From Parafrankia irregularis (GTDB taxonomy: Bacteria; Actinomycetota; Actinomycetes; Frankiales; Frankiaceae): 64,000 bases of DNA. Where the stretch lies: the NCBI RefSeq assembly GCF_001536285.1, contig NZ_FAOZ01000007.1, positions 137,360 through 201,359 of the forward strand, in the 5' to 3' direction. The translations under genes were made by a program, and so were the position numbers. Below, piece by piece: positions 1 to 64,000 of this stretch (its first letter is position 1; the number at the start of each line of letters is the position of its first letter). Under the pieces are notes generated by a model, which saw only the letters and a program-made list of their open reading frames with translations, was not told where the DNA came from and did no database searches.

Positions 1-251
1 AGCGGGTCGCCTGGGAAAGCACCAACGGTCCCACCCACGCCGGAGTCGTCGCCTTCCACCGCCTCAACTCCGACGAGACCCGGGTGACGGTTCAGCTCGA
101 CTGGCAGCCCGACGGTGTCGCCGAGAAGATCGGCTCGGCCGTGAGTGCAGACGACCGACGCGTCAAGGCCGACCTGAAGCGCTTCAAGACGTTCATGGAG
201 GGACGCGGAACCGAAACCGGCGCGTGGCGCGGCCACGTCGGCAGGCCCTGA
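1..251 (+). CDS. SRPBCC family protein, C-terminal part (cut by window start)
   Basis: The frame is open from base 3 to a TGA at 249-251 and gives 82 residues. These match, almost residue for residue, the C-terminal half of the complete SRPBCC (polyketide cyclase/dehydrase-like) protein at 28123-28578: both share GPTHAGVV, DETRVTVQLDWQP and RRVKADLKRFK. This START-like fold binds hydrophobic ligands, but the ligand is unknown for this actinobacterial subgroup. The real start lies left of the window. A strong hairpin 52 bases after the stop suggests transcription ends here. The identification as a paralog of the second copy is firm; the biochemical role is not. Confidence 0.85.
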   Translation, partial: RVAWESTNGPTHAGVVAFHRLNSDETRVTVQLDWQPDGVAEKIGSAVSADDRRVKADLKRFKTFMEGRGTETGAWRGHVGRP

Positions 252-302
252 CCGAGAACGCCGGTCGAGGCACAACCGCGGTCCCACGGCTGTCGGACAT
301 GC

Positions 303-339
303 GTCGTGCCGGCCCGCCGAAGCGGCGGGCCGGCACGAC
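303..339 (+). terminator. Perfect 17-bp stem hairpin, probable terminator
   Basis: The arm GTCGTGCCGGCCCGCCG (303-319) pairs perfectly with 323-339 across a 3-base loop. It lies 52 bases after the SRPBCC stop and before the convergent glsB-like gene that ends at 408. There is no long T tract, which is common for actinobacterial terminators. It could stop transcription from both sides. Confidence 0.7.
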
Positions 340-407
340 ATCGAGCTAAACGCATGGGATGGTGGGGTGCGAAGGAAGCAGGTGAGCCCCACGAGAATTC
401 CGCGAAT

Positions 408-686
408 TCAGTGCCGGACCGAGGTGCGGCCGTGCACCGCCCGCCAGACGAGAAGAGCGATGATTGCCCCGATAATGGACCCGATTATCCCGGACGGCTG
501 CAGTGCGCCCTCGCTGAGATCATGCCCGAATAGCACGTAGCCGAGCAGTCCACCGATGAAGGAGCCGACGACGCCGAGCAGTATTGTCCCCGGGATTCCC
601 ATGGGATCTTGGCCGGGGACCACCAGTCGAGCCACGGCACCCGCGATGAGACCGAGGATAATCATGCTGACAATGAACCAGAGCAT
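408..686 (-). CDS. GlsB/YeaQ/YmgE family small membrane protein
   Basis: A 92-residue, very hydrophobic protein. The first helix starts at the N-terminus (MLWFIVSMIILGLIAGAVAR). It is followed by the family-typical GQDPMGIPGTILLGVVGSFIGG segment split by glycines, and a last helix near residues 68-82 (IIGSIIGAIIALLVW). This is the usual three-helix layout of the transglycosylase-associated (GlsB/YeaQ) family, small inner-membrane proteins often induced by stress. Their molecular role is unclear. The ATG at 686 is preceded by GAGGGGTGA. It stands alone, with an AT-richer upstream stretch carrying a direct repeat at 741-765. Confidence 0.88.
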   Translation of the reverse strand: MLWFIVSMIILGLIAGAVARLVVPGQDPMGIPGTILLGVVGSFIGGLLGYVLFGHDLSEGALQPSGIIGSIIGAIIALLVWRAVHGRTSVRH

Positions 687-740
687 CGAAGTCACCCCTC
701 GCTGTGAATACGTCAGCCGGGCCCGAACACCACGGACCTC

Positions 741-765
741 ATATCGCCAGAACGGAAATATCGCC
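741..765. promoter_or_regulatory. ATATCGCC direct repeat upstream of the glsB-like gene
   Basis: ATATCGCC occurs at 741-748 and again at 758-765, 17 bases apart, in one of the few AT-richer stretches here and 55-80 bases upstream of the glsB-like start. On the gene's strand this reads GGCGATAT twice. It could be a regulator site or include a promoter element. No consensus was recognised. Confidence 0.35.
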
Positions 766-1471
766 TTTTTCTGATCGTTCCGTTTCCCGGCGGCGCTCAG
801 CGGAGTACCCGGTCCCACAGGGCCCAAACCCTGCAGTTGGCCGAGGTCCCTGCCTAACCGGGCGGACGACGAATCTGACGACGGCACAGTGGACCACGAG
901 TATCGCTGCGCCGACGGTCACTGACATCCGCACGCGGTCGGGTCCACAGCATGGGCCTTGCGATACCGACAGCGGACCGGCCGGGCCGCAGGTGACATCC
1001 GCGCCATCCGCACGCGCACCCGGAGCGAGTGACCCGCAGGGCCGCGCTGCGTCGAGGCCGGGCGCCCGCCCGGACGTGGTTGCCGGGCGGGCCGGTCTCG
1101 CCCGTGGAGCGACCGCGCCGGACGCGTCGAGGCGAATCCTCGCCCGGCGCCGTCCCGTCCTGGGGCGACCGCAAGCGGATATCGAGGCGCCGCGGGAACT
1201 GGCCTCTCGTGAGGCGAGCATTCACGGCCGGCCGGCGCCGAAGCGCTGGCGGCGGCTTGCTAATCGCCGTTCGACTCCGCCTGGCACGGCTGCGGCGAGG
1301 GTCACACCTGTCGCGTCTGCGGACAGGTGTGTTCCCGCCGACCGAGGGAAGATCGGGTGGAGCACGCCGGCGGCGGCGATCGGACTCAGGAAGGCGAAGA
1401 AGCCGGCCCTTCCGATCCGCTGACGATCGACCACAAGGTAGCGTCCGCAATGCTTGGGAGGCACGACACCG
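766..1471. other. About 0.7 kb without a convincing gene
   Basis: Open frames exist on both strands but are Arg- and Pro-rich and lack a recognisable domain or a good ribosome binding site. The only mildly protein-like piece is a minus-strand segment starting near 927, with one hydrophobic stretch (MSVTVGAAILVVHCAVV) and no Shine-Dalgarno sequence. I do not call a gene here. Confidence 0.5.
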
Positions 1472-1759
1472 ATGACGAAATGGGCCGCGGCGGTCGCGGA
1501 CAAGGTGACGACGGTGACCGTTCCAGTGATCCATGGTACTGAGCACGCCGCCGTGGCGGTACAGGAGAAGGCCGCCGAGGCCACAGCACCGGCGCGGCGG
1601 CACACCAGCAAACTCTTCAGCCGACTGGAGAAGGGCGCCAGCGGTGTGGTGAAGGGCAACGGCAGGGGACGATCGTCGGTAGGCCTCGTCGCGATCGTCA
1701 GCGTCCTCGCGACCGCCGGGGCGGTGCTCTTGGTCGTCGTAGGCAGGAGGCGAGGGTGA
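1472..1759 (+). CDS. Small single-pass membrane protein of unknown function
   Basis: A 95-residue product with an amphipathic, Ala-rich N-terminal half and one strong C-terminal membrane helix (about residues 70-90, VGLVAIVSVLATAGAVLLVVV), ending in the positive tail GRRRG. A TTG 18 bases earlier (1454) is in frame, but the ATG at 1472 is preceded by GGGAGG at 1456-1461, so I use the ATG. Charge distribution suggests a tail-anchored protein with the N-terminus in the cytoplasm. No family was recognised. It could be a stress-associated accessory protein, given the small stress-type genes nearby, but that is inference. Confidence 0.6.
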   Translation: MTKWAAAVADKVTTVTVPVIHGTEHAAVAVQEKAAEATAPARRHTSKLFSRLEKGASGVVKGNGRGRSSVGLVAIVSVLATAGAVLLVVVGRRRG

Positions 1760-2223
1760 GCATAGCGAAGAAGCCTCGCGCGTCGGGCCTTCGATACCGA
1801 ATGTGGCTGGTCCCATGCGCCACCGTCTGCGACGAGTGCCGCCTTCACCAGGGTGTGTTCCGAATACCGGGCGGCCGGGCCTCAGCCAGTCTTGAGACTC
1901 GAACACGCTGACCGCGAGCACTCCGGAGGTGACCGAGTAGTCCTGCTGGGGATGGCCTGCTGGACGAGATCACCCATCGTGACGTGGATCATGAGCTGGA
2001 AGGTGCTGATCTCGCCGAGGGTCGAGCGCCCCGACCACCCTGGCCTGTACTACGAGAACGAGCAGACCGACTCCGACAAGCCGCGGCCATGCCCGCTGCG
2101 GACCCAGCCGCGGAGATCGGACGTCACGCAGGGTCGACCTGGCCGTCGACCTGGCCGTCGACCTGGCCGACGTCATGGCCTCTCCTCGGGTTTTGCCTGC
2201 TCGTGGGCGGTGACCCTGCCGTT
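1760..2223. other. Gene-poor stretch before the DUF2795 gene
   Basis: Frames are open on both strands but I recognise no family. The only structure seen is the three-copy 12-bp repeat at 2133-2168. An open frame running from 1984 into the DUF2795 gene has a low-complexity N-terminal part caused by this repeat and is more likely noncoding leader. Confidence 0.45.
2133..2168. repeat. Three perfect tandem copies of a 12-bp unit
   Basis: The unit GTCGACCTGGCC is present three times head to tail (2133-2144, 2145-2156, 2157-2168). Each copy contains the GTCGAC palindrome. The array sits 56 bases before the DUF2795 start, so it could be a regulator-binding array or simple slippage. Confidence 0.75.
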
Positions 2224-2418
2224 ATGGCCAATCCAATCGAGGTTCAGAAGTTCCTCAAGGGCATCGACTACCCGGCCGACCGGCGCACTCTCGTCGAGAC
2301 GGCCCGCCAGGAGGGCGCTTCGAGGGAGGTGGTGGCCGCACTGGAGCACATCACCGATCGGTCCTACGACGGCCCGAACGCCGTCTCGCAGGAAGTCAGC
2401 CACGTTTCTATATCTTGA
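2224..2418 (+). CDS. DUF2795 family protein
   Basis: A 64-residue protein. Residues 4-56 match the DUF2795 pattern well: a KFLKGIDYPADRRTLVETAR segment, then GASREVV, and the closing DRSYDGPNAVSQEV. These are small actinobacterial proteins of unknown function, often found near stress genes. I start at the ATG at 2224 because the family begins right there. The open frame extends upstream to 1984, but that part is low complexity. No good Shine-Dalgarno was seen, so the start is the weak point. Convergent with the GT9 gene ending at 2454. Confidence 0.75.
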   Translation: MANPIEVQKFLKGIDYPADRRTLVETARQEGASREVVAALEHITDRSYDGPNAVSQEVSHVSIS

Positions 2419-2453
2419 TCCACAGGATGTCCGCATCATGAAGCACGTGCCTT

Positions 2454-3587
2454 TCATTGCGTGGGGCACGCGCCCTGCTTCAGGAGCGTGACTTCGCGCA
2501 GAACCTGATCGACAGTGAGAGCGAGCAGCCCCGGGGCGGGAAACCCGCCCCGGGGATCACTGTGCTGCCCGGCCCAAAGGGCACGATGCTTCGGCCGGTC
2601 GAAGGGCGGTCCCCACTCGGCCGGCGAGACGGGCCCGAACAGCACCACGGACGGTCTGCGGTAGGCGGTGGCGAGGTGCGCGACGCCGGTGTCGGCGCTG
2701 AGTACCAGGCGAGCTCGCGCGACGAGCGCGCAGAGCGCGACGAGGTCCAGCTTCCCGGCCAGCACGGTGGAGGGTGGAAGTCCGGCGGCCGTGGCCACCC
2801 GCAGGGCGAGGCCGTGTTCCGCCGAGGAACCTGTGAACACGATCTGGTGGCCGTCCTGGGCGAGCTGCCTGGCCACGGCCGCCCATCGGAGCTCGGGCCA
2901 CCGGCGGGCAGGAGCCGCTCCGCCTGGATGGACGACGGTCGGGCCAGGTTCGCTCCCGCGATCCTGGGTTTCCCCGCCTCCAGTGCCACGGTCGGCGGTC
3001 GGGTTCCGCGCCCACCCGCACACCGGCGGCAACCAGGGCGGCACCGGAAGTCCGAGCTCGGTGGGGTCGCAGCTCACCCCGTGCGCCGCCAGCAGCCGGC
3101 ACCACCGTGACACCTCATGCTCGTTGCCCAGCCCAGGCACGTATCCGGTCGCCGTGCCGGCGGAAAAGGTACGGCTGTGGCCGGTGGCGGCGCTCCCGGG
3201 ATCCGCTGTGGTGCTGCCTGCCTGTGCGAGGTCCGGTGGCTCCCAGGCGCACCCGCCGGGCAGGTCGAAGGCCCACAGGGCGGCTGGCCTGGTCCGCCGC
3301 AGCGTCTGAGTCGACTCGGGTCCTCGCCCGTGCAGGTTCACCGCCAGCGTGGGTGCCGCTACCGCCACAGGGGCGAGTGGATCTGTCGGCACGAGTCCGT
3401 CGACAGCCCCGGAGAGCATGGCCACGGGTTCGAGCCAGGCTGGTCCGGCGAGCAGGAGACGGTGTCCGGGCAGCTCGGACGTCAGGTGGCGGCGCAGGCC
3501 GCGCAGCGCGGGAAGAGCGGTGAGCAGATCCCCCAGGCCGAGGGCGCGCAGGGCCACGACGGTGCCTGCCGCACGCCTTCGGCTCAC
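2454..3587 (-). CDS. GT9 family (heptosyltransferase-like) glycosyltransferase
   Basis: A 377-residue GT-B enzyme of family GT9, the ADP-heptose-dependent heptosyltransferase family of LPS core synthesis. The N-terminal domain has the acceptor-side signature ALGLGDLLTALPAL (about 15-28). The C-terminal nucleotide-sugar domain has VHPGGAAPARRWP and SADTGVAHLA (about 297-306), followed by FGPVSPAEWGPP. The GTG start at 3587 overlaps the TGA of the upstream SDR as GTGA, so translation is probably coupled. It is the last gene of an eight-gene minus-strand operon that also encodes GmhA-HldE and GmhB. The donor is therefore likely an ADP-heptose, although GT9 donor specificity cannot be read directly. 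The acceptor is unknown. Confidence 0.85.
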   Translation of the reverse strand: MSRRRAAGTVVALRALGLGDLLTALPALRGLRRHLTSELPGHRLLLAGPAWLEPVAMLSGAVDGLVPTDPLAPVAVAAPTLAVNLHGRGPESTQTLRRTRPAALWAFDLPGGCAWEPPDLAQAGSTTADPGSAATGHSRTFSAGTATGYVPGLGNEHEVSRWCRLLAAHGVSCDPTELGLPVPPWLPPVCGWARNPTADRGTGGGETQDRGSEPGPTVVHPGGAAPARRWPELRWAAVARQLAQDGHQIVFTGSSAEHGLALRVATAAGLPPSTVLAGKLDLVALCALVARARLVLSADTGVAHLATAYRRPSVVLFGPVSPAEWGPPFDRPKHRALWAGQHSDPRGGFPAPGLLALTVDQVLREVTLLKQGACPTQ

Positions 3588-4366
3588 GGGTAGGACGTCT
3601 CCCACGACGAGGTGACGACGATCTCTCTGAGCTCGCATCCCGACGGCTGGCCGAGTGCGAACACGACCGTGGCGGCCACGTCCTCGGGGCGGTTCAGCTT
3701 TGCGCCGGGCCCGGGCTTGTACTGCTCGTCGCGGTCGTCGAAGAAGGCGGTTGACATGCCTCCCGGTACCAGGAGGGTGACGCCGACCTGGCCCTTGAGC
3801 TCCTCGGCGAGGGCCCGGGTGAAGCCGACCACGCCGAATTTCGAGGCACAGTAGGCGGAGGCGTCTCCGGCGACCCGCAGGCCCAGGGTCGATGCGCAGG
3901 TCACGATCCGGCCGGCGCGACCGTCACCCGTTCGTCCCTCGCCGGTCCGTCCGTCGCGGTCGTGGCGCAGGTAGGGGAGTGCCGCGCGCACGACGGCGGC
4001 GGTGCCGAGGAGGTTCACCGCCACGATGCGCTCCCAGGCCGCTCCGTCCAGCTCGGCCAGTGGTGCGGGCGTATCGGTGCCCGCGGCGGTGAAGACACCG
4101 TGAAGCTGTCCTCCGGCGCGGTCGACGAGGGTGCGCACCGCCGCTTCGGCCTCCCGGGTCGCGGCGAGGTCGACAACTTCGCGATCAGCCTCCGGCACGC
4201 CTGGTGCCGGAACACGGTCCAGGACAAGGGGGCGTCCGCCAGCCGCGCGGACCGCGGCGACCGTCGCCGCGCCGAGCCCGGACGACCCGCCGGTGATCAG
4301 AACCGTGCCGGGTCCGGCCGGTCCTGGCGTCTCCGAGATTCGAAGGTCACCGTCAGCTGCCGCCAC
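3584..4366 (-). CDS. SDR family oxidoreductase in the heptose operon
   Basis: A classical short-chain dehydrogenase of 260 residues. The NAD(P)-binding TGGSSGLG is at 25-32, the catalytic Ser near 159, and YCASK at 172-176. The loop around 138-152 is a repetitive GRTGEGRTGDGR insert. The GTG start at 4366 overlaps the end of gmhA-hldE by 14 bases, and the stop overlaps the next gene, so it is inside the operon. It could reduce or oxidise a sugar carbon or a lipid carrier. It is not an HldD-type 6-epimerase, which belongs to the extended SDR group with a TGxxGxxG motif right at the N-terminus. Substrate unknown. Confidence 0.8.
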   Translation of the reverse strand: MAAADGDLRISETPGPAGPGTVLITGGSSGLGAATVAAVRAAGGRPLVLDRVPAPGVPEADREVVDLAATREAEAAVRTLVDRAGGQLHGVFTAAGTDTPAPLAELDGAAWERIVAVNLLGTAAVVRAALPYLRHDRDGRTGEGRTGDGRAGRIVTCASTLGLRVAGDASAYCASKFGVVGFTRALAEELKGQVGVTLLVPGGMSTAFFDDRDEQYKPGPGAKLNRPEDVAATVVFALGQPSGCELREIVVTSSWETSYP

Positions 4367-6695
4367 GGCGCACCGCCTCTCTGATGAGGGTCGAGGTGGA
4401 ACGGCCGGCCAGGTATGGCAGGACGACCGCCTGGCCACCCCAGGACGCGACGATCCCGGCTTCCGGAAGGTCCGTCACCGCGTAGTCACCGCCCTTGGCG
4501 AAGATGTCCGGGCGCAGGTCGGCGAGCAGCCGCGCGGGCGTGTCCTCGTCGAAGATCATCACGGCGTCCACGCTGTCGAGCCCCCGCAGCACTGCCGCGC
4601 GGTCCGCCGCCCCGACGATCGGGCGGTCCGGGCCCTTCAGCCTGCGCACGGAGTCGTCACTGTTCAGACAGACCACCAGGCAGTCGCCCAGCGAACGGGC
4701 GGCGCGCAGGACCTCGACGTGACCGGCGTGCAGAAGGTCGAAGCAGCCGCCCGTCGCGACGACGGTGCCGCCCCGCGCCCGTACCGCGACCGCCACGGCG
4801 TGGCCGTCGCCTTTCCGTGTCCGCAGCGGATCGCCACCTGCCGCCAGCGGCGACGGCCGCCAGCGGCCCGCGGGCTCACCGCCGGACGGACGGACTGACG
4901 CGGAACCTCCGGCGGCGACGAACTCGCCGGCGTGGCGGGTCGCGACCGCCACCGCTTCGGATGGCAGCCTCCCAGCGGCGAACGCCTCGACCGCGCTCGC
5001 GGCGAACCGGTCCCCGGCACCGCAGGCGTCACCGCCGCTGACGGGAAGGGCCGGAGCGAGAAGTGGCGGGGCGCTTCCCGCGGTCACCAGCATCGCGCCG
5101 CGTTCGGCAAGAGTGATCGCCACAGCACCGACGTCCCAGCGAGCCGCCAGTGCCCGTCCCCGTGCGCAGACGGAGGACAACGACGTGCCCTCGATGCCGG
5201 GTGCCGCGCCCGCCGCCTCGGCCCCGTTCGGCGTCGCAAGGGTGGCGCCGGCCAAGGGCGCGGCACCGCGCGGATGTGGGTCCCACACCAGCGGGGTGCC
5301 GCCGCGTCGCGCGAGCGCGGAACGCAGCGGCGGCGCGGCGGCCACACCGCGGCCGTAGTCCGAGACAAGCACCGCGGCAGCCTGGTCGAGCGCGGTGCGC
5401 ACCGCGGCGGGAACGACGCCCTCCACCCGGCCTTCCCCGCCATCGTCCAGCCGGACCAGGGACCGCCCGCCGGCCCGGATCCGACTCTTGCTCGGGGTCT
5501 CTCCGGTCAGGCCGAGGTCGACGAGCTCGACCCCCGCCTCGGCGAGCATCACAGCCAGCCGACGCCCCGCGTCGTCCCGGGCCAGCGCGGTGATCAGCGT
5601 CACCGCAGCGCCGTCGCTGGCCAGCAGGATCGCGGCGAGGCCGGCGCCACCGGGACGTTCGGTCACGTCGAGGCCGTCGAGCACGGGCACCGGCGCGTCG
5701 GGGGCGAGCCGGGCGGCGTGGCCGCTGATATCGCGGTCGAGCAGGGTGTCGCCCACCACCACGATGGGTCGGCGGCCTCCTCGCCGCGCGGTCGGACTGT
5801 TGGGCCTGCCCCTGTCCGGTGCTGTCGGCGGATCGCCGTCTGTCCGTCGTACCGGGCCCAGTGGTCGGGCACGAGCTGTCCGCTGGTCCGCGGGACGCTC
5901 CCCGGCACTGGCTGGAAAGCCGGCTCCGCCGACGGTACGGACATCCTCCGCCACGGCCTGGTCGGAGCCGCGCACCGCGCTCAGTGCACCGTCGAACGCC
6001 GCGCACAGCACGTGCACGGCCACCAGATGCACCTCCTGCACTGTGGAGGTGGGGATGGAGGGAGACGGGCGTGACCCGGCCCTGCCGGCGTCGACGGCCC
6101 TGCTGGCGTTGGCAGTCTCGCCGACGCTGACGGTCTCGTGGCACAGCCCGGCCAGGGGGCTGCCCGGTGGGCCCAGCAGGGCCCAGACGGTGAGTCCCAT
6201 CTCGCCGGCGGTCGTGGCGGCCCGCAGCAGGTTGGCGCTGCGTCCGGAGGTCGACAGCAGCATCAGCACGTCACCGGGCCGGCCGTGCGCGCGTACCTGG
6301 CGGGCGAAGACCTCCTCGTAGCCGTAGTCGTTGCCGATCGCGGTGAGCGAGGAGGTGTCGGCGTGCAGGGCGATCGCCGACATCGCCGGTCGCTCGTCCT
6401 GGAAGCGGCCGACAAGTTCGGCGGTCAGGTGTTGTGCCTGGGCCGCCGAACCGCCGTTGCCGGCCGCCAGGAGACGTCCACCGGCGGGCAGCAGGTCGGC
6501 CAGCCGGCCGCCCCACCGCTCCAGGCAGGCGACGTCGAGCGTGGGAAGGGTCGCCGCCAGCTCCCGGACGTGGCGATCAGCACGCGCCGTCGCCGGCCAG
6601 CAGGATCGCGGTGAGGCCGCGCCGGGGCGGTCACCTGGGGAGTCGTCGGCGTGGTCGTGGCGGGAGCGGTCGCGGTCGAGAGGGCCCCGGGTCAT
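4353..6695 (-). CDS. GmhA-HldE fusion: heptose isomerase, kinase and adenylyltransferase in one chain
   Basis: A single open frame of 780 residues with three domains. Residues about 40-235 are sedoheptulose 7-phosphate isomerase (GmhA): GNGGSAAQAQH at 80-89, the catalytic Glu in TAELVG (93), NDYGYEEVF, a STSG phosphate loop and the catalytic His in VQEVH (223). A Pro/Arg-rich linker spans about 240-308. Then comes a PfkB-type D,D-heptose-7-phosphate kinase with GGAG near 349 and the catalytic GAGD at 559-562. Last is a cytidylyltransferase-like domain with TGGCFDLLHAGH at 648-659 and RPDIFAKGGDY. The ATG at 6695 overlaps the upstream stop as ATGA. All key residues I checked are present. Fusion of GmhA to HldE is unusual; in proteobacteria they are separate genes. 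Confidence 0.9.
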   Translation of the reverse strand: MTRGPLDRDRSRHDHADDSPGDRPGAASPRSCWPATARADRHVRELAATLPTLDVACLERWGGRLADLLPAGGRLLAAGNGGSAAQAQHLTAELVGRFQDERPAMSAIALHADTSSLTAIGNDYGYEEVFARQVRAHGRPGDVLMLLSTSGRSANLLRAATTAGEMGLTVWALLGPPGSPLAGLCHETVSVGETANASRAVDAGRAGSRPSPSIPTSTVQEVHLVAVHVLCAAFDGALSAVRGSDQAVAEDVRTVGGAGFPASAGERPADQRTARARPLGPVRRTDGDPPTAPDRGRPNSPTARRGGRRPIVVVGDTLLDRDISGHAARLAPDAPVPVLDGLDVTERPGGAGLAAILLASDGAAVTLITALARDDAGRRLAVMLAEAGVELVDLGLTGETPSKSRIRAGGRSLVRLDDGGEGRVEGVVPAAVRTALDQAAAVLVSDYGRGVAAAPPLRSALARRGGTPLVWDPHPRGAAPLAGATLATPNGAEAAGAAPGIEGTSLSSVCARGRALAARWDVGAVAITLAERGAMLVTAGSAPPLLAPALPVSGGDACGAGDRFAASAVEAFAAGRLPSEAVAVATRHAGEFVAAGGSASVRPSGGEPAGRWRPSPLAAGGDPLRTRKGDGHAVAVAVRARGGTVVATGGCFDLLHAGHVEVLRAARSLGDCLVVCLNSDDSVRRLKGPDRPIVGAADRAAVLRGLDSVDAVMIFDEDTPARLLADLRPDIFAKGGDYAVTDLPEAGIVASWGGQAVVLPYLAGRSTSTLIREAVRRGGS

Positions 6696-7945
6696 GGCCG
6701 TGTCCCGACAGGTCGGCGTGCACCGGTCCGGCTCCCGGCACGCGTCACGCCCTGACCGGGCGCGTCGCGCAGCCGCCGGTAGACGTTCATCGTCAGGGCA
6801 CCGACGCGTTCCCAGGAGAACAGGGCCTGGGCCCGTCGCGCGCCGGCGGCTCCCAGCCGCGCCCGCTCGGCCGGGTCCGCGGCGAGTTCGGAGAGCGCCT
6901 CCACGATCCGTTCCGGGCATCGGGGTGGCACATGCAGCCCGGTCCCGCCGTCGACGACGGTGTCGATGAGACCGCCCACGGCACTCGCCACCACCGGCAC
7001 CCCGCAGGCCATCGCCTCGACCGGGACGATCCCGAAGGGCTCGTACCACGGCACGCAGGCGACCACGTCGGCCGACCGGTAGAGCGCCGGCAGCTCGGCC
7101 CGCCCCACCCGGCCCAGCAGCGTCACCCGGTCACCGGCGCCGGAAAGCCGGGCCAGCCGGCGCAGGCGGGCGGCCTCGGGGTCCTGGTCCAGCTCGGAGC
7201 GGTCCGAACCGCCGGCGATGAGCAGCTCGGTCCCTGGCAGCGCCGCGACCGCCTCGATCAGGTTCCCGATGCCCTTGCGCTCGACGAGACGGCCGACGAA
7301 CAGGACCCGAAGACGGCCGGGAGCGCGCGGCGCGACGGGCCCGTCCGGCGTGAACGCGGCCAGGTCCACCCCGGACGGCACGACGCTGACGCGACTGCCG
7401 GGGGCGCCGAGCCGGACCAGCTCGAACAGCTCGTCGGTGCAGGTGGCGACGATCGCGTCCACATCCCTGACCAGGGTTGCCTCGGTCTGCACCCGGTCGG
7501 GTGGCGAGGTGTCCTTGGAGCCCTGGTGGCGGCGCTTGACCACGCCCAGCGCGTGGCTGGTGAACACCACCGGGATTCCCAGGGGCCGGGCGGCCGACAG
7601 TGCCGCCTTCCCCGACATCCAGAAGTGCGCGTGTACGACGTCGGGGCGCTCCCGTGCCCACTGGTCGCGCAGGTCCGCGGCGAAGCCGCGCATGTAGGGC
7701 GGGAGGTCGTCCTTGGGAACGGGACGAGTCGGCCCGGCCGGGACGTGGTCGACCTCGACGCCGTCCGCCAGCGGAACCCGGCGCGGCGGCCCGGGCGAGT
7801 CACGCCGGGTGTGTACGACAACCTGTGCCCCGCGCCGCGCCAGGGCACTCGACAGCGCCGCGACGTGGACGTTCTGGCCGCCGGCGTCGACTCCGCCCAG
7901 GAGCGCGAGGGGGCTGGCGTGCTCGGAGACCATACAGATCTTCAT
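6692..7945 (-). CDS. GT4 family glycosyltransferase
   Basis: A 417-residue GT-B retaining glycosyltransferase. The N-terminus (MKICMVSEHASP, then GGVDAGGQNVHV) is the acceptor-side signature seen in MshA- and sucrose-synthase-like GT4 enzymes. Later come FVGRLVERKGIGNLIEA and the donor-site E-x7-E motif in EPFGIVPVEAMACG (Glu302 and Glu310). I start at the ATG at 7945, which forms an ATGA overlap with the upstream GT9 stop; open frame continues upstream but is low complexity. The operon context suggests it adds a sugar to the same glycan as the GT9 enzymes. Donor and acceptor are unknown. Confidence 0.87.
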   Translation of the reverse strand: MKICMVSEHASPLALLGGVDAGGQNVHVAALSSALARRGAQVVVHTRRDSPGPPRRVPLADGVEVDHVPAGPTRPVPKDDLPPYMRGFAADLRDQWARERPDVVHAHFWMSGKAALSAARPLGIPVVFTSHALGVVKRRHQGSKDTSPPDRVQTEATLVRDVDAIVATCTDELFELVRLGAPGSRVSVVPSGVDLAAFTPDGPVAPRAPGRLRVLFVGRLVERKGIGNLIEAVAALPGTELLIAGGSDRSELDQDPEAARLRRLARLSGAGDRVTLLGRVGRAELPALYRSADVVACVPWYEPFGIVPVEAMACGVPVVASAVGGLIDTVVDGGTGLHVPPRCPERIVEALSELAADPAERARLGAAGARRAQALFSWERVGALTMNVYRRLRDAPGQGVTRAGSRTGARRPVGTRP

Positions 7946-8991
7946 GCTGTCGCCTCCTGGGGCAGGTTCTCTGGGGCGGTACCCCGGGTCACTGCCTCGA
8001 CCGCCGCGAGCACGTCGCTGACGGTGACGGTCGACAGGCAGGGGTGGCCGGGCACCGGGCACCGACGCGCTCTGCACCCGGCGCAGTCGATGTCGAGATC
8101 ACCGAGGACGACCCCGCGGTCGGCGTATGGTGCCCAGCGTTCGGCCGGCACTGTGGGCGCGAACAGCGAGATGACCGGCGTCCCCACGGCCGCGGCCAGG
8201 TGCGCCGGCCCGGTGTTGCCGATGACGATCGCGCGGGCGCCGGCCAGCACCCCCGCGAGGGTCACCAGGTCGGTCGCCCCACCCAGATCGCGTCCGACGG
8301 CACCGGCGACATGTGCCGTGAGAGCGGTCTCGTCGGCGGCTCCGGTGACGGCCACCCGATGGCCGTTCCCGGCCAGCGCCGCGGCGAGAGCGGCGAAGCG
8401 GCTGGGTTCCCACCGCCGGGCGGGCACCGAGGTTCCGGGATGCAGCACGAGGTAGGGCGCAGCACCGGTCAGGTGCCGGGTGTCCGGGATCGGCCCGCGG
8501 ATGCGCAGGCGCCCGTCATCCCCCACGGGCAGTCGGTATCCGGCCGCGGCCGCGGTCGACAGTGCTCGCTGGACCTCGTGCAGGCCGCTGTCCGGCAGCC
8601 GGTGGCGGACGTCGAGCAGGGAGCCCGGGTAGTCCTCGCTCGCCGCCGTGACTCGCCGGACGCCGGCCAGGCGCAGCAGCAGCGCGAGGGGCAGCGGGCT
8701 CTGATGGAACGACGTGAGGATCAGCGCCTCGTCGAACCCGCCGGCGTTCAGGCGTCGCACCAGACCGGCGATGTCGGCCGGTTCGACCGCTCGCGGCTCG
8801 GGGTCTATCCAGGGGCAGTGCCACACGATGATGTCGTCGACCTCGGGCAGCAGACCCGCCGCCGCGCGACCGCGCGGGCCGACGAGCATGGTCACGTGCC
8901 CGGCACCCGCCCGCACCGCGCGCACCGCTGGCCCGGACAGCAGGACGTCACCGTCGCTGTCGAGCCGCGCGACCAGCACCCGCGTGCTCAT
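7942..8991 (-). CDS. GT9 family (heptosyltransferase-like) glycosyltransferase
   Basis: A 349-residue GT9 enzyme. The N-terminal loop reads RLDSDGDVLLSGPAVRAV (about 9-26), with SDGD in place of the usual GLGD. The C-terminal domain has LHPGTSVPARRWEPSRF, GNTGPAHLAAAVGTP and FAPTVPAERWAPY, then a cysteine cluster (CAGCRARRCPVPGHPCL) as in many GT9 proteins. It overlaps both neighbours by ATGA, so it is firmly in the operon. It is closest in layout to the plus-strand GT9 at 12457-13485; both share a SFxQSP segment near residue 95. These two may act on related acceptors. Confidence 0.86.
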   Translation of the reverse strand: MSTRVLVARLDSDGDVLLSGPAVRAVRAGAGHVTMLVGPRGRAAAGLLPEVDDIIVWHCPWIDPEPRAVEPADIAGLVRRLNAGGFDEALILTSFHQSPLPLALLLRLAGVRRVTAASEDYPGSLLDVRHRLPDSGLHEVQRALSTAAAAGYRLPVGDDGRLRIRGPIPDTRHLTGAAPYLVLHPGTSVPARRWEPSRFAALAAALAGNGHRVAVTGAADETALTAHVAGAVGRDLGGATDLVTLAGVLAGARAIVIGNTGPAHLAAAVGTPVISLFAPTVPAERWAPYADRGVVLGDLDIDCAGCRARRCPVPGHPCLSTVTVSDVLAAVEAVTRGTAPENLPQEATA

Positions 8992-9698
8992 GCCGGACCG
9001 AGGGGCGTGGAGGGGGCCACGGCCGTTCGACGCCCGGTCGGTTCGACCGGCGGGACCGCCCGCGCGGCAGGCGATCCTGCTCGGAGCAGGCCGACGTCCG
9101 CGGGAGGCGCCGAGAACACCCGGGCGAGCGCGGTCAGGAGGTCGGGCGCGACCTCGGGCGCGGCGGCGATCTCCGCCCGCCTGGTGGCCGGAGTCGGCAC
9201 GAGTACCCCACGGGCACCCACGGCCGCCGCGGCCGCCATGTCCGCGCCGATGTCACCGATCATGACCACCCGCTGTGGTCGCACGCCCAGGGTGTGGCAG
9301 GCCGTCACCAGCAGGCCGGGAGCGGGTTTGCGGCAGCCGCACCCGTCCGTCGGGACGTGCGGGCATACATGGAAGGTCACCGCGTCACCGAGCAGCGCCG
9401 CCAGCCGGGCGTTGACGGCGTCGACGGCCTTCCAGGTCAGCAGGCCGCGCCCGATGCCGCTCTGGTTCGACACGACGGCCGTGGGAATGCCGTCCCGTCG
9501 CACCTGTCGCAGCGCGGCCGCGGCGGTGGGCATGAGGACGACCCGCCGAGGATCATCGTTGTAGGGGACGTCACGGCAGAGCGTCCCGTCCCGGTCGAAG
9601 AGGACGGCCTCCGGCCGAGCCGGAACGGCGGCCTTTCGACCCGGCCGGGGCGTTTCCGTCGCGTCGGGAGTCACGCATCCCGTGGTGCCCGACCTCAT
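8988..9698 (-). CDS. gmhB: D-glycero-D-manno-heptose 1,7-bisphosphate phosphatase (GmhB-like HAD)
   Basis: A HAD phosphatase, IIIA subfamily, of 236 residues. Motif I is FDRDGTLC (nucleophile Asp35, acid Asp37), motif II SNQSGIGRG (78-85), and motif III/IV KPAPG and MIGDIGADM (147-155). Between them is the zinc loop typical of histidinol-phosphate and heptose-bisphosphate phosphatases: Cys112, His114, Cys120, Cys122. GmhB removes the 7-phosphate from the heptose bisphosphate made by the HldE kinase. Position between two GT9 genes supports GmhB over HisB. The C-terminal 55 residues are an Ala/Pro-rich extension. The ATG at 9698 has only a weak ribosome site; an in-frame GTG eight codons later is an alternative start. 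Confidence 0.85.
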   Translation of the reverse strand: MRSGTTGCVTPDATETPRPGRKAAVPARPEAVLFDRDGTLCRDVPYNDDPRRVVLMPTAAAALRQVRRDGIPTAVVSNQSGIGRGLLTWKAVDAVNARLAALLGDAVTFHVCPHVPTDGCGCRKPAPGLLVTACHTLGVRPQRVVMIGDIGADMAAAAAVGARGVLVPTPATRRAEIAAAPEVAPDLLTALARVFSAPPADVGLLRAGSPAARAVPPVEPTGRRTAVAPSTPLGPA

Positions 9699-9734
9699 CC
9701 AGGGAAAACGGTTCCACGTCGAGAAGCAGTCCGG

Positions 9735-10928
9735 TCACCGAGAGCGACACAGGTGGCGGACGGAATCCATGACTTGCTGAACGGTGATGTCCGCCAGACA
9801 GGCCGGCTCGCTGACATCCAGGGGGCAACACCCGGACCACCAGCATTCCTGGGTGGTGATCGCCGTCGGTCGGCGGACGGAGCAGCCCGGCAGGCCCTGC
9901 AGGTCGACCGTCCAGCCGCGGTGCAGCCCGTACCTGGTCGCCAGCGTCGGTCCGTACAGGGCCACGGTGCGCACGCCCATCACGGCGGCGAGACGGCACG
10001 GCCCGGTGTCTCCGCCCACCACCAGACCACCGCGTTCACCGAGCGCCGCGAACATTCCGGCCGCCTCCCGCAGCCCGCTGGCCGGCAGCACCGCCACCGG
10101 AGGCCAGGGCTCGGCCCGCGGCTTCCCGCGCGGCACTGTGGGCTCCGCTGACGGGGGCTCCGGTGACGGCAGTCGTGCCACTGGCCAGCCGGCGGCGAGC
10201 AGCCGGCTGGCCAGCTGCCGCCAGCGGTCGGCAGGCCACTGCTTGATCGACATACCCGCTTCCGGAATCAGGATCACCGGTGGGTGCCCACCGGTCGGAC
10301 GTCCCTCCTTGGACAGACCACCCGACCATCCCGATGCGCCCAGGTGACGAGGGTCGGTGCCGCGGAGAGTCCCGAGCCCGGCGAGCGCCCCCGCGAGCGA
10401 TGCCCTACCCCGCAGCCGTTCGGTGGCAGCGAGCCGGAGACGCCCCGACCGGGCGCGGGCGAGTTCGGCGGAGGCCGTGTCGATCACACCGTCGGCGGCG
10501 AGCAACCGGACGAAACGGGCGTCGACCGGCTCGTCCGGCGGCGGCCCGCGCCACAGGTCGTCAACGGCGGCGACGCCGAGATCGGACAGCAGGCGCGGGA
10601 TGCCGCTGTGCCGGGTAGTCGTGACGGCGAGATCGGGGCAGCGCCGGGTGATCTCGGCGCGCACGGTGGCCCGGACGCTGCCGCCGCTGTGATCGGTCAC
10701 TGCGACCACGCGGTCCAGCCGCTCATCGGCTGCCAGCAGATCAGCTCCCGGCAGGAAGGTCACGACCCGCATCCGAGCATGCGGATGCGCCGCGATGAGG
10801 GCCTCCAGGGCCGGTAGCGCCAGCAGCAGGTCACCGAAGCCGCCGAGCAGCTCGATGACCAGGATGTCGCGGGCGGTGCCAGGCGCGGGAAGCGCAGGCC
10901 GCGGCCCGTGGACCGGCCGCTCAGTCAT
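9735..10928 (-). CDS. GT9 family (heptosyltransferase-like) glycosyltransferase
   Basis: A 397-residue GT9 protein, longer than its siblings because of a Gly/Ser-rich insert (about 190-225) and a Pro/Glu/Lys-rich insert (about 255-280). The acceptor-side signature is IELLGGFGDLLLALPAL (about 25-41). The donor-side region reads LIPEAGMSIKQWPADRW and VVGGDTGPCRLAAVMGV, where the usual GxxH is GPCR: the conserved His after TGPA is replaced by Arg. A cysteine-rich tail follows (CSVRR, then ECWWSGCC). The ATG overlaps the upstream GT4 stop. The altered donor motif may mean a different donor or lower activity. Membership in GT9 is clear; function as a heptosyltransferase is less sure than for the others. 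Confidence 0.8.
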   Translation of the reverse strand: MTERPVHGPRPALPAPGTARDILVIELLGGFGDLLLALPALEALIAAHPHARMRVVTFLPGADLLAADERLDRVVAVTDHSGGSVRATVRAEITRRCPDLAVTTTRHSGIPRLLSDLGVAAVDDLWRGPPPDEPVDARFVRLLAADGVIDTASAELARARSGRLRLAATERLRGRASLAGALAGLGTLRGTDPRHLGASGWSGGLSKEGRPTGGHPPVILIPEAGMSIKQWPADRWRQLASRLLAAGWPVARLPSPEPPSAEPTVPRGKPRAEPWPPVAVLPASGLREAAGMFAALGERGGLVVGGDTGPCRLAAVMGVRTVALYGPTLATRYGLHRGWTVDLQGLPGCSVRRPTAITTQECWWSGCCPLDVSEPACLADITVQQVMDSVRHLCRSR

Positions 10929-12286
10929 GTTGGGGGAAAGTCGTGACCGCCGCTGAACGCTGCGCCGGCAGGAGGCTCGGCGCGGGCCCGCGCCGACCGC
11001 CCCCGTTCCGCGCCGCCGTCTCGGCAGTCCCCGTAGAGCTCCAGGTGCGCGTCGGCGATCCGCGCCCAGCCGCGATCGGCCATCAGCGTCGCCAGGCCGA
11101 CCCGGACCCGGGCGCCGAGGTCCGCGTCGCCCAGTAGCCGTCGGATGCCCGTGGCCAGCGCCCCGGCATCGCGGACCCGGGGCACGACGACCGCGGTCCG
11201 GGCGTCGACCAGCTCCGGATCCGGTGGATCCGCCGCGGTCACCACGACCGGCAGGCGGTGAGCCGCGACCGCGGCCAGCGCACCACTTTTCGCCGTCACG
11301 CCCGCGGTGAAGGGCAGCACGGCGATGTCCGCCGCGGTCAGCACCCGGGAGGCTTCCGTCGACGGCAGATGACCGGTCATCAGCACCCGATCAGCCACAC
11401 CCGCCTCGCGGGCCCGACCCGCGAGCTCACGCCGGAAGGCGTCGGCCTCGGGCTCACTCAGAGCCAGGGAGGCAAATCCGCCCACGATCACAAGGCGGAC
11501 GCCGGGATGCTCGGGAACCAGCGTCGCGAGCGCCTCGATGAGATACCGCAGGCCTTTCACGGGATGAGCGAAGCCGAAGAAGGCCAGCACGGGCGCCTCC
11601 GGTGGCAGCCGGAGCCGTGACCGCACCGCCCGCCGCACAGCCGAACGGTCCGCGCCCGGATCCGGGACGACATTCGCGCCGACCGGAACGGAGCGCGGGC
11701 TGATTCCCAGCCTGCCCCGGACCGCGCTCGCATGTGCGCCGTTCGTGACGATGACGCGGCTGCTTCGCGGCGCCAGTGCGAGGGTCTCGCGGTCCCACCA
11801 GCGACGCCGCTCGACCAGCCGCCACAGCCGGTCCGGTACGTGCGCCGGCCAGCTCCACCAGTCGTATTCGTGCAGGGTCGTGACGAGCCGCGTACCCGGG
11901 GGGAGCAGGAGGGGAAGCAGGCCGACAGCCGGCGAGTAGCCGAACGCGGACGGCGCGAACTGGACGTGGACGACATCCGGTGCGGCCCGGCGCAGCGCGC
12001 CCGCCAGCGCCAGGACGCCACGTGCGTTCCATCCGCCCGCCACCTGTATCAACCGCGTGCCACCGGTCGGTTCGGCGGCGCCGGCCGCCGAACCGACCGT
12101 GGCCAGCCAGACATCTGCTTGGCGTCCCAGAGCCTGGCTCAGGTGCAGCGTGTAGTCAGCCACCCCGTCCCGCGTCGGCTCCAGGTTGCCGCAGACCAGC
12201 GCGATCCTCGGCCGGACCGTCCGCTGCAAGATGGGTGCGGCTCGGGTCACGGGCACCGTGTGCCCTCGTCCGAGCCGTTCAAGCAA
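10925..12286 (-). CDS. GT4 family glycosyltransferase, first gene of the minus heptose operon
   Basis: A GT-B glycosyltransferase of up to 453 residues. Visible motifs: ALVCGNLEPTRDGVADYTLHL near the N-terminus (the GGxA-like loop), VVHVQFAPSAFGYS, LHEYDWWSW, FFGFAHPVKGLRYLIEAL, LMTGHLPSTEASRVL, and the donor region LPFTAGVTAKSGALAAVAAHRLPVVVT, in which the usual second Glu of the E-x7-E motif is replaced. The start is uncertain: TTG at 12286, or GTG at 12256 or 12250, all in frame before a conserved-looking region. It leads the minus operon; the 170 bases to the divergent GT9 at 12457 must contain promoters for both operons. Confidence 0.8.
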   Translation of the reverse strand: MLERLGRGHTVPVTRAAPILQRTVRPRIALVCGNLEPTRDGVADYTLHLSQALGRQADVWLATVGSAAGAAEPTGGTRLIQVAGGWNARGVLALAGALRRAAPDVVHVQFAPSAFGYSPAVGLLPLLLPPGTRLVTTLHEYDWWSWPAHVPDRLWRLVERRRWWDRETLALAPRSSRVIVTNGAHASAVRGRLGISPRSVPVGANVVPDPGADRSAVRRAVRSRLRLPPEAPVLAFFGFAHPVKGLRYLIEALATLVPEHPGVRLVIVGGFASLALSEPEADAFRRELAGRAREAGVADRVLMTGHLPSTEASRVLTAADIAVLPFTAGVTAKSGALAAVAAHRLPVVVTAADPPDPELVDARTAVVVPRVRDAGALATGIRRLLGDADLGARVRVGLATLMADRGWARIADAHLELYGDCRDGGAERGRSARARAEPPAGAAFSGGHDFPPT

Positions 12287-12456
12287 CCCGCCGGGAGCGG
12301 CCTGGGCGCGCTGGCCGAGCTACCGGCCGGCCGACAACCGCGGTACCCCGGCACACCGGTTTGGCGCGCGACCGCCCGGGCAGCCCGCTCACGATGTGCC
12401 CTCAACCGCCTGCCCACCCGGCCGCCCTGCGGGGCGCGCCGATCCACTGGGCCGGG

Positions 12457-13485
12457 ATGGAGCGAATCCTGCTCGTGCGGCCTGACAATCTCGGCGACGT
12501 CCTGATGATCGGGCCCACGTTGCGTGCGCTGCGGTCGGCGGCGCCGGGTGCGCGGCTGGAGCTGCTCACGTCCCCTTCGGGGGCGGCCGCCGTGCCGCTG
12601 CTGGACAGCCTCGACGCCTGCCTGGCCGAATCGGTGCCCTGGCAGGACGTGTCCGGAGGCTCGGTGACGCCCGAATCCCTGCACCGCCTCGTCGCCCGGC
12701 TTGCGGCGAGGTCCTACCAGGCAGCGGTCGTGTTCACCTCGTTCTCGCAGTCACCGTGGCCGGCCGCGTACGCCTGTGCGCTGGCGGAGATCCCGGTCCG
12801 GGCGGGGGCGTCCCGCGAGTTCGGGGGCGCGCTGCTCACGCACTGGATCGACGACCTTCCGGATGAGGCGCACCAGGTCGACCGGGCCGCGGAGCTGCTG
12901 AAACGACTCGGTGTGCCGGTGCCCGAACGCGCTTTGCGGGTGAAGATCCCGCGGCAGGCCGAGCTGGACGCCCAGGCCATCGCCGGTCCGCGGCCCTATG
13001 CCATGCTGCTGCCGGGCGCATCCTGCGCATCTCGGCGCTGGCCGCCGCGCCGGTTCGCAGAGCTGGCCGGCCGTCTCGGGTCCGCCGGCCTTCGCGTCCT
13101 CGTCGCCGGCACTGCCCGGGAGCACGACCTGGTGCGACAGGTCTGTGCCGGAGCCGGCCCCGCCGGTGTCGACCTGGCCGGGGCCGTGGATCTGGCGACG
13201 CTCGCCGCGCTCCTACGCGGGGCCGAGATCGCGGTGACCAACAACTCCGGCGGCATGCATCTCGCCGATGCGGTCGGCGTGCCATTGCTCGCGCTTTTCG
13301 CCGGGACGGAACGGGAGTCCGAGTACCGCCCGCGGTCCGCTCACTCTCAGGTGCTGCGCCGCCCGACCCCCTGCGCGCCCTGCCGGGCGTTCGACTGCCC
13401 GCTGGGCCACCACGAATGCCTTGACATCACAGCGGCGCGGGTCGCGGACGTGGCACTGGCACTGCGTGCTCGGAGCACCGCATGA
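12457..13485 (+). CDS. GT9 family (heptosyltransferase-like) glycosyltransferase, first gene of the plus heptose operon
   Basis: A 342-residue GT9 protein. The acceptor-side loop is VRPDNLGDVLMIGPTLRAL (about 7-25). The donor side has LLPGASCASRRWPPRRF, VTNNSGGMHLADAVGVP and FAGTERESEYRP, then the family-type cysteine cluster CAPCRAFDCPLGHHEC. I choose the ATG at 12457 because the fold starts at once (MERILLVRPDN); open frame upstream to 11980 is antisense to the GT4 gene and low complexity. It starts the plus operon and its stop overlaps the GT2 start as ATGA. Likely transfers a heptose to an unknown cell-surface acceptor. Confidence 0.87.
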   Translation: MERILLVRPDNLGDVLMIGPTLRALRSAAPGARLELLTSPSGAAAVPLLDSLDACLAESVPWQDVSGGSVTPESLHRLVARLAARSYQAAVVFTSFSQSPWPAAYACALAEIPVRAGASREFGGALLTHWIDDLPDEAHQVDRAAELLKRLGVPVPERALRVKIPRQAELDAQAIAGPRPYAMLLPGASCASRRWPPRRFAELAGRLGSAGLRVLVAGTAREHDLVRQVCAGAGPAGVDLAGAVDLATLAALLRGAEIAVTNNSGGMHLADAVGVPLLALFAGTERESEYRPRSAHSQVLRRPTPCAPCRAFDCPLGHHECLDITAARVADVALALRARSTA

Positions 13486-14408
13486 ACGCCGCGCGAGGCG
13501 GAAGCGTCCGGCAGGCCGGCGCCGCCTGCGATCTCGACGTCCTGGTGCCCACGTGCAGCCGGCCGGACGCCCTGGCGGTCACTCTCGGCGGTCTGGCCGC
13601 ACAGACGGTGCGCGGTTTCCGGGTCGTCGTGTCCGACCAGACCCCGGCGTCGGAGGAGCCATCCGTCGATCGCCCGGCGTGCCGCGCGGTGCTGCGTGTC
13701 CTGCGGCTGCGTGGCAGCGAGGTGGAACTGCACCGCGGACGGCCGTGGCGTGGCATGGCCGAACAACGGGACTTCCTGCTATCCCGGGCGCGGGCGGCCC
13801 GGGTGCTCTTCCTCGATGACGACATTCTGTGCGAGCCCGGCACACTCTCCCGGATGCTGGCGGCTCTCCGCACGCTGCGCTGTGGCTTCGTGGGAGCGGC
13901 GCCGCAGGGCCTCAGCTTCCTCAACGACGTGCGGCCCGCCGAGTGGGCGGCGTTCGAACCGGTCGCCGGTCCACCGGGACCGGAGCGGGTACGCAAAGGG
14001 ACGCCGTCCTGGCAGCGGTGGCGCCTGCACAACGCGGCGAACCTCGTCCATCTCACTTATCTCACCCAGATGGCCGGCATTGCCGCGCAGCGGCGCGAGT
14101 GGTCCGCGTACCGGGTCGCCTGGGTCGCCGGATGCGTCCTCTACGACCGCGTCAGCCTCCAGGAGGCCGGCGGCTTCGGCTTCTGGACGCGTCTGCCCCC
14201 GGGGCATCGCGGCGAGGATGTCGTGGCGGCGCTCCGTGTCCTCGAACGGTCGGGTGGGGTGGGAATTCTGCCTCCCGGCACCGTCCATCTGGAACTGCCC
14301 ACCACGCTGACGGATCGGCGGGTCGACGCCTACGCGGAGATCATCGAAGCCGACGACGCCTGCCACAAGGCCCGCCACGGTCACCGATCCGCAGGGGAGG
14401 ACTCATGA
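13482..14408 (+). CDS. GT2 family glycosyltransferase
   Basis: A 308-residue GT-A inverting glycosyltransferase. The N-terminal DLDVLVPTCSRPDALAVTLGGLAAQT is the nucleotide-binding start of the family. The metal-binding motif is in LFLDDDILCEPG (about 110-121). The probable catalytic-base region lies in GFGFWTRLPPGHRGEDV (about 225-241), with the Glu-Asp pair expected there. No membrane helices were seen. ATGA overlaps at both ends tie it to the GT9 before it and HldE after it. The donor could be the heptose nucleotide or another NDP-sugar; this cannot be decided from sequence. Confidence 0.82.
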   Translation: MNAARGGSVRQAGAACDLDVLVPTCSRPDALAVTLGGLAAQTVRGFRVVVSDQTPASEEPSVDRPACRAVLRVLRLRGSEVELHRGRPWRGMAEQRDFLLSRARAARVLFLDDDILCEPGTLSRMLAALRTLRCGFVGAAPQGLSFLNDVRPAEWAAFEPVAGPPGPERVRKGTPSWQRWRLHNAANLVHLTYLTQMAGIAAQRREWSAYRVAWVAGCVLYDRVSLQEAGGFGFWTRLPPGHRGEDVVAALRVLERSGGVGILPPGTVHLELPTTLTDRRVDAYAEIIEADDACHKARHGHRSAGEDS

Positions 14409-15961
14409 ACGCCGTGTCGGCCTTGCCCGCGACGCGGGATCCGTTCGCCGGGCGGGACGCGCTCGACGCGCTCGCCTCCCTCGATGACCTTGACCTCCTG
14501 GTTGTCGGCGACGTCATGCTCGACAGCTGGGTCTGGGGCCCACCCCGAGGCCTGTCCCGGGAGGGACCGGTGCCGGTGGTGGCGGTCGCCGGCAGGTCCG
14601 AGGCCCCGGGCGGTGCCGGCAACGCGGCGGCCGCGGCGGCCGGGCTCGGTGCCCGCGTACGGCTGGTCGCCACCGTGGGTGATGACCAGGACGGCACCCG
14701 GCTACGGGAACTGCTGGACGACGCTGGCGTGGACACCGCCGCGGTCCTCGACGACCGCGGCCGGCGAACCGTCCACAAGCAGCGGATCTGCTCCGGCGAG
14801 CATCTTCACCTGCGCGTCGACAGCGGTGACGAGGCACCGCCCGGGCCGGCGGCCAACGCCGGGATCACCAGCCGCCTGTTCGACGCTCCGGTGGGAGCCC
14901 TCGGCCTCGTCGGCTCCTCCGCCGCCGTGCTCGCCTGCGACTACAGCACCGGCCTGTTCTCCCCGGACCTGATACCGCGGCTGGGTTCAGCCGCCCGCAA
15001 CGCCGGTCGGCCACTGGTCGTGGACGCCCACGACCCCCGCCGCTGGGCCCCCGCAAGGCCGGACATCGTGACACCCAACGCGGGGGAGACCGCCAGCCTG
15101 CTCCCTCCCGACGCCTCCGGCCCGTTCCTGGCTGACCGGCCGCGCACCGTGGCCGCCCACGCGAAGGCGATCCTCGCCGCGACCGGAGCCCGGGTCGTCG
15201 TCGCCACACTCGACCGCGACGGGCTCGTCGTCCTCGACGGCGAGCGTCCGCCGCTGCACCTGCCTGCCGACCCGGCCCCGGACGGCCACACCGCCGGCGC
15301 CGGCGACACCCTCGCCGCCACCCTGGCGACCGCACTGGGCGGCGGGGTGGCGCTGGAGCCGGCCGTCGCCCTCGCCGCCGCCGCCGCGAGCGTCGTCGTC
15401 CGCAGGCCCGGCACGAGCGTGTGCACTGCCGCCGATCTCCGCGCCCGCCTGGAACCGAAGCCCACGGGAGCGATCGACCTGCCCGCCCTCGCCGAGCGGG
15501 TACACACCGAGCGCCACCGCGGCAGCCGGATCGTCCTCACCAACGGGTGCTTCGACGTCCTGCACCGTGGCCACATCGCCTACCTCGCCGCCGCCCGGGC
15601 GCTCGGGGACGTCCTGATCGTGGGAGTCAACAGCGACGCCGGCGTGCGGCGGCTCAAGGGCCCCGGACGCCCGGTGAACTCCCTGGAGGACCGGCTGGCG
15701 GTACTGACCGCCATCACGGACGTCGATTATCTCGTCGTCTTCGACGAGGACACCGCGACCGGCCTGATCACCGCGCTGCGGCCGGATGTGTACGTCAAAG
15801 GTGGCGACTACACCGAGGCGATGCTGCCGGAGGCGACGCTCGTCCGCGCCCAGGGCGGGCAGGTGCGTTTCGTCGACTACGTGCCCGACCACTCCACCAG
15901 CGGGCTTCTCGACCGGATCCGGGGCGGTCGGGCGCCCGCCCTCACGCGGAGGCGGCGATGA
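14405..15961 (+). CDS. hldE: Bifunctional HldE: D,D-heptose 7-phosphate kinase and 1-phosphate adenylyltransferase
   Basis: A complete stand-alone HldE of 518 residues. The PfkB-type kinase domain (about 30-335) has LLVVGDVMLDSWVWG, GGAGNAAAAAAGLG at about 69-82 and the catalytic TAGAGDTLAA near 300. The adenylyltransferase domain has TNGCFDVLHRGH at 379-390, NSDAGVRRLKGPGRPV and RPDVYVKGGDY. It makes the 1,7-bisphosphate and, after GmhB has removed the 7-phosphate, ADP-D-glycero-beta-D-manno-heptose. It lies in the plus operon, linked by ATGA overlaps on both sides. It closely follows the proteobacterial enzyme and differs clearly from the fused copy at 4353-6695, so the cell seems to have two HldE proteins. 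Both keep their catalytic residues. Confidence 0.93.
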   Translation: MNAVSALPATRDPFAGRDALDALASLDDLDLLVVGDVMLDSWVWGPPRGLSREGPVPVVAVAGRSEAPGGAGNAAAAAAGLGARVRLVATVGDDQDGTRLRELLDDAGVDTAAVLDDRGRRTVHKQRICSGEHLHLRVDSGDEAPPGPAANAGITSRLFDAPVGALGLVGSSAAVLACDYSTGLFSPDLIPRLGSAARNAGRPLVVDAHDPRRWAPARPDIVTPNAGETASLLPPDASGPFLADRPRTVAAHAKAILAATGARVVVATLDRDGLVVLDGERPPLHLPADPAPDGHTAGAGDTLAATLATALGGGVALEPAVALAAAAASVVVRRPGTSVCTAADLRARLEPKPTGAIDLPALAERVHTERHRGSRIVLTNGCFDVLHRGHIAYLAAARALGDVLIVGVNSDAGVRRLKGPGRPVNSLEDRLAVLTAITDVDYLVVFDEDTATGLITALRPDVYVKGGDYTEAMLPEATLVRAQGGQVRFVDYVPDHSTSGLLDRIRGGRAPALTRRRR

Positions 15962-16926
15962 ACATCCTGCTCTGGCACGTGCACGGCTCCTGGACGACCT
16001 CGTTCGTCCAGGGTGGGCACGACTACCTGGTACCGGTGACCCCGCGGCGGTGCCCGGACGGCCTGGGCCTGGCCCGGACGTACCCCTGGCCGCCCTCGGT
16101 TGAGGAGGTGCCGCCCGCCGAGCTCGCCGACAGACCGGTCGACGCCGTTCTCCTACAGCGCCCGCACGAGATCGAGCTCGCCTCGCGGTGGCTGCGCCGG
16201 CGGCTCGGGCGGGACGTGCCCGCCGTGTACGTCGAGCACAACACCCCCCGCGGCGACGTTCCGCTGACCCGGCACCCGGTCGCCGACCGCGAGGACGTCG
16301 TCCTCGTGCATGTGACCCACTTCAACCGCCTGTTCTGGGACAACGGAACCGCCCGGACCCGCGTCATCGAACACGGAATCGTCGATCCCGGGCCCCGCTA
16401 CACCGGCGAGCTGCCCCGGATCGCCGTGGCCGTCAACGAGCCCGTCCGGCGCGGGCGGATCACCGGCACGGACCTGCTCCCGGCCTTCGCCGCCGCCGCA
16501 CCCGTCGACGTGTTCGGCCTGGGCGTCCGAGGGCTGCCGGAGGCCACCGGCCTGCCACCCGACCGGCTCACCGTGCTCGACGACCCCCCACAGGCCGAGC
16601 TGCACGCCCGGATGGCCCGCCGACGGGTCTACGCGCACCTGCCCCGCTGGACCTCACTGGGCCTGTCCCTGCTGGAGGCGATGCACCTGGCGATGCCGGT
16701 GGTCGCGCTGGCCACCACCGAGGCCATGGCCGCGGTCCCGCCCGGCGCCGGAGTGCTCTCCACAGACCCGGCGGTACTCGTCGACGCCGCCCAGGCATAC
16801 CTCGAGGATCCGGAACTCGCGGCGGAGCACGGCCGCCGCGCGCGCGAGGCCGCACTCACCCGCTACGGGCTCGGGCGCTTCCTCGGGGACTGGGACGAGC
16901 TGTTCAGCGACATGGTGACCAGCTGA
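15958..16926 (+). CDS. Glycosyltransferase, GT4-like with short N-terminal domain
   Basis: A 322-residue protein: MNILLWHVHGSWTTSFVQGGHDYLVPV at the start, VYVEHNTPRGDVP in the middle, then a Rossmann-like half with VDVFGLGVRGLP and RRVYAHLPRWTSLGLSLLEAMHLAMPVVALATTEA. This last segment corresponds to the donor-binding part of GT4 enzymes, with one Glu of the E-x7-E motif present (LLEAMHLAMP). The ATG overlaps the HldE stop as ATGA, and it is the last tightly coupled gene of the plus operon. Proteins of this type are often annotated only as glycosyltransferase family 1. Donor unknown. Confidence 0.75.
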   Translation: MNILLWHVHGSWTTSFVQGGHDYLVPVTPRRCPDGLGLARTYPWPPSVEEVPPAELADRPVDAVLLQRPHEIELASRWLRRRLGRDVPAVYVEHNTPRGDVPLTRHPVADREDVVLVHVTHFNRLFWDNGTARTRVIEHGIVDPGPRYTGELPRIAVAVNEPVRRGRITGTDLLPAFAAAAPVDVFGLGVRGLPEATGLPPDRLTVLDDPPQAELHARMARRRVYAHLPRWTSLGLSLLEAMHLAMPVVALATTEAMAAVPPGAGVLSTDPAVLVDAAQAYLEDPELAAEHGRRAREAALTRYGLGRFLGDWDELFSDMVTS

Positions 16927-16980
16927 GCGAAAAGCGCCAGAGCGATTCGAAGCACGTGCCGAGCCCACGGGAGGCCGCTC

Positions 16981-18075
16981 ATGAGCACATCCACATCCGG
17001 ATCCGGCGCCACCGCCGTCCCAGCCACGCGGCGGGCCGTTGTGGTGGGCGCTTCCGGCAACGTCGGCACGAGTGTCGTCGCCGCCCTGACCCGGTCGGCC
17101 GGAATCTCCCATGTCACCTGTGTCGCCCGCCGCCCGCCGGCCGCAGCGGCGGCAAAGACCAGCTGGGTGTCCGCCGACGTGGCCCGCGATGACCTGGTTG
17201 GGGTGTTCGACGGTGCGGACGTGGTCATCCACCTGGCGTGGCTGTTCCAGCCCACGCACAACCCGGGGACCACCTGGCGGACCAATGTGCTGGGCAGCAT
17301 CCGCGTGTTCGACGCCGCCGCCCGCGCGGGTGTGCCGGCCCTCGTCTGCGCTTCGTCGGTCGGCGCGTACTCGCCGGGCCCGAAGGACCGCGCCGTGGAC
17401 GAGAGCTGGCCGACCCATGGATGGCCGGGCGCGGCCTACACACGGGAGAAGGCCTACCTTGAGCGGGTCCTCGACACGTTCGAACGCGATCATCCAGCCG
17501 TGCGGGTGGTTCGCCTGCGGCCGGGCTTCATCTTCCAGCGGATGGCCGCCAGCCAGCAGCGTCGCCTGTTCGCCGGGCCGTTCCTGCCCGGCACGCTGGT
17601 CCGGCCGGGCGTGGTGCCCGTGGTTCCCGACCTTCCTGGTCTGCGGTTCCAGGTCGTGCACTCCGAGGACGTCGGCGAGGCCTACCGGCTCGCCGCCGAG
17701 CGGAACGTCCACGGTCCGTTCAACATCGCGGCCGAACCGGTCGTCGACAGCCGACTGCTCGCCGAGGCCCTGGACGCCCGCACCGTGCGGCTTCCGGCGA
17801 AGGCGACGCGGGCCGCCCTGGCCGTGGCCTGGCACCTGCACCTGGTGCCCACCGCCCCCGGGCTCCTCGACGCGGTACTGCACCTGCCCCTCATGGACAC
17901 CACCCGCACCCGGCAGGAGCTCGGCTGGAACCCCAGGTACGACTCCCGCGCCGCGCTGGGCAGCCTCCTGCAGGGCCTGCGTACAGGCGCCGGCGGGGAT
18001 ACCGCCGCCCTGGCGCCGGCAACGGCCGCCGGCCGGGTGCGCGAGGTCCTCACCGGCGTCGGGCAGCACTCCTGA
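16981..18075 (+). CDS. NAD-dependent epimerase/dehydratase family protein (extended SDR)
   Basis: A 364-residue extended SDR. The nucleotide-binding motif VVGASGNVGTSVVAAL is at about 21-36, the active-site Ser in CASSVGAYSPG, and the catalytic pair in AYTREKAYLERVL (Y-x3-K). The ATG at 16981 has GGGAGG 11 bases before it. It lies 54 bases after the heptose operon in the same direction, so it may or may not be co-transcribed. The substrate-binding half contains RPGFIFQRMAASQQRRLFAG, unlike HldD (ADP-heptose 6-epimerase), so I do not assign that role. A sugar or steroid-type substrate is possible. Convergent with the alcohol dehydrogenase at 18151. Confidence 0.78.
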   Translation: MSTSTSGSGATAVPATRRAVVVGASGNVGTSVVAALTRSAGISHVTCVARRPPAAAAAKTSWVSADVARDDLVGVFDGADVVIHLAWLFQPTHNPGTTWRTNVLGSIRVFDAAARAGVPALVCASSVGAYSPGPKDRAVDESWPTHGWPGAAYTREKAYLERVLDTFERDHPAVRVVRLRPGFIFQRMAASQQRRLFAGPFLPGTLVRPGVVPVVPDLPGLRFQVVHSEDVGEAYRLAAERNVHGPFNIAAEPVVDSRLLAEALDARTVRLPAKATRAALAVAWHLHLVPTAPGLLDAVLHLPLMDTTRTRQELGWNPRYDSRAALGSLLQGLRTGAGGDTAALAPATAAGRVREVLTGVGQHS

Positions 18076-18101
18076 CACTGCGCGCCTGACGGGCTGATGC
18101 T

Positions 18102-18140
18102 GCGGCGCCTGACGCCGCGTCGCCTGGCGGTGACCAGGCG
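18102..18140. terminator. Two hairpins between convergent genes, probable bidirectional terminator
   Basis: GCGGCG (18102-18107) pairs with CGCCGC (18113-18118), and CGCCTGG (18121-18127) pairs with CCAGGCG (18134-18140). Both fall in the 75-base gap between the converging stops at 18075 and 18151, where a terminator for both genes is expected. Confidence 0.6.
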
Positions 18141-18150
18141 GGGTCGTCGG

Positions 18151-19332
18151 TCACGGCCGCAGGATGACCTTGACCGCGCCGTCCTGCTTGCGCTGGAACA
18201 TCTCGTACGCGCTCGAGGCCTGTTCCAACGGGAGGGTGTGGGTGGCGAACCCGTCCACCCCGAGCGGGTCGTCGTCGGTCAGCAACGGCAGGATCTCCGG
18301 AACCCATCGGCGGACGTTGGCCTGCCCCATCCGCAGCTTGAGCTGCTTGTCGAACAACGTCATCATGGGCAGTGGATCAGCCATCCCGCCGTAGACGCCG
18401 CTCAGCGACAGAGTGCCGCCGCGGCGGACGATGTCGATCGCGGAGCGGAGCGCGGCGAGCTGGTCGATTCCCACGTTGCGGGCCAGCGGCGCGGCCACCG
18501 CCGCCGGTAGGCAGGCGGCCAGCTGGACCATGGACCGCGCCACCGGTGAGCCGTGCGCCTCCATTCCGACCGCGTCGATGACGGAGTCCGGCCCCCGGCC
18601 GGCGGTCAGGTCCCGGATGACGTCACCCAGGTCGCGCCCGTGCTCACGCAGGTCGAGGACCTCCACGCCGTGGTCCCGGGCTCGCGCGAGCCGTTCGGGG
18701 ACGAGGTCGACGGCGATCACCCGGCTGCCCTCGTGCGCGGCCACCCGCGCGGCCATGTCCCCGATCGGGCCGAGGCCGAGGATCGCCACCGTCCCGCCCT
18801 TCGGCACGGAGGCATACCGCACCGCCTGCCACGCCGTCGGCAGGACATCCGACAGGTAGACGAACCGCTCGTCGGGTGGACCGTCCGGCACCTTGATGTG
18901 GGTCGAGCGCGCATGTGGAATCCGCAGGTACTGCGCCTGCCCACCGGGCACCTGCCCGTAGAGCTTCGAGTAGCCGAACAGGGCCGCGCCCATCCCCTGC
19001 TCACGGACCTGGGTCGTCTCGCACTGGGAGTACAGCTGCTCATCGCACATGAAGCACGAGCCGCACGAGATCTGGAACGGCACGACGACCCGCTCACCGA
19101 CCTGCAGGTCACCGACATCGGTCCCGACCGCCTCCACGACGCCCATCGCCTCGTGGCCGAGGATGTCGCCCTCGGTCATGAACGCCGCCAGCGACTCGTA
19201 GAGATGCAGGTCCGAACCACAGATGTTGGTGCTGGTCACCCGGATGACCGCGTCACCCGGGTGCTCGATCCGCGGGTCGGGCACCTCGTCCACCCGTACG
19301 TCACGCCTGCCGTGCCACACCACCGCCTTCAT
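18151..19332 (-). CDS. Zinc-dependent alcohol dehydrogenase (formaldehyde-dehydrogenase-like MDR)
   Basis: A 393-residue medium-chain dehydrogenase. The catalytic zinc site is CGSDLH (about 38-43) and GHEAMGVVEAVG (about 59-70); the structural zinc site is CGSCFMCDEQLYSQC (about 89-103). The Rossmann motif is ILGLGPIGDMAARVAAHEG (about 187-205) with an acidic residue in AVDLVPERL, suggesting NAD rather than NADP. Length and motif order fit the group around glutathione-independent formaldehyde dehydrogenase. The ATG at 19332 has GGAGGAGGG upstream. It is a single gene convergent with the epimerase-like SDR. Exact substrate unknown. Confidence 0.88.
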   Translation of the reverse strand: MKAVVWHGRRDVRVDEVPDPRIEHPGDAVIRVTSTNICGSDLHLYESLAAFMTEGDILGHEAMGVVEAVGTDVGDLQVGERVVVPFQISCGSCFMCDEQLYSQCETTQVREQGMGAALFGYSKLYGQVPGGQAQYLRIPHARSTHIKVPDGPPDERFVYLSDVLPTAWQAVRYASVPKGGTVAILGLGPIGDMAARVAAHEGSRVIAVDLVPERLARARDHGVEVLDLREHGRDLGDVIRDLTAGRGPDSVIDAVGMEAHGSPVARSMVQLAACLPAAVAAPLARNVGIDQLAALRSAIDIVRRGGTLSLSGVYGGMADPLPMMTLFDKQLKLRMGQANVRRWVPEILPLLTDDDPLGVDGFATHTLPLEQASSAYEMFQRKQDGAVKVILRP

Positions 19333-19616
19333 GATCCGCCGCCCTCCTCCCACCGCGCACGCCGCCAGCCCCTCATGCCGCGACAACACGAAACCCGGGC
19401 GCTTCTCAGGTCGCTTCCAAGCCGCCAACAGGCCCGCTGGTCCCGGCCTCCGGGTACCCGAAAACCTGCACGACACCCCACTCGCACAGACGGGCAAGGA
19501 CGTGAATCTCCGACATCGTGGCTCACGCTCTGAGGTCCTCTCTTCAACCCTCGACGCCGGCTGGCACGCTGGCACGCCGGGGCGGGTCACACTCGCCTCG
19601 ACGCCCGTCCCCAGAC

Positions 19617-19652
19617 GACGGGTGCCAAAACGCAGACGGGTGCCAAAACGCA
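19617..19652. repeat. Two tandem copies of an 18-bp unit upstream of the helical protein
   Basis: GACGGGTGCCAAAACGCA is present twice head to tail (19617-19634 and 19635-19652). It lies about 85 bases before the most likely start of the next gene and in the gap after the divergent alcohol dehydrogenase. Two direct operator copies or recent slippage are both possible. Confidence 0.7.
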
Positions 19653-19735
19653 TCGGAGAGGACCCGGTGCGAATGCAACAGTGGCGGAACAGTTTCCGGC
19701 GGCTTGGGGCGGCGGCCAGGGGGCAAGCCGATGGC

Positions 19736-20254
19736 ATGGGCCATGTGACCGACGAATCGGATCCGCGACTGTTGGGCACCTATCTCAATGATCATCTAGC
19801 TGGTGCCGGGGCCGGTGTCGATCTCGCGCATCGGCTGGCGCGGGTGCATCAGGGTACTCCCGCCGGTCCCGCGCTGGCACGTACGGCGGCCGCGGTCGAG
19901 CAGGATCGGGCGACGCTGCTCCAGATCATGGGGACGCTCGGAGTGCCGCGACGGGGTCACAAGGAGCTGGCCGGGCGTGTCGCGGAGAAGGTGGGCCGGC
20001 TCAAGCTGAACAATCGGCTGTTGCGGCGCTCGCCGGTGAGTTCGGTGATCGAGCTGGAAACACTGTGGCTCGGCGTGAACGGCAAGTCACGACTGTGGCG
20101 GACGCTGCGGGCGGTCGCGAACCGCGACGAGAGGCTGAGCCCTGAACTCCTCGACCGTCTCCTCGACCGGGCCCGGGAGCAGGCCGACGAGCTGGAGGAC
20201 CTTCGCGGGCACGCCGTCGACGAGGTGTTCGACGTACAGCGTCACCGCGTCTGA
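19736..20254 (+). CDS. Unknown all-helical protein
   Basis: A product of 172 residues from the ATG at 19736, with GGGGG upstream. An in-frame ATG at 19673 with GGAGAGG before it would add 21 residues, and a GTG at 19745 is a third option. The sequence is rich in Leu, Ala and charged residues without membrane segments and looks like a bundle of long helices: LGTYLNDHLAGAGAG, ARTAAAVEQDRATLLQIMGTLGVP, VIELETLWLGVNGKSRLW, LLDRLLDRAREQADELEDL. No known motif was recognised. It could belong to a ferritin-like or DUF group; I leave it unassigned. Confidence 0.65.
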   Translation: MGHVTDESDPRLLGTYLNDHLAGAGAGVDLAHRLARVHQGTPAGPALARTAAAVEQDRATLLQIMGTLGVPRRGHKELAGRVAEKVGRLKLNNRLLRRSPVSSVIELETLWLGVNGKSRLWRTLRAVANRDERLSPELLDRLLDRAREQADELEDLRGHAVDEVFDVQRHRV

Positions 20255-20940
20255 CGGCCGTCCTCCCTGCTAGGAGGACACGAGGACCAACCTGGCTGAC
20301 CCGAAACCAGCGTTCCATCCCGTCGGAGCACCGCCGACGAGGGTTATCGAGGTCGAGTGCCCGGTGTGTCCTCATCCGGCAGATCCTGTCCTATTCCGAG
20401 CAGTAGCAACGTCTGTTCGACGGGATCCTCCCGGGAAGCTCTTTCTTCGTGATCTGCCGGCCTGGAATTCGACCAGAAGTCTTCTTTTTCCTGGCTGCCC
20501 TTTTGCATTTCTCTACAGTATTCTGCGCTGCGCTGGCGGCCTTCATGATGTTGCCGGGAGTTTCGAACCTGCGAGGCGCAGGCGGACCGCCCGTCGAGAC
20601 GAATACGGCACAGATTCTTCTGGGTGACGAAGGCCGCGCCTGTTCAACTTCCTGGCGGCGTTGACATCATCAAGCTGGCAAGGATGGCTCCGTGGGGGCC
20701 CGGCGGTATCGCACTGTCGGCCGCCCGGAGCCGACCATGATGCCAGGGTGCCCAATCGCCTGATGACCAGAAAGCAGCCGTGTTGTCCGCACTCGGGGAT
20801 GCTGGACCAGGCTGACGGGACATCGTGGTGGCGTCCGTCATGGAACAGGTCCTTCAGCGCGGGCTGGGGCCGGTTGGGGACCGCTGATCGCACTCACATG
20901 CGCCGGAGCCTGTGCTGGTCCGGTGTAGCTCTACCTGCCT
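20255..20940. other. Intergenic stretch of about 0.7 kb with lower GC
   Basis: No supported gene. Around 20460-20530 the sequence is clearly more AT-rich than its surroundings. Several short open frames exist, including a hydrophobic one near 20449-20664, but none has a recognisable family or a good ribosome site. It may hold the promoter of the phosphatase gene at 20941, or remnants of foreign DNA. Confidence 0.4.
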
Positions 20941-22239
20941 ATGGTGAAAGCAGTGAGTGAGCGAGGGGTCTTTGACGCGTTGGCACTGCTGACCGCGATC
21001 GAGCGGGCGGCACCGGCCGACGCCACGGACGTGCTCACGGCGCGGCTGCAGGAGGACCTGGGAGCCCTCAGTGCGTCGTTCCTGATCGCGGATTACTCCA
21101 GCGACGTCCTCGCCCGGTTCTCCAGACCCAGCGACGGTGCGATGGTCATGGAGAAGGTACGCATACACGGCACCCTGCAGGGCCGGGTACTGCGCACCCA
21201 GCGCCCGTCCTCGGACCTCGACGGTGATCGGCTCCTCATCGTCGCGCCGGTCACCGCTCGCGGCGAGGCGATCGGGGTGATCGAGGTCGTTTTCTCCGCG
21301 CCCGCGCCCGCGGTCGAACACGGCGCCGGTGCGGCACCCGTCGGAAGCGCCACCGCGGATCATCTCGACCATCTGACGACCGAGATCTCCCACGCCGCAC
21401 ATCTGTTCGCCTATACGGTCGTCCTCAACCGCCGCTACACCGACCTGTTCGAATGGGGCCGCCGTTCGGTGCCCCTCTCACTCGCGGCCGAGATCCAGCG
21501 CAGGCTGCTGCCGGACTCGTTCACCTGTGAAAGCGCGCAGGCGACGATCGCGGGCTGGCTGGAACCCTCGGCCTCGGTCGCGGGGGACACCTTCGACTAC
21601 TCCTTTGGACCATCCGATCTGTACCTGTCGCTGACGGACGCTATCGGCCATGGGTTGGCCGCGGCCATCCTGGCCACCCTGACCGTCAACGATCTGCGGA
21701 ACGTCCGCCGGGCACCGGACCCGAGAGGCCTCGCGGCGATGGCCGACCACGTGAACGCCATGCTGGTGGAACACTCCAACCTGGAGCAGTTCGTCACCGG
21801 CCTGTTGTTCCACATCGACCTGCCCAGCGGCGCGTTGCGTGCTGTCAACGCCGGCCACATCCCCTTCTACCTGCTGCGGGATGGCACGGTCGAACAGATC
21901 GGCTGGCCGCCGGAGCCCGCGTTCGGAATGTTCCCGGAAACCGCCTACGCCGTCCGTCACCTGCAGCTGCGCGCAGGCGACCGCCTGCTTCTCGTCACCG
22001 ACGGCATGGTTGACCGCAACGCCGCCCGGATCGACCTACCCGCACAACTCTCGGCGAACAGTCACCTGCACCCGCGGGAACTCGTCCAGCACCTTGCCAG
22101 GCTCGTCCTCGACGCCTGCGACGGCGACCTCCAGGACGACGCGACAGTCATGTGCCTGGACTGGCACCAACGCAGCGGACCACAGCGCCGGGTCTCCAGC
22201 GGAGCCGACCCCAACCGCGCCTCCGGCCCCGAACAGTGA
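20941..22239 (+). CDS. SpoIIE-type PP2C phosphatase with GAF-like sensor region
   Basis: A 432-residue cytosolic protein. Residues about 20-165 look like a degenerate GAF domain (DLGALSASFLIADY, VRIHGTLQGRVLRTQRP, LLIVAPVTARGEAIGVIEVVF). Residues about 190-400 are a SpoIIE/RsbU-type PP2C phosphatase: SLAAEIQRRLLP, AGDTFDY (AGGDfyD-like motif), LTDAIGHGLAAAILA, VNAGHIPFYLL, LLLVTDGMVDRN and a final DDATVMCLDW. Asp residues for metal binding are present, but the first motif has AGDTFDY where AGGDWYD is usual. Such proteins dephosphorylate anti-anti-sigma factors. No anti-sigma gene is adjacent. The start is the ATG at 20941; GTG at 20944 or 20953 are alternatives. Confidence 0.82.
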   Translation: MVKAVSERGVFDALALLTAIERAAPADATDVLTARLQEDLGALSASFLIADYSSDVLARFSRPSDGAMVMEKVRIHGTLQGRVLRTQRPSSDLDGDRLLIVAPVTARGEAIGVIEVVFSAPAPAVEHGAGAAPVGSATADHLDHLTTEISHAAHLFAYTVVLNRRYTDLFEWGRRSVPLSLAAEIQRRLLPDSFTCESAQATIAGWLEPSASVAGDTFDYSFGPSDLYLSLTDAIGHGLAAAILATLTVNDLRNVRRAPDPRGLAAMADHVNAMLVEHSNLEQFVTGLLFHIDLPSGALRAVNAGHIPFYLLRDGTVEQIGWPPEPAFGMFPETAYAVRHLQLRAGDRLLLVTDGMVDRNAARIDLPAQLSANSHLHPRELVQHLARLVLDACDGDLQDDATVMCLDWHQRSGPQRRVSSGADPNRASGPEQ

Positions 22240-22278
22240 CGACACCATCGGCCGCGGCTGACGACACGATCGGCCGCG
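22237..22278. repeat. Tandem duplication spanning the phosphatase stop codon
   Basis: A 20-bp sequence starting with the stop codon (TGACGACACCATCGGCCGCG, 22237-22256) is repeated with one change at 22259-22278. It sits between two converging genes. It contains CGGCCG palindromes, but no clear terminator stem. Confidence 0.6.
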
Positions 22279-22296
22279 CTTGAAGCAGCATGGCTA

Positions 22297-22797
22297 CTAC
22301 TTGATGACGGCGTCGACGGTCTTCTTGAGGGCGCTCGGCTGGGCTGGGTCGTGCGGAGCCTTCTCCTTCGCTTCCAGCAACCGTTCCCCGATCTCGGACA
22401 GCTGCTTGCGGCCGAGTGCCTCACGAACCCGGGGAAAAAACTCCCGCTCTTCCTCGTCGATGTGGTGTTTCACGTTCTCGATCAGAACTGCCGCCTTGGC
22501 GCTGAAACGCTCCGCCTCGGGCGAGAGCGCGGCCAGCTCCGCGATGAGGAGGTCCGCGACGTGATGCTCCTCGTACGATTCAAGGATGTCGTTCTCCAGC
22601 GCCGGCAGCAGACCGCGCACCTCCGGGTACATGACCTCGTTCTCGATGTAGGTGTGCACCGTGAGCAGTTCCATGAACTTGTCGGCAAGCCTGGCCTTCG
22701 CGGCATAGGCCTTCTCCCCTGCCTCCTGGAAGCGCTTGAACGCAGCCTTGATCGCCTTGTGATCTTCTTTCAGGAGCACGATGGCGTCTGTCGACAT
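22297..22797 (-). CDS. Hemerythrin domain protein (HHE type)
   Basis: A 166-residue four-helix protein with the metal-binding pattern of the hemerythrin HHE family: DHKAIKAAF near residues 12-20, HTYIENEVMYPEV (about 48-60), EEHHVADLLIAEL (about 75-87) and VKHHIDEEEREFFPRV (about 109-124). Such proteins bind a non-haem diiron centre and take part in oxygen, nitric oxide or iron handling. The ATG has GGAGG seven bases upstream. It is followed on the same strand further upstream by an SDR and two ferritin-like genes, suggesting an iron or oxidative-stress neighbourhood. Confidence 0.9.
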   Translation of the reverse strand: MSTDAIVLLKEDHKAIKAAFKRFQEAGEKAYAAKARLADKFMELLTVHTYIENEVMYPEVRGLLPALENDILESYEEHHVADLLIAELAALSPEAERFSAKAAVLIENVKHHIDEEEREFFPRVREALGRKQLSEIGERLLEAKEKAPHDPAQPSALKKTVDAVIK

Positions 22798-22943
22798 TTC
22801 ATCTCCTCCAGATCTTGACGAAGTGAGCTCCGCTCAGCCGTTCCCCAGCCCCCGGCGGCCGGCCTAATCCTTTGGCTGGTCCTCTGGCCCCGGTACAGAG
22901 ACGTCACGGCGCCTCAGAGTGGTCGCGGCGGGCGCGGCGGGCG

Positions 22944-23801
22944 TCATCCGGGCTTGGCCTCGCCGCCGACCGGAGTCAGGACCTGCCCGCTGTAGTAGCT
23001 CGACAGCTGCTCGGACGCCAGGAAGACGTAGCTGGGCGCGATCTCGTCGGGTTGCGCGGGGCGGCCGAGTGGTGCCTGGGTGCCGAAGCTCGCGACCTTC
23101 TCCGGTGGCATCGTCGCGGGGATCAGCGGCGTCCACACCGGGCCGGGGGCGACCGCGTTCACCCGGATGCGTCGGTCGATGAGCGCCTGCGCGGTCGCGT
23201 AGGTGAAGGCGAGCACCGCGCCCTTGGTCGCCGAATAGGCCAGCAGCGAGCCGTTACCGCGCAGGCCGTTCACCGACGCGGTGTTGATGACGGCCGCGCC
23301 GTCGGGTAGATGGGCGAGGGCGGCCTTGGTCACCCAGAAGAAGCTGTGGATGTTGACGGCGAAGGTGTAGGCCCACTCCTCACTGGTGATCTGCGTGAGG
23401 TCGTCGGTGCTGCGCTGCACCGCCGCGTTGTTGACGACGGTGTCGAGCCGGCCGAACTCGTCCATCGTGCGGCGGACCAGCTCCTCGCAGTGCGCTTCGG
23501 TGCCGACGTCCCCGGGCAGCAGCAGGGCACGCCGGCCGGCCTGCTCGATCAGTTTCGCGGTGTGTTCGGCGTCGGCGTGCTCGGAAAGGTAGGAGATCGC
23601 GACATCGGCGCCCTCCTTGGCGAAAGCGACTGCGACCGCCCGGCCGATTCCGGAATCACCGCCCGTGATCAGCGCGACCCGGTCGAGCAGCAGGTTCCGC
23701 CCCACATAGGCCGACATCTCATCTTCGGGTGGCGGGATCACCGCCGCTGTCTCACCCGGCCAGATCTGTTCCTGCTCCGGGCGCTGCTGCTCGTTACCCA
23801 T
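22944..23801 (-). CDS. SDR family oxidoreductase (YhxC/general-stress type)
   Basis: A 285-residue classical SDR with a charged N-terminal extension of about 40 residues (QQRPEQEQIWPGETAAVIPP), typical of the general-stress SDR group found in Bacillus and actinobacteria. Motifs: ALITGGDSGIGRAVAVAF (about 43-60), NNAA, catalytic Ser in NTASVNGLRG, YSATKGAV (Y-x3-K), and PGPVWTPLIPATMP. It ends with LTPVGGEAKPG, as is usual in this group. The ATG at 23801 has GGGAGG upstream. It lies between the hemerythrin and ferritin-like genes on the same strand. Substrate unknown. Confidence 0.87.
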   Translation of the reverse strand: MGNEQQRPEQEQIWPGETAAVIPPPEDEMSAYVGRNLLLDRVALITGGDSGIGRAVAVAFAKEGADVAISYLSEHADAEHTAKLIEQAGRRALLLPGDVGTEAHCEELVRRTMDEFGRLDTVVNNAAVQRSTDDLTQITSEEWAYTFAVNIHSFFWVTKAALAHLPDGAAVINTASVNGLRGNGSLLAYSATKGAVLAFTYATAQALIDRRIRVNAVAPGPVWTPLIPATMPPEKVASFGTQAPLGRPAQPDEIAPSYVFLASEQLSSYYSGQVLTPVGGEAKPG

Positions 23802-24037
23802 GGATGTCGCACCTCCCACATCGGGCCCTGCCGGAACCAAACCTGACCGAGGTCTGTTCAGAAGCCGGGGCGGTAAACGTGGCCGCGTGCCCGGTCGCGT
23901 CTTCCTGGAGCTGACGGTTGCGCCAGGGACAGATCCAGACGTATCGCCAGGCCGCGGGGTCGCGGGCGATGCTCGTCTTCCGTAACAGCGCCGCCGCACG
24001 GGAGCTACAGCAGTCCGCCGTGGCCCATCGGCCTGTG

Positions 24038-24736
24038 TCAGCCCGGGGTGACCGCGTTGCGTACCGCGTCGACGGCCTTCTCCGCGGCCTGGCCGATCTT
24101 GTGGATCGTGGGGTGTTTCGCCTGGGCGAGCACCGTCATGCGGAGCGTGTTCAGCGCCCAGGCCGTGTGGCCCGCCGCCGCCTTCGAGAGGATGCCAGCG
24201 GCGCCGGTCAGGGCCTTCCGGGCGGCACCGTCGTCGGCTTTCTCGGCGAAGGCCGACAGCAGCGCGGCGTTCGCGACGCACTGGTTCGCCCCTGCCAGGA
24301 AAGCCTGCAGACCTGCCTGTTCGAAGGTTATGGGGTCGGCGGAGCCGGACAGCAGAAGTGCCTCCACGATCTTGTTGTCCAGACCTTCCGTGGCCCGGCC
24401 GGCCGGGCTGGCGTACTGCGGATTGCCACCGAGGTCACGGATCAGCCGTTCCCAGATGTCGACGGCCTGCAGGGTCTCGGTCTCCAGCTCGGCGTAGCGG
24501 GAACGCAGCGCCGGGTTGTCCGTACGGGCGTGCAACGTGCACAGAAGGTTAAGGCTCATCCGCTCGTGGGCGATGAAGCCCGAGAGCTGGTCGGCGAGAA
24601 ACGGGCCATTCAGACCGCTTCCGGCCGCGAAGTCGTCGAACTGCTGGTCCTGGACCGTCCGGTCCGGCGGCACCGTGACCATGGGCCCGGGCTTGATCAC
24701 CGCTCCGGTCTCGGGTCGCACCGCTGTGGTCACCAT
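24038..24736 (-). CDS. Ferritin-like domain protein of unknown function
   Basis: A 232-residue protein without membrane segments. From residue 48 on it is a helical bundle: FLADQLSGFIAHERMSLNLLCTLHARTDNP, then YAELETETLQAVDIWERLIRDLGG, AFLAGANQCVANAALLSAFAEKADD and HTAWALNTLRMTVLAQA. The E-x-x-H pair in FIAHERM and later Glu and His residues suggest a ferritin-like fold, but a complete diiron set is not obvious. GGAGGG precedes the ATG at 24736. The neighbouring gene at 24806 also looks ferritin-like and is read in the same direction, so the two may be co-expressed. Confidence 0.65.
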   Translation of the reverse strand: MVTTAVRPETGAVIKPGPMVTVPPDRTVQDQQFDDFAAGSGLNGPFLADQLSGFIAHERMSLNLLCTLHARTDNPALRSRYAELETETLQAVDIWERLIRDLGGNPQYASPAGRATEGLDNKIVEALLLSGSADPITFEQAGLQAFLAGANQCVANAALLSAFAEKADDGAARKALTGAAGILSKAAAGHTAWALNTLRMTVLAQAKHPTIHKIGQAAEKAVDAVRNAVTPG

Positions 24737-24805
24737 GTGATCTTCCCTCCGGTTTCGCGGGTGGGAGTTCCTGACGAGGGGATGCGTGACGGTCAGACGC
24801 GTGGA

Positions 24806-26020
24806 TCAGCGGTGGCCGGCGAGGGCCTCTTCGCGGAGCCGTTCGACGGGGTGCGGGCCCTCGGTCTCAAGCCGGTACTCCGCCCCGAAGCGGTCCCGGT
24901 GGGCGTCGATGACCTCCTCGCTGGGGCTGCCGCCCGCGTTGACCTTCCTGAGGTTGTCCTGGAACCGGTGGTGCGCGTCCATCACGTAGCCGGTACCGAG
25001 GCTGGTCAGGTCGAGCTGCGTGGCGAGCACCTCTCGGACGTACTGCTTGTTCGGCTCCAGCAGGACCGGCTCGGGCAGCGCGGCCGGCAGCACCTCGGCC
25101 GCCTCCCGACCGTCGTAGCGCTTCAACAGGTCGGCGGCGATCCGCAGCTGCTCGATCTCCATGGCCAGGTGCAGGTCCCAGAGCCGGGCGATGCGCGGGT
25201 CGGTCTCCTGGCCGGCGAACGAGTGGTACATGTAGCACTCGTTGTACTCGTGCAGGACCAGCTGCTCGAACCAGCTCTCGCCCGGGTCGAGCATCGATTC
25301 GTACTGCGTCACGTGCTCTTCCTCGACCATCGCGATCTCCGCGTAGAGGGAGCGCGCGATGGGCTCCAGGTACCGGTTCCCGATGGTCATGTAGAAGTTC
25401 ATGGTCTGCTGCTCGGCCGCGGTGATCGTGAGGGCGTGCAACCGGCTGAGCGGGTCGACCGTGTGCTTGTCGTAGTGCCGGCGGATGTTGTCGGCGGGGT
25501 GGCGGTGCTCGACCTGTGTGGGCCGCCCCGGCATCACCTCGGTAAGCCGGTGGACCACCTGCTCGGCCTTCTTCCCCTCCAGCAGCTCGTAGAGGTTCGC
25601 GTACCGGTACAGGTGGTCGAAATCTTCCAACAGGCCGAAATCGTAGGTCTGCTTCAGGTAAGGATCAGGCTCACTGCGAGCCAGCCACGCGGTGAGGTCG
25701 ACGGCCTCCTGCTCGTAGCCAAGGGTGACCTCCAACGTCGATTCCTCGCCCGGAATCAACCAGTTCACGGCTTTCTGCTGCTGTTGCTCGATGCGGCGGA
25801 TCTCCGCAAGCGCGGCCTTCACCTCCGGGACGTCGGTGTGCCGGGCGAACTGGTGGCTGAACAGCACCGCCTCGACCTCGATGCCGTTCATCGCGATCAC
25901 CCGGCACCGGGTGTACGGGTCGACCGCCGCCTTGTCGTACGGCTCGACATTGAGTTCCGACCAGTTCCGCACCTGATCGTCCAGAGCGATGCCCTTCTCT
26001 TCGAGCGGATTGAAACGCAC
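24806..26020 (-). CDS. Large ferritin-like protein, possible double bundle
   Basis: A 404-residue soluble protein, rich in Glu, His and Tyr. Candidate metal-ligand helices are ALAEIRRIEQQQQKAVNWLIP and EVTLGYEQEAVDLTAW in the first half. In the second half are TITAAEQQTMNFYMTIGNRY, YAEIAMVEEEHVTQYES (E-x2-H pattern) and LHLAMEIEQLRIAADLL. This repeated E...ExxH arrangement suggests two ferritin-like bundles in one chain. The GTG start at 26020 has GGGAGG five bases upstream, so GTG is preferred. Such proteins are frequent in actinobacteria as unnamed ferritin-like proteins. The diiron function is inferred and not shown. Confidence 0.65.
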   Translation of the reverse strand: MRFNPLEEKGIALDDQVRNWSELNVEPYDKAAVDPYTRCRVIAMNGIEVEAVLFSHQFARHTDVPEVKAALAEIRRIEQQQQKAVNWLIPGEESTLEVTLGYEQEAVDLTAWLARSEPDPYLKQTYDFGLLEDFDHLYRYANLYELLEGKKAEQVVHRLTEVMPGRPTQVEHRHPADNIRRHYDKHTVDPLSRLHALTITAAEQQTMNFYMTIGNRYLEPIARSLYAEIAMVEEEHVTQYESMLDPGESWFEQLVLHEYNECYMYHSFAGQETDPRIARLWDLHLAMEIEQLRIAADLLKRYDGREAAEVLPAALPEPVLLEPNKQYVREVLATQLDLTSLGTGYVMDAHHRFQDNLRKVNAGGSPSEEVIDAHRDRFGAEYRLETEGPHPVERLREEALAGHR

Positions 26021-26259
26021 GTCGCCTCCCTGGCTGGCCGATCACACCACCAGGAACCTCCCGGATTCGACCGGCTCTCCTCCGGTCTGTTCGCAGACCG
26101 CGGAGGCAAACCCGATCGGGGCCGGGGCGAACAGAGACCCACGCCGCGGAGCAACACCCGCCAGGGAGGCAGCGGGGCGCGTCATGTGCGGCACCGCACC
26201 ACCGCCGGAACCGGACATCCTGCGTGGAGAGGCCGCACACAAGTTCGGTCGGCTCGACG

Positions 26260-27426
26260 TCACCCGGGTTGTTCGCGCCGTGCATCGCCGGGTCGGTCAG
26301 GAACGACGAACGGATGATCGGAGGCTTCCTCCCAGTCCCGGATGAGCAGGTTGCGGGCCTCGTCGAGTACCTCGTTCACCGGCACTTCGGCGACGAAGGA
26401 GGGGTCGTGGGAGCAGCGCCCCCGGGTCTGGCCGGCGCCGCAGTCCGGGCAGGTGGTCTGGAAGGATGTCGCGACACGATGCCGGGCCCGTACCAGCGGG
26501 GCGGCGTTCACCACGTTCCCGCACCAGAAGATCCCCACGGTCGGCGTGCCGACCGCCGCGGCGAGGTGCCGTGGCCCGGAGTCGTTCCCGATCATCAGGT
26601 CGACCTCGGAGAGGAGACCGACCAGACCAGGCAGTGAGAGCCGTCCGGTCAGGTCCGATGGCTGTGAGCGGGCATGGGCGAGCAGCCGCATGGCCAGGAC
26701 GCTGTCTTCTCGACCACCGACGACCAGCACGCGCGCTCCCTCGCGGGCCAGTTCGTCGGCGACGGCGGCGAATCGATCCACCGGCCACCGCCGCCGCGGA
26801 TCACCGGCTCCCGGGTGCAGGGCTACCAGCGGGCGAGCGCCGCGGAGATCGGCCAGCTCATCAGCCACTTCGCAGTGGTCGGAGGGAAGGACCGACAACG
26901 ACGGCAGGAGGTCGACCGGGTCGGCACCGACAAGCCCGACTATCTCCAGAGCGCGCAGCGTCTCGTGTTGCAGATGGCGAAAGGGGAGAGACCGGTCCAG
27001 CCGGGGTGCCCCGATGTCACGCCCGCCCACCGTGATTCTCGCGCCCAGGCTGTCCAGCAGTGGCGTCGAATAGGCCCCGCCTCCGTGCAGCTGCACCGCG
27101 AGGTCGTAGCAGGCGGCCCGGTGCCGCTGAACGAAGGCCTTGCGCTGCCCGTCGCCGGTGTGCGGGTGGGCCGTCGCACGGCTGGTCACGCCCGGCCAGG
27201 CCGGGACGACATCGGCCTCGTCCCAGGGGCCCGGGCGGTCCCGAAGCAGTTGTGTGTGCCACGGCAGTCCGAGATACACGAGGCGCGCCGTCGGGTACGC
27301 CGCACGCAGCGCCTCCAGCGCGGGCAGGGCGAGGACGAAGTCCCCGAGCCCACTGGCCCGCAGCACGACGATCCCGTGCACGTCCTCGACGCGGGAGGGG
27401 GCCCGACCGACATCAGGATTCGACAC
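26260..27426 (-). CDS. GT9 family (heptosyltransferase-like) glycosyltransferase outside the main locus
   Basis: A 388-residue GT9 protein. The acceptor-side loop is LRASGLGDFVLALPALEAL (about 22-40). Donor-side motifs are ALHPGAGDPRRRWPVDRF, LMIGNDSGPRHLAAAVGTP and FWCGNVVNAAP, then a cysteine cluster (CPDCGAGQTRGRCSHDP). It starts at the GTG at 27426, is about 9 kb away from the heptose operons and stands alone. It is the fifth GT9 of the window. It probably works on the same glycan or on a related one, but its separate position means independent regulation. No RBS was clearly seen. Confidence 0.84.
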   Translation of the reverse strand: MSNPDVGRAPSRVEDVHGIVVLRASGLGDFVLALPALEALRAAYPTARLVYLGLPWHTQLLRDRPGPWDEADVVPAWPGVTSRATAHPHTGDGQRKAFVQRHRAACYDLAVQLHGGGAYSTPLLDSLGARITVGGRDIGAPRLDRSLPFRHLQHETLRALEIVGLVGADPVDLLPSLSVLPSDHCEVADELADLRGARPLVALHPGAGDPRRRWPVDRFAAVADELAREGARVLVVGGREDSVLAMRLLAHARSQPSDLTGRLSLPGLVGLLSEVDLMIGNDSGPRHLAAAVGTPTVGIFWCGNVVNAAPLVRARHRVATSFQTTCPDCGAGQTRGRCSHDPSFVAEVPVNEVLDEARNLLIRDWEEASDHPFVVPDRPGDARREQPG

Positions 27427-28122
27427 GGCTACCCGGCAGGGATCGACACGATGCTGTCAGAGCTACCCAGGTGCCCGCGTGCCAGACGGTGACCAGGTCC
27501 GCTGCGGCGGTGATCTCGGCAGCGGAGCTCGCGGCGCCAGAACTCTCGGTGACCGGGCAAATGTTCACCCGCTGGGCCAGGCGCTCGATCAGGTCGTGTT
27601 CGTCCAAGGACAGGGTCATGTTCAACGCCGGTCACGGCCCTGCCGCCGTCAGCGGCAGTGGCAGGACGAACGTCATCTCACCGCTGAGGGCTGGTGCCGC
27701 TCGCAGGCGAGGCTCTCCAGCCTTGAGTCCCCGGACAGATGCCGTCACGCCGTGTCAATGCCCGTCCACGGAGCTTCGACACGCCATGGGGAGCTGGGCA
27801 TCGACCGGCACACCGACATGGAGGAGCCTGCCCGGGGCCTGGGAGGCGGTCAGGCGTTGCCGCACCGTGGCCTGAACGGGGACGTCTGGCGCAGAGCCGG
27901 TCGCCGGCACCAGATCTGGGCCTCTCATGTGAGCGCGGCGGCACGGTGGTCGTGCTGCGCTTCGATCGCCCACCGATCGAAGTCGAGCGCCGGGGACGAC
28001 CTCTCGGTGGTCACCGTCGACGGCGCCTGGCCCGATCAACTGATCGCGCGAATGAAGCCGTGTTGTCGCCCCCCGGGCGGGAAGGCCTAGGAAGACCACA
28101 TGAACGGCCCTGAGGAGAGATG
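27427..28122. other. About 0.7 kb without a supported gene
   Basis: Short open frames on both strands show no recognisable domain. Pieces such as GGTVVVLRFDRPPIEVE and DDLSVVTVDGAWPDQL appear in two different plus frames close together (27930-28060), which could be the remains of a frameshifted gene. I could not assign them. The last 20 bases contain the GAGGAG ribosome site of the SRPBCC gene. Confidence 0.4.
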
Positions 28123-28578
28123 ATGGCCACAGTAGCGGAATCGATCGACGTCGCGGTACCGGTCCGCACCGCCTACAACCAGTGGACCCAGTTCGAGTCC
28201 TTCCCGCATTTCATGAACGGCGTGGAATCCATAGACCAGGTCGACGCCACGCACACCCGCTGGCACATCAAGGTGGGCGGGCAGGAGCGCGAGTTCGACG
28301 CGACGATTACCGAGCAGCTGCCGGACGAGCGGGTCGCCTGGAAGAGTACGGACGGCCCCACCCACGCCGGCGTGGTGACCTTCCACCGGCTGGGCGCCGA
28401 CGAGACCCGGGTGACCGTCCAGCTGGACTGGCAGCCCGAGGGCGTGGCCGAGAAGATCGGTTCCGCCGTCGGCGCGGACGACCGGCGAGTGAAGGCCGAC
28501 CTCAAGCGGTTCAAGGCGTTCATCGAGGAGCGCGGAACGGAATCCGGTGCCTGGCGTGGTCAGGTCAGTCAGCCCTGA
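28123..28578 (+). CDS. SRPBCC family protein (cyclase/dehydrase-like), complete copy
   Basis: A 151-residue START-like protein: ESIDVAVPVRTAYNQWTQFESFPHFMNGVE at the start, then WHIKVGGQEREFDATITEQLPDERVAW and the C-terminal helix RRVKADLKRFKAFIEERG. This is the typical actinobacterial SRPBCC stress-type protein with a hydrophobic cavity. Two ATGs (28120 and 28123) follow GAGGAG; the spacing favours 28123. Its C-terminal half is nearly identical to the partial gene at 1-251, in the same orientation 28 kb away. Ligand unknown. Confidence 0.9.
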   Translation: MATVAESIDVAVPVRTAYNQWTQFESFPHFMNGVESIDQVDATHTRWHIKVGGQEREFDATITEQLPDERVAWKSTDGPTHAGVVTFHRLGADETRVTVQLDWQPEGVAEKIGSAVGADDRRVKADLKRFKAFIEERGTESGAWRGQVSQP

Positions 28579-29187
28579 CGTCACGGCCGCTCGCCGACGA
28601 CTGCCGTGCGTGCCACGAGACGGCGGCGGCTCATCGTCACACGGCGGTGATCCGTCCACTCGGACGAACAGTGGAAGTCAAGATTCGCAGTGGCCAGGAC
28701 CAGGGTTGTGCGCGCTGCCGACAGAACTTCTGTGTCTGGTCGAGTGGATCAGGCCTCGATGTGCCACTGGTGGTGATCTTTTGACTGGCATCGTGCTGCT
28801 GGCGGCATCCGTAAGTGACCTTCCGGCGATATCGGAGGTCGACGCGATGTTGGAGGAGCTTCGCCGGATGCCTCGGACTGTGCAGACCACCGCACTCACG
28901 GATGATCTCCTGGAATTTCGTTTACTGCTCGCGGAGACGTCGACGGGCCAGAGTTGTTAGCTGGAGGCAATAGTCGGCGGCTGACGGCCATGTCGTCCGA
29001 TCAGGAGGAGCGACCGAAGATGCGGGCTCCGGCGCGGGATCGTGCGCTGACACGCCAGACCGGTCCCATCTTTGACTCTGCTGTGCTACGCGGCGCCCTG
29101 AAAGGCCGCGGTGGCCGCGAGGTCCGGTTCGACGCGGACCAGGACGACTCGGCGGAGTGTGGAGCCAGCCGGAGGGGAGACGTCAGG
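28579..29187. other. Intergenic stretch with a possible very small gene
   Basis: An open frame from a TTG at 28781 or GTG at 28793 to a TAG at 28958-28960 would give 55-59 residues (SVSDLPAISEVDAMLEELRRMP in the middle). Codon use is not strongly GC3-biased and no clear ribosome site exists, so I do not call it a gene. Nothing else is supported here. Confidence 0.35.
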
Positions 29188-29724
29188 ATGGGCAACGCCG
29201 AATGCGCCCTGGCGTTGGCGGGAGGCTACGTCCTGGGTCGGACCAAGAAGGCGAAGACGGCCATCGGGGTGGGCCTGTGGCTCTCCGGCCGCAGCTACCA
29301 CGCCAAGGACATCCTCCGTGACCAGGCCGTACGGCTGATGCGCTCGACGGCGGGCGAGCAACTGATCAACCAGATCAGAGGCCCGGCCCTGGACGCCGGC
29401 CGGCGCGCGGCGGCGGGAGCGTACGAGGCGCAGCTTGATCGGCTCTCGGGTGCGCTGGCGGAACGCACGGCGCGCCTGACGGAGACTGCCCGTGAATCCG
29501 CCGAACGTGAAGCCGCGTCGGGCGCGCCTGACCGGAGCCATGATGGCGATCGGAAAAGCGACGTCGGAGACGACGGCACCGTCGATCAGCAGGACAGCGA
29601 CGAGGCCGGGAGGGGCTTCCCCGAGCGTCGGGTCCGGGGCAGGTCCCCAGGACCACGCCGGGATGTCCGCCGCGAGCCGCAGGGACGAGCGGCGCAGGCA
29701 TCTGCCCGTGGAGGCAGCCGGTGA
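29188..29724 (+). CDS. Unknown protein with GYVLGRTKK-type hydrophobic N-terminus
   Basis: A 178-residue protein. The ATG at 29188 is preceded by GGAGGGGA at 29171-29178, so I use it rather than the longer frame from 28954. The N-terminal ALALAGGYVLGRTKKAKTAIGVGLWLSG is a short hydrophobic hairpin pattern that I associate with small actinobacterial proteins, including some encoded near gas vesicle genes, though no gas vesicle gene is present here. The middle (75-120) is helical and Ala-rich; the C-terminal 60 residues are charged, Gly/Arg/Asp-rich and probably disordered. Role unknown. Confidence 0.6.
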   Translation: MGNAECALALAGGYVLGRTKKAKTAIGVGLWLSGRSYHAKDILRDQAVRLMRSTAGEQLINQIRGPALDAGRRAAAGAYEAQLDRLSGALAERTARLTETARESAEREAASGAPDRSHDGDRKSDVGDDGTVDQQDSDEAGRGFPERRVRGRSPGPRRDVRREPQGRAAQASARGGSR

Positions 29725-29782
29725 CCGGTGGCACGGACGAGGCGGACGACTGGCGCAGCCTGAGCCGAAGGACATCCGCCGT

Positions 29783-30271
29783 TGCCCGATCGTCATGCTG
29801 GGCTACCACAACAACCCCGAGGCGACCCGGCAGACCATCGACCCGGCCGGCTGGCTGCATACCGGTGACGTCGCCACCCACGACGGGCTGGGTCACTTCT
29901 TCGTGGTCGACCGACTCAAGGACATGATCGTAACCGGCGGCTACAACATCTACCCCGCTGAGATCGAACGCGTGCTGATCGGTCATCCGGCGGTTGCGCT
30001 GGTCGCCGTCGGCCGAGAGCCCGATCCGGTCAAGGGCGAGGTCGCACACGCGTACGTGGTGCCCGCCGCCCGTGCCAGAACGGACACCATGGCCGGCATG
30101 GGGGCCGAGGCCGACGCCGAGGAGCTGCTGGCCTACTGCCGCACGCGGCTGGCGGCCTACAAGGTGCCCCGAGCCGTCCACTTCGTCGATGCCCTTCCGA
30201 CGACCTCCAGCGGCAAGCTGATGCGCCGCAAGCTCCGGCAGGGCCAGTCGAGCGGCGCGCCGGACGCCTGA
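29783..30271 (+). pseudogene. C-terminal fragment of an acyl-CoA synthetase (AMP-binding)
   Basis: From about 29783 the frame encodes the typical end of an ANL-family acyl-CoA ligase: VMLGYHNNPEATRQT, GWLHTGDVATHD, VVDRLKDMIVTGGYNIYPAEIE, and the catalytic-lysine region SSGKLMRRKL. The normal N-terminal 350 or so residues, with the P-loop TSGTTG, are missing. Upstream sequence in this frame is unrelated low-complexity sequence overlapping the previous gene. An internal ATG at 29795 could in theory give a free C-terminal domain, but a decayed gene is more likely. Complete paralogs are at 60675 and 63460. Confidence 0.8.
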
Positions 30272-30316
30272 GAGCACACAGGAGCTCCGGCACACCGCCC
30301 AGTGGCGGCTGTGGTT

Positions 30317-31480
30317 CTAGGAGACGCCGCGGCCCAGGAGCGCGACGGCGGTGAACAGGGCGCCGGCACCGCCGCCGGTGCACAGGGCCACCTGTGCGTC
30401 GGGCACCTGCAGCGGGCCGCAGGTGCCGCGCAGCTGCTCGACGCCGCGGACGACGCGCTGCAGCATCTGCGGAGCGGCCCCGGCGTGGCTGAACGACAGG
30501 GTACCGCCGTCGGTGGTCACCGGGTGGCTGCCGTCGATCGCGATGCGGCCGTCCTCGACGAACGGGCCGCCCTCTCCCGGGCCACAGAAACCGAACGCCT
30601 CCAGCTGGCGGATGATCTCGAACGAGAAGGGGTCGTACAGCTCCAGGACGTCGATGTCGTCGCGGTGTAGTCCGCTGGTGTGCAGTGCCCGCTCGAAGGC
30701 TCGTCCGCCGACCTCGCCGTTGACCAGGGTGCCGGAACGGCCGCTGTGGTCCCAGGCGGGGGGGAAGCGGTAGCTGGGCCCGAAATGGTCCGCGCCACCG
30801 CCGAGAACCTGGATGGACGGCCGGGGCAGGTCGGCCGCGCGCTCGGCGGTGGTGAGCAGCAGGGCGCAGCCGCCCTCGGCCGTCATCGAGCAGTCGAGCA
30901 GGTGGAACGGGTCGGCGACCATGCGGGAGGCGAGTACATCGGCGGCGGTGAACGGGCCGCGCCCGACATACACGGCGGCCGGGTTCGCATGCCCGTTGTT
31001 GCGGATCGTCGCCGCGACGGTGGCGAGCTGCTCGGACGTCGTCCCGTAGGTGATCATGTGTCGGCGGGCGACAAGCGCGAACTCGGCGGCGGTGAACAGG
31101 CCCCAGGGGACCACGAACTCGTTCTCGGGGCGGGTCCACGGTGCGGTCGCGGCCCGGTCCGTGTAGGTGCCGGCGTCGGCAGCGGCTATCAGCACCGTGT
31201 CGACCTGCCCGGTTTCGATCGCGGCAGCCGCCTCGAGCACCATCGAGACCCCGAACTGACTGCCCTGCCAACAGGGACCGAGCCCGAGATCGTAGATCAG
31301 GCCGGCGCTCTCGCCACCGGCGGACAGGCCGTCCACCGCGGCGAGCGGCACGCCCGCGTCCGCCAGGACGCCCGCGACGGCGTCGAGCAGCAGGGTGCGG
31401 GACGTCTCGCCCGGCAGCCGGCGGGCCTGGACGGTGTTGTAGACGCCGGCAATCACTGCCGGCTTCCGCTTGCGGGTCAT
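30317..31480 (-). CDS. Thiolase-like protein (Ltp2/SCP-x type lipid-transfer protein)
   Basis: A 387-residue thiolase-fold protein (VIAGVYNTVQARRLPGETSRTLLLDAV, VLIAAADAGTYTD, NNGHANPAAVYVG, DCSMTAEGGCALLL, DVLELYDPFSFEIIRQLEAFGFC, and the end LCTGGGAGALFTAVALLGRG). It lacks the active-site Cys patterns of true thiolases at the usual places. This group includes Ltp2, the retro-aldolase of steroid side-chain degradation, which works with a DUF35 partner. A DUF35 gene is indeed in the same operon (36294-36896). GGGAG precedes the ATG at 31480. Last gene of the minus operon. An aldolase role is inferred. Confidence 0.82.
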   Translation of the reverse strand: MTRKRKPAVIAGVYNTVQARRLPGETSRTLLLDAVAGVLADAGVPLAAVDGLSAGGESAGLIYDLGLGPCWQGSQFGVSMVLEAAAAIETGQVDTVLIAAADAGTYTDRAATAPWTRPENEFVVPWGLFTAAEFALVARRHMITYGTTSEQLATVAATIRNNGHANPAAVYVGRGPFTAADVLASRMVADPFHLLDCSMTAEGGCALLLTTAERAADLPRPSIQVLGGGADHFGPSYRFPPAWDHSGRSGTLVNGEVGGRAFERALHTSGLHRDDIDVLELYDPFSFEIIRQLEAFGFCGPGEGGPFVEDGRIAIDGSHPVTTDGGTLSFSHAGAAPQMLQRVVRGVEQLRGTCGPLQVPDAQVALCTGGGAGALFTAVALLGRGVS

Positions 31481-31546
31481 GTCGCTCCCGTCATGGTGGA
31501 CGTGGCCGGGCAGGCGCGACGGACCCGTCGCCAGCAGCGGAGCCGG

Positions 31547-32323
31547 TCAGCCCCTGGTGCCTGTGTGCTCGTCGGAGCGGCTGGCGCCGTCCCGGTCCCC
31601 ATCGTCGTCATCGTCGTCGTCGTATTCGTGCAGCGGTGGTGGGCCGGCCGTCGGCGGGCGCGGTTCGGTCGGGCGGCAGGTGATCTCGTCCCGGAGCTGG
31701 GTGAGGTTCGCGATCTCGGCGTACAGCCGGCGCAGGACGTAGTCGCCGACGGCGCGGGAGTGGCGCAGGCGTGGCACGTTGTCCAGGCCCATCTCGCGGG
31801 CCCGGCGCCGGCCCCACTGCAGGTCGTCGATCGCCGCGTGGGTCCGTTCCAGGTGCTGGTCGAGCAGGCGGACGATGCGGTCCGGGTCGCCCTGGGCGCC
31901 GAGCCACACCCGCAGCAGGACCGGATCCTTGAGCACCACCGGTTCGTCGTCGGGCAGGTCGTCCAGCCAGTTTCGGAGCACCGTCCGGCCGGCGTCGGTG
32001 ATCTCGTGGACCAACGTGCGCCGGACCCGCGGTGCCGGTACCTCCGTGGCGGTGACCAGGCCGAGCTCGGCGAGCCGGGTCAACTCCTTGCGGATGTGGC
32101 TGACGGCCGGCGCCCAGTAGAAGAAGCGCAGGCTGAACTCGGCTCTGGTCTTCAGCTCGACCGCGGACATCGGCAGGTCGGCGACGGCGAGCAGACCGAG
32201 CACGGCGTAGCTGGTGGGCGGCAGTCCGGCCGCGTCCCGTCGGGCCACCGCCGCATCCCTCCTCGCCACGCGGTCCGTCCCCATCCGCTGGGCGCCGCGA
32301 TCTTCCCCTGGCGCGTCTGGCAT
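31547..32323 (-). CDS. PadR family transcriptional regulator with poly-Asp tail
   Basis: A regulator of about 258 residues from the ATG at 32323; in-frame ATGs at 32284 and an open frame up to 32404 leave the start uncertain. The winged-helix N-terminal domain starts at LPPTSYAVLGLLAVADLPMSAVELKTRAEFSLRFFYWAPAVS in pieces typical of PadR, followed by ITDAGRTVLRNWL and a PadR C-terminal helical region with LLDQHLERTHAAIDDLQWG. The last 30 residues are unusual: a Pro-rich linker and DDDDDDDGDRDG, encoded by a (GTC/ATC) triplet repeat at 31601-31623. It sits inside the catabolic operon and probably regulates it. Confidence 0.8.
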   Translation of the reverse strand: MPDAPGEDRGAQRMGTDRVARRDAAVARRDAAGLPPTSYAVLGLLAVADLPMSAVELKTRAEFSLRFFYWAPAVSHIRKELTRLAELGLVTATEVPAPRVRRTLVHEITDAGRTVLRNWLDDLPDDEPVVLKDPVLLRVWLGAQGDPDRIVRLLDQHLERTHAAIDDLQWGRRRAREMGLDNVPRLRHSRAVGDYVLRRLYAEIANLTQLRDEITCRPTEPRPPTAGPPPLHEYDDDDDDDGDRDGASRSDEHTGTRG

Positions 32324-32431
32324 CTCCCCGCGCGCCTCCGCCACCCTAAGGGAACGCCCCGCCCGCCGAGCCGGGCTCCCCGCCAGGCGAGCGAGGCGCC
32401 CCACCGGTCGGCCAGGCTGAGACGGCCATTG

Positions 32432-35032
32432 TCAGACGCCCGCGGGGCGGTCGGCGACAAGGCCGCTTTCCCGCAGCACGTTGATCTCGGAGGCGGACAG
32501 GCCGAGCAGGTCGCCGTAGACCTCGTCGTCGTGCTGCCCGAAGGTCGGCGCGGGACGGCGCAGCAGCGGCCCGGGATGGCTGGCGAGGCGGAAGGCGACG
32601 CCGGGCATGGGGTGCTCGCCGACGACCGGGTGACGCAGCCGTTCGAAGAAGCCGCGGTCCGCGTGCAGGGAGCTGTCGAGCAGGTCGGCCGGCGGGACGA
32701 CGGGGGCGGCCGGCACGCCCGCCGCGACCAGTTCGGCCGCCGCCGTGTCGCGGTCACGGGCAGCCGTCCAGGTCGTGATCGCCGCGTCGATCCGGTCGTG
32801 GGCGCTGGCCTGGCGACGTCCGTGGCTGGTAACCAGTTCCGGATCCCGGGCCAGGTCGGGACGCCCGATCAGCGTGCAGAGGCCGATCCAGGCCGGGTCG
32901 TCGAGGATGGCGAGCGCGACCCAGCCGTCGGGGCCGGCGCACCGGTAGACGCCCTGGGGTGCGGCGAGCGGGCCGCGGTTGCCGGCACGCATGAGTTCGG
33001 CGCCGTTCGCCGTGTACTCGATGGTGAGTTCCGCGGCGACGTTGAGGACCGCCTCAACCATGGTGGCCTCGACGAGCGTGCCTCCGGCACCACGACCGGT
33101 GCCGGTGCCGGAACTGGAGCCCGAGCCGGTGCCGGTGCCGGAGCGGTCCCGCGCGGCGAGTGCGACCAGCGTCGCGAAGGCCGCGTGCAGGCCGGCGATC
33201 GGGTCGCAGGCGCCGCGTGGGATCAGCGGCGGGCCGTCGGCGGTGCCGGTCAGCCAGGCCATCCCGCTTGCCTGTTCCATCGTCTGCGCGAAGCCGGTGC
33301 GGTCGCGCCACGGCCCGTCCAGGCCGAACGCGGGCATCCGGGTCAGGATCGCGGCCGGGTTCGCGGCGTGCACCACGTCCCAGTCCAGGCCCAGGTTCGA
33401 CAGGACCCGCGGCGAGAAGTTCTCGATGACGACGTCGCTGGCCGCGATCAGCCGGCGGGCCAGGTCGATGCCCTCGGGCCGGGTGAGTTCAAGGCTGATG
33501 CCACGCTTGTTGGGGTTGGTGGCCAGGAACATCACGCCCCATTCCCACCACCGCGGCTCCGAGGGCGGCTTGCCGCCGGAGAAGCGCATCCCGTCCGGGC
33601 GGGACACCCCCTCGACCTTGATCACATCGGCGCCGAGCGAGCCCAGCAGCAACGTCGCGGACGGCCCCGCCCAGAAGGCGGTCAGGTCCAGCACCCGCAG
33701 CCCGGACAGCGGCAGAGGACGTCCACCGCCCGGCACCGCGGCAGGGGTGGTTGTCGGGGCCGCGGCGACGGGCGGCCTGCGAGCCGGCCAGGCGACGGAG
33801 TCGGTGTGCTCGCCGAGGGTGGGGGCCGGCTCGGGCGGCCGGCCGCGGAAGTCGCCGATCCGGTAGGGCGTCCGCGGCTGCTGGAAGCCACCGCGCGGGT
33901 TCGGGCCGAACACGCCCCGCGCGGTGAACTGGTCGATCGTGGTGACCGTGCGCGGTGAGCCGATCGGGGCGACCGGGATGCGCAGCGCGGCGGCGCGCTC
34001 GATGATCTCCTCGGAGGTGTGCGTGGACGTCCAGGCGTGCACGGCGGCGAGGAACTCCTCGCGGCGTGCGTAGCGGCTGCCGAGGTTCGCCAGGTCGTCG
34101 TCGGCGAGCAGGTCGGGCCGGTCGATGAGCAGGAGGAAGTCCTGGAACTGTTGCGCGGTGATCGTGCAGAACCCGACGAGCCCGTCCTTCGTCGGCTCGA
34201 TCGACGGCAGTTCCGGGATGCGGCTGGCCGCGGCGGCGGCTCCCGCGGCCGCGGGCGGCCGGCCCATGACGGTGCGGCCGACGACGCTGAGCCCGCCGAG
34301 GATGACCGTCATGCAGTCCAGCATCGAGACGTCGACGAGGTCGCCGGCGCCGTCGCGGTGGGCGCCGTGCAGCGCGGCGAGCGCGGCGACCGCGGCATAG
34401 GTGCCGGATGCCCACTCGCCGATCCGCCCGCCGGCCTGCAGCGGCGGGCCTTCCGGGGAGCCGCGGCCGGCCGTCGATCCGCTCAGCGCCTGCAGCAGGA
34501 ACTCGGTCATCGGACGAGTCGCGTCGGCGCTGTTCGCGGTCAGCCCGAACGGCGTGATCGCGACGACCACCGCCTGCGAGTAGGCCGCGTGCAGCCGCCG
34601 GGCCAGCTCCGGAATTCCGGTGCCGGTGCCGGTGCCGGAGCCGGTGCCGGTGTCGAGGCCAGGCTCGGTGCCGGCAGGTGGTACGCCGTGGTGGAGGCCG
34701 TCGCCGAGGACGATGAGGTCCGCCTGCGCCGCCAGCTCGGTGATCCGTGGGCTCTCGGCGTCGGTGACGACGACTGAACGCTTCGAGGTGTTCAGGAAGC
34801 GGAACAGCGCGCTGTCGCCGCCGTCGGCCCCTTGGGTGCCCGACGCGGACCAGGCACGCAGCGGGTCCCCGGCGGGGCGCTCGATCTTGACGACGTCGGC
34901 GCCCGCGTCCGCGAACATCTTGCCGAGGTAGGGGCCGGCGATGCCGGTGGCGAGTTCCAGCACCCGGATACCGTGGAGCGGATGGCCCGCCCCGGGCGTT
35001 TCCTTCTGAGGATGGGACACGCGCGCGGTCAC
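32432..35032 (-). CDS. Double CaiB/BaiF (family III) CoA-transferase in one chain
   Basis: An 866-residue protein made of two family III CoA-transferase halves. The first half runs about 15-430 (LHGIRVLELATGIAGPYLGKMFADAGADVVKIERPAGDP) and the second about 445-860 (LSGLRVLDLTAFWAGPSATLLLGSLGADVIKVEG in pieces). Each half has the NTSKRS or NPNKRG segment and a VDVSMLDC- or VEATMVEA-type motif. The second half has the catalytic-Asp region altered to VEATMVEA; the first has VDVSMLD, so the halves may be active and inactive, as in other fused family III enzymes. The GTG start at 35032 overlaps the amidohydrolase stop as GTGA. Both halves carry Gly-Thr repeats. CoA donor and acceptor are unknown. 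Confidence 0.87.
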   Translation of the reverse strand: MTARVSHPQKETPGAGHPLHGIRVLELATGIAGPYLGKMFADAGADVVKIERPAGDPLRAWSASGTQGADGGDSALFRFLNTSKRSVVVTDAESPRITELAAQADLIVLGDGLHHGVPPAGTEPGLDTGTGSGTGTGTGIPELARRLHAAYSQAVVVAITPFGLTANSADATRPMTEFLLQALSGSTAGRGSPEGPPLQAGGRIGEWASGTYAAVAALAALHGAHRDGAGDLVDVSMLDCMTVILGGLSVVGRTVMGRPPAAAGAAAAASRIPELPSIEPTKDGLVGFCTITAQQFQDFLLLIDRPDLLADDDLANLGSRYARREEFLAAVHAWTSTHTSEEIIERAAALRIPVAPIGSPRTVTTIDQFTARGVFGPNPRGGFQQPRTPYRIGDFRGRPPEPAPTLGEHTDSVAWPARRPPVAAAPTTTPAAVPGGGRPLPLSGLRVLDLTAFWAGPSATLLLGSLGADVIKVEGVSRPDGMRFSGGKPPSEPRWWEWGVMFLATNPNKRGISLELTRPEGIDLARRLIAASDVVIENFSPRVLSNLGLDWDVVHAANPAAILTRMPAFGLDGPWRDRTGFAQTMEQASGMAWLTGTADGPPLIPRGACDPIAGLHAAFATLVALAARDRSGTGTGSGSSSGTGTGRGAGGTLVEATMVEAVLNVAAELTIEYTANGAELMRAGNRGPLAAPQGVYRCAGPDGWVALAILDDPAWIGLCTLIGRPDLARDPELVTSHGRRQASAHDRIDAAITTWTAARDRDTAAAELVAAGVPAAPVVPPADLLDSSLHADRGFFERLRHPVVGEHPMPGVAFRLASHPGPLLRRPAPTFGQHDDEVYGDLLGLSASEINVLRESGLVADRPAGV

Positions 35033-36312
35033 GCCTTTGCCCGGGGGGCGGTCATCCGCGCCCACGCGTCGCGGTCGCGCTGGTCGGCGAGTCGCCCGAC
35101 ATGGGTGACGACGTCGACGTCGGCGGCCTCGGCGCGCAGGGCGCCGGCGGTGCACCGCTCCCGCGGCCGGTGCCGGAACGGGTCGAACTGGTAGTGCCGC
35201 ATCGCGTTCTCATGCGTGATCTTGTTGATGGTGTCGTCGGGCAGTTCGCCGAGGTTCTCCAGGACGTCCTCGGGGCCGAACGGCCAGCTCGAGTCGGAGT
35301 GCGGGAAGTCGGACTCCCAGCACACGTTGTCGAGCGCGAACCAGTCGAGCAGCCGGGCGCCGACCCGGTCGCTGATGAAGCAGGTCAGAATGTGGCGGCG
35401 GAAGACGTCCGACGGGCCGTCCATGCCGGCCGGGAAGGTCGGCCGGGCCCACCCGGAATGCCGGCGGCGGACGTGCTCGGACCGCCACAGGAAGTACGGA
35501 ATCCAGCCGATGTCACCCTCGGTGAGGGAGAACCGCAGGTCGGGGAAGTCGGCCCAGAACTCCGCCCAGACCAGTTCCAGCAGGGAGTAGGCCGACATCA
35601 TCGACGAGGCGGCGATGTTCACGCTCGGCGGGGCGTCGGAGGAGAACAGCGGCGCCCGGGACGACGAGCCCACATGCAGGCACAGCACGGTGCCGACATC
35701 GCTGGCCGCACGGAACAACGGGTACCAGTAGTCGGTGTGGATGCTCGGCATCGACAGCGCCTCGGGGTTCTCCGAGAAGGTGACCGCGTGGCACCCCTTG
35801 GCCGCGAGGCGGTGGATCTCCTTCGCCGCCTCCTCGACGTCGTACAGCGGCAGAATCCCGCAGGGAATGAAACGCTCCGGGTACGCACCGCACCATTCGT
35901 CGACGTGCCAGTCGTTGTAGGCCTTGATCATGATCAGGTTGACGTCCCGGTCCGGCCCCTGGTTGAGCACCTGGCCGGAGAACCCCGTCCAGTTCGGGAA
36001 GTTGAGCCCGGCGAGCTGCCCACCGGCGCTCATGTCACGGACCCGTTCGTGCACGTCGTAGCAGCCGGGGCGCATCTCGTCGTACCGGCTCGCGTCGATG
36101 TTGAACATCTCCGGCGGCTTGCCGGCCACCGCGTTCAGCCCGAGGTTCCGGCCGCGGAGGCCGCCGTAGTACCACTGCTGCGCACCGCTTTCCTCCTCGA
36201 CGACGCGCGGCGTGAACTCCCGGTACTTCGCCGGGACGTGTGCGTCGAACATGGAGGCGGGCTCTGCGATGTGGTCGTCCACACTGATGAGAATCAGATC
36301 GTCGGCACGCAT
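35029..36312 (-). CDS. Amidohydrolase family protein (TIM-barrel, amidohydrolase 2)
   Basis: A 427-residue metal-dependent hydrolase-type TIM barrel: ISVDDHIAEPASMFDAHVP at the N-terminus (the D-x-H-like motif), ILPLYDVEEAAKEIHRLAAKGCHAV, LCLHVGSSSRAPLF, and near the C-terminus WESDFPHSDSSWPFG, the motif with the last metal-binding Asp. This subgroup is common in actinobacterial steroid- and aromatic-degradation clusters and includes decarboxylases and ring-opening hydrolases. AGGAG precedes the ATG at 36312. It overlaps the DUF35 gene by 19 bases and the CoA-transferase by GTGA. It is related in layout to the protein at 62285-63463. Confidence 0.86.
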   Translation of the reverse strand: MRADDLILISVDDHIAEPASMFDAHVPAKYREFTPRVVEEESGAQQWYYGGLRGRNLGLNAVAGKPPEMFNIDASRYDEMRPGCYDVHERVRDMSAGGQLAGLNFPNWTGFSGQVLNQGPDRDVNLIMIKAYNDWHVDEWCGAYPERFIPCGILPLYDVEEAAKEIHRLAAKGCHAVTFSENPEALSMPSIHTDYWYPLFRAASDVGTVLCLHVGSSSRAPLFSSDAPPSVNIAASSMMSAYSLLELVWAEFWADFPDLRFSLTEGDIGWIPYFLWRSEHVRRRHSGWARPTFPAGMDGPSDVFRRHILTCFISDRVGARLLDWFALDNVCWESDFPHSDSSWPFGPEDVLENLGELPDDTINKITHENAMRHYQFDPFRHRPRERCTAGALRAEAADVDVVTHVGRLADQRDRDAWARMTAPRAKA

Positions 36313-36896
36313 GGCGGCTCCTGTTCCGATGGTGGTAATGGTGCGGTGGAGGGGCTGAAATACGGCAGGCTCGTGCCCGGCTCGATCTCGTGGAAGACGG
36401 CCCGCAGCCGCATCCCGGCCTCGATCGCCGGGACGCCCAGGCCGACCAGGCAGGTCATCATCTGGTAGCCCTCGTCCACGGTGACGATCGCCGGGGCGTA
36501 GGGAGTGCGAAACGCCCGGCTCACCGGTCGGTGCACGACCGTCCAGCTGTAGAGGGTCGCGCCACCGGCCGAACGCTCCCAGCGCAGCGCCCGGGACAGG
36601 CAGGCCCGACAGGCCACCGCCGGCGGGAAGCCGGCGTACCCACAGTCGGCGCACCGCTGGAACAGCAGCTCGCCGCGGGCGCAGCCGGCCCAGAACGGCT
36701 CGGTCAGCGGCGTACGCGGGGCGAACGGGATGCCCGCCTTGGCGGGAAGCAGCTCGAAATCTCGATCACCGATGGGACTAATAGTCCCACTCCAGGCCCG
36801 GTGCGTTGCGGATACGTGCTCTCCATCGAGGGCCTGCCCATCCCGCGACGACGGGTCGGAACCCGGCTCCGCAGGGCCCGCCGACGACCCCTTCAT
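36294..36896 (-). CDS. DUF35 zinc-ribbon/OB-fold protein (ChsH2-C-like)
   Basis: A 200-residue protein with the rubredoxin-like zinc ribbon CADCGYAGFPPAVACRAC (Cys82, 85, 96, 99), preceded by PLTEPFWAGCARGELLFQR, and followed by an OB-fold acyl-CoA-associated domain (GGATLYSWTVVHRPVSRAF, YAPAIVTVDEGYQMMTCL). This is the DUF35 family; its members dock onto thiolase-like enzymes such as Ltp2 and may bind acyl-CoA. The start at 36896 gives a low-complexity first 50 residues with a palindrome inside (36774-36788), so translation may begin later, although no better start codon was found. First gene of the minus operon. Confidence 0.8.
   Translation of the reverse strand: MKGSSAGPAEPGSDPSSRDGQALDGEHVSATHRAWSGTISPIGDRDFELLPAKAGIPFAPRTPLTEPFWAGCARGELLFQRCADCGYAGFPPAVACRACLSRALRWERSAGGATLYSWTVVHRPVSRAFRTPYAPAIVTVDEGYQMMTCLVGLGVPAIEAGMRLRAVFHEIEPGTSLPYFSPSTAPLPPSEQEPPCVPTI
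36774..36788. promoter_or_regulatory. Palindrome GGGACTAATAGTCCC, operator candidate
   Basis: A perfect odd palindrome (GGGACTA-A-TAGTCCC). Its core ACTAATAGT occurs again at 37014-37022, about 240 bases away, on the far side of the DUF35 gene start. It may be the binding site of the PadR regulator in this operon or of a TetR-type regulator. Confidence 0.5.
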
Positions 36897-37342
36897 CTGC
36901 TGTCAGCTCCCGTCCTGGCTGGCCCGGGCTGGGGAATCCACCGGGATGGCGACGCCGGGCGCGTCGACGGGGCTGGCTCGCCCGGCGCACCCTGCCCCGC
37001 CAGTAGACGATAAACTAATAGTCTCGTCAACCAGTGAGGAGTGAGGACGGCGCCGCAGTCAGCGGTGGGCGTTGTCCCCGCGCACGCAGGGGTCCTTCCG
37101 GCACCGTCGGATGCCGAGCGCGGCGACGTTGCCGAGGCCGAGGGGGAAGGTGAATCCCACGAGGGTTCCTACGATCATGGTCACCATGTGGGCGGTGCCG
37201 TTCGGACCCGCCGGGTCTACGGAACGTGCGTTCGATCCAGCGGGCGAGGTTGCCGCCTCAGCGAGGCTGCTGCGGTGAGCGGTGAAGGCGCTCATCGGCG
37301 GGGGTGCGCTCGCATCCTTCCGATAGGGGTACCAGGTCTGGT
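36897..37342. other. Divergent intergenic region with two repeats and no gene
   Basis: This stretch separates the catabolic operon from the membrane phosphatase gene. It contains the second ACTAATAGT copy (37014-37022) and one CRISPR-like 30-mer (37071-37100). A short minus-strand open frame (37059-37367) with one hydrophobic stretch ends exactly inside the CRISPR-like sequence; I do not call it a gene. Confidence 0.5.
37071..37100. repeat. Single CRISPR-repeat-like sequence (type I-E style)
   Basis: The sequence contains GTTGTCCCCGCGCACGCAGG followed by GGTCCTTCCG. This is close to the actinobacterial type I-E repeat pattern with CCCCGCG and a GGGG arm, but with one mismatch in the stem (GCAGGGG instead of GCGGGG). 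No second copy at spacer distance and no cas gene are present, so it is either a degenerate leftover or coincidence. Confidence 0.35.
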
Positions 37343-38434
37343 GTGACCCTCGGGCGAATCCGTTCACGGGCAGCGGCGCTGCTCCCGCTTGTCATCATCG
37401 TGGCGGTCTGTGTGATCGACGTGGCTGGCGGTCCCGGTTTCGTCGTCATCGCGCTCGTCGTCATAGCTCCCCTGCTGGCGGCGAGCATCGTCGGTCCGCG
37501 GTTGACCGGTATCTATGCCATGGCGGCGTTTGCCGGGGCGGGTGCGGTATCGATCTGGGACCAGATCGTGGGACCGCCATCGGAAGAGAACCAGACCGCG
37601 ATGGTGGTCCGGCTTGTCGGTGTCGCCCTCGGTGGCGGGATCGCCGTGGCCGCGAGTGTGGTCCGCCAGGCTCGGGAGCGCCGGATGACCGCGCTCGTCC
37701 AGGTGGCCGAGGCCGCGCGGCGTGCCATCCTGAACCCGGTGCCGGCGGTCGTCGACGGCCTGCGGTTCACAGCGATGTATCGCAGCGCGGCGGTGGAAGC
37801 CGCTGTCGGCGGAGACCTCTATGAGGTGCTGGACACCTGGTGGGGGGTGCGGCTGCTGGTCGGGGACGTGCGGGGCAAGGGCCTTGACGCGGTCCGGCTC
37901 GCCAACCGGGTCCTGGGCTGTTTCCGGGCCCTGGCCGGGCGGCTTGAGGACCCCGCGGAGCTGGTCGCGGCACTCGACAGCGAGGTCGCCAGGCTTGGCC
38001 GCGGGAACGGCGAGGACTTCGTCACCGCGGTCGTCGCCCAGGTCGACCATGCCGGGCGGATGCTCCTGCTCAACGCCGGCCATCCCGACCCACTGCTGGT
38101 CCGGGCGGGGAGGGTGACGGCGCTCGGCGTCCCGAACCGGCAGCCACCACTCGGGCTCGGTGTCGCACCCAGGGCAGCCCCCTTCCTCCTTTTCCAGTCC
38201 GACCAGGTGCTCTTCTACACCGATGGCCTGGTCGAGGCCCGCAACCCTCGCACACGGGAGTTCTTCCCGGTCATCCCAGCCGTGCAGAACGCCTTCACCG
38301 ACGCCCGGCTGCCCGAGGGAACCGCTCGGCTGGTCGACGCACTCATCGAGTGGACGGACGGTTCGCTCAGCGACGACATCGCGCTCGTCGCCATGGAACG
38401 CCTGGTCGCGAGGGTGAGAGCGAGCACCAGCTGA
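37343..38434 (+). CDS. Membrane-anchored SpoIIE-type PP2C phosphatase
   Basis: A 363-residue protein from the GTG at 37343; a GTG at 37304 would add 13 residues. The N-terminal 105 residues hold four probable membrane helices (ALLPLVIIVAVCVIDVAG, FVVIALVVIAPLLAASIVG, GIYAMAAFAGAGAVSIW, VRLVGVALGGGIAVAASVV). The cytosolic part (about 130-355) is a PP2C-type SpoIIE domain: MYRSAAVEAAVGGDLYEVL (GGDxY), LVGDVRGKGLDAVRLA, LLLNAGHPDPLLVR, VLFYTDGLVEARN and DDIALVAMERL. All metal-binding Asp are in place. This architecture is frequent in Streptomyces and Frankia signal transduction. The ligand sensed by the membrane part is unknown. Confidence 0.86.
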   Translation: MTLGRIRSRAAALLPLVIIVAVCVIDVAGGPGFVVIALVVIAPLLAASIVGPRLTGIYAMAAFAGAGAVSIWDQIVGPPSEENQTAMVVRLVGVALGGGIAVAASVVRQARERRMTALVQVAEAARRAILNPVPAVVDGLRFTAMYRSAAVEAAVGGDLYEVLDTWWGVRLLVGDVRGKGLDAVRLANRVLGCFRALAGRLEDPAELVAALDSEVARLGRGNGEDFVTAVVAQVDHAGRMLLLNAGHPDPLLVRAGRVTALGVPNRQPPLGLGVAPRAAPFLLFQSDQVLFYTDGLVEARNPRTREFFPVIPAVQNAFTDARLPEGTARLVDALIEWTDGSLSDDIALVAMERLVARVRASTS

Positions 38435-38474
38435 CGGCCAAAGGGTCCGCCTCGTTGGTATTCCAGTCGAGGCG

Positions 38475-39725
38475 TCAGTGAGGTGGTGGCCGGTGCATGG
38501 CGGTGCTGGGGCGCGGGGTGGTCGGGGCGCAGGCGGTGCGGAGGTTCGGGGTGGGGGTTGCGAGGAGGAATCCCTGCCCGTAGTCGAGGGAGGCGTCGCG
38601 GGCCGCGGCGAGTTCGGCTGTGGTCTCGATGCCTTCTGCGACGACGCGGGATCCAATTGCCTGCGCGATGGTGGTGACGCCCGCGGCGACGGCCTGGTGG
38701 GCGGGATCCGTGGGCATCCCTCGGACGATGAAGCGGTCGATTTTGATCACGTCGGGGCGCAGGCGCAGCACGAGTTGAAGCCCGGCGAAGCAGGTTCCCA
38801 TGTCGTCGACGACGATGCGGATGTCGTGGTCGCGCAGGGTCCTGATCGAGGCAAGCAGATCATGGTCGTCGGCGAGGTACTCGTTCTCGGTGATCTCGAC
38901 GGCGAGTCGTTCCGGTGCCCCGGACTCGAGCAGGACGCCGACCAGTCCGTTGAGAAGGGTCGAGGGGGAGGCGTTCACCGCGAGGCGGACACCGCCCGGC
39001 AGCTCCGGTAGGGCGGTCAGTGCTCTGCGGATCGCGGCGAGTTCCAGTTCCGGGCCGAGGCCGACGTCCGCGGCGTCGGTGAACAGGGGTCCGGGGCCGG
39101 GGGAGTTCTCGAGCCGGGTCAGCGCTTCGAGCGCGACGGGCCGCCCGGTCCTCAGGTCCACGATGGGCTGGTAGGCGATGGTGAAATCGCCTTCGTCGAT
39201 CATGTTCTGGATTCGGCTCCAGGTACGACTGCGGGCCTCCCACATCTCGCGCAGGTCGCTGACGTATCCCGTCAGGAACTCCGCCAGCAGCCACAGCAGG
39301 CGGCCGTCCCGCTCGCCGAGTGACGGCCGGGGGTGTCGGTTCAGGCAGCCGAGCAGGCCGTAGAGCCGGCCGGATGCGTCGAGGACCGGCATCGCTGCGT
39401 AGGCACCGACACCCAGCTCGCGGACCGAGGCCGACGACTCGGTGCGGGGGTCGCGGCGGGTGTCCGGGATCAGCGGAGGAAACGACGCGTTCCGGACCTG
39501 CCCGAACAGCACCTCCTCGTACCGCACACTGCAGCCGGGTGACAGGCCGAAGGGGCGCGGGTTCCCGCTCATCGTCTGCAGGACCAGCAACTGCCCGTCG
39601 AACCGGCCGAGCCAGGCCAGGTCCATGCCGGTTCGTCGCTGCAGCAGGCCGAGTAGATCGACGACGGCCGCGCTCGGCTCGGGCACCTCACTCTGCGGCC
39701 CCAGACAGACATGCCGACGTGACAC
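38475..39725 (-). CDS. GAF-EAL protein, probable cyclic-di-GMP phosphodiesterase
   Basis: A 416-residue protein. Residues about 20-150 form a GAF-like domain (YEEVLFGQVRNASFPPLIPDTRRDP, VGAYAAMPVLDASGRLYGLLGCL). Residues about 170-395 are an EAL domain with EAL at 200-202, LAVNASP, VEITENEYL, VVDDMGTCFAG, VIKIDRF and VVAEGIET. The residues needed for metal and substrate binding (Glu, Asn, Glu, Asp-Asp, Lys, Glu) are all there, although DDFGTGYS is changed to DDMGTCFA. GTG at 39725 has GGGAGGGGAG upstream. Divergent from the GGDEF-EAL gene. Confidence 0.85.
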   Translation of the reverse strand: MSRRHVCLGPQSEVPEPSAAVVDLLGLLQRRTGMDLAWLGRFDGQLLVLQTMSGNPRPFGLSPGCSVRYEEVLFGQVRNASFPPLIPDTRRDPRTESSASVRELGVGAYAAMPVLDASGRLYGLLGCLNRHPRPSLGERDGRLLWLLAEFLTGYVSDLREMWEARSRTWSRIQNMIDEGDFTIAYQPIVDLRTGRPVALEALTRLENSPGPGPLFTDAADVGLGPELELAAIRRALTALPELPGGVRLAVNASPSTLLNGLVGVLLESGAPERLAVEITENEYLADDHDLLASIRTLRDHDIRIVVDDMGTCFAGLQLVLRLRPDVIKIDRFIVRGMPTDPAHQAVAAGVTTIAQAIGSRVVAEGIETTAELAAARDASLDYGQGFLLATPTPNLRTACAPTTPRPSTAMHRPPPH

Positions 39726-39966
39726 CAACTCCCCTCCCGGCAAGGTAACTACCCGCCCTCATGTGCCCACACGCGGCAATCCCGGGAACGGCGCCGTCAG
39801 TGGCGCGGGAGCCTGGTGTCTCCGGAACTCGGCCAGAGCAGGCGTACGGACATACCGCACCATCATGCTGACAGCCACGCCGGGGCATCAGCGCAGCTCA
39901 CGGGCCCGGGCCCGACTTCTGGCACCTCACACGCTCCAACGGCTCGTCGGCGGGTACCGCAGAGGC

Positions 39967-42900
39967 ATGGCCTGGCTGTGGACGAGCGCGCGCCTGGGCG
40001 CGGGGGGCCGCCTCCGTGCCCGTATCCATGGCGATCTGCCGCCGGAGGTCCAGCGGCCTGGCCAGGGCGTCCCGAAGGGCGGGGGTGGGCAGCGTCGTTC
40101 CAGGGCCGTCGGCGACCGCGGGTTCTTCATGGCGCCGCCCCTCCTTGGCTCCGTCTTTCTCCTGCTTCTGGTGTTTGTTCCCGGCTCGCCGGGCCACCTG
40201 GACCTGTCTGTCGCGGTGGGGGCTGGGCTCGGGGTGGCGACCGTCGCGGCGATGTCCGTCGTCGCGACGGCGCACCTGCGTCCGCTGGCCCTGGTCGCCT
40301 CCTCGGTGACCGTAGCGGCGGTGACGGCCGCGTTGGCCGCGGCCGAGTCCGCCGAGCTTGCGCTGACGCTGCTGTTCTGGTTCCCGTGGGTCGGCAGCCA
40401 GGTGGGTCTCGTGTGGTCCCGGATCGCTGCCGTCGGGGTGCACGCGGCCGTCGTGGTGGCTGTCGCGCTCGGCGCGTTCAGCCTGCATGGGTGGTTCACG
40501 GAGTTCCCCCTCGCGGCTGCGGGCTGTGGCATGGGGGTCCTGGCGGCCGCGTTCCTGACCCACATGTCCCTCTACTGGGCAGGGGACCGTTCTCTCGTTG
40601 ATCGCCTGACAGCTTTGGCGAGCCGCGCGGGACTGATGCGGACTGGTGATCCGCTTGTTGCCGGCATCGTCGCGACCGGGCGCCAGGCCGTGCTGATGGT
40701 CGTCGACGTCGACCATTTCAAGGAGATCAACACCGCTTTGGGTTACGAGGCGGGCGACGAGGTGCTGAGGAGGTTCGCCGACTGCCTCTGCCCGGTGAGG
40801 CCAGCCCCGAGGCTCATCGCCCGCCTCGGCGGCGACACGTTCGCCCTGCTGATACCTGGAGCGGCCGTGGCGGGCGACGGGGAAAGTCCACCGAGGACGG
40901 CGGATCTCGCGCTCGCCGACTTCGGTCGCGCAATCCTGCGGCAGGTCGACGGACGCCTGCGGATCAACGGGGTGGATGTTGAGGTGGAGGCTACGGCGGG
41001 TCTCGCCGGGGCGCCGTCCTGCGGGAACCGGATCATCGACCTGCTCCGGTGCGCCGATGCGGCACTCGCCGATGCCAGGCGCTGCGGCGAGCGGGTCGGG
41101 GTGTGGACGACCGGGATGGCCGCGGTGAAGCCGTGGGAACTCGAACTGCACGCGCAGCTACGGTCCGCGATCGAACGGGACGAGTTGGAGCTGCACTACC
41201 AGCCGATGCGGGATGCGACGACCGGACGGACCGTCGGCGTCGAGGCGCTGATGCGCTGGCGGCATCCCACCCGTGGGCTGCTGCCACCCGGGTCGTTCCT
41301 GCCGATGGCCGAACGTTCCTCCCTGATTGTCGAGCTGACCTGGTGGGAGCTGGATGAGGCGCTGCGCCAGTGCGCGCGCTGGCGAGCGGAGGGGATACCG
41401 GTGGCCGTCTCGGCGAACCTGTCGCCCCGGTTGCTGGTGGTTGACGAGCTCCCGCAGGTCGTCGCCGAACGGCTGGCGGCCTACGCCCTTCCCCCCGATA
41501 TCCTCACCCTCGAGATCACCGAGAACGCGCTCGTCTCCCAGCCGGCCCGGGCCGCCGCGATGCTCAGCGAGCTGCGGGTCTCCGGCGTGAAGCTGTCGAT
41601 GGACGACTTCGGGACCGGCTACAACTCGATGGAGATCCTCAAGGCTCTGACCTTCGACGAGATCAAGATCGACAGGTCTTTCGTCGCAGACGCCCAAGGC
41701 AGCCTGCCGGACGTCGCGATCGTGCGGTCCGTCGTCGACCTGGGCCACCGACTCGGGGTGCGCGTTGTCGGTGAGGGCATCGAGGACGAGCCCAGCGAAC
41801 GGATCCTGACCGAGCTTGGGTGCGACCTCCTCCAGGGATTCGCGTTCTCGCCCCCGCTGCCGGCGCAGGACCTCACACCGCTGCTCACCGATACGACGCG
41901 GCGCGACACCCACCACCGCGCCGTGTCCGCCGCCTCGGTGGCGGCGCCACCCGGGCCGCCGGGCCATCCGATCACCGGGCAGCCGGCGGGAAAGGACACC
42001 GAGCACGCCCGGCAGGCCGCGGCGACGAAGGACGACAACGGGAGGCCGGCGGATGACGACAACGGGCGGCCGGCGGATGCTGTGGTCACCCAGCAGGGCA
42101 AGGACCGCTGGACCCGAGGTGGGCTCATCGCGCCCGTGCCTGCCGGCGAGAACGACCGCTTGGCCGCGCTGCGCAGCCACCGACTCCTGGACACCCCCGC
42201 GGAGCCCGAGTTCGACCTGATCACCGCCTTGGCCGCCGAGCTCACCGACTGCTCCTACGCCCATATCGCGTTCGTGGACACCGATCGGGAGTGGTTCAAA
42301 TCCTGGCACGGCCTGAAGATCACCGGTTTCACCGGCCGGGTGGGCGTCGCATCCCACGCGGTCTGGTCCGGCGAGTACCTGGAGGTCGTCGACGCGACGC
42401 GGGACATGCGCTTCGCGCACGCGGTCCGCGCTGATCCGAACGTCCCACTGCGTTTCTTCGCCGGGATGCCGCTGCGAACACCCGAAGGACACGCCCTCGG
42501 TGCCCTGTGTGTCTCCGACCGGATGCCCCGCCAGCTCGCACCCGGGCAGCGCCGCTCCCTGCACCACCTCGCGGCCCAGACGATGCTCCTGTGCGACGCC
42601 CGCAGGGAACGGCTGATGAACACCGATGTCGCCGACGCGCTCGAACGACTCGACCAGTTCTGGCACCCCGACGACCTCCCTTCCGCGGCACGTCTGACGG
42701 CCGATGTCGTCCGCTCCCTCGCCGGCGCGGACGCCGTCGCGGTGATGCTGGCGAAAATGCCGTACGCAACGGTGTTCGATGCGGCCGGCACGTCGGTGTC
42801 CCCGGGCACCGAGCCGCTGACCCGGGTGGGGGCCCGGGCCGGTCCCGACGACGAGGCCGCGCTGAGCGCGTTGTCCCAGTTGCGGGCCCCGATCTTCATC

Positions 42901-43155
42901 GCTGACCCCTCCGACACACCGCTCATCCCGTCCGATCGGGCGCGCCAACTGGAAATCGGCTCCGCGCTGGTTGTGCCCATGCCGGACGAAGGCGGTCTGC
43001 TCGGCTTCGTCGCGGTGCGGTGGACCCGCCCGCTGGCACGCGTGGACCCGGTCGTCCTCCGCGCGGTGACTCTGTTCACCGCGTCGGCCCGTTTCACCCT
43101 CCACCACCTACGGTCGACCGCTCGACGCACGTCCGAACACGGCAGGGACGGATAA
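39967..43155 (+). CDS. Membrane GGDEF-EAL-GAF protein with degenerate GGDEF motif
   Basis: About 1062 residues; the start is uncertain (ATG at 39967, or 40130, which starts just before the membrane part). Five or six membrane helices are followed by a GGDEF domain (LMVVDVDHFKEINTALGYEAGDEVL) whose signature is GGDTF at 288-292, with the essential Glu changed to Thr. The EAL domain starts at 426-428 (GVEALMRW) with EITENAL, DDFGTGYNS, EIKIDRSF, GEGIE and QGFAF, apparently complete. After a linker with a duplicated DDNGRPAD come GAF-like domains (FDLITALAAELTDC, WFKSWHGLKI). A phosphodiesterase with a regulatory, inactive GGDEF domain is the most likely activity. Confidence 0.87.
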   Translation: MAWLWTSARLGAGGRLRARIHGDLPPEVQRPGQGVPKGGGGQRRSRAVGDRGFFMAPPLLGSVFLLLLVFVPGSPGHLDLSVAVGAGLGVATVAAMSVVATAHLRPLALVASSVTVAAVTAALAAAESAELALTLLFWFPWVGSQVGLVWSRIAAVGVHAAVVVAVALGAFSLHGWFTEFPLAAAGCGMGVLAAAFLTHMSLYWAGDRSLVDRLTALASRAGLMRTGDPLVAGIVATGRQAVLMVVDVDHFKEINTALGYEAGDEVLRRFADCLCPVRPAPRLIARLGGDTFALLIPGAAVAGDGESPPRTADLALADFGRAILRQVDGRLRINGVDVEVEATAGLAGAPSCGNRIIDLLRCADAALADARRCGERVGVWTTGMAAVKPWELELHAQLRSAIERDELELHYQPMRDATTGRTVGVEALMRWRHPTRGLLPPGSFLPMAERSSLIVELTWWELDEALRQCARWRAEGIPVAVSANLSPRLLVVDELPQVVAERLAAYALPPDILTLEITENALVSQPARAAAMLSELRVSGVKLSMDDFGTGYNSMEILKALTFDEIKIDRSFVADAQGSLPDVAIVRSVVDLGHRLGVRVVGEGIEDEPSERILTELGCDLLQGFAFSPPLPAQDLTPLLTDTTRRDTHHRAVSAASVAAPPGPPGHPITGQPAGKDTEHARQAAATKDDNGRPADDDNGRPADAVVTQQGKDRWTRGGLIAPVPAGENDRLAALRSHRLLDTPAEPEFDLITALAAELTDCSYAHIAFVDTDREWFKSWHGLKITGFTGRVGVASHAVWSGEYLEVVDATRDMRFAHAVRADPNVPLRFFAGMPLRTPEGHALGALCVSDRMPRQLAPGQRRSLHHLAAQTMLLCDARRERLMNTDVADALERLDQFWHPDDLPSAARLTADVVRSLAGADAVAVMLAKMPYATVFDAAGTSVSPGTEPLTRVGARAGPDDEAALSALSQLRAPIFIADPSDTPLIPSDRARQLEIGSALVVPMPDEGGLLGFVAVRWTRPLARVDPVVLRAVTLFTASARFTLHHLRSTARRTSEHGRDG
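42031..42078. repeat. Tandem 24-bp repeat inside the GGDEF-EAL-GAF gene
   Basis: Two copies of a 24-bp unit (42031-42054 and 42055-42078), differing at one position, encode the duplicated DDNGRPAD in the linker between the EAL and GAF parts. The linker is probably flexible, so in-frame length changes would be tolerated. Confidence 0.7.
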
Positions 43156-43194
43156 GCACCACAACCACCGCGTCACGCGAAGTCCACCAGTCCT

Positions 43195-43326
43195 ACGGGG
43201 GACAACATCGGCGTCTACCTCCCCGTCTTCGCCACCGCCGACATCGGCGGCATGACCATCTGTGCGATTGTCTTCCTGGTTCCGCTGGCCGTATGGATCA
43301 CCGCCGGCCGTTACGGGACGTCCTGA
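43195..43326 (+). pseudogene. C-terminal remnant of a CadD-type cadmium transporter
   Basis: In one plus frame, right after the GGDEF-EAL gene, the sequence reads TGDNIGVYLPVFATADIGG, then a hydrophobic helix IVFLVPLAVWITAGRY and a TGA at 43324-43326. GDNI-x-VY-x-P-x-FA is the hallmark of the CadD cadmium resistance transporter family, close to its C-terminus. The rest of the protein (about 150 residues) is absent. It overlaps the 3' end of the opposite gene at 43298. Clearly a fragment; the family match is based on motif memory. Confidence 0.6.
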
Positions 43327-44179
43327 GCTCTTCGAAGATGCGGGCTGTGCCCTGTCTGCCGTACCCGGCGGTGATCTGCCGGCGCACGATGTCGTGGACG
43401 GGCCGCAGCACGTCGGCGTTGACCCCTGTTTCGACGCTGGCCGTCACCAGCGCGGCCAGTGCGGCTTCGGTGAACTCGAGGCTCTGCTGGCCCGCCCCGG
43501 CGTAGTCCTCGGCGTCCACCGTGGCGGCGAGAGCGGGGAGCTGACCGGTCATGGCGGCGAGGAAAGGTGTCTGCCGTCGGGCGAACTCGGTTGCCGACAC
43601 ACCTTCCGCACCGACCATCGCCGCGCCCTGCAGGAAGCCGGCGAACATCGTGTACATGCCGACGAGCATCGCCATGTCGTTGAGCGAGGCCATACCGGGA
43701 TCGGTCCCGAAGTAGTCGCTGTGCCCCCACAGGCCGAGCAGCTCCCGGTTTTCTTCGAAGGCGGCCTGGCTGCCGCTGTAGAGGATCGCCGCGCCCGGCT
43801 GGCCGATCATCCTGGGCACAGCCATGATCGCGCCGTCCAGGTAGGTGATGCCATGCTCCACCGCCCAGACCGCGAGCTCGCGGGCCTGGTTCGGTGTTGT
43901 CGTCGTCAGATTGATCAGGACTCGTCCGCTCAGGCTGGCGGCGACCGGATCGATCACGGCGTGCACCGACTGATGGTCGAGCAGGCAGACGATGATCGGC
44001 CCTCCGCCGGTGATCGCCTCGTTGACGGTCCTGGCGACGGTGGCGCCATGCTCGCCGAGTGCCCGTGCTCTGTCCGGTGTGCGGTTCCACACCACGGATG
44101 GTCGGCCGGCGGCGAGGGCGGCGGCGGCGAGCGCGCTGCCCATCGCGCCCAGGCCCAGGAAGGTCATGGGGGTCGTCAT
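43298..44179 (-). CDS. NAD(P)-dependent oxidoreductase, imine-reductase / 6PGDH-like
   Basis: A 293-residue beta-hydroxyacid-dehydrogenase-fold protein. The N-terminal Rossmann motif is FLGLGAMGSALAAAALAAG (about 7-25) followed by VVWNRTPDRA, whose Arg favours NADP. Then come INLTTTTPNQARE and YLDGAIMAVPRMIGQ; the usual catalytic-Lys helix here reads NDMAMLVGMYTMFAGF, without Lys. Loss of this Lys and the C-terminal domain form are characteristic of imine reductases and reductive aminases. The ATG at 44179 is used; an HxlR regulator lies divergently upstream with an operator-like repeat between them. Confidence 0.83.
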   Translation of the reverse strand: MTTPMTFLGLGAMGSALAAAALAAGRPSVVWNRTPDRARALGEHGATVARTVNEAITGGGPIIVCLLDHQSVHAVIDPVAASLSGRVLINLTTTTPNQARELAVWAVEHGITYLDGAIMAVPRMIGQPGAAILYSGSQAAFEENRELLGLWGHSDYFGTDPGMASLNDMAMLVGMYTMFAGFLQGAAMVGAEGVSATEFARRQTPFLAAMTGQLPALAATVDAEDYAGAGQQSLEFTEAALAALVTASVETGVNADVLRPVHDIVRRQITAGYGRQGTARIFEELRTSRNGRR

Positions 44180-44277
44180 GGAATGTCCCTTGCCTCGCAT
44201 GGTGGTCTGGCTGGCGTGTCGTCCCGAGCTTCCCCGCTGACCTTTCTCACCGGCAAGTACCTACTATTCTGTCCAAT

Positions 44278-44295
44278 ACTTACCTGGAAGTAAGT
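44278..44295. promoter_or_regulatory. Inverted repeat ACTTAC-N6-GTAAGT, probable HxlR operator
   Basis: ACTTAC (44278-44283) and GTAAGT (44290-44295) form an inverted repeat with a six-base spacer, in an AT-richer stretch between the reductase gene and the hxlR-type regulator. The half-site resembles the nearby AAGTACC at 44255. HxlR regulators usually bind such sites in divergent promoters. Confidence 0.6.
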
Positions 44296-44323
44296 GTCCA
44301 GCTGGGGTGAGGTGGAGGAACTG

Positions 44324-44683
44324 ATGGTGACGAACGCGAGGCGCGGTCCATACGTCTGCGGCATCGACGCCGGTATGGACGTGGTGTCGGGGAAGTGGAA
44401 GTCCCTGATCCTCTGGGAACTGAACAACCACGGAACCCGGCGGTTCGGAGAGCTGCGGCGCGGCCTTCCCGGCGTCAGCGAGAAAATGCTTATTCAGCAC
44501 CTGCGCGAGATGGAGGAGGACGGCCTGGTCCATCGCGAGGTGTATCGCGAGGTCCCACCCCGGGTCGAGTACTCCCTCACCGAGCATGGGGTGTCCCTCA
44601 ACGAAGCCCTCCGCCCGCTGGGCGAGTGGGGAAAGCGACGTAGCGAGCGCCTCGTCGCCCAGGCGGAGCTCACGTCCGCCTGA
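44324..44683 (+). CDS. HxlR family transcriptional regulator
   Basis: A 119-residue winged-helix regulator with the HxlR pattern: CGIDAGMDVVSGKWKSLILWEL (first helix and the conserved GKW), RRFGELRRGLPGVSEKMLIQHLREMEEDGLV (recognition helix region) and YREVPPRVEYSLTEHG. The Cys at residue 15 or so is in the position of the redox or aldehyde-sensing Cys in some HxlR proteins. GGAGG precedes the ATG at 44324. Divergent from the imine-reductase-like gene, which it most likely controls. Confidence 0.9.
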   Translation: MVTNARRGPYVCGIDAGMDVVSGKWKSLILWELNNHGTRRFGELRRGLPGVSEKMLIQHLREMEEDGLVHREVYREVPPRVEYSLTEHGVSLNEALRPLGEWGKRRSERLVAQAELTSA

Positions 44684-44825
44684 CCAGCCGGGTCTCGCCG
44701 TGCCCGAATCGGTGCCATCATGCTGCACCGTCGCCGGTATCAGTGGAGCGGGCGGGGGCTCGGAGGGTCTCCATTTCCTGGCAGCTCTCCCGTCGGGACC
44801 CGCCAGGCCGACGAGGTGTCCCGGT

Positions 44826-46874
44826 TCAGGAGGCTCGCCAGGCGTAGGCGTACGGCTGGGCGTCCGTGGTGATCCGGAACGCGGTGACGGCGACCTCGAC
44901 GCCACCGGCGGGGACGTCCGGCCAGACCACCTGCTCGACGTTGTTGACCCGGTCGAACTCGGTGGAGGTCCCCATGTTGCCGTGCCGCTCATGGCCGTCC
45001 GCACTCCGGACGATCAGATCGAGATCGTTCTGCAACGCCTCACCCGGCGGGTCGGTCCACACCAATGTGATCTTCAGGGTGGATCCGGCGGGAACGTCGA
45101 GCCGTGCGGAGTTCGTCTCGCCCTGCCGGAGCGGTCCGCCCTCGACGGCGCCACCGGTGGCGGCCGACTCGGGCTGGACGGATGCCATCGAACCGGCGAA
45201 GTCGACCCGGCCGAATCCGGCGTTGTTGTTCGGCGATGGCCCCACCTCGGTCGGGGTGTACTGGCCGGCCAGCTCGGTGGCGCCGTTGAGCAGGACTGCC
45301 TTGAGCAGCGCCGCGCTCGGCCTGGGGAAGCCGTTGTCGACGAGAGCCTCGCGCAGCGTGGCCACCGTCCCGGCGACCAGCGGGGTGGCCATGCTCGTTC
45401 CCGAGAGGAAGAAGTACCGGTCGTCGGCCGAGGTCCCGAAATCGGTCGGTGGGTTGACGACGGCGCGTGACCGTGTCGACAGGATGCAGGTGCCGGGGGC
45501 GACCACATCGGGCCTGATGCGCCGCTCGCGGGTCGGACCGCGGCTGCTGAACGCCGCCATGCCCGCCGGACGGTTGGCCTGCCGGTCGGTGGTGATCGGC
45601 GCGGCCGGGAACTGCGTCGGCCAGTACGCCCCGTAGGTCGGTCGGAACTCGGGCCGGTCGCTCTCGCTCGCGCCGACGACGATCGCGTTCTTGGCCGCGG
45701 ACTCGGAGCCGATCGAACTGCGGTCCACCGTGCCGTCGGCGTTCCTGTCGGTCCCGTCGTTACCGGCGGCGAAGCAGATCGCGAGGTCCGGTCGGTTCCA
45801 GACGGTGTCGTCGATCTCGAACGCGCTCGAGTCGTAGGGGAGGCCGGGCACGACCGCTCCCCAGGAGTTGGTGTGGACCCGGGCGCCGTCGTCCTCGTAG
45901 GGCGGCTCGAACAGGTCGTGCAGGTCATCGGGGATGCCGCCGAGTCCGCCTTGGGCGTCGAGCAACGACTGCAGCACCAGGGTGGCCTTGGGCGCGGTGC
46001 CGCGGACCCGGCCGGAGCCGTTCGGGGCAGGGCCGGTGGCGCCCGCGAACGGACCGTCGCCGAGCACCGACCCGGCGACGTGGGTGCCGTGCCCGTCGGG
46101 GTCGTCCGCGCGGCGACGGCCGAGCGGGTGCAGTGCCTTGACCCGGCCGCTGAATGCCGGATGGACGTCGCTGGTCGTCCCGAGGTCGAACCCGGTGTCC
46201 GCCACGGCGATCACCTGGTCGGCCCCCTGGTAACGGCCGGGACGAGGGCCGGCGTCGGTGCGCAGGATGGTGCGGGCGACCTCGTTGCGCAGCTGTCGGG
46301 CCGGAACCGGCTCGAGGTGGTGGATCTCGTCGAGGTCGGCGAGGTCCGGCAGCCGCCCCTCCTCGACGGTGAGGCGTACCTTGTGCCGGCCCGGACGGAC
46401 CTCTGACAGGTCGAGCCGAGCGGCCGCGCCGATGCGCTCAAGCACCTGGTCGGCACGCGGGTCGACGTCCTCGTGCAGGACGACGTCCACCTCGCGGGGC
46501 TTGCGGGACGGTGAGCGGCGGTCACCGCTCGGCACCACGCTCGCCGTCACCGCCGTGCCGGTGGGACGCAACGTCGCCGGGAGCTTGAAGTCGGGCAGGT
46601 ACCTGCCCGCCCACGCCACATACGGTTCGGCGAGCACCGGTCCCAGGTCGTCGGGCTCGTACCGGCACTTGTAGGTGTTCTCCGGCACGTACTGTTGGAT
46701 CTTCACGCCGAGGTCGGTGAGCCGCGCCCGTTCCTGCTCCGCCACCGGCCGGCGGGTCTGCACCAGGACGTACTTGGTGTCCGCGACGTCCTCGGGATCA
46801 GGGATGACCGATCGCAGCCCGGCTGCCTCGGTGACCGGGTCCAGGGTTATCCCGTTGATCGTTATGCGTGCCAT
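44826..46874 (-). CDS. S8 family serine peptidase (subtilase), apparently without signal peptide
   Basis: A 682-residue subtilisin-like protease. The catalytic triad is complete: Asp226 (VADTGFD), His262 (GHGTHVAG), Ser494 (SGTSMATP), with oxyanion Asn372 (AAGNDG). The 200-residue N-terminal region (MARITINGITLDP, YVLVQTRRPVAEQERARLTDLG) is a propeptide-like domain but has no hydrophobic signal sequence. After the protease domain a jelly-roll P-domain-like region (LKITLVWTDPPGEALQNDLDLIV) closes the protein, as in some Kp43-type subtilases. It may act inside the cell or be exported by a non-classical route. Divergent from the helicase gene. Confidence 0.9.
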   Translation of the reverse strand: MARITINGITLDPVTEAAGLRSVIPDPEDVADTKYVLVQTRRPVAEQERARLTDLGVKIQQYVPENTYKCRYEPDDLGPVLAEPYVAWAGRYLPDFKLPATLRPTGTAVTASVVPSGDRRSPSRKPREVDVVLHEDVDPRADQVLERIGAAARLDLSEVRPGRHKVRLTVEEGRLPDLADLDEIHHLEPVPARQLRNEVARTILRTDAGPRPGRYQGADQVIAVADTGFDLGTTSDVHPAFSGRVKALHPLGRRRADDPDGHGTHVAGSVLGDGPFAGATGPAPNGSGRVRGTAPKATLVLQSLLDAQGGLGGIPDDLHDLFEPPYEDDGARVHTNSWGAVVPGLPYDSSAFEIDDTVWNRPDLAICFAAGNDGTDRNADGTVDRSSIGSESAAKNAIVVGASESDRPEFRPTYGAYWPTQFPAAPITTDRQANRPAGMAAFSSRGPTRERRIRPDVVAPGTCILSTRSRAVVNPPTDFGTSADDRYFFLSGTSMATPLVAGTVATLREALVDNGFPRPSAALLKAVLLNGATELAGQYTPTEVGPSPNNNAGFGRVDFAGSMASVQPESAATGGAVEGGPLRQGETNSARLDVPAGSTLKITLVWTDPPGEALQNDLDLIVRSADGHERHGNMGTSTEFDRVNNVEQVVWPDVPAGGVEVAVTAFRITTDAQPYAYAWRAS

Positions 46875-46960
46875 ACTCGAACCCCTTGCCGGGAGTAGTT
46901 ATCTCGTCACCTTCCTTAGCGGGCTACCCCTGGCGCTCAACCGGACACGTGGTGCTTCAG

Positions 46961-46984
46961 CCATCACATCACGTGACGTGGTGG
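46961..46984. promoter_or_regulatory. 24-bp near-palindrome centred on TCACGTGA
   Basis: Ten of 12 base pairs match across the centre between 46972 and 46973. The core TCACGTGA (46969-46976) is perfect, and outer CCA and TGG arms also pair. It lies in the divergent region between the subtilase (start 46874) and the helicase (start 47152), where it could bind a dimeric regulator of either gene. Confidence 0.5.
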
Positions 46985-47151
46985 CCAGAGCTGAAACGGC
47001 TGCGCTCGACAGCCACCTCGGCCCGCTGCGTGCCCGGCTTCCGCGTACTGCAACAGCGCCATGTGCCTTACCGGCCGGGTGGTGCGCGGGGGCGGCCCCG
47101 GCCACCTGGGTGCCGGTTTCACCGGGCTGCCGCGCGACCGTATTCTCAGGT

Positions 47152-48852
47152 GTGACCGAGTCCGAAGACCAGCAGACGTTCCAAGATCTCGGGCTTGGCA
47201 CCGCAGTGCTGCGAGCCCTCACCGAACTCGGCTACGAGGTGCCGTCGCCGATTCAGGTCGGCACGATCCCCGCCCTGCTCGCGGGCCGTGACGTCGTCGG
47301 CCTCGCCCAGACCGGGACCGGCAAGACCGCCGCGTTCGCTCTCCCGATCCTGTCCCGGATCGACGTGCGCAGCACCTCCACCCAGGCGCTTGTGCTCGCC
47401 CCGACCCGGGAACTGGTCCTGCAGGTCGCCGAGGCGTTCGGCCGGTATTCCCACCACCTCACCGGCCTGCATGTGCTGCCCGTCTACGGAGGGCAGGCGT
47501 ACGCTCCCCAGCTGGCCGGGATCCGCCGCGGCGCGCAGGTCATCGTCGGCACTCCCGGGCGGGTTATCGACCACCTGGAACGCGGGACGCTCAATCTGGG
47601 CGGCCTGCGCACGCTGGTCCTCGATGAGGCCGACGAGATGCTCCGGATGGGCTTCCAGGAGGAGGTCGACCGGATCCTCGCCGACACCCCCGACGCCAAA
47701 CAGGTCGCGCTGTTCTCCGCGACGATGCCCGCGCCGATCCGCCGCATCTCCCGGCAGTACCTGCGCGACCCGGTTGAGATCACGGTAAGGGCGCGGACCG
47801 TCACGGCCGCGAACACCCGGCAGCGGTTCCTGACCGTCGCCGGGCCGCGCAAGATGGACGCGCTCACCCGGGTCCTCGAAGTCGAGCCGTTCGAAGCGAT
47901 GATCATTTTCGTGCGGACGAAGTCGGCAACCGAGGACGTCGCCGAGCGGCTGCGCAGCCGCGGGTTCGCCACCGAGGCGATCAACGGCGACCTCAGCCAG
48001 CCGCAGCGAGAGAAGCTCATCGCCCAGCTCCGCGACGGCACTCTCGACCTGCTCGTCGCCACGGACGTCGCCGCCCGCGGCCTCGACGTCGAACGGATCA
48101 CCCACGTCGTCAACTACGACATTCCCACCGACCCGGAGTCGTACGTCCACCGCATCGGCCGTACCGGCCGCGCCGGCCGCAGCGGTGAGGCGCTGCTGCT
48201 CGTCACCCCCAGGGAAAAGGGCCTGCTCGCCGCGATCGAGAAGGCGACCCGCCAGCCGCTCGCCGAGATGGAACTGCCCACCGCGGAGAATGTGAACGCC
48301 CAGCGGGTCGCGAAGTTCCACGACGCGATCACCGCCGCGCTCGACGCGCCAGCCCACGCCGTGTTCAGGGACCTGGTCCTTGGCTACACCCACGAGCACG
48401 ACGTTCCGCTCGCCGACATCGCCGCGGCGCTGGCCGTGATGACCCGCCATGATCAGGGAGAGTTCCTCCTCCCGCCGGACACCGCCCCGCCTGCCCGCGA
48501 GAGGCCCGCCCGCGGCGCGAGCGGGCCGCGGAGGGTCTATGCCACCTACCGGATCGGGGTCGGGCATCGCCAGCGGGTCACCCCGGGCCAGATCGTCGGG
48601 GCGCTCGCCAACGAGGGCGGCCTGGACCGGGCGGACTTCGGGCGGATCGACATCCGGGTCGACTACAGCCTCGTCGAACTTCCCAGCGACCTGACCAAGG
48701 AAACCCGGCAGGCGTTGAGCCGTACCCGCATCGCCGGCCAGCCCCTCAACCTGCGCGCCGAACGGCCGAACCGGGAATCCGGCGCGCGCCTCGGCGTCAG
48801 CCGCCGAGGAAAACCCGCCCCCTCCGCCCGCAGGCCGCGCCGCCCCGTCTGA
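47152..48852 (+). CDS. DEAD-box RNA helicase (CsdA/DbpA-like C-terminus)
   Basis: A 566-residue ATP-dependent RNA helicase. Motifs in order: Q motif FQDLGLGTAVLRALTELGYEVPSPIQ in pieces at 10-36, Walker A AQTGTGKT (52-59), PTREL, TPGR, DEAD, SAT, then RGLD and HRIGRTGRAGR. After the RecA domains comes a DbpA-type RNA-binding domain (YRIGVGHRQRVTPGQIVGALANEGGL), and a basic tail. Such proteins help ribosome assembly and mRNA turnover at low temperature. The GTG at 47152 is the most likely start because it begins right at the conserved part; upstream frame is unrelated. No clear RBS. Confidence 0.92.
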   Translation: MTESEDQQTFQDLGLGTAVLRALTELGYEVPSPIQVGTIPALLAGRDVVGLAQTGTGKTAAFALPILSRIDVRSTSTQALVLAPTRELVLQVAEAFGRYSHHLTGLHVLPVYGGQAYAPQLAGIRRGAQVIVGTPGRVIDHLERGTLNLGGLRTLVLDEADEMLRMGFQEEVDRILADTPDAKQVALFSATMPAPIRRISRQYLRDPVEITVRARTVTAANTRQRFLTVAGPRKMDALTRVLEVEPFEAMIIFVRTKSATEDVAERLRSRGFATEAINGDLSQPQREKLIAQLRDGTLDLLVATDVAARGLDVERITHVVNYDIPTDPESYVHRIGRTGRAGRSGEALLLVTPREKGLLAAIEKATRQPLAEMELPTAENVNAQRVAKFHDAITAALDAPAHAVFRDLVLGYTHEHDVPLADIAAALAVMTRHDQGEFLLPPDTAPPARERPARGASGPRRVYATYRIGVGHRQRVTPGQIVGALANEGGLDRADFGRIDIRVDYSLVELPSDLTKETRQALSRTRIAGQPLNLRAERPNRESGARLGVSRRGKPAPSARRPRRPV

Positions 48853-49041
48853 CGTCACGTTGTGGACGCCGTAGGCGCCGTCAGAACATCAGGGCGTTCC
48901 GCATGATCGGACGGTCGGGCCGCGGCGCGCCACCCCGACGCGACCGGGCTTGGCGGCCACCGACACGACACGGCGACGCGGGTTCCGGAAGCGTGACCGC
49001 CCGCGCCGACCGCGGCCGTTTCCACGCGGCGCAGTGCGTGC

Positions 49042-49059
49042 ACCCCTGATGGGGTGCTC
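49042..49059. terminator. Hairpin GCACCCC-TGAT-GGGGTGC
   Basis: A perfect 7-bp stem with a 4-base loop lies between the converging helicase and P450 genes, 190 bases after the helicase stop. It could end either transcript; distance to both stops makes this only a candidate. Confidence 0.4.
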
Positions 49060-49239
49060 CACGGGGGTGAGCGGCTGGGCATGAGAAGCCGAGGCGGCAC
49101 TTCGGGTGGGCGTCTCGGCCCGCTGCCGCTGGTCGAGCACAGTGGCGTGTGCGGTCCGTATCGCCTACACCCGCTCCCGCCACCGCTGCGGCTGCCGCCC
49201 GATCAGTGCTGGCCGCGACCCGGTCGGCGGCGAGCATGG

Positions 49240-49303
49240 TGCTCGGCGAGCGGGGTGCTCGGCGAGCGGGGTGCTCGGCGAGCGGGGTGCTCGGCGAGCG
49301 GGG
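49240..49303. repeat. Four perfect tandem copies of a 16-bp palindromic unit
   Basis: TGCTCGGCGAGCGGGG is repeated four times without change (49240-49255, 49256-49271, 49272-49287, 49288-49303). Each unit contains the small inverted repeat GCTCG-G-CGAGC, so the array is a row of palindromes at 16-bp spacing, 63 bases after the P450 stop. The last copy has one extra G. Confidence 0.85.
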
Positions 49304-49365
49304 GACGATCGGCCGGCTTCGTGGGATGTCGAAGCCGGCCGGGTCCGCGGGCCCGGGGGGAGAGG

Positions 49366-50556
49366 TCAGCCGAGGACGAAGTGGAGCTGCTCGTAGCCCC
49401 GGACGGTGCTGGTGTGTGAGCGCACCGACTTCTCGCGGTCGACGTTCCACTCCGGAAAGCGCTTGAGCGTCTCCTCCAGGCCGATCCGCCCTTCGAGACG
49501 GGCCAGCGAGGCGCCCAGGCAGTAGTGCGTCCCGAGGCCGAAGGAGACATGGCTGTCGAACTTGCGGTGGATGTCGAACTTGTCGGCGTCGGGGTACTTG
49601 CGCTCGTCGCGCCCGGCCGAGCCGGTGATCAGCAGGACCCTGGACTTCGCCGGCATCTGCACGCCGTGCAGCTCGACGTCCTCGGTGAGCATCCGGGCCT
49701 GGACGGGGGACGGCGACTCGTAGCGCAGCAGCTCCTCGATCGCGCCGCCGAGCAGCGACGAGTCGGCCGCGAGCTCGGCCCGCTGGTCCGGGTGCTCGGC
49801 CAGGACGGAGCCGGCCCAGCCGAGCAGCCGGGCGACGGTCTCGGTGCCCGCGCTGACGAGCAGGTTCGTGAAGTCGGCGCACTCCTGGTTGGTCAGCCGC
49901 CGGGTGCCGTTCTCGTTGACGATCTCCGCCTGGACCAGGCTGGTCATCATGTCGTCGCGCGGGTTCTTGCGGCGCTCGTCGAGCATGTTGGTCAGGTACT
50001 CGTGGATCTTGATCTGGGCGGCGAACGAGATGTCGTTGACCATGCCCTGACCTTCCTCCTGGTGGAAGGTCTGGTCGATCAGCTTGCGGATGTCCTCGCG
50101 GTCGGCGGGGTCGACACCGAGCAGCTCGGAGATGACCTTGGACGGCAGCTGGGCCGCGAAGTCCTGCACGTAGTCGAAGCCGTCGCCGCCGATCTGCGGG
50201 TCGAGCATCTCGGCGCACAGCTGCCGGATGGACGTCTCCAGAGCGGAGATCCGCCGCGGCGTGAAGGCCCGGGAGACCAGCGCGCGCAGCTCGGTGTGCT
50301 TCGGCGGGTCAATGAAGATCATGTGGCCGGTGCCCAGCGGCTCCGAGCCCATGATCTCCAGGACCGTGCCGTAGGCGGAGCTGTAGAGCAGCGGCTCCCG
50401 GCTGGCGGCCTCGACGTCGGCGTGCCGCGACAACGCGAAGAAATCCAGATCGTCGTTTCGGTAGACCGGTGCCTCATCGCGAAGGCGACGCCACACGTCG
50501 TAGGGCGCCAGATGAAGCACTTTGTCGTAGGGACTCCAGCTGATTTCCTCGCTCAT
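49366..50556 (-). CDS. Cytochrome P450
   Basis: A 396-residue soluble bacterial P450. The haem-binding loop is FGLGTHYCLG (339-348) with the thiolate Cys346, the I-helix oxygen-activation motif is SAGTETVARLLG, and the ExxR motif lies in IEELLRYESP. The final Thr of the usual AGxDTT is Val here (AGTETV). It starts at the ATG at 50556 with only a weak ribosome site. Sequence style (TGHMIFIDPPKHTELRALVSRAFTPRRI) is that of the actinobacterial CYP families acting on steroids, terpenes or fatty acids. It is separated by 157 bases from the DUF35-thiolase gene read in the same direction. No ferredoxin gene is adjacent. Confidence 0.92.
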   Translation of the reverse strand: MSEEISWSPYDKVLHLAPYDVWRRLRDEAPVYRNDDLDFFALSRHADVEAASREPLLYSSAYGTVLEIMGSEPLGTGHMIFIDPPKHTELRALVSRAFTPRRISALETSIRQLCAEMLDPQIGGDGFDYVQDFAAQLPSKVISELLGVDPADREDIRKLIDQTFHQEEGQGMVNDISFAAQIKIHEYLTNMLDERRKNPRDDMMTSLVQAEIVNENGTRRLTNQECADFTNLLVSAGTETVARLLGWAGSVLAEHPDQRAELAADSSLLGGAIEELLRYESPSPVQARMLTEDVELHGVQMPAKSRVLLITGSAGRDERKYPDADKFDIHRKFDSHVSFGLGTHYCLGASLARLEGRIGLEETLKRFPEWNVDREKSVRSHTSTVRGYEQLHFVLG

Positions 50557-50712
50557 GACACCACTATGACACAGAATGGGCGGCGCTGATTGGGTGGGCC
50601 GACGGGGTGATCCGGCTGCGGCAAGGCGCGACAAGATGCGGCAACGAGCCGGCAATCCTCACGCATTCCATGCCGCCGGCCGGCATTCGAAGCACCACTC
50701 TCGGGCTGGTTT

Positions 50713-52344
50713 TCAGGAACCGTCACGCTGCAGCAGCAACACACCGGACGGTGTGCCGCCACCGGAGGTGACCACCGCCGTCCGGGCATTCGCCACCTGG
50801 CGCTCACCGGCTTCATGGCGCAGCTGGGTGACCGCCTCGTAGAAGAAGCCGTAGCCGTGGGTGCGGCCCTCGGAAAGCTGGCCGCCGTGCGGGTTGAGCG
50901 GGAGCTCGCCGTCGATCGCGATCCGCCGGCCCTTGTCGAGCCAGTCCTGCGCCTCACCGAAGCCGCAGAAGCCGAGGCCCTCGATCCAGGAGATCGCGTT
51001 GAAGGTGAAGCCGTCGTAGACCAGCGCCAGGTCGACGTCCGACGGGCGCAGGTCGGTCCTCGTCCACAGGTGGGCGGCCTGGCCGAGCACCTGCGGCTCG
51101 TGGGTGATGACACCCTGCTCCCAGGAGACCCGCTCGAGGATCTGCGTGCCGACGGCCTCGACCCGGATCGCCGGCTTCGGCAGGTCCCCGGCGACGGAGG
51201 CGTCGGAGACGACGACGGCGATGGACGCGTCGCATGGCACGTCACAGTCGTAGAGGCCGAACGGGGTCGTGACCATCCGCGCCGACATGTAGTCGTCGAG
51301 GGTCAGCGGGTCGCGGTAGATCGCGTTCGGGTTGAGCGCCGCGCCGGCCCGGCCGTTGAGGGCGATCGCGGCGAGCATCTCCCGGTCGGCGCCGTAGCGG
51401 TGGAAGTACTGGTTGGCGTTCATGGCGATCCAGTTCGCCGCGGACATCGCCCCGAACGGGGCGCGCCACAGGGTGGTCGCGTTCGAGTGCCGGCCGCCCC
51501 CGCCGCCCATGCCCAGGCCCAGGGTCCGGTAGGTCGACTCCCACACCGTCCGGAAGCACAGCACATGCCGGCACAGGCCCGAGGCGACCGCCAGCATCGC
51601 GGCGATGACGGAACCTCCCGGGCCGGGCAGGTCGCCGCCGCCGTTCGTCCAGGTCGGGTGCAGCCGCAGCGCCTCCTCGACGGCGGTCACCCCGCCTTCG
51701 CTCATGCCCATGCCGGTCGCGCCGGGGTAGGTGGAAAGGCCGTCGATGTCGTCGAGGGTCAGGCCCGCGTCGGCGACCGCCTTCAGGCAGGCGTCGATCG
51801 TCAGCTCGAGCGGGTCGACCATCAGCCGGCGCCCGATCCGCGACCGGCCGATGCCGGAGAGCACCGCGCGGTGCTCGAAGCGGTGGTCGCTCAGCGGCGC
51901 GCGGGGGGCGGGCAGGTCGGGCTCGCCGACCCGGTCGGTCGGGTCCGTGCCGCCGGTCGGCTCGAACATCGCCAGCCAGACGTCCTCGTGCTGCTCGAAG
52001 CGGACGGCGACCTCCTGCCCGATGTGCACGTCCGCCGGCTCGCACCCGGTGATGTTCGTGGTCAGCCGGACGCTCGCGTCCTCCACCAGCGCCACGTTCG
52101 CGACCACGTAGGGCGGCATGATCGCGGGCGTCCACGGCTGCACGTTCACGGTGAACCCGACGACCGTCGCCCGCCCGGAGACCTCGGTGGGGGTGTGGGC
52201 GCGGCTGCGGCACCGTGGGCAGATGGGGACGGGGGGGTGCACGAGCTGGCCGCAGTCGTCGCAGCCCTGGATACGTAGCTTCCCGTCGGCCCCCGACTTC
52301 CAGAACCACTCGGTGGCGGGGGTGATCTCGGGAAGCGGGCGCAT
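50713..52344 (-). CDS. DUF35 zinc-ribbon fused to thiolase-like (Ltp2-type) protein
   Basis: A 543-residue fusion. Residues 10-130 are a DUF35 domain with zinc ribbon CDDCGQLVHPPVPICPRC (Cys28, 31, 42, 45) and OB-fold. Residues about 155-540 are a thiolase-fold domain of the Ltp2/SCP-x type (VLSGIGRSRIGRRLMVDPLELTIDACLKAV, DVDLALVYDGFTFNAISWIEGLGFC, PLNPHGGQLSEGRTHGYGF). In mycobacterial cholesterol degradation the DUF35 domain of ChsH2 docks on the separate aldolase Ltp2; here both partners are in one chain. AGGAG precedes the ATG at 52344. Expected activity: retro-aldol cleavage of a beta-hydroxyacyl-CoA, inferred from family. Confidence 0.87.
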   Translation of the reverse strand: MRPLPEITPATEWFWKSGADGKLRIQGCDDCGQLVHPPVPICPRCRSRAHTPTEVSGRATVVGFTVNVQPWTPAIMPPYVVANVALVEDASVRLTTNITGCEPADVHIGQEVAVRFEQHEDVWLAMFEPTGGTDPTDRVGEPDLPAPRAPLSDHRFEHRAVLSGIGRSRIGRRLMVDPLELTIDACLKAVADAGLTLDDIDGLSTYPGATGMGMSEGGVTAVEEALRLHPTWTNGGGDLPGPGGSVIAAMLAVASGLCRHVLCFRTVWESTYRTLGLGMGGGGGRHSNATTLWRAPFGAMSAANWIAMNANQYFHRYGADREMLAAIALNGRAGAALNPNAIYRDPLTLDDYMSARMVTTPFGLYDCDVPCDASIAVVVSDASVAGDLPKPAIRVEAVGTQILERVSWEQGVITHEPQVLGQAAHLWTRTDLRPSDVDLALVYDGFTFNAISWIEGLGFCGFGEAQDWLDKGRRIAIDGELPLNPHGGQLSEGRTHGYGFFYEAVTQLRHEAGERQVANARTAVVTSGGGTPSGVLLLQRDGS

Positions 52345-52471
52345 CGGGAGCTCCTAGGTCGGTGTCGCTGGCTTGGCGGTCCGGGTGGGTCGAGCGATCC
52401 GGGCGGGTCGGGCGGTCCGGTGGCCAGGGCGGCTCTCGGGTGGCCAGCGCGGCTCGGGTGGCCCGGGTGGG

Positions 52472-53275
52472 TCAGCCGGGCGGCTGTGCCGGAAACGTCC
52501 GGGTGGTGGCGTACACGGACAGCCTGTCGCCGTCGCCGGCGTCGCGCACCTCCACCCGTCCCAGGCCTGCCTGCGCGGTGGCGGTGGCCACGGCGGGCCC
52601 GATGCGGACCGGCCGCAGATAGCGCAGCGCCAGCAGGGAGAGTGTGGCACCGGGGGAGAGGGAGAGCGCGGCCTCCTCGACGGCCAGCGCGATGAGCCCG
52701 CCGTTGACCGTCTGGGCCGCGTTGAGCGCGTCCTCGGAGCGGGGCAGCCGCGCGACCCCGGGACGGGGGACCTCGCACCGGGCCCGGCGGGCGAAGGGAA
52801 CGCTCAGCCGCTGGTGGGGCAGGGCCACCGGCAGGTCCATCGCGTCGGTGAGCTCCGGCGGCATGAGCACGGACGGGTCCGGCGCCGCCATGAACGACGC
52901 CACGCCGACGGCGAGGCTGCGCCCGTCCGACCCGGTCAGGTCGACGTCGATGACCGCCACCGAGCGGCCCTTCTTCACCAGCCGGCCGACCGCGCTGATC
53001 CGTTCGAGCTCCCGCAGTGGCTCGTGGACGTGGATGTCGAGATCGAGCGTGACCGGCACCCGCGGCGCCAGGAACTCCAGCACCAGGTAACCCGCGACGA
53101 CATCGGTCCAGGTCGCCAGAATCGACGCCCGGACACTGGACGTTCCGGGCACGAACATTTCCGGGACGACCGCCGCGGACCCGTGAATCTCGTCTCCGAC
53201 CCGGCTTGTTTCGAATCCCAGCTCGCGCAGAATGTGGCCGTCCTGGCGCCGGCCGTCACTGCTTGTCGTCGTCAT
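52472..53275 (-). CDS. Double-hotdog protein (acyl-CoA thioesterase or hydratase-like)
   Basis: A 267-residue protein from the ATG at 53275; a GTG at 53371 would add 32 residues but overlaps the inverted repeat. It has two hotdog halves: residues about 5-130 (HILRELGFETSRVGDEIHGSAAVVPEMFVPG, ATWTDVVAGYLVLEF, RISAVGRLVKKGRSVAVIDVDL) and about 160-265 (RSEDALNAAQTVNGGLIALAVEEAAL, LALRYLRPVRIGPAVATATAQ). This resembles PaaI-type thioesterases rather than MaoC hydratases, since no clear hydratase motif is visible. It lies in the P450 cluster, 127 low-complexity bases before the DUF35-thiolase gene. Confidence 0.78.
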   Translation of the reverse strand: MTTTSSDGRRQDGHILRELGFETSRVGDEIHGSAAVVPEMFVPGTSSVRASILATWTDVVAGYLVLEFLAPRVPVTLDLDIHVHEPLRELERISAVGRLVKKGRSVAVIDVDLTGSDGRSLAVGVASFMAAPDPSVLMPPELTDAMDLPVALPHQRLSVPFARRARCEVPRPGVARLPRSEDALNAAQTVNGGLIALAVEEAALSLSPGATLSLLALRYLRPVRIGPAVATATAQAGLGRVEVRDAGDGDRLSVYATTRTFPAQPPG

Positions 53276-53314
53276 CCGATCCGTTTCGAGGAGGACATGT
53301 TTCGAGGAGAGCAC

Positions 53315-53404
53315 GTACTGAGGCAGACGTTGGGCCTTTTCCATCGCACGGTCCACGGTCAGGTATGTCACGAGTCCGTGTCGACGATGGAAAAGGCTCA
53401 GTAC
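53315..53404. repeat. Inverted repeat of about 90 bases between SDR and hotdog genes
   Basis: GCCTTTTCCATCG (53334-53346) is the exact reverse complement of 53385-53397, and GTACTGAG (53315-53322) is the reverse complement of 53397-53404, with an asymmetrical bulge of 11 bases on the left side. The loop is 38 bases. It fills most of the gap between the SDR stop (53426) and the hotdog start (53275), so it is placed to act as terminator, attenuator or operator. Confidence 0.75.
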
Positions 53405-53425
53405 TGACCGGCTACGGCCAAACTA

Positions 53426-54253
53426 CTAGAAGCGGCCGGAGAGGAACTTCACGATCGGCGTCGCGGCCGGGTAGACCTCGGTGAGACCGGCGGAGAAGTA
53501 GCCGGCGTCGGTCACCAGCGTGATGCCGTTGATCGCGGAGGCACCGGAGCTGACCAGGAACAGCAGCGGGTAGGCCTGCTCCAGCGAGGTCGCGGCCTCG
53601 ATGCCGACCTCGGCCCGGTAGTCGGCGCCGAAGCCCAGCCACATCTCCTTGTTCTCCTGGGCCAGCGGGGTGTCGGTCGGGCCCGGGCAGATCGCGTTGA
53701 TGCGGATGCCCTTCTTGAGCAGGGGCATCGCCTGGGTGGCGACGTACGCGCAGACCGCCTGCTTGGTGTTCATGTAGTCGGCCTTGTTGTTCTCGACGGC
53801 CCACTTGGTGGCCTCGTCGAAGTCGGTGATGGCGATGAACTCCTTCAGCGACTCGAGGTTGGCCTCCCAGCCCAGGCCCGCGGCCGAGGAGATGAAGCCG
53901 ATCGCGGAGCCGGCGCCCAGCTGCCCGGAGGCGATCACCTTGTCGATCAGGTAGCGGTGACCGATGAAGTTGATCCGCTCGATGCCCGGGGTGCCGTCGG
54001 CGACACCGGCGGCCGAGACCAGCGCGTGGATCGGGCCGTCGATCTGCGCCAGGGCGGCGTCGATGGAGGCGGCCTCGGCGAGGTTGACCTGGATGGCCTG
54101 CACGCCCTCCAGCTTCACGGGGGCGTAGTCGAGGACCACGACCTCCGCGCCGGCGGACAGCGCCAGCTCGGCGGTGGCGGCGCCCATGCCCGTCGCGCCA
54201 CCGACGACCACGACCCGCTTGCCGTCGAACCGGAAGGCGTCAAACAACGTCAT
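53426..54253 (-). CDS. SDR family oxidoreductase with coenzyme-binding VGGATGMG motif
   Basis: A 275-residue classical-type SDR. The nucleotide motif VVVVGGATGMGAATAELAL is at about 14-32, the active-site region is FISSAAGLGWEANLESLKEF with Ser, and the Y-x3-K motif is DYMNTKQAVCAY. Unlike most SDRs it has a long insertion between Ser and Tyr (about 35 residues), as seen in 3-alpha-hydroxysteroid dehydrogenases of actinobacteria. The ATG at 54253 is used. The CoA-transferase gene is 33 bases upstream on the same strand. A hydroxysteroid-type or hydroxyacyl substrate would fit, but is inferred. Confidence 0.85.
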   Translation of the reverse strand: MTLFDAFRFDGKRVVVVGGATGMGAATAELALSAGAEVVVLDYAPVKLEGVQAIQVNLAEAASIDAALAQIDGPIHALVSAAGVADGTPGIERINFIGHRYLIDKVIASGQLGAGSAIGFISSAAGLGWEANLESLKEFIAITDFDEATKWAVENNKADYMNTKQAVCAYVATQAMPLLKKGIRINAICPGPTDTPLAQENKEMWLGFGADYRAEVGIEAATSLEQAYPLLFLVSSGASAINGITLVTDAGYFSAGLTEVYPAATPIVKFLSGRF

Positions 54254-54286
54254 GTCTTGTTCTCCTGCTCTTCGTTGAGGTGAGTG

Positions 54287-55504
54287 CTACGCGACGACGC
54301 CGCGGATCTTGAGGTCCAGCACCGCTTCGGTGTCCAGGCCCAGTTCGGCGAGGATCTCGTCGCCGTGCTCGTTGAACAGCGGCGCCCGCTTCGGCGCGGC
54401 CGGCTTGTCGTCGTACTGCACCGGCACGGTCGTGAGCTGGAAGGGGACCCCGGCCGCGGTCGTGCATTCCTGGACGTAGCCGTTGGCGACCGTCTGGACG
54501 TCCACGGCGGCCTCGAGGGTGTCCTGGACGATGGTCCACTGGCCGACGAAGTTCTCCAGCCGCACCCGCCACTCGGCCAGCGGCCGTGCCGCGAACGTCT
54601 CGGTCAGGATCGCGATCGCCTCGGCGCTGTTCGTCATCAGGCTCGCGTGGTCGGCGAAACGGGGATCGGTGGCGAGCTCCGGGCGCTCGATGACGTCGCA
54701 CATGGGCGCCCAGTACCGGCCGGCCTGCAGGCAGGTCAGGGCGACCCAGCGCCCGTCCGAGGTGCGGTAGTTGCCGGTGAGCGGGTTCATCCGCTGCTGG
54801 TCGGCCGGCGGCGGGGTCCACGGGACGCCGAGCAGCAGCGACAGCGCCATGGCCTGCCCCATCGACCACATCGCCGTGCCGAGCAGGGAGACGTCCACGG
54901 TCGAGGCCTCACCGGTGCGCTCCCGGTGGAACAGCGCGCCCATGATGCCGCCGGCGATCGTCATCGCGCCGATGGAGTCACCGAAGCCGGGTGCCGGCGG
55001 GACGGGCACGTGGCCGTACTCGGGCTGCATGATGCCGGTCGCGACGCCGGAGCGGGCCCAGAACGCCAGCGAGTCGTACGAGCCGCGGTCGGCCTCCGGG
55101 CCGTGCTCGCCCTGGCCGGTGCCCCGCACGTAGATGATCTTCGGGTTGTGGACGCGGATCTCGTCCACGTCGATGTGCAGCTTGGTGCGCACGCTCGGCA
55201 GCTTGTTGGTGAGGAAGACGTCCGCCGTCGCGGCGATGCGGTACAGGATGTCGCGGCCCGCCTCGGAGGTGAGGTCGAGGCCGAGGCTGCGCTTGCCGCG
55301 GTTGGAGTGCTCGAGCAGGACGTGGACGTCCTTGGGGACGACCGCGATGCCCGAGGAGGCCAGGGCCCGCATGGCGTCGCCGCGCTCGACGTGCTCGATC
55401 TTGATGACGTCGGCACCGAGGTCGGCGAGCAGGGCCGAGGCCGCGGGAACGAATGTGTGCTCGGCGACCTCGAGAATCCGGACGCCCTGCATCACCGAGG
55501 TCAC
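54287..55504 (-). CDS. CaiB/BaiF (family III) CoA-transferase
   Basis: A 405-residue family III CoA-transferase: QGVRILEVAEHTFVPAASALLADLGADVIKIEH in pieces at the start, then HSNRGKRSLGLDL, YGHVPVPPAPGFGDSIGAM and the catalytic-Asp motif STVDVSLLGTAMW, with Asp near residue 195. The GTG at 55504 has AGGAGG six bases upstream; an ATG four codons later is also possible. It is very similar in layout to the CoA-transferase at 58379, so the two may be paralogs for different acids of the same pathway. It forms an operon with the SDR at 53426. Confidence 0.9.
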   Translation of the reverse strand: MTSVMQGVRILEVAEHTFVPAASALLADLGADVIKIEHVERGDAMRALASSGIAVVPKDVHVLLEHSNRGKRSLGLDLTSEAGRDILYRIAATADVFLTNKLPSVRTKLHIDVDEIRVHNPKIIYVRGTGQGEHGPEADRGSYDSLAFWARSGVATGIMQPEYGHVPVPPAPGFGDSIGAMTIAGGIMGALFHRERTGEASTVDVSLLGTAMWSMGQAMALSLLLGVPWTPPPADQQRMNPLTGNYRTSDGRWVALTCLQAGRYWAPMCDVIERPELATDPRFADHASLMTNSAEAIAILTETFAARPLAEWRVRLENFVGQWTIVQDTLEAAVDVQTVANGYVQECTTAAGVPFQLTTVPVQYDDKPAAPKRAPLFNEHGDEILAELGLDTEAVLDLKIRGVVA

Positions 55505-55833
55505 GACCGTCCTCCTGCGTATGGGAAGGCCGGGGGTCCGGCCACCTGGGAAAAATTTAACATCGACGTCGATACCAGCGTCGCGTGTCGCAGTCCAGCG
55601 TCTCCGGTGGCTGCGGGCGTGGCGGCGGGCAGACTCGGTTCTTGATCGTGAAAAGGAGCATCCGGCCAGGTCCGCCGACCGGGGATCGGTACCGGGAGGC
55701 CGGCCGGCAGCATCGGCGCAGCGCCGGCTGACGCCCTGGCCCCGGTGCCGCTCACCCGAATCGAACCTGACCGCCACATCTGTGATGACACTCTCATGTC
55801 ACAGCCGCAGAGGCCAGCCACGCCCGGGGGAGG
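55505..55833. other. Intergenic region upstream of the CoA-transferase
   Basis: No gene is supported. The stretch holds the ATCGACGTCGAT palindrome at 55562-55573, next to an AAATTTAA patch around 55553-55560 that would suit a promoter region for the minus-strand CoA-transferase starting at 55504. Confidence 0.5.
55562..55573. promoter_or_regulatory. Perfect palindrome ATCGACGTCGAT, operator candidate
   Basis: A 12-bp perfect palindrome sits next to an AT-rich patch, 58 bases before the CoA-transferase start. TetR-type operators in actinobacterial lipid-catabolism clusters often look like this, but no regulator gene is adjacent. Confidence 0.45.
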
Positions 55834-56598
55834 TCAGCGGGGCGCCATCCGCAGCCCTCCGTCGAGCCGGATCACCTCACCGTTGAGGTAGCCGTTCTCC
55901 AGCAGGTCGGCGGCGAGGCGGCCGAAGTCGGCCGGCGTGCCCAGGCGCTTCGGGTGCGGAACGCCGGCGGCCAGACCGTCGCGGATGTCGTCGCGCAGCC
56001 GGCCGAGCATCGGGGTCTCGAACACGCCCGGCGCGATCGTGTTCACCCGGATCGCCCAGCTGGCGAGATCCCGGGCGGCGACGATGGTCAGGCCGCGCAC
56101 CCCGGCCTTCGCGCTCGCGTAGGCGGTCTGGCCGATCTGGCCCTCGAAGGCGGCGACCGACGCGGTCAGCACGATCGCGCCGCGGTCGCCGTCGAGGAGC
56201 TCGGCGTTGCGGGCCATCCGCGCCGCGGCCAGACGCACCACGTTGTACGTGCCCACCAGGTTGATCCTGATGATCTCGGCGTAGCTGTCGAGCGCGCCGG
56301 GGTTGCCCGCCCGGTCCAGCACCCGCAGCCGGTCACCACCGCGCCCGGCGCAGTGCACAACCCCGCGCAGCGGGCCGTCGGCCGCGGCGGCGTCGAGCGC
56401 CGCGTCGAACTGGTCGGGGTCGGTGATGTCCGCGGCCACGAAGCGCGCGCCGAGCTCGGCGGCGACGTCCAGGCCGGGCGAGGTCGCCAGGTCGACGATC
56501 GTGACGGCCGCGCCACGGTCCAGCAGCACCCGCGCGGTGCCGAGGCCCAGGCCGGACGCCCCGCCGGTGACCAGGGCCGACGTTCCGTTGAGCAGCAT
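55834..56598 (-). CDS. SDR family oxidoreductase (3-hydroxyacyl-CoA dehydrogenase type II-like)
   Basis: A 254-residue classical SDR. Motifs: [18 protein letters not shown] (about 8-25) with Asp in TIVDLAT (NAD preference), [10 protein letters not shown], catalytic Ser in [22 protein letters not shown] (Y-x3-K). The pattern of [12 protein letters not shown] and the end of the protein ([21 protein letters not shown]) match the type II 3-hydroxyacyl-CoA dehydrogenase group (HSD17B10-like). GGAGG is five bases before the ATG at 56598. Role in beta-oxidation of the cluster substrate is likely. Confidence 0.88.
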
Positions 56599-56887
56599 GC
56601 GTTCCTCCAGGAGGGAGCCTGTCGTGCGGGAGGGGAGCCTGTCGTAAGAATGGCGCCCATCAAGATCGGTAGTCGGCGGACAAGGATCGGTAGCCGGCGG
56701 GGATCCCGCACCGCCGCATGGCGGCACCAAATCCCCTCAAGAGGGGTAAAAGGGGCGGCTGAGCACCCGGCAACCCGCAAGAAGGAAGGATTCTGGTCGT
56801 AGGAACGACGAAAACGCTTCACGCTTGCGACTCGCCCAACCGGCTGCCGGGCCACCGGGCTGCCGAGTCACCGCGGAAGGCTCAATA

Positions 56888-56903
56888 TTGACGGCCGCGT
56901 CAA
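56888..56903. promoter_or_regulatory. Inverted repeat TTGACG-GCCG-CGTCAA, operator candidate
   Basis: TTGACG (56888-56893) and CGTCAA (56898-56903) flank GCCG. It sits in an AT-richer spot of the divergent region and may bind a dimeric regulator. TTGACG also resembles a -35 element, so promoter and operator could overlap. Confidence 0.45.
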
Positions 56904-57059
56904 GATCCGCCTAGGCTGTGGCGCGCAGCACATCGGTCCTGTGAATCCGGTGGATTTCCGCCCGCCACTGGCAGGCCCGTCGCACTCGGCGGGCGAGCCC
57001 TGCGCGGGTCGCCGCTGGTCGCCCGTGGTCGCCGCCGGTCTGTGTGTGACCGTCCGCGC

Positions 57060-57116
57060 GAGCTGATCGCTGACGAGCTGATCGCTCACTTGGTGATCCA
57101 CACGGTTGATCCACAC
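57060..57116. repeat. Two pairs of direct repeats before the reductase gene
   Basis: GAGCTGATCGCT occurs at 57060-57071 and 57075-57086 (15-bp period), and TGATCCACAC at 57094-57103 and 57107-57116 (13-bp period). They end 47 bases before the GTG start at 57164. Confidence 0.55.
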
Positions 57117-57163
57117 AGATGTTCCGAACGCGATGATCCGATCCCGACGAGGGGAAGACACAC

Positions 57164-58201
57164 GTGGGGCAGTTGCGCGTCGTTCAGTGGGCCACCGGGA
57201 ACATCGGCACCTACGCGCTGCGCGAGGTGATCGCGCATCCGGAGCTGGAGCTTGCCGGCGTCTTCGTCCACGGCGCCGAGAAGGTCGGCCGCGATGCCGG
57301 GGACCTGTGCGGCGTGGGTGCGACCGGCGTCGTCGCGACGGGTGACGTCGAGCAGATCCTGGCGCTGGGCGCGGACTGCGTCCTGTACATGCCGCGGTAC
57401 TTCGACGCCGGCGAGGTGTGCCGCATCCTCGCCTCGGGCGCGAACATCGTGACGACCCGCGGGGAGTTCCACCGGCCGGCCGGCATGGATCCCGAGGTCC
57501 GCCGGCAGGTGGAGGCGGCCTGTGAGCAGGGCGGCACGTCGGTGCACAGCACCGGCAGCAGCCCGGGCTTCATCACCGAGGCCGTGCCGCTGGTGCTGTC
57601 GTCGATCCAGCGCCGCCTGGACCGGCTCGCCATCCAGGAGTTCGCGGACCTGTCCCGGCGGGACTCCCCGGGCCTGCTGTTCGACGTCATGGGCTTCGGG
57701 CGGCCACCGGCGGCGGTGGACGAGGCGCGGCTGACCCACGGCCGGATCAGCTTCGGGCCCTCGCTGCTGCTGATCGCCGAGACCCTCGGGATCAGGATCG
57801 ACACACTGGAGGCGTCCGGTGAGGTCGCCACCTCGCCGCGCCCGGTGCACATCGCCGCGGGGACCCTGGAGCCAGGGACGGTGGCGGCCCAGCGGCTGAC
57901 GGTCGCCGGGATCCGCGACGGCCGCGAGGTCCTGAGCTTCCGGGCGAACTGGTACTGCACCCGTGACCTCGAACCGGCCTGGGACCTGCGTGACACCGGT
58001 TGGCACATCGACCTCGAGGGCGACGCCCCGCTCGACATCGCGCTGCGGTTCCCGTTCCCGCTGGAGCAGATGGCGGCGATCTCACCGGCCTACACCGCCA
58101 ACCGGGCGGTCAACGCGGTGCCGATCGTGTGCGCTGCGACGCCCGGGATCCGCACCTCGGTGGACCTGCCGCAGATCGTCGCGAGCAGCCTCGCGTCCTA
58201 G
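57164..58201 (+). CDS. DapB-like dehydrogenase (dihydrodipicolinate reductase N-terminal fold)
   Basis: A 345-residue NAD(P)-binding protein. The N-terminal motif is VVQWATGNIGTYALREVIAHPELELAGVFVHG in pieces (about 6-37), with the GxxGxxG-like TGNIGTYAL. This is the group annotated as dihydrodipicolinate-reductase-like or 2,4-diaminopentanoate-dehydrogenase-like, common in actinobacterial steroid and lipid clusters and of mostly unknown substrate. CVLYMPRYFD and HSTGSSPGFITEAVPLVL are typical of the group. The GTG at 57164 has GAGGGGAAG upstream. It stands alone before a repeat block. Confidence 0.82.
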   Translation: MGQLRVVQWATGNIGTYALREVIAHPELELAGVFVHGAEKVGRDAGDLCGVGATGVVATGDVEQILALGADCVLYMPRYFDAGEVCRILASGANIVTTRGEFHRPAGMDPEVRRQVEAACEQGGTSVHSTGSSPGFITEAVPLVLSSIQRRLDRLAIQEFADLSRRDSPGLLFDVMGFGRPPAAVDEARLTHGRISFGPSLLLIAETLGIRIDTLEASGEVATSPRPVHIAAGTLEPGTVAAQRLTVAGIRDGREVLSFRANWYCTRDLEPAWDLRDTGWHIDLEGDAPLDIALRFPFPLEQMAAISPAYTANRAVNAVPIVCAATPGIRTSVDLPQIVASSLAS

Positions 58202-58270
58202 GTTCTCCGCAGGTCGGCGGTTGATTTCCACTTCGCGAGAATGTAACTTTCGGACCTCGTGAGGCTGTGA

Positions 58271-58346
58271 GCCCGTGAGACCGTGAGCTCGGGAGTTCAC
58301 GGGCTCCGGAGTTCACGGGCTCGGGAGCTCACGGGCCCGTGAGCTC
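58271..58346. repeat. GTGAGCTC/GAGTTCAC repeat block with a 22-bp perfect palindrome
   Basis: Three 16-bp direct copies (58291-58306, 58307-58322, 58323-58338; unit GGGAGTTCACGGGCTC with few changes) follow related inverted pieces (GTGAGCCC, GTGAGCTC). The last copy forms a perfect 22-bp palindrome at 58325-58346: GAGCTCACGGG and its reverse complement. It lies between the reductase stop (58201) and the CoA-transferase start (58379), so terminator and operator roles are both possible. Confidence 0.8.
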
Positions 58347-58378
58347 GTGGACAGCAGCGCGATCGCGAAGGGTGCCGC

Positions 58379-59584
58379 ATGAAGCCGCTCGACGGAGTCA
58401 GGGTTCTCGAAGTGGCGATGTACGGCTTCGTGCCGTCCGCGGGCGGTGTGCTCGCGGACTGGGGCGCCGAGGTCATCAAGATCGAGCACGCGGTGACCGG
58501 CGACCCGCAGCGGGGCCTGAAGCAGACCGGCAACCTGAAGGTCGGCGACGGGCCGAACCCGAACATCTGGCACGCCAACCGCGGCAAGCGCAGCCTCGGC
58601 CTCGACATGTCCCGGCCCGAGGGCAAGGAGATCCTCGACGAACTGGTCCGCCGCGCGGACGTCTTCCTCACCAGCTTCCTGCCCCGCTCGCGCCAGAAGC
58701 TCGGCATCGACGTCGAGGACATCCGGAAGCTGAACCCGCAGGTCATCTACGCCCGGGGCAGCGCCCTGGGGCCGCGCGGCCCGGAGTCGGACAAGGGCGG
58801 CTTCGACATGACGGCCTTCTGGTCGCGGGCCTCGTCGGCGGCCAGCATCACCCCGAGCGGCCACGAGGGCATCACCCCGCCGCCCGGGCCCGCCTACGGC
58901 GACACGATCTCGGGCACGAACCTCGCCGGGGGCATCGCCGCGGCGCTGTTCCGGCGCGAGCGCACCGGCGAGCCGTCGGTCGTGGACGTCTCCCTGCTGG
59001 GCAGTGGGCTGTGGGCGATGGGCCAGACGATCTCCCTGTCCATGCTGCTGGACGAGCCGCTGCAGGCCCCGGCGGCAGGCGCGCACGGCTCGCCGAGCAA
59101 CCCGCTCTCCGGGCTCTACCGCACCTCGGACGGCCGCTTCCTCTCGCTGGTCATGCTCCAGCCGGGCCGGTACTGGCCGGACGTCGTCCGCCACATCGAC
59201 CGCCCGGAGCTCGCCGACGACCCGCGGTTCTCCTCCGCCGAGCAGATCGCCGCGCACACGGCGGAGGCGGTCGAGATCCTGCGGGAGGCGTTCGCCGCGC
59301 GCACGCTCGCGGAGTGGACGGAGCGCCTGGGCACGCTGTCCGGCCCGTGGGCGCCGGTGCAGGACTCGCTCCAGGTCAGCGGCGACCCGCAGATCCGGGC
59401 CAACGAGTACCTGCTGTCCGCCGGCGACCTGGAGCTGGTCTCCAGCCCGGTCCAGTTCGACGTGCAGGCGCCCGAGCTGGGCCCGGCGCCGGACTTCGCC
59501 GCGCAGACCGAGGAGATCCTCCTGGAGCTGGGGCTGGACTGGGAGCGGATCATCGAGCTGAAGACCGCCGGCGCGGTCACCTGA
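58379..59584 (+). CDS. CaiB/BaiF (family III) CoA-transferase
   Basis: A 401-residue family III CoA-transferase: DGVRVLEVAMYGFVPSAGGVLADWGAEVIKIEH in pieces at the N-terminus, then HANRGKRSLGLDMSRPEG, and PSVVDVSLLGSGLWAMGQ with the catalytic Asp at about 203. Almost every block has its counterpart in the 54287-55504 protein (for example NPLSGLYRTSDGRF against NPLTGNYRTSDGRW), marking them as paralogs. Plus-strand single gene, with GAAGGG before the ATG. Transfers CoA to a carboxylic acid intermediate; identity unknown. Confidence 0.9.
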   Translation: MKPLDGVRVLEVAMYGFVPSAGGVLADWGAEVIKIEHAVTGDPQRGLKQTGNLKVGDGPNPNIWHANRGKRSLGLDMSRPEGKEILDELVRRADVFLTSFLPRSRQKLGIDVEDIRKLNPQVIYARGSALGPRGPESDKGGFDMTAFWSRASSAASITPSGHEGITPPPGPAYGDTISGTNLAGGIAAALFRRERTGEPSVVDVSLLGSGLWAMGQTISLSMLLDEPLQAPAAGAHGSPSNPLSGLYRTSDGRFLSLVMLQPGRYWPDVVRHIDRPELADDPRFSSAEQIAAHTAEAVEILREAFAARTLAEWTERLGTLSGPWAPVQDSLQVSGDPQIRANEYLLSAGDLELVSSPVQFDVQAPELGPAPDFAAQTEEILLELGLDWERIIELKTAGAVT

Positions 59585-59607
59585 GCCGCGCCGCACGTAC
59601 GCGGGCA

Positions 59608-59666
59608 GCGGGACCGCGCGTTGCGGGACCGCGTTGCGATCAGCGGGACCGCGTTGCGGGACCGCG
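59608..59666. repeat. Four copies of GCGGGACCGCG
   Basis: The 11-mer occurs at 59608-59618, 59623-59633, 59643-59653 and 59656-59666, with spacings of 15, 20 and 13 bases. It follows the CoA-transferase stop and precedes the convergent enoyl-CoA hydratase stop at 59742. GCGG and CCGC ends let each copy form a small hairpin. Confidence 0.7.
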
Positions 59667-59741
59667 CGTCACCGGCCTCGGCCGCGGCCGGGACCCGATC
59701 GGGCGCTCTTGCGGCCGGTCGGGTCCGGGCGGCCGGCACGG

Positions 59742-60485
59742 TCAGCGGGCGCGCTTGGCGCCGGCCCGCTCCACGGCGGCCCAGTGCTCGTCGTCCACCC
59801 ACAGCCGGGCGAAGGTCCGGGCCGCGTCCTCGGCGTGTGCCTCGGTCAGCGGCGCACCGGCGGCGCGGCGCAGGACGTGCTTGATGCCGCGGGCGGGCGC
59901 GCCGGTGAGGGAGTGGGCCAGTGCCCGCCAGCCCTCGTCGAAGGTGGCCCGCGGCAGGACCTGGTCGACCAGCCCGAGGCGCTCGGCCTCGGCGGCGGTC
60001 AGGACCCGGCCGGTGCCGGCGAGCAGCAGCGCGCGGCCGGGCCCGACCAGCTCGGCCAGCCGTTCGGCGCCGCCCCATGCCGGCATGATCGCCAGCGTCG
60101 ACTGGGTGAATCCGATCTTGATGTCGTCGGCGGCGACGCGGATGTCGGCGGCCACCGCGACCTCGGCGCCGCCGCCCAGGGCGTGCCCGTTGACGGCGGC
60201 GATCACCGGGGCGGGAAACGCGGCGAGCCGGTCGCAGATGGCGCGCATCCGCAGGGCCATGGCCGTCGCCTCGTCCTCGGTGCGCAGGGCGGCGAGTTCC
60301 TTGAGGTCGCCGCCGGAGACGAACGCCCGGTCGCCGGCGCCCCGGATGACCAGGGCCCCGGCGCCGTCAGCGGCGTCGAGGGCCTTCTCCAGCTCACCCA
60401 TGGTGGCCAGGGAGATGGCGTTGCGCGCCTCGGGCCGGTCGATCGTGATGACGGCGAGCCCGGCGTCCAGCTCAAGATCAATCAT
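59742..60485 (-). CDS. Enoyl-CoA hydratase/isomerase family protein
   Basis: A 247-residue crotonase-fold protein. The oxyanion-hole segments are AFVSGGDLKELAAL (about 54-67) and VNGHALGGGAEVAVAAD (about 98-114). The position of the first catalytic Glu of hydratases (E144 in rat ECH) reads LAIMPAWGGAERLAELVG (about 131-148), in which the usual acidic residue is absent before the GGAxRL block, while the second acidic position follows later. Activity could therefore be isomerase or a specialised lyase. The ATG at 60485 has CTGGAG upstream. Divergent from the acyl-CoA synthetase gene. Confidence 0.85.
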   Translation of the reverse strand: MIDLELDAGLAVITIDRPEARNAISLATMGELEKALDAADGAGALVIRGAGDRAFVSGGDLKELAALRTEDEATAMALRMRAICDRLAAFPAPVIAAVNGHALGGGAEVAVAADIRVAADDIKIGFTQSTLAIMPAWGGAERLAELVGPGRALLLAGTGRVLTAAEAERLGLVDQVLPRATFDEGWRALAHSLTGAPARGIKHVLRRAAGAPLTEAHAEDAARTFARLWVDDEHWAAVERAGAKRAR

Positions 60486-60504
60486 GGACCCAACTCCAGG
60501 TTGA

Positions 60505-60515
60505 GAATACAATTC
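60505..60515. promoter_or_regulatory. Palindrome GAAT-ACA-ATTC, operator candidate
   Basis: An 11-bp perfect odd palindrome in an AT-rich patch between the divergent hydratase (start 60485) and acyl-CoA synthetase (start 60675). A similar GAATGTAAC stretch occurs near 58240 and its reverse-complement-like GTAACATTC at 60528-60536, which may be further half-sites. Confidence 0.5.
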
Positions 60516-60674
60516 TAAATGTGGAGAGTAACATTCCCGCCTAAAATCCAGAGTTCCCCTGTGAGATTGCCGGCCTTCCGCCGCACACGGATGCCGGCGG
60601 CCCGCGGGGTACCTGTGGAACCTGCCCGAGTGTCCTGGGAGAGTCCGGGAATCGCACAGATCGGAGCTCACGCG

Positions 60675-62255
60675 ATGCGCACGGTCCCCCCCGAGCTGGT
60701 CAGGCGGTACGAGTCCGAGGGCTGGTGGACGTCCGAGACGCTGGGCGACATCCTGGCCACGGGCCTGGCGGCCGCGCCGGACGCGCAGTTCCGGGTCCAC
60801 TCGGCGGTGCGGCCGTGGAACGGCACGTTCCGCGAGGTCGAGCAGGTCGCGCGCCGGCTGGCGGCCGGGCTGCGCGCCCGCGGGGTCGGCCCCGGCGACG
60901 TCGTGGTGTTCCAGCTGCCGAACTGGATGGAGGCGGCGGCGACCTTCTGGGCCTCGGCGTTACTCGGCGCGGTCGTGGTGCCGGTGGTGCACTTCTACGG
61001 CCGTAAGGAGGTCGGCTACATCCTGGAACGGACGTCGCCGAAGGTCTTCGTCACCGCGCAGGGCTTCGGGCGGCTGGAGTTCCAGCCCGACCTCGTCGCC
61101 GGAGTGCCCGTCGTCGGCGTGGTGGGGCGCGGGAGCGGCGAGCCGCTGGCGTTCGACGACCTGCTCGCCGACGACCCGATGCCCGGCACCGTCGCGGCGG
61201 ACCCGGGCGCCCCGGCGGTGATCGCGTTCACCTCCGGCACCACCCGCGACCCCAAGGGCGTCATCCACAGCCATCGGACGCTCGGCTTCGAGACCCGCCA
61301 GCTCGCCGGCCTCTACCCCCCGGACCGCGGCCGCCAGCTCACCGCCGCGCCGATCGGGCACTTCATCGGCATGCTGAACGCCTTCCTCATCCCGGTGCTG
61401 GAAGGACGTCCGATCAACCTGGCCGACGTCTGGGACCCGGCGCAGGCGCTGGAGCTGATGCGCACCGGCGGCCTCACCGTCGGCGGCGGCGCCACGTACT
61501 TCATGACCAGTCTGCTGGACCACCCCGACTTCACCCCCGAGCACCTGGTCGGGATGCGCTACGCCGGGCTCGGCGGGTCGTCGGTGCCGGCGGCGGTCAC
61601 CACCCGGCTGGACGACCTGGGCATCACGGTGTTCCGCTCCTACGGCAGCACCGAGCATCCCTCGATCACCGGCTCCCGGTACACCGCGGGACCGGACAAG
61701 CGCCTGTTCACCGACGGGGATGTCCTACCCGGGGTGGAGATCCGGCTCGAACCGGACGGGGAGATCCTCAGCCGGGGCCCGGACCTGTGCCTGGGCTACC
61801 TCGACGACGAGCTGACCGCGCAGGTCTTCGACGCCGACGGCTGGTACCGCACCGGCGACGTAGGGGTGCTCGACGCCGACGGCTACCTGACGATCGTCGA
61901 CCGCAAGGCCGACTTCATCATCCGCGGCGGGGAGAACATCAGCGCGCTGGAGGTCGAGGAGGTGCTGCTGACCATGCCCGGTGTCGCCGAGGCCGCGGTG
62001 GTCGCGGCGCCCGACGCCCGGCTCGGTGAGCACGCCGCCGCGGTGCTGCGCCTGCAGGACGGGGCCGCGCTGCCGACCCTGGACGCGGTGCGCGCGCACT
62101 TCCAGCAGGCGGGGCTGGCCCGGCAGAAGTGGCCCGAGGAGCTGGTCGAGATCGAGGACTTCCCGCGCACCCCCAGCGGTAAGATCCAAAAGGCCGTGCT
62201 GCGGGCAGTCATCGCACGTCGGGAAGACATTGCGGCACAGCGGGGAAGAGAATAG
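60675..62255 (+). CDS. Acyl-CoA synthetase (ANL superfamily AMP-dependent ligase)
   Basis: A 526-residue fatty-acid-type CoA ligase. The P-loop is AFTSGTTRDPKGVIHSH (about 183-199), the A5 motif FRSYGSTEHPS, A7 WYRTGDVGVLD, A8 IVDRKADFIIRGGENIS and the catalytic-Lys motif SGKIQKAVLR near 505. In the A3 motif the usual TSGTTGxPKG is TSGTTRDPKG. I use the ATG at 60675 with GGAG upstream because conserved sequence begins there; open frame continues to 60519 but is low complexity. Activates a carboxylic acid of the cluster pathway with CoA. Confidence 0.9.
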   Translation: MRTVPPELVRRYESEGWWTSETLGDILATGLAAAPDAQFRVHSAVRPWNGTFREVEQVARRLAAGLRARGVGPGDVVVFQLPNWMEAAATFWASALLGAVVVPVVHFYGRKEVGYILERTSPKVFVTAQGFGRLEFQPDLVAGVPVVGVVGRGSGEPLAFDDLLADDPMPGTVAADPGAPAVIAFTSGTTRDPKGVIHSHRTLGFETRQLAGLYPPDRGRQLTAAPIGHFIGMLNAFLIPVLEGRPINLADVWDPAQALELMRTGGLTVGGGATYFMTSLLDHPDFTPEHLVGMRYAGLGGSSVPAAVTTRLDDLGITVFRSYGSTEHPSITGSRYTAGPDKRLFTDGDVLPGVEIRLEPDGEILSRGPDLCLGYLDDELTAQVFDADGWYRTGDVGVLDADGYLTIVDRKADFIIRGGENISALEVEEVLLTMPGVAEAAVVAAPDARLGEHAAAVLRLQDGAALPTLDAVRAHFQQAGLARQKWPEELVEIEDFPRTPSGKIQKAVLRAVIARREDIAAQRGRE

Positions 62256-62284
62256 GGTTCTCCATATCAGTAAGGGAGGATCTC

Positions 62285-63463
62285 ATGCCTACGCGAGTGT
62301 CGCCGTACCCCGTCTTCGACGCGGACAACCACCTGTACGAGACCGAGGACGCCTTCACCAAGTTCCTGCCGGAGGCATACAGGGGCGCGATCCGGTACGT
62401 CCAGGTGGACGGCCGCACGAAGATCGCGATCCGGGGCCAGATCAGCGACTACATCCCCAACCCGACCTTCGAGGTCGTCGCCCGGCCGGGCGCCCAGGAG
62501 GAGTTCTTCAAGATCGGGAACCCCGAGGGCAAGTCCTACCGTGAGATCATCGGCAAGCCGATACGGTCGATCCCGGCCTTCCGCGAGCCGAAGTCCCGCA
62601 TCGAGCTGATGAACGAGCAGGGCCTCGAGCGGACGCTGATGTTCCCGACGCTGGCGAGCCTCATCGAGGAGCGCATGCGGGACGACCCGGAACTGACGCA
62701 TGTCGTCATCCACGCCCTCAACGAGTGGCTGTACGAGACCTGGCAGTTCAACTACGAGAACCGCATCTTCACCACGCCGGTCATCACCCTGCCGATCGTC
62801 GAGAAGGCGATCGAGGAGCTGGAGTGGGTCGTGGCGCGCGGGGCGAAGGCCGTCCTGATCCGGCCGGCGCCGGTGCCCGGTTTCAACGGCTCACGGTCCT
62901 TCGGCCTGCCGGAGTTCGACCCGTTCTGGGAGCGGGTCGTGCACCACAACATCCTGGTCGGCCTGCACTCCTCGGACAGCGGCTACAACCGCTACACCCA
63001 GGACTGGGAGGGCAAGGTCCGCGAGTACCTGCCGTTCCAGCCGGACGCCTTCCGCATGTTCGGCCAGTGGCGCCCCATCCAGGACACGGTGGCCGCGCTG
63101 GTCTGCCACGGTGCGCTGTCCAGGTTCCCGACGCTGAAGATCGCGGTCATCGAGAACGGCGCGTCCTGGGTCGCCCCACTGCTCTCCGAGCTGAAGGACA
63201 TCTACAAGAAGTACCCGCAGCAGTTCCTGGAGAACCCGATCGAGGTGGTCCGGCGCAACGTCCACGTCAGCCCCTTCTGGGAGGAGGACATGGGCAAGCT
63301 CTCCGAGCTGATCGGGGTCGAGCGGGTGCTCTTCGGCTCCGACTACCCGCACCCCGAGGGCCTCGGCGACCCGGTGAGCTATGTCGAGGTGCTCAAGGAC
63401 CTCAGCGCGGAGGACCAGGCCAAGATCATGGGCGGCAACCTGGCCAGGCTGATCGACGCATGA
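62285..63463 (+). CDS. Amidohydrolase family protein (TIM-barrel)
   Basis: A 392-residue amidohydrolase-2 type TIM barrel: YPVFDADNHLYETEDAFTKFLPE at the N-terminus, with the D-x-x-x-H-like metal motif as DADNH; then GARAV-like strand ARGAKAVLIRPAPVPG, HHNILVGLHSSDSGYNRY, and near the C-terminus FGSDYPHPEG with the conserved Asp. GGGAGG precedes the ATG. The gene is 29 bases after the acyl-CoA synthetase and overlaps the next ligase by ATGA, so the three form an operon. Related to the protein at 35029-36312. Exact reaction unknown; ring-cleavage or decarboxylation steps have been shown for relatives. Confidence 0.87.
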   Translation: MPTRVSPYPVFDADNHLYETEDAFTKFLPEAYRGAIRYVQVDGRTKIAIRGQISDYIPNPTFEVVARPGAQEEFFKIGNPEGKSYREIIGKPIRSIPAFREPKSRIELMNEQGLERTLMFPTLASLIEERMRDDPELTHVVIHALNEWLYETWQFNYENRIFTTPVITLPIVEKAIEELEWVVARGAKAVLIRPAPVPGFNGSRSFGLPEFDPFWERVVHHNILVGLHSSDSGYNRYTQDWEGKVREYLPFQPDAFRMFGQWRPIQDTVAALVCHGALSRFPTLKIAVIENGASWVAPLLSELKDIYKKYPQQFLENPIEVVRRNVHVSPFWEEDMGKLSELIGVERVLFGSDYPHPEGLGDPVSYVEVLKDLSAEDQAKIMGGNLARLIDA

Positions 63464-64000
63464 AGTGGGAGACCATCCCGGAGATGGTGCTCAGCACCGC
63501 CGACCGCTTCGGTGACGCCGAAGCGGTCGTCGACGGGGCACTGCGCCTCACCTACACCGAGCTGGTGGGCCGGGTCCGCACCGCCGCGGGTTCCTTCGTG
63601 GCGGCGGGCGTCGGCAAGGGCGACCGGGTGGCGATCTGGGCGCCGAACTCCGCCGAGTGGATCATCGCGGCCTTCGGGCTGCTGACCGCCGGCGGGGTGC
63701 TGGTGCCCGTGAACACCCGCTACAAGGCCGAGGAGGCGAACGACATCCTCACCCGCAGCGGGGCGAGGATGGTCCTGGTCCAGGAGGGCTTCCTCGGGCA
63801 GGCGTACGCCGGTATCACCGCCGTGCCCGCCGTCGACATCAAGTCGGGCTTCCTGACCTCCGGGGCGCCGCTGGACGCACCGGTGGTCACCGATGGTGAC
63901 GACATCGCCGACATCCTGTTCACGTCCGGGACGACCGGGCGGCCCAAGGGCGTCATGATGAACCACCACCAGACGCTGCGGCTGTACGCGGAGTGGTGCT
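63460..64000 (+). CDS. Acyl-CoA synthetase (FadD3-like), N-terminal part cut by window end
   Basis: The first 180 residues of an ANL-family CoA ligase. The N-terminus (ETIPEMVLSTADRFGDAEAVVDGALRLTYTELVGRV) and the phosphate loop ILFTSGTTGRPKGVMM (about 151-166) are complete. Blocks such as DRVAIWAPNSAEWIIAAFGLLTAGGVLVPVNTRYKAEEANDIL in pieces resemble mycobacterial FadD3, the HIP-CoA ligase of steroid ring C/D degradation, but the substrate-defining part lies outside the window. The ATG overlaps the amidohydrolase stop as ATGA, so translation is coupled. Confidence 0.85.
   Translation, partial: MKWETIPEMVLSTADRFGDAEAVVDGALRLTYTELVGRVRTAAGSFVAAGVGKGDRVAIWAPNSAEWIIAAFGLLTAGGVLVPVNTRYKAEEANDILTRSGARMVLVQEGFLGQAYAGITAVPAVDIKSGFLTSGAPLDAPVVTDGDDIADILFTSGTTGRPKGVMMNHHQTLRLYAEWC

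Follow-up and report, generated by a model that had tools for sequence, protein, structure and literature searches.

A single-chain DUF35/thiolase-like protein of Parafrankia irregularis as a candidate acyl-CoA carbon–carbon lyase distinct from Ltp2

A reverse-strand gene of Parafrankia irregularis joins a DUF35 domain to a thiolase-like domain in one 543-residue chain. It lies in a 64,000-nucleotide stretch of contig NZ_FAOZ01000007.1 (the window), and on balance we regard its product as a probable single-chain, DUF35-dependent acyl-CoA C–C lyase of retro-aldol type, which belongs to a YDGF/Arg subfamily and serves a catabolic cluster in a step other than the C3 step of steroid degradation. 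This is the best explanation for the fusion, its fold relationship, residue pattern, distribution, and phylogeny, from which we infer a reaction, residue roles, a docking of the domains, and a type of substrate. The reaction is assigned by analogy to characterized aldolases, to which the protein has about 29 to 33% identity. The gene and its parts are as follows.

50713..52344, reverse strand: fusion gene, DUF35 (zinc ribbon and OB fold) followed by the thiolase-like domain, 543 aa
52195..52302, reverse strand: zinc ribbon, residues 15-50, with Cys28/31/42/45 (C4); Pfam zf-ChsH2, 6.9e-11
51994..52185, reverse strand: OB fold, residues 54-117; Pfam OB_ChsH2_C, 1.2e-13
51883..51945, reverse strand: inter-domain linker, residues ~134-154, from the model's secondary structure and the variability of the alignment there
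50716..51882, reverse strand: thiolase-like domain, residues ~155-543, from the VIA match of 155-543 to 6ok1_A and Thiolase_C_1
51007..51018, reverse strand: YDGF motif, Tyr443-Phe446 (Y294DHF in Ltp2), from residue alignment
50857..50865, reverse strand: Arg494 (at the position of Ltp2 Tyr344) to His496, from residue alignment

The open reading frame starts with ATG and has a GC3 of 0.96. Both halves of DUF35 (PF12172/PF01796) exceed their curated cut-offs, with 42.2 versus 23.2 bits for the zinc ribbon and 51.2 versus 27.1 for the OB fold, as does Thiolase_C_1 at residues 428-532 (1.9e-31). The single frame, the Pfam domains, and their retention across genomes bear out the claim of a preliminary description that a DUF35 domain and a thiolase-like enzyme are fused in one protein. 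For comparison we used named genomes holding the best 80 of at least 563 relatives, found with peptide patterns that contain YDGF; YDGF counts in these 80 loci are consequently not independent, and the other alignment columns are free of that bias. All 80 have both domains in one open frame, and all 80 keep the four cysteine zinc ligands (CxxC-x10-CxxC). Among solved chains, the top phmmer match is TcLtp2 of Thermomonospora curvata (6ok1_A, residues 160-541, 2.6e-56), and the DUF35 part matches its partner, the ChsH2 DUF35 (6ok1_B, residues 14-130, 8.4e-15), and the Shy DUF35 (9myr_B, 2.4e-11). An AlphaFold2 model of the two-domain chain, built with 56 natural rows, has a mean pLDDT of 82.7 and a pTM of 0.86. 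The fold likeness to the Ltp2 of the Ltp2-ChsH2(DUF35) complex that had been proposed from the sequence holds in the model, whose closest solved chain is again 6ok1_A (VIA Z 43.8, 2.2 Å over 368 residues, a match of the thiolase part only); 4u4e (Z 40.9) and 9myr_A (Z 40.6) follow, and Foldseek agrees in placing 6ok1_A first. A pTM of this size, over a chain of which the larger domain makes up about 72%, suggests that the placement of the two domains relative to each other is defined in the model.

Of 58 related genomes, 24 carry the fusion at full length and in a single frame, among them all six of the same genus; of 296 genomes in a phylum sample, 9 do. The host's own genome is counted in each. 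Carriers among the matches listed are Parafrankia (99% identity), Frankia, Pseudofrankia, Mycobacterium and relatives, Nocardia, Rhodococcus, Streptomyces, and Acidimicrobiia, and the annotation of plasmid-borne copies reads "OB-fold domain-containing protein." Rv1867 of Mycobacterium tuberculosis may be another such fusion. Databases and the literature already show the DUF35-thiolase fusion as an architecture. DUF35 homologues fused to thiolase-superfamily members were stated in 2010 alongside SSO2064, in a passage that describes the same architecture and gives no sequence, active site, or pathway (excerpt of PMC2954200).

The origin of the fusion can be approached through its split relatives. 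The closest paralogues in the host genome are separate DUF35 and thiolase genes, with about 47 to 51% identity over the thiolase part. In four split pairs (L002, L003, L046, and L048) the DUF35 stop and the thiolase start overlap by 4 bp, and a fifth (L004) lacks such a clear thiolase start. Because the nearest paralogues are split and mostly overlapping gene pairs, the link between the two domains, a functional one in the preliminary description, is well supported; together with the fusion itself, these pairs speak for a link that is physical as well as functional. In a 60-row maximum-likelihood tree, some long branches of which are unsure, 39 fusions fall on one side of a branch with support of 100/99, and this clade joins six split pairs with support of 96/99. 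TcLtp2, the host's own Ltp2, and a protein of plasmid pIBU218 form a separate Ltp2 clade. One locus (L044), whose halves lie in different frames beside an ambiguous base, was left out of the tree, as were five near-copies. Most simply, the fusion would have arisen once, from split pairs.

The active site sets the protein apart from the aldolases that have been characterized. TcLtp2 uses Tyr294 of its YDHF motif as base and Tyr344 as acid, with His296 assisting the oxyanion hole, and the bile acid C5 aldolase Sal works through Tyr302 and Cys304 of its YDCY motif, with Gly in place of Cys at the nucleophile position, so that thiolysis is not possible (excerpt of PMC12329534). In all 24 fusions identified independently of the motif, Tyr294 of Ltp2 corresponds to Tyr443, His296 is replaced by Gly445, and Tyr344 is replaced by Arg494. 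Tyr443 is invariant across these 24 fusions, eight split relatives, Ltp2 types, Sal, and IpfD. Arg494 is likewise invariant in 24/24 fusions, 8/8 split relatives, and three further relatives (L008-L010), at a position that holds Tyr in Ltp2 types and IpfD and Gln in Sal. The Cys304 of Sal is also absent, its place being taken by Gly445, and thus the acid residues of both characterized aldolases are missing from the fusion. The thiolase His is kept as His496. A thiolase nucleophile is lacking from the fusions, since none of the 80 named ones (the best of at least 563 relatives) has a Cys at residues 230-250. The invariant Tyr/Arg pattern marks a large, uncharacterized aldolase-like subfamily in actinobacteria, mycobacteria included; our literature search found no YDGF/Arg member with a tested activity.

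We place the protein with the DUF35/thiolase-like acyl-CoA C–C lyases, of which Ltp2-ChsH2(DUF35) and Sal-Shy(DUF35) are members, and propose that the C4 zinc ribbon and OB fold of DUF35 pack on the thiolase-fold domain of the same chain or of a dimer partner, so that DUF35 would wall the acyl-CoA cleft. Tyr443 would act as the base that removes the proton from the β-hydroxyl group, and Arg494 and His496, replacing Tyr344 of Ltp2, may stabilize and protonate the acyl-CoA enolate. Such a retro-aldol cleavage would release a ketone or an aldehyde and leave a shortened acyl-CoA.

Three two-protein systems invite comparison. The Ltp2-ChsH2(DUF35) complex (PDB 6OK1) has the same two domains, a C4 zinc ribbon, the closest fold, and Tyr294 at the position of Tyr443; it differs in having two chains, YDHF rather than YDGF, and the acid Tyr344 rather than Arg494, at 33% identity. 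Sal-Shy(DUF35) of Comamonas (PDB 9MYR) resembles the fusion in its thiolase fold with DUF35, its conserved Tyr, and a nucleophile position that is not Cys (excerpt of PMC12329534), but it needs Cys304 in YDCY, where the fusion has Gly, and uses a C3H1 zinc finger, where the fusion has C4. In ibuprofen degradation, IpfD/IpfE (pIBU218) is, as proposed for the fusion, a DUF35/thiolase-like retro-aldolase outside steroids (excerpt of PMC9195938); it is encoded by two genes, has 29% identity, and carries Tyr at the position of Ltp2 Tyr344, for which reason IpfD was rejected as an active-site model. Besides ipfDE, pIBU218 holds a second DUF35/lipid-transfer pair (L147:1539-3103) with YDHF, Tyr344, and 59% identity to TcLtp2, adjoining a hydratase and a CoA-transferase.

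Could the protein nevertheless be a genuine steroid C3 side-chain aldolase of the Ltp2 kind, onto which the ChsH2 DUF35 has been moved? Both sequence and fold place the 6ok1 chains nearest to it among solved structures, and its best NCBIfam match, PRK07855, is also matched by the true Ltp2. That match scores 253 bits against a cut-off of 469, however, and the replacement of Tyr344 by Arg and of His296 by Gly in all 24 fusions, the separate clade, and the lack, among the neighbors scanned, of either a MaoC hydratase or an acyl-CoA dehydrogenase all speak against it. Moreover, the same genome has a true Ltp2 elsewhere (L148:10374-11555, outside the window), with 638.9 bits to PRK07855, YDHF, and Tyr344. 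It stands directly downstream of a 721-aa protein (L148:8212-10377) that combines a dehydratase-type hotdog, DUF35, and MaoC in one chain, is apparently ChsH2 and ChsH1 fused, and overlaps the true Ltp2 gene by 4 bp. (A NACHT/STAND-type NTPase is encoded at L148:13647-15995, between Ltp2 and another thiolase-like gene.) We consider an Ltp2 identity very unlikely and have rejected the membership that the label "Ltp2-like aldolase" implied, on residues, score, and tree. The fusion may act in the manner of these aldolases, yet it is not an Ltp2.

The fold and the retained His496 would also suit an ordinary thiolase or an acyltransferase of Claisen type, and DUF35 serves thiolases such as benzoylsuccinyl-CoA thiolase and the archaeal acetoacetyl-CoA thiolase (excerpt of PMC12329534), but the lack of a nucleophilic Cys, seen in all 80 named fusions, makes this reading quite improbable. 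A different acyl-CoA C–C reaction in place of retro-aldol cleavage of a β-hydroxyacyl-CoA, such as decarboxylation or Claisen-type ring cleavage with Arg494 binding a carboxylate or carbonyl, would suit an Arg that is invariant where known aldolases carry Tyr or Gln, and the relative TbSLP slowly decarboxylates malonyl-CoA (excerpt of PMC12329534). Every member keeps the conserved Tyr of the characterized aldolases, however, and we judge this alternative unlikely. A neutral joining of adjacent genes, with no mechanistic meaning, seems barely credible as an account of the fusion: the split relatives, in overlapping frames, are indeed one indel short of a fusion, but the single frame has been kept across Frankiaceae, Mycobacteriaceae, Nocardiaceae, Streptomyces, and Acidimicrobiia, together with all four zinc cysteines in the 80 named fusions. 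The reading that we prefer remains a retro-aldol lyase of the YDGF/Arg type.

The genes around the fusion are consistent in kind with a catabolic cluster, and its main members are listed here.

49366..50655, reverse strand: cytochrome P450, the next downstream gene (Pfam p450)
52472..53371, reverse strand: double-hotdog (4HBT) protein, the upstream neighbor (Pfam)
53426..54253, reverse strand: short-chain dehydrogenase
54287..55777, reverse strand: CoA-transferase family III (start possibly further in)
55834..56730, reverse strand: short-chain dehydrogenase
58379..59584, forward strand: CoA-transferase family III
60519..62255, forward strand: AMP-binding CoA ligase
62285..63463, forward strand: PF04909 amidohydrolase, PtmU3-related, all six dinuclear-metal ligand positions kept

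A DapB-like oxidoreductase and an enoyl-CoA hydratase are also present. Together, the P450, CoA transferases, CoA ligase, dehydrogenases, and PF04909 protein may degrade a hydrophobic substrate. Comparison of 16 regions shows that the gene block is kept within the genus and only loosely elsewhere; the hotdog neighbor occurs in all five regions from the genus and is missing from the other 11. An assignment of this neighbor as a MaoC hydratase was not supported, as its match is to 4HBT and it has no PDB match at 0.01. By profile, across the window and the best 80 of at least 563 relatives, a P450 occurs in 61 of 81 loci and a PF04909 protein in 48. The preliminary description also named a second, separate DUF35 and thiolase pair at 36294 and 30317. 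Both genes exist, but they stand 5 kb apart, the thiolase (30317-31480, with YDPF and without the Tyr344 of Ltp2) and the DUF35 (36294-36896) flanking a two-domain CoA-transferase and a PF04909 protein; the pair is another subfamily and not a second Ltp2. The transferase beside it (32432-35155) is 907 residues long, and its family III CoA-transferase domains lie in tandem. The idea of two parallel aldolase systems falls short of the number actually present, as the host genome has 18 DUF35 zinc-ribbon genes.

The PF04909 proteins raise the question of how a β-hydroxyacyl-CoA might be supplied. Hydroxylation by PtmU3 may precede a retro-aldol ring opening. A tentative and rather doubtful proposal is that a PtmU3-like dinuclear-metal monooxygenase of PF04909 hydroxylates β to the CoA thioester and that the fusion or its split relatives then cut the product by retro-aldol cleavage; such a module, if true, would replace the dehydrogenase and hydratase steps of steroid side-chain degradation. 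Dinuclear monooxygenases within PF04909 include PtmU3, AibH2, and SfbO (excerpt of PMC10811679), and PtmU3 is a β-hydroxylase of diterpenoid biosynthesis that accepts CoA-ligated substrates (excerpt of PMC7782822). PtmA3/PtmU4 was dropped as a platensimycin retro-aldolase pair, these being, according to excerpted text, an acyl-CoA synthetase and a CoA-transferase. The PF04909 protein at 62285-63463 matches PtmU3 at 1.8e-21 and DitZ at 5.4e-14, with the putative metal-dependent hydrolase 4dzi far closer (1.6e-84); like the window's other PF04909 protein, at 35029-36654, it keeps all six PtmU3/AibH2-type metal ligands. Of the 80 named loci (the best of at least 563), 45 have at least one PF04909 protein that keeps all six positions. 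In mycobacterial loci (e.g., L122:2155-4435) a tandem PF04909 pair lies beside the fusion, with a Rieske protein, a NuoF-like flavoprotein, and a ferredoxin, a set resembling the aib operon of AibH1, AibH2, Rieske ferredoxin, and reductase (excerpt of PMC7782822). One family of the pair (cluster 8) has changed acidic ligands in 29/29 cases and the other keeps all six in 28/29; by analogy with the AibH1/AibH2 pairing, the altered family might be a non-catalytic partner.

Neighborhood counts bear on the proposed module from both sides. The 54 loci longer than 17 kb (952 kb, from the window and the best 80 of at least 563) hold 78 PF04909 ORFs, counted with a profile built from members of the same loci, against the 6 to 7 expected from the highest densities among the genomes searched (61 per 9.5 Mb; 26 per 3.7 Mb). 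Within 5 kb of the host's 18 DUF35 genes, a PF04909 gene is found for 9 (1.1 expected), a family III CoA-transferase for 12 (0.9), an enoyl-CoA hydratase for 5 (1.3), a P450 for 3 (1.1), and an acyl-CoA dehydrogenase for 1 (1.8), expectations that assume uniform gene placement while related loci are not independent. The scarcity of acyl-CoA dehydrogenases there fits a hydroxylation route to the β-hydroxyacyl-CoA. Against the module, the fusion's nearest PF04909 gene is 10.4 kb away, which leaves the fusion outside the 9 of 18; CoA-transferases are more strongly associated with DUF35, and PF04909 genes are likewise close to CoA-transferases (19 of 49); acyl-CoA dehydrogenases (cluster 2) often accompany the fusion in other genera (45 of 81 loci, the best 80 of at least 563 and the window); and in the cluster 8 family that adjoins the fusion the ligand set is incomplete. 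Literature naming both "amidohydrolase" and "DUF35" looks unrelated to such a module. We regard the link between the fusion and PF04909 monooxygenase-type proteins as an interesting, unproven hypothesis.

Reports disagree on the need for DUF35, which does not appear important for activity in one (excerpt of PMC11321319) and is indispensable in vivo in another (excerpt of PMC12502768). One chain that replaces a two-protein aldolase would be a simple construct with which to probe the role of this domain. If the PF04909 link holds, it would also give a clue to the reactions that many orphan catabolic clusters carry out.
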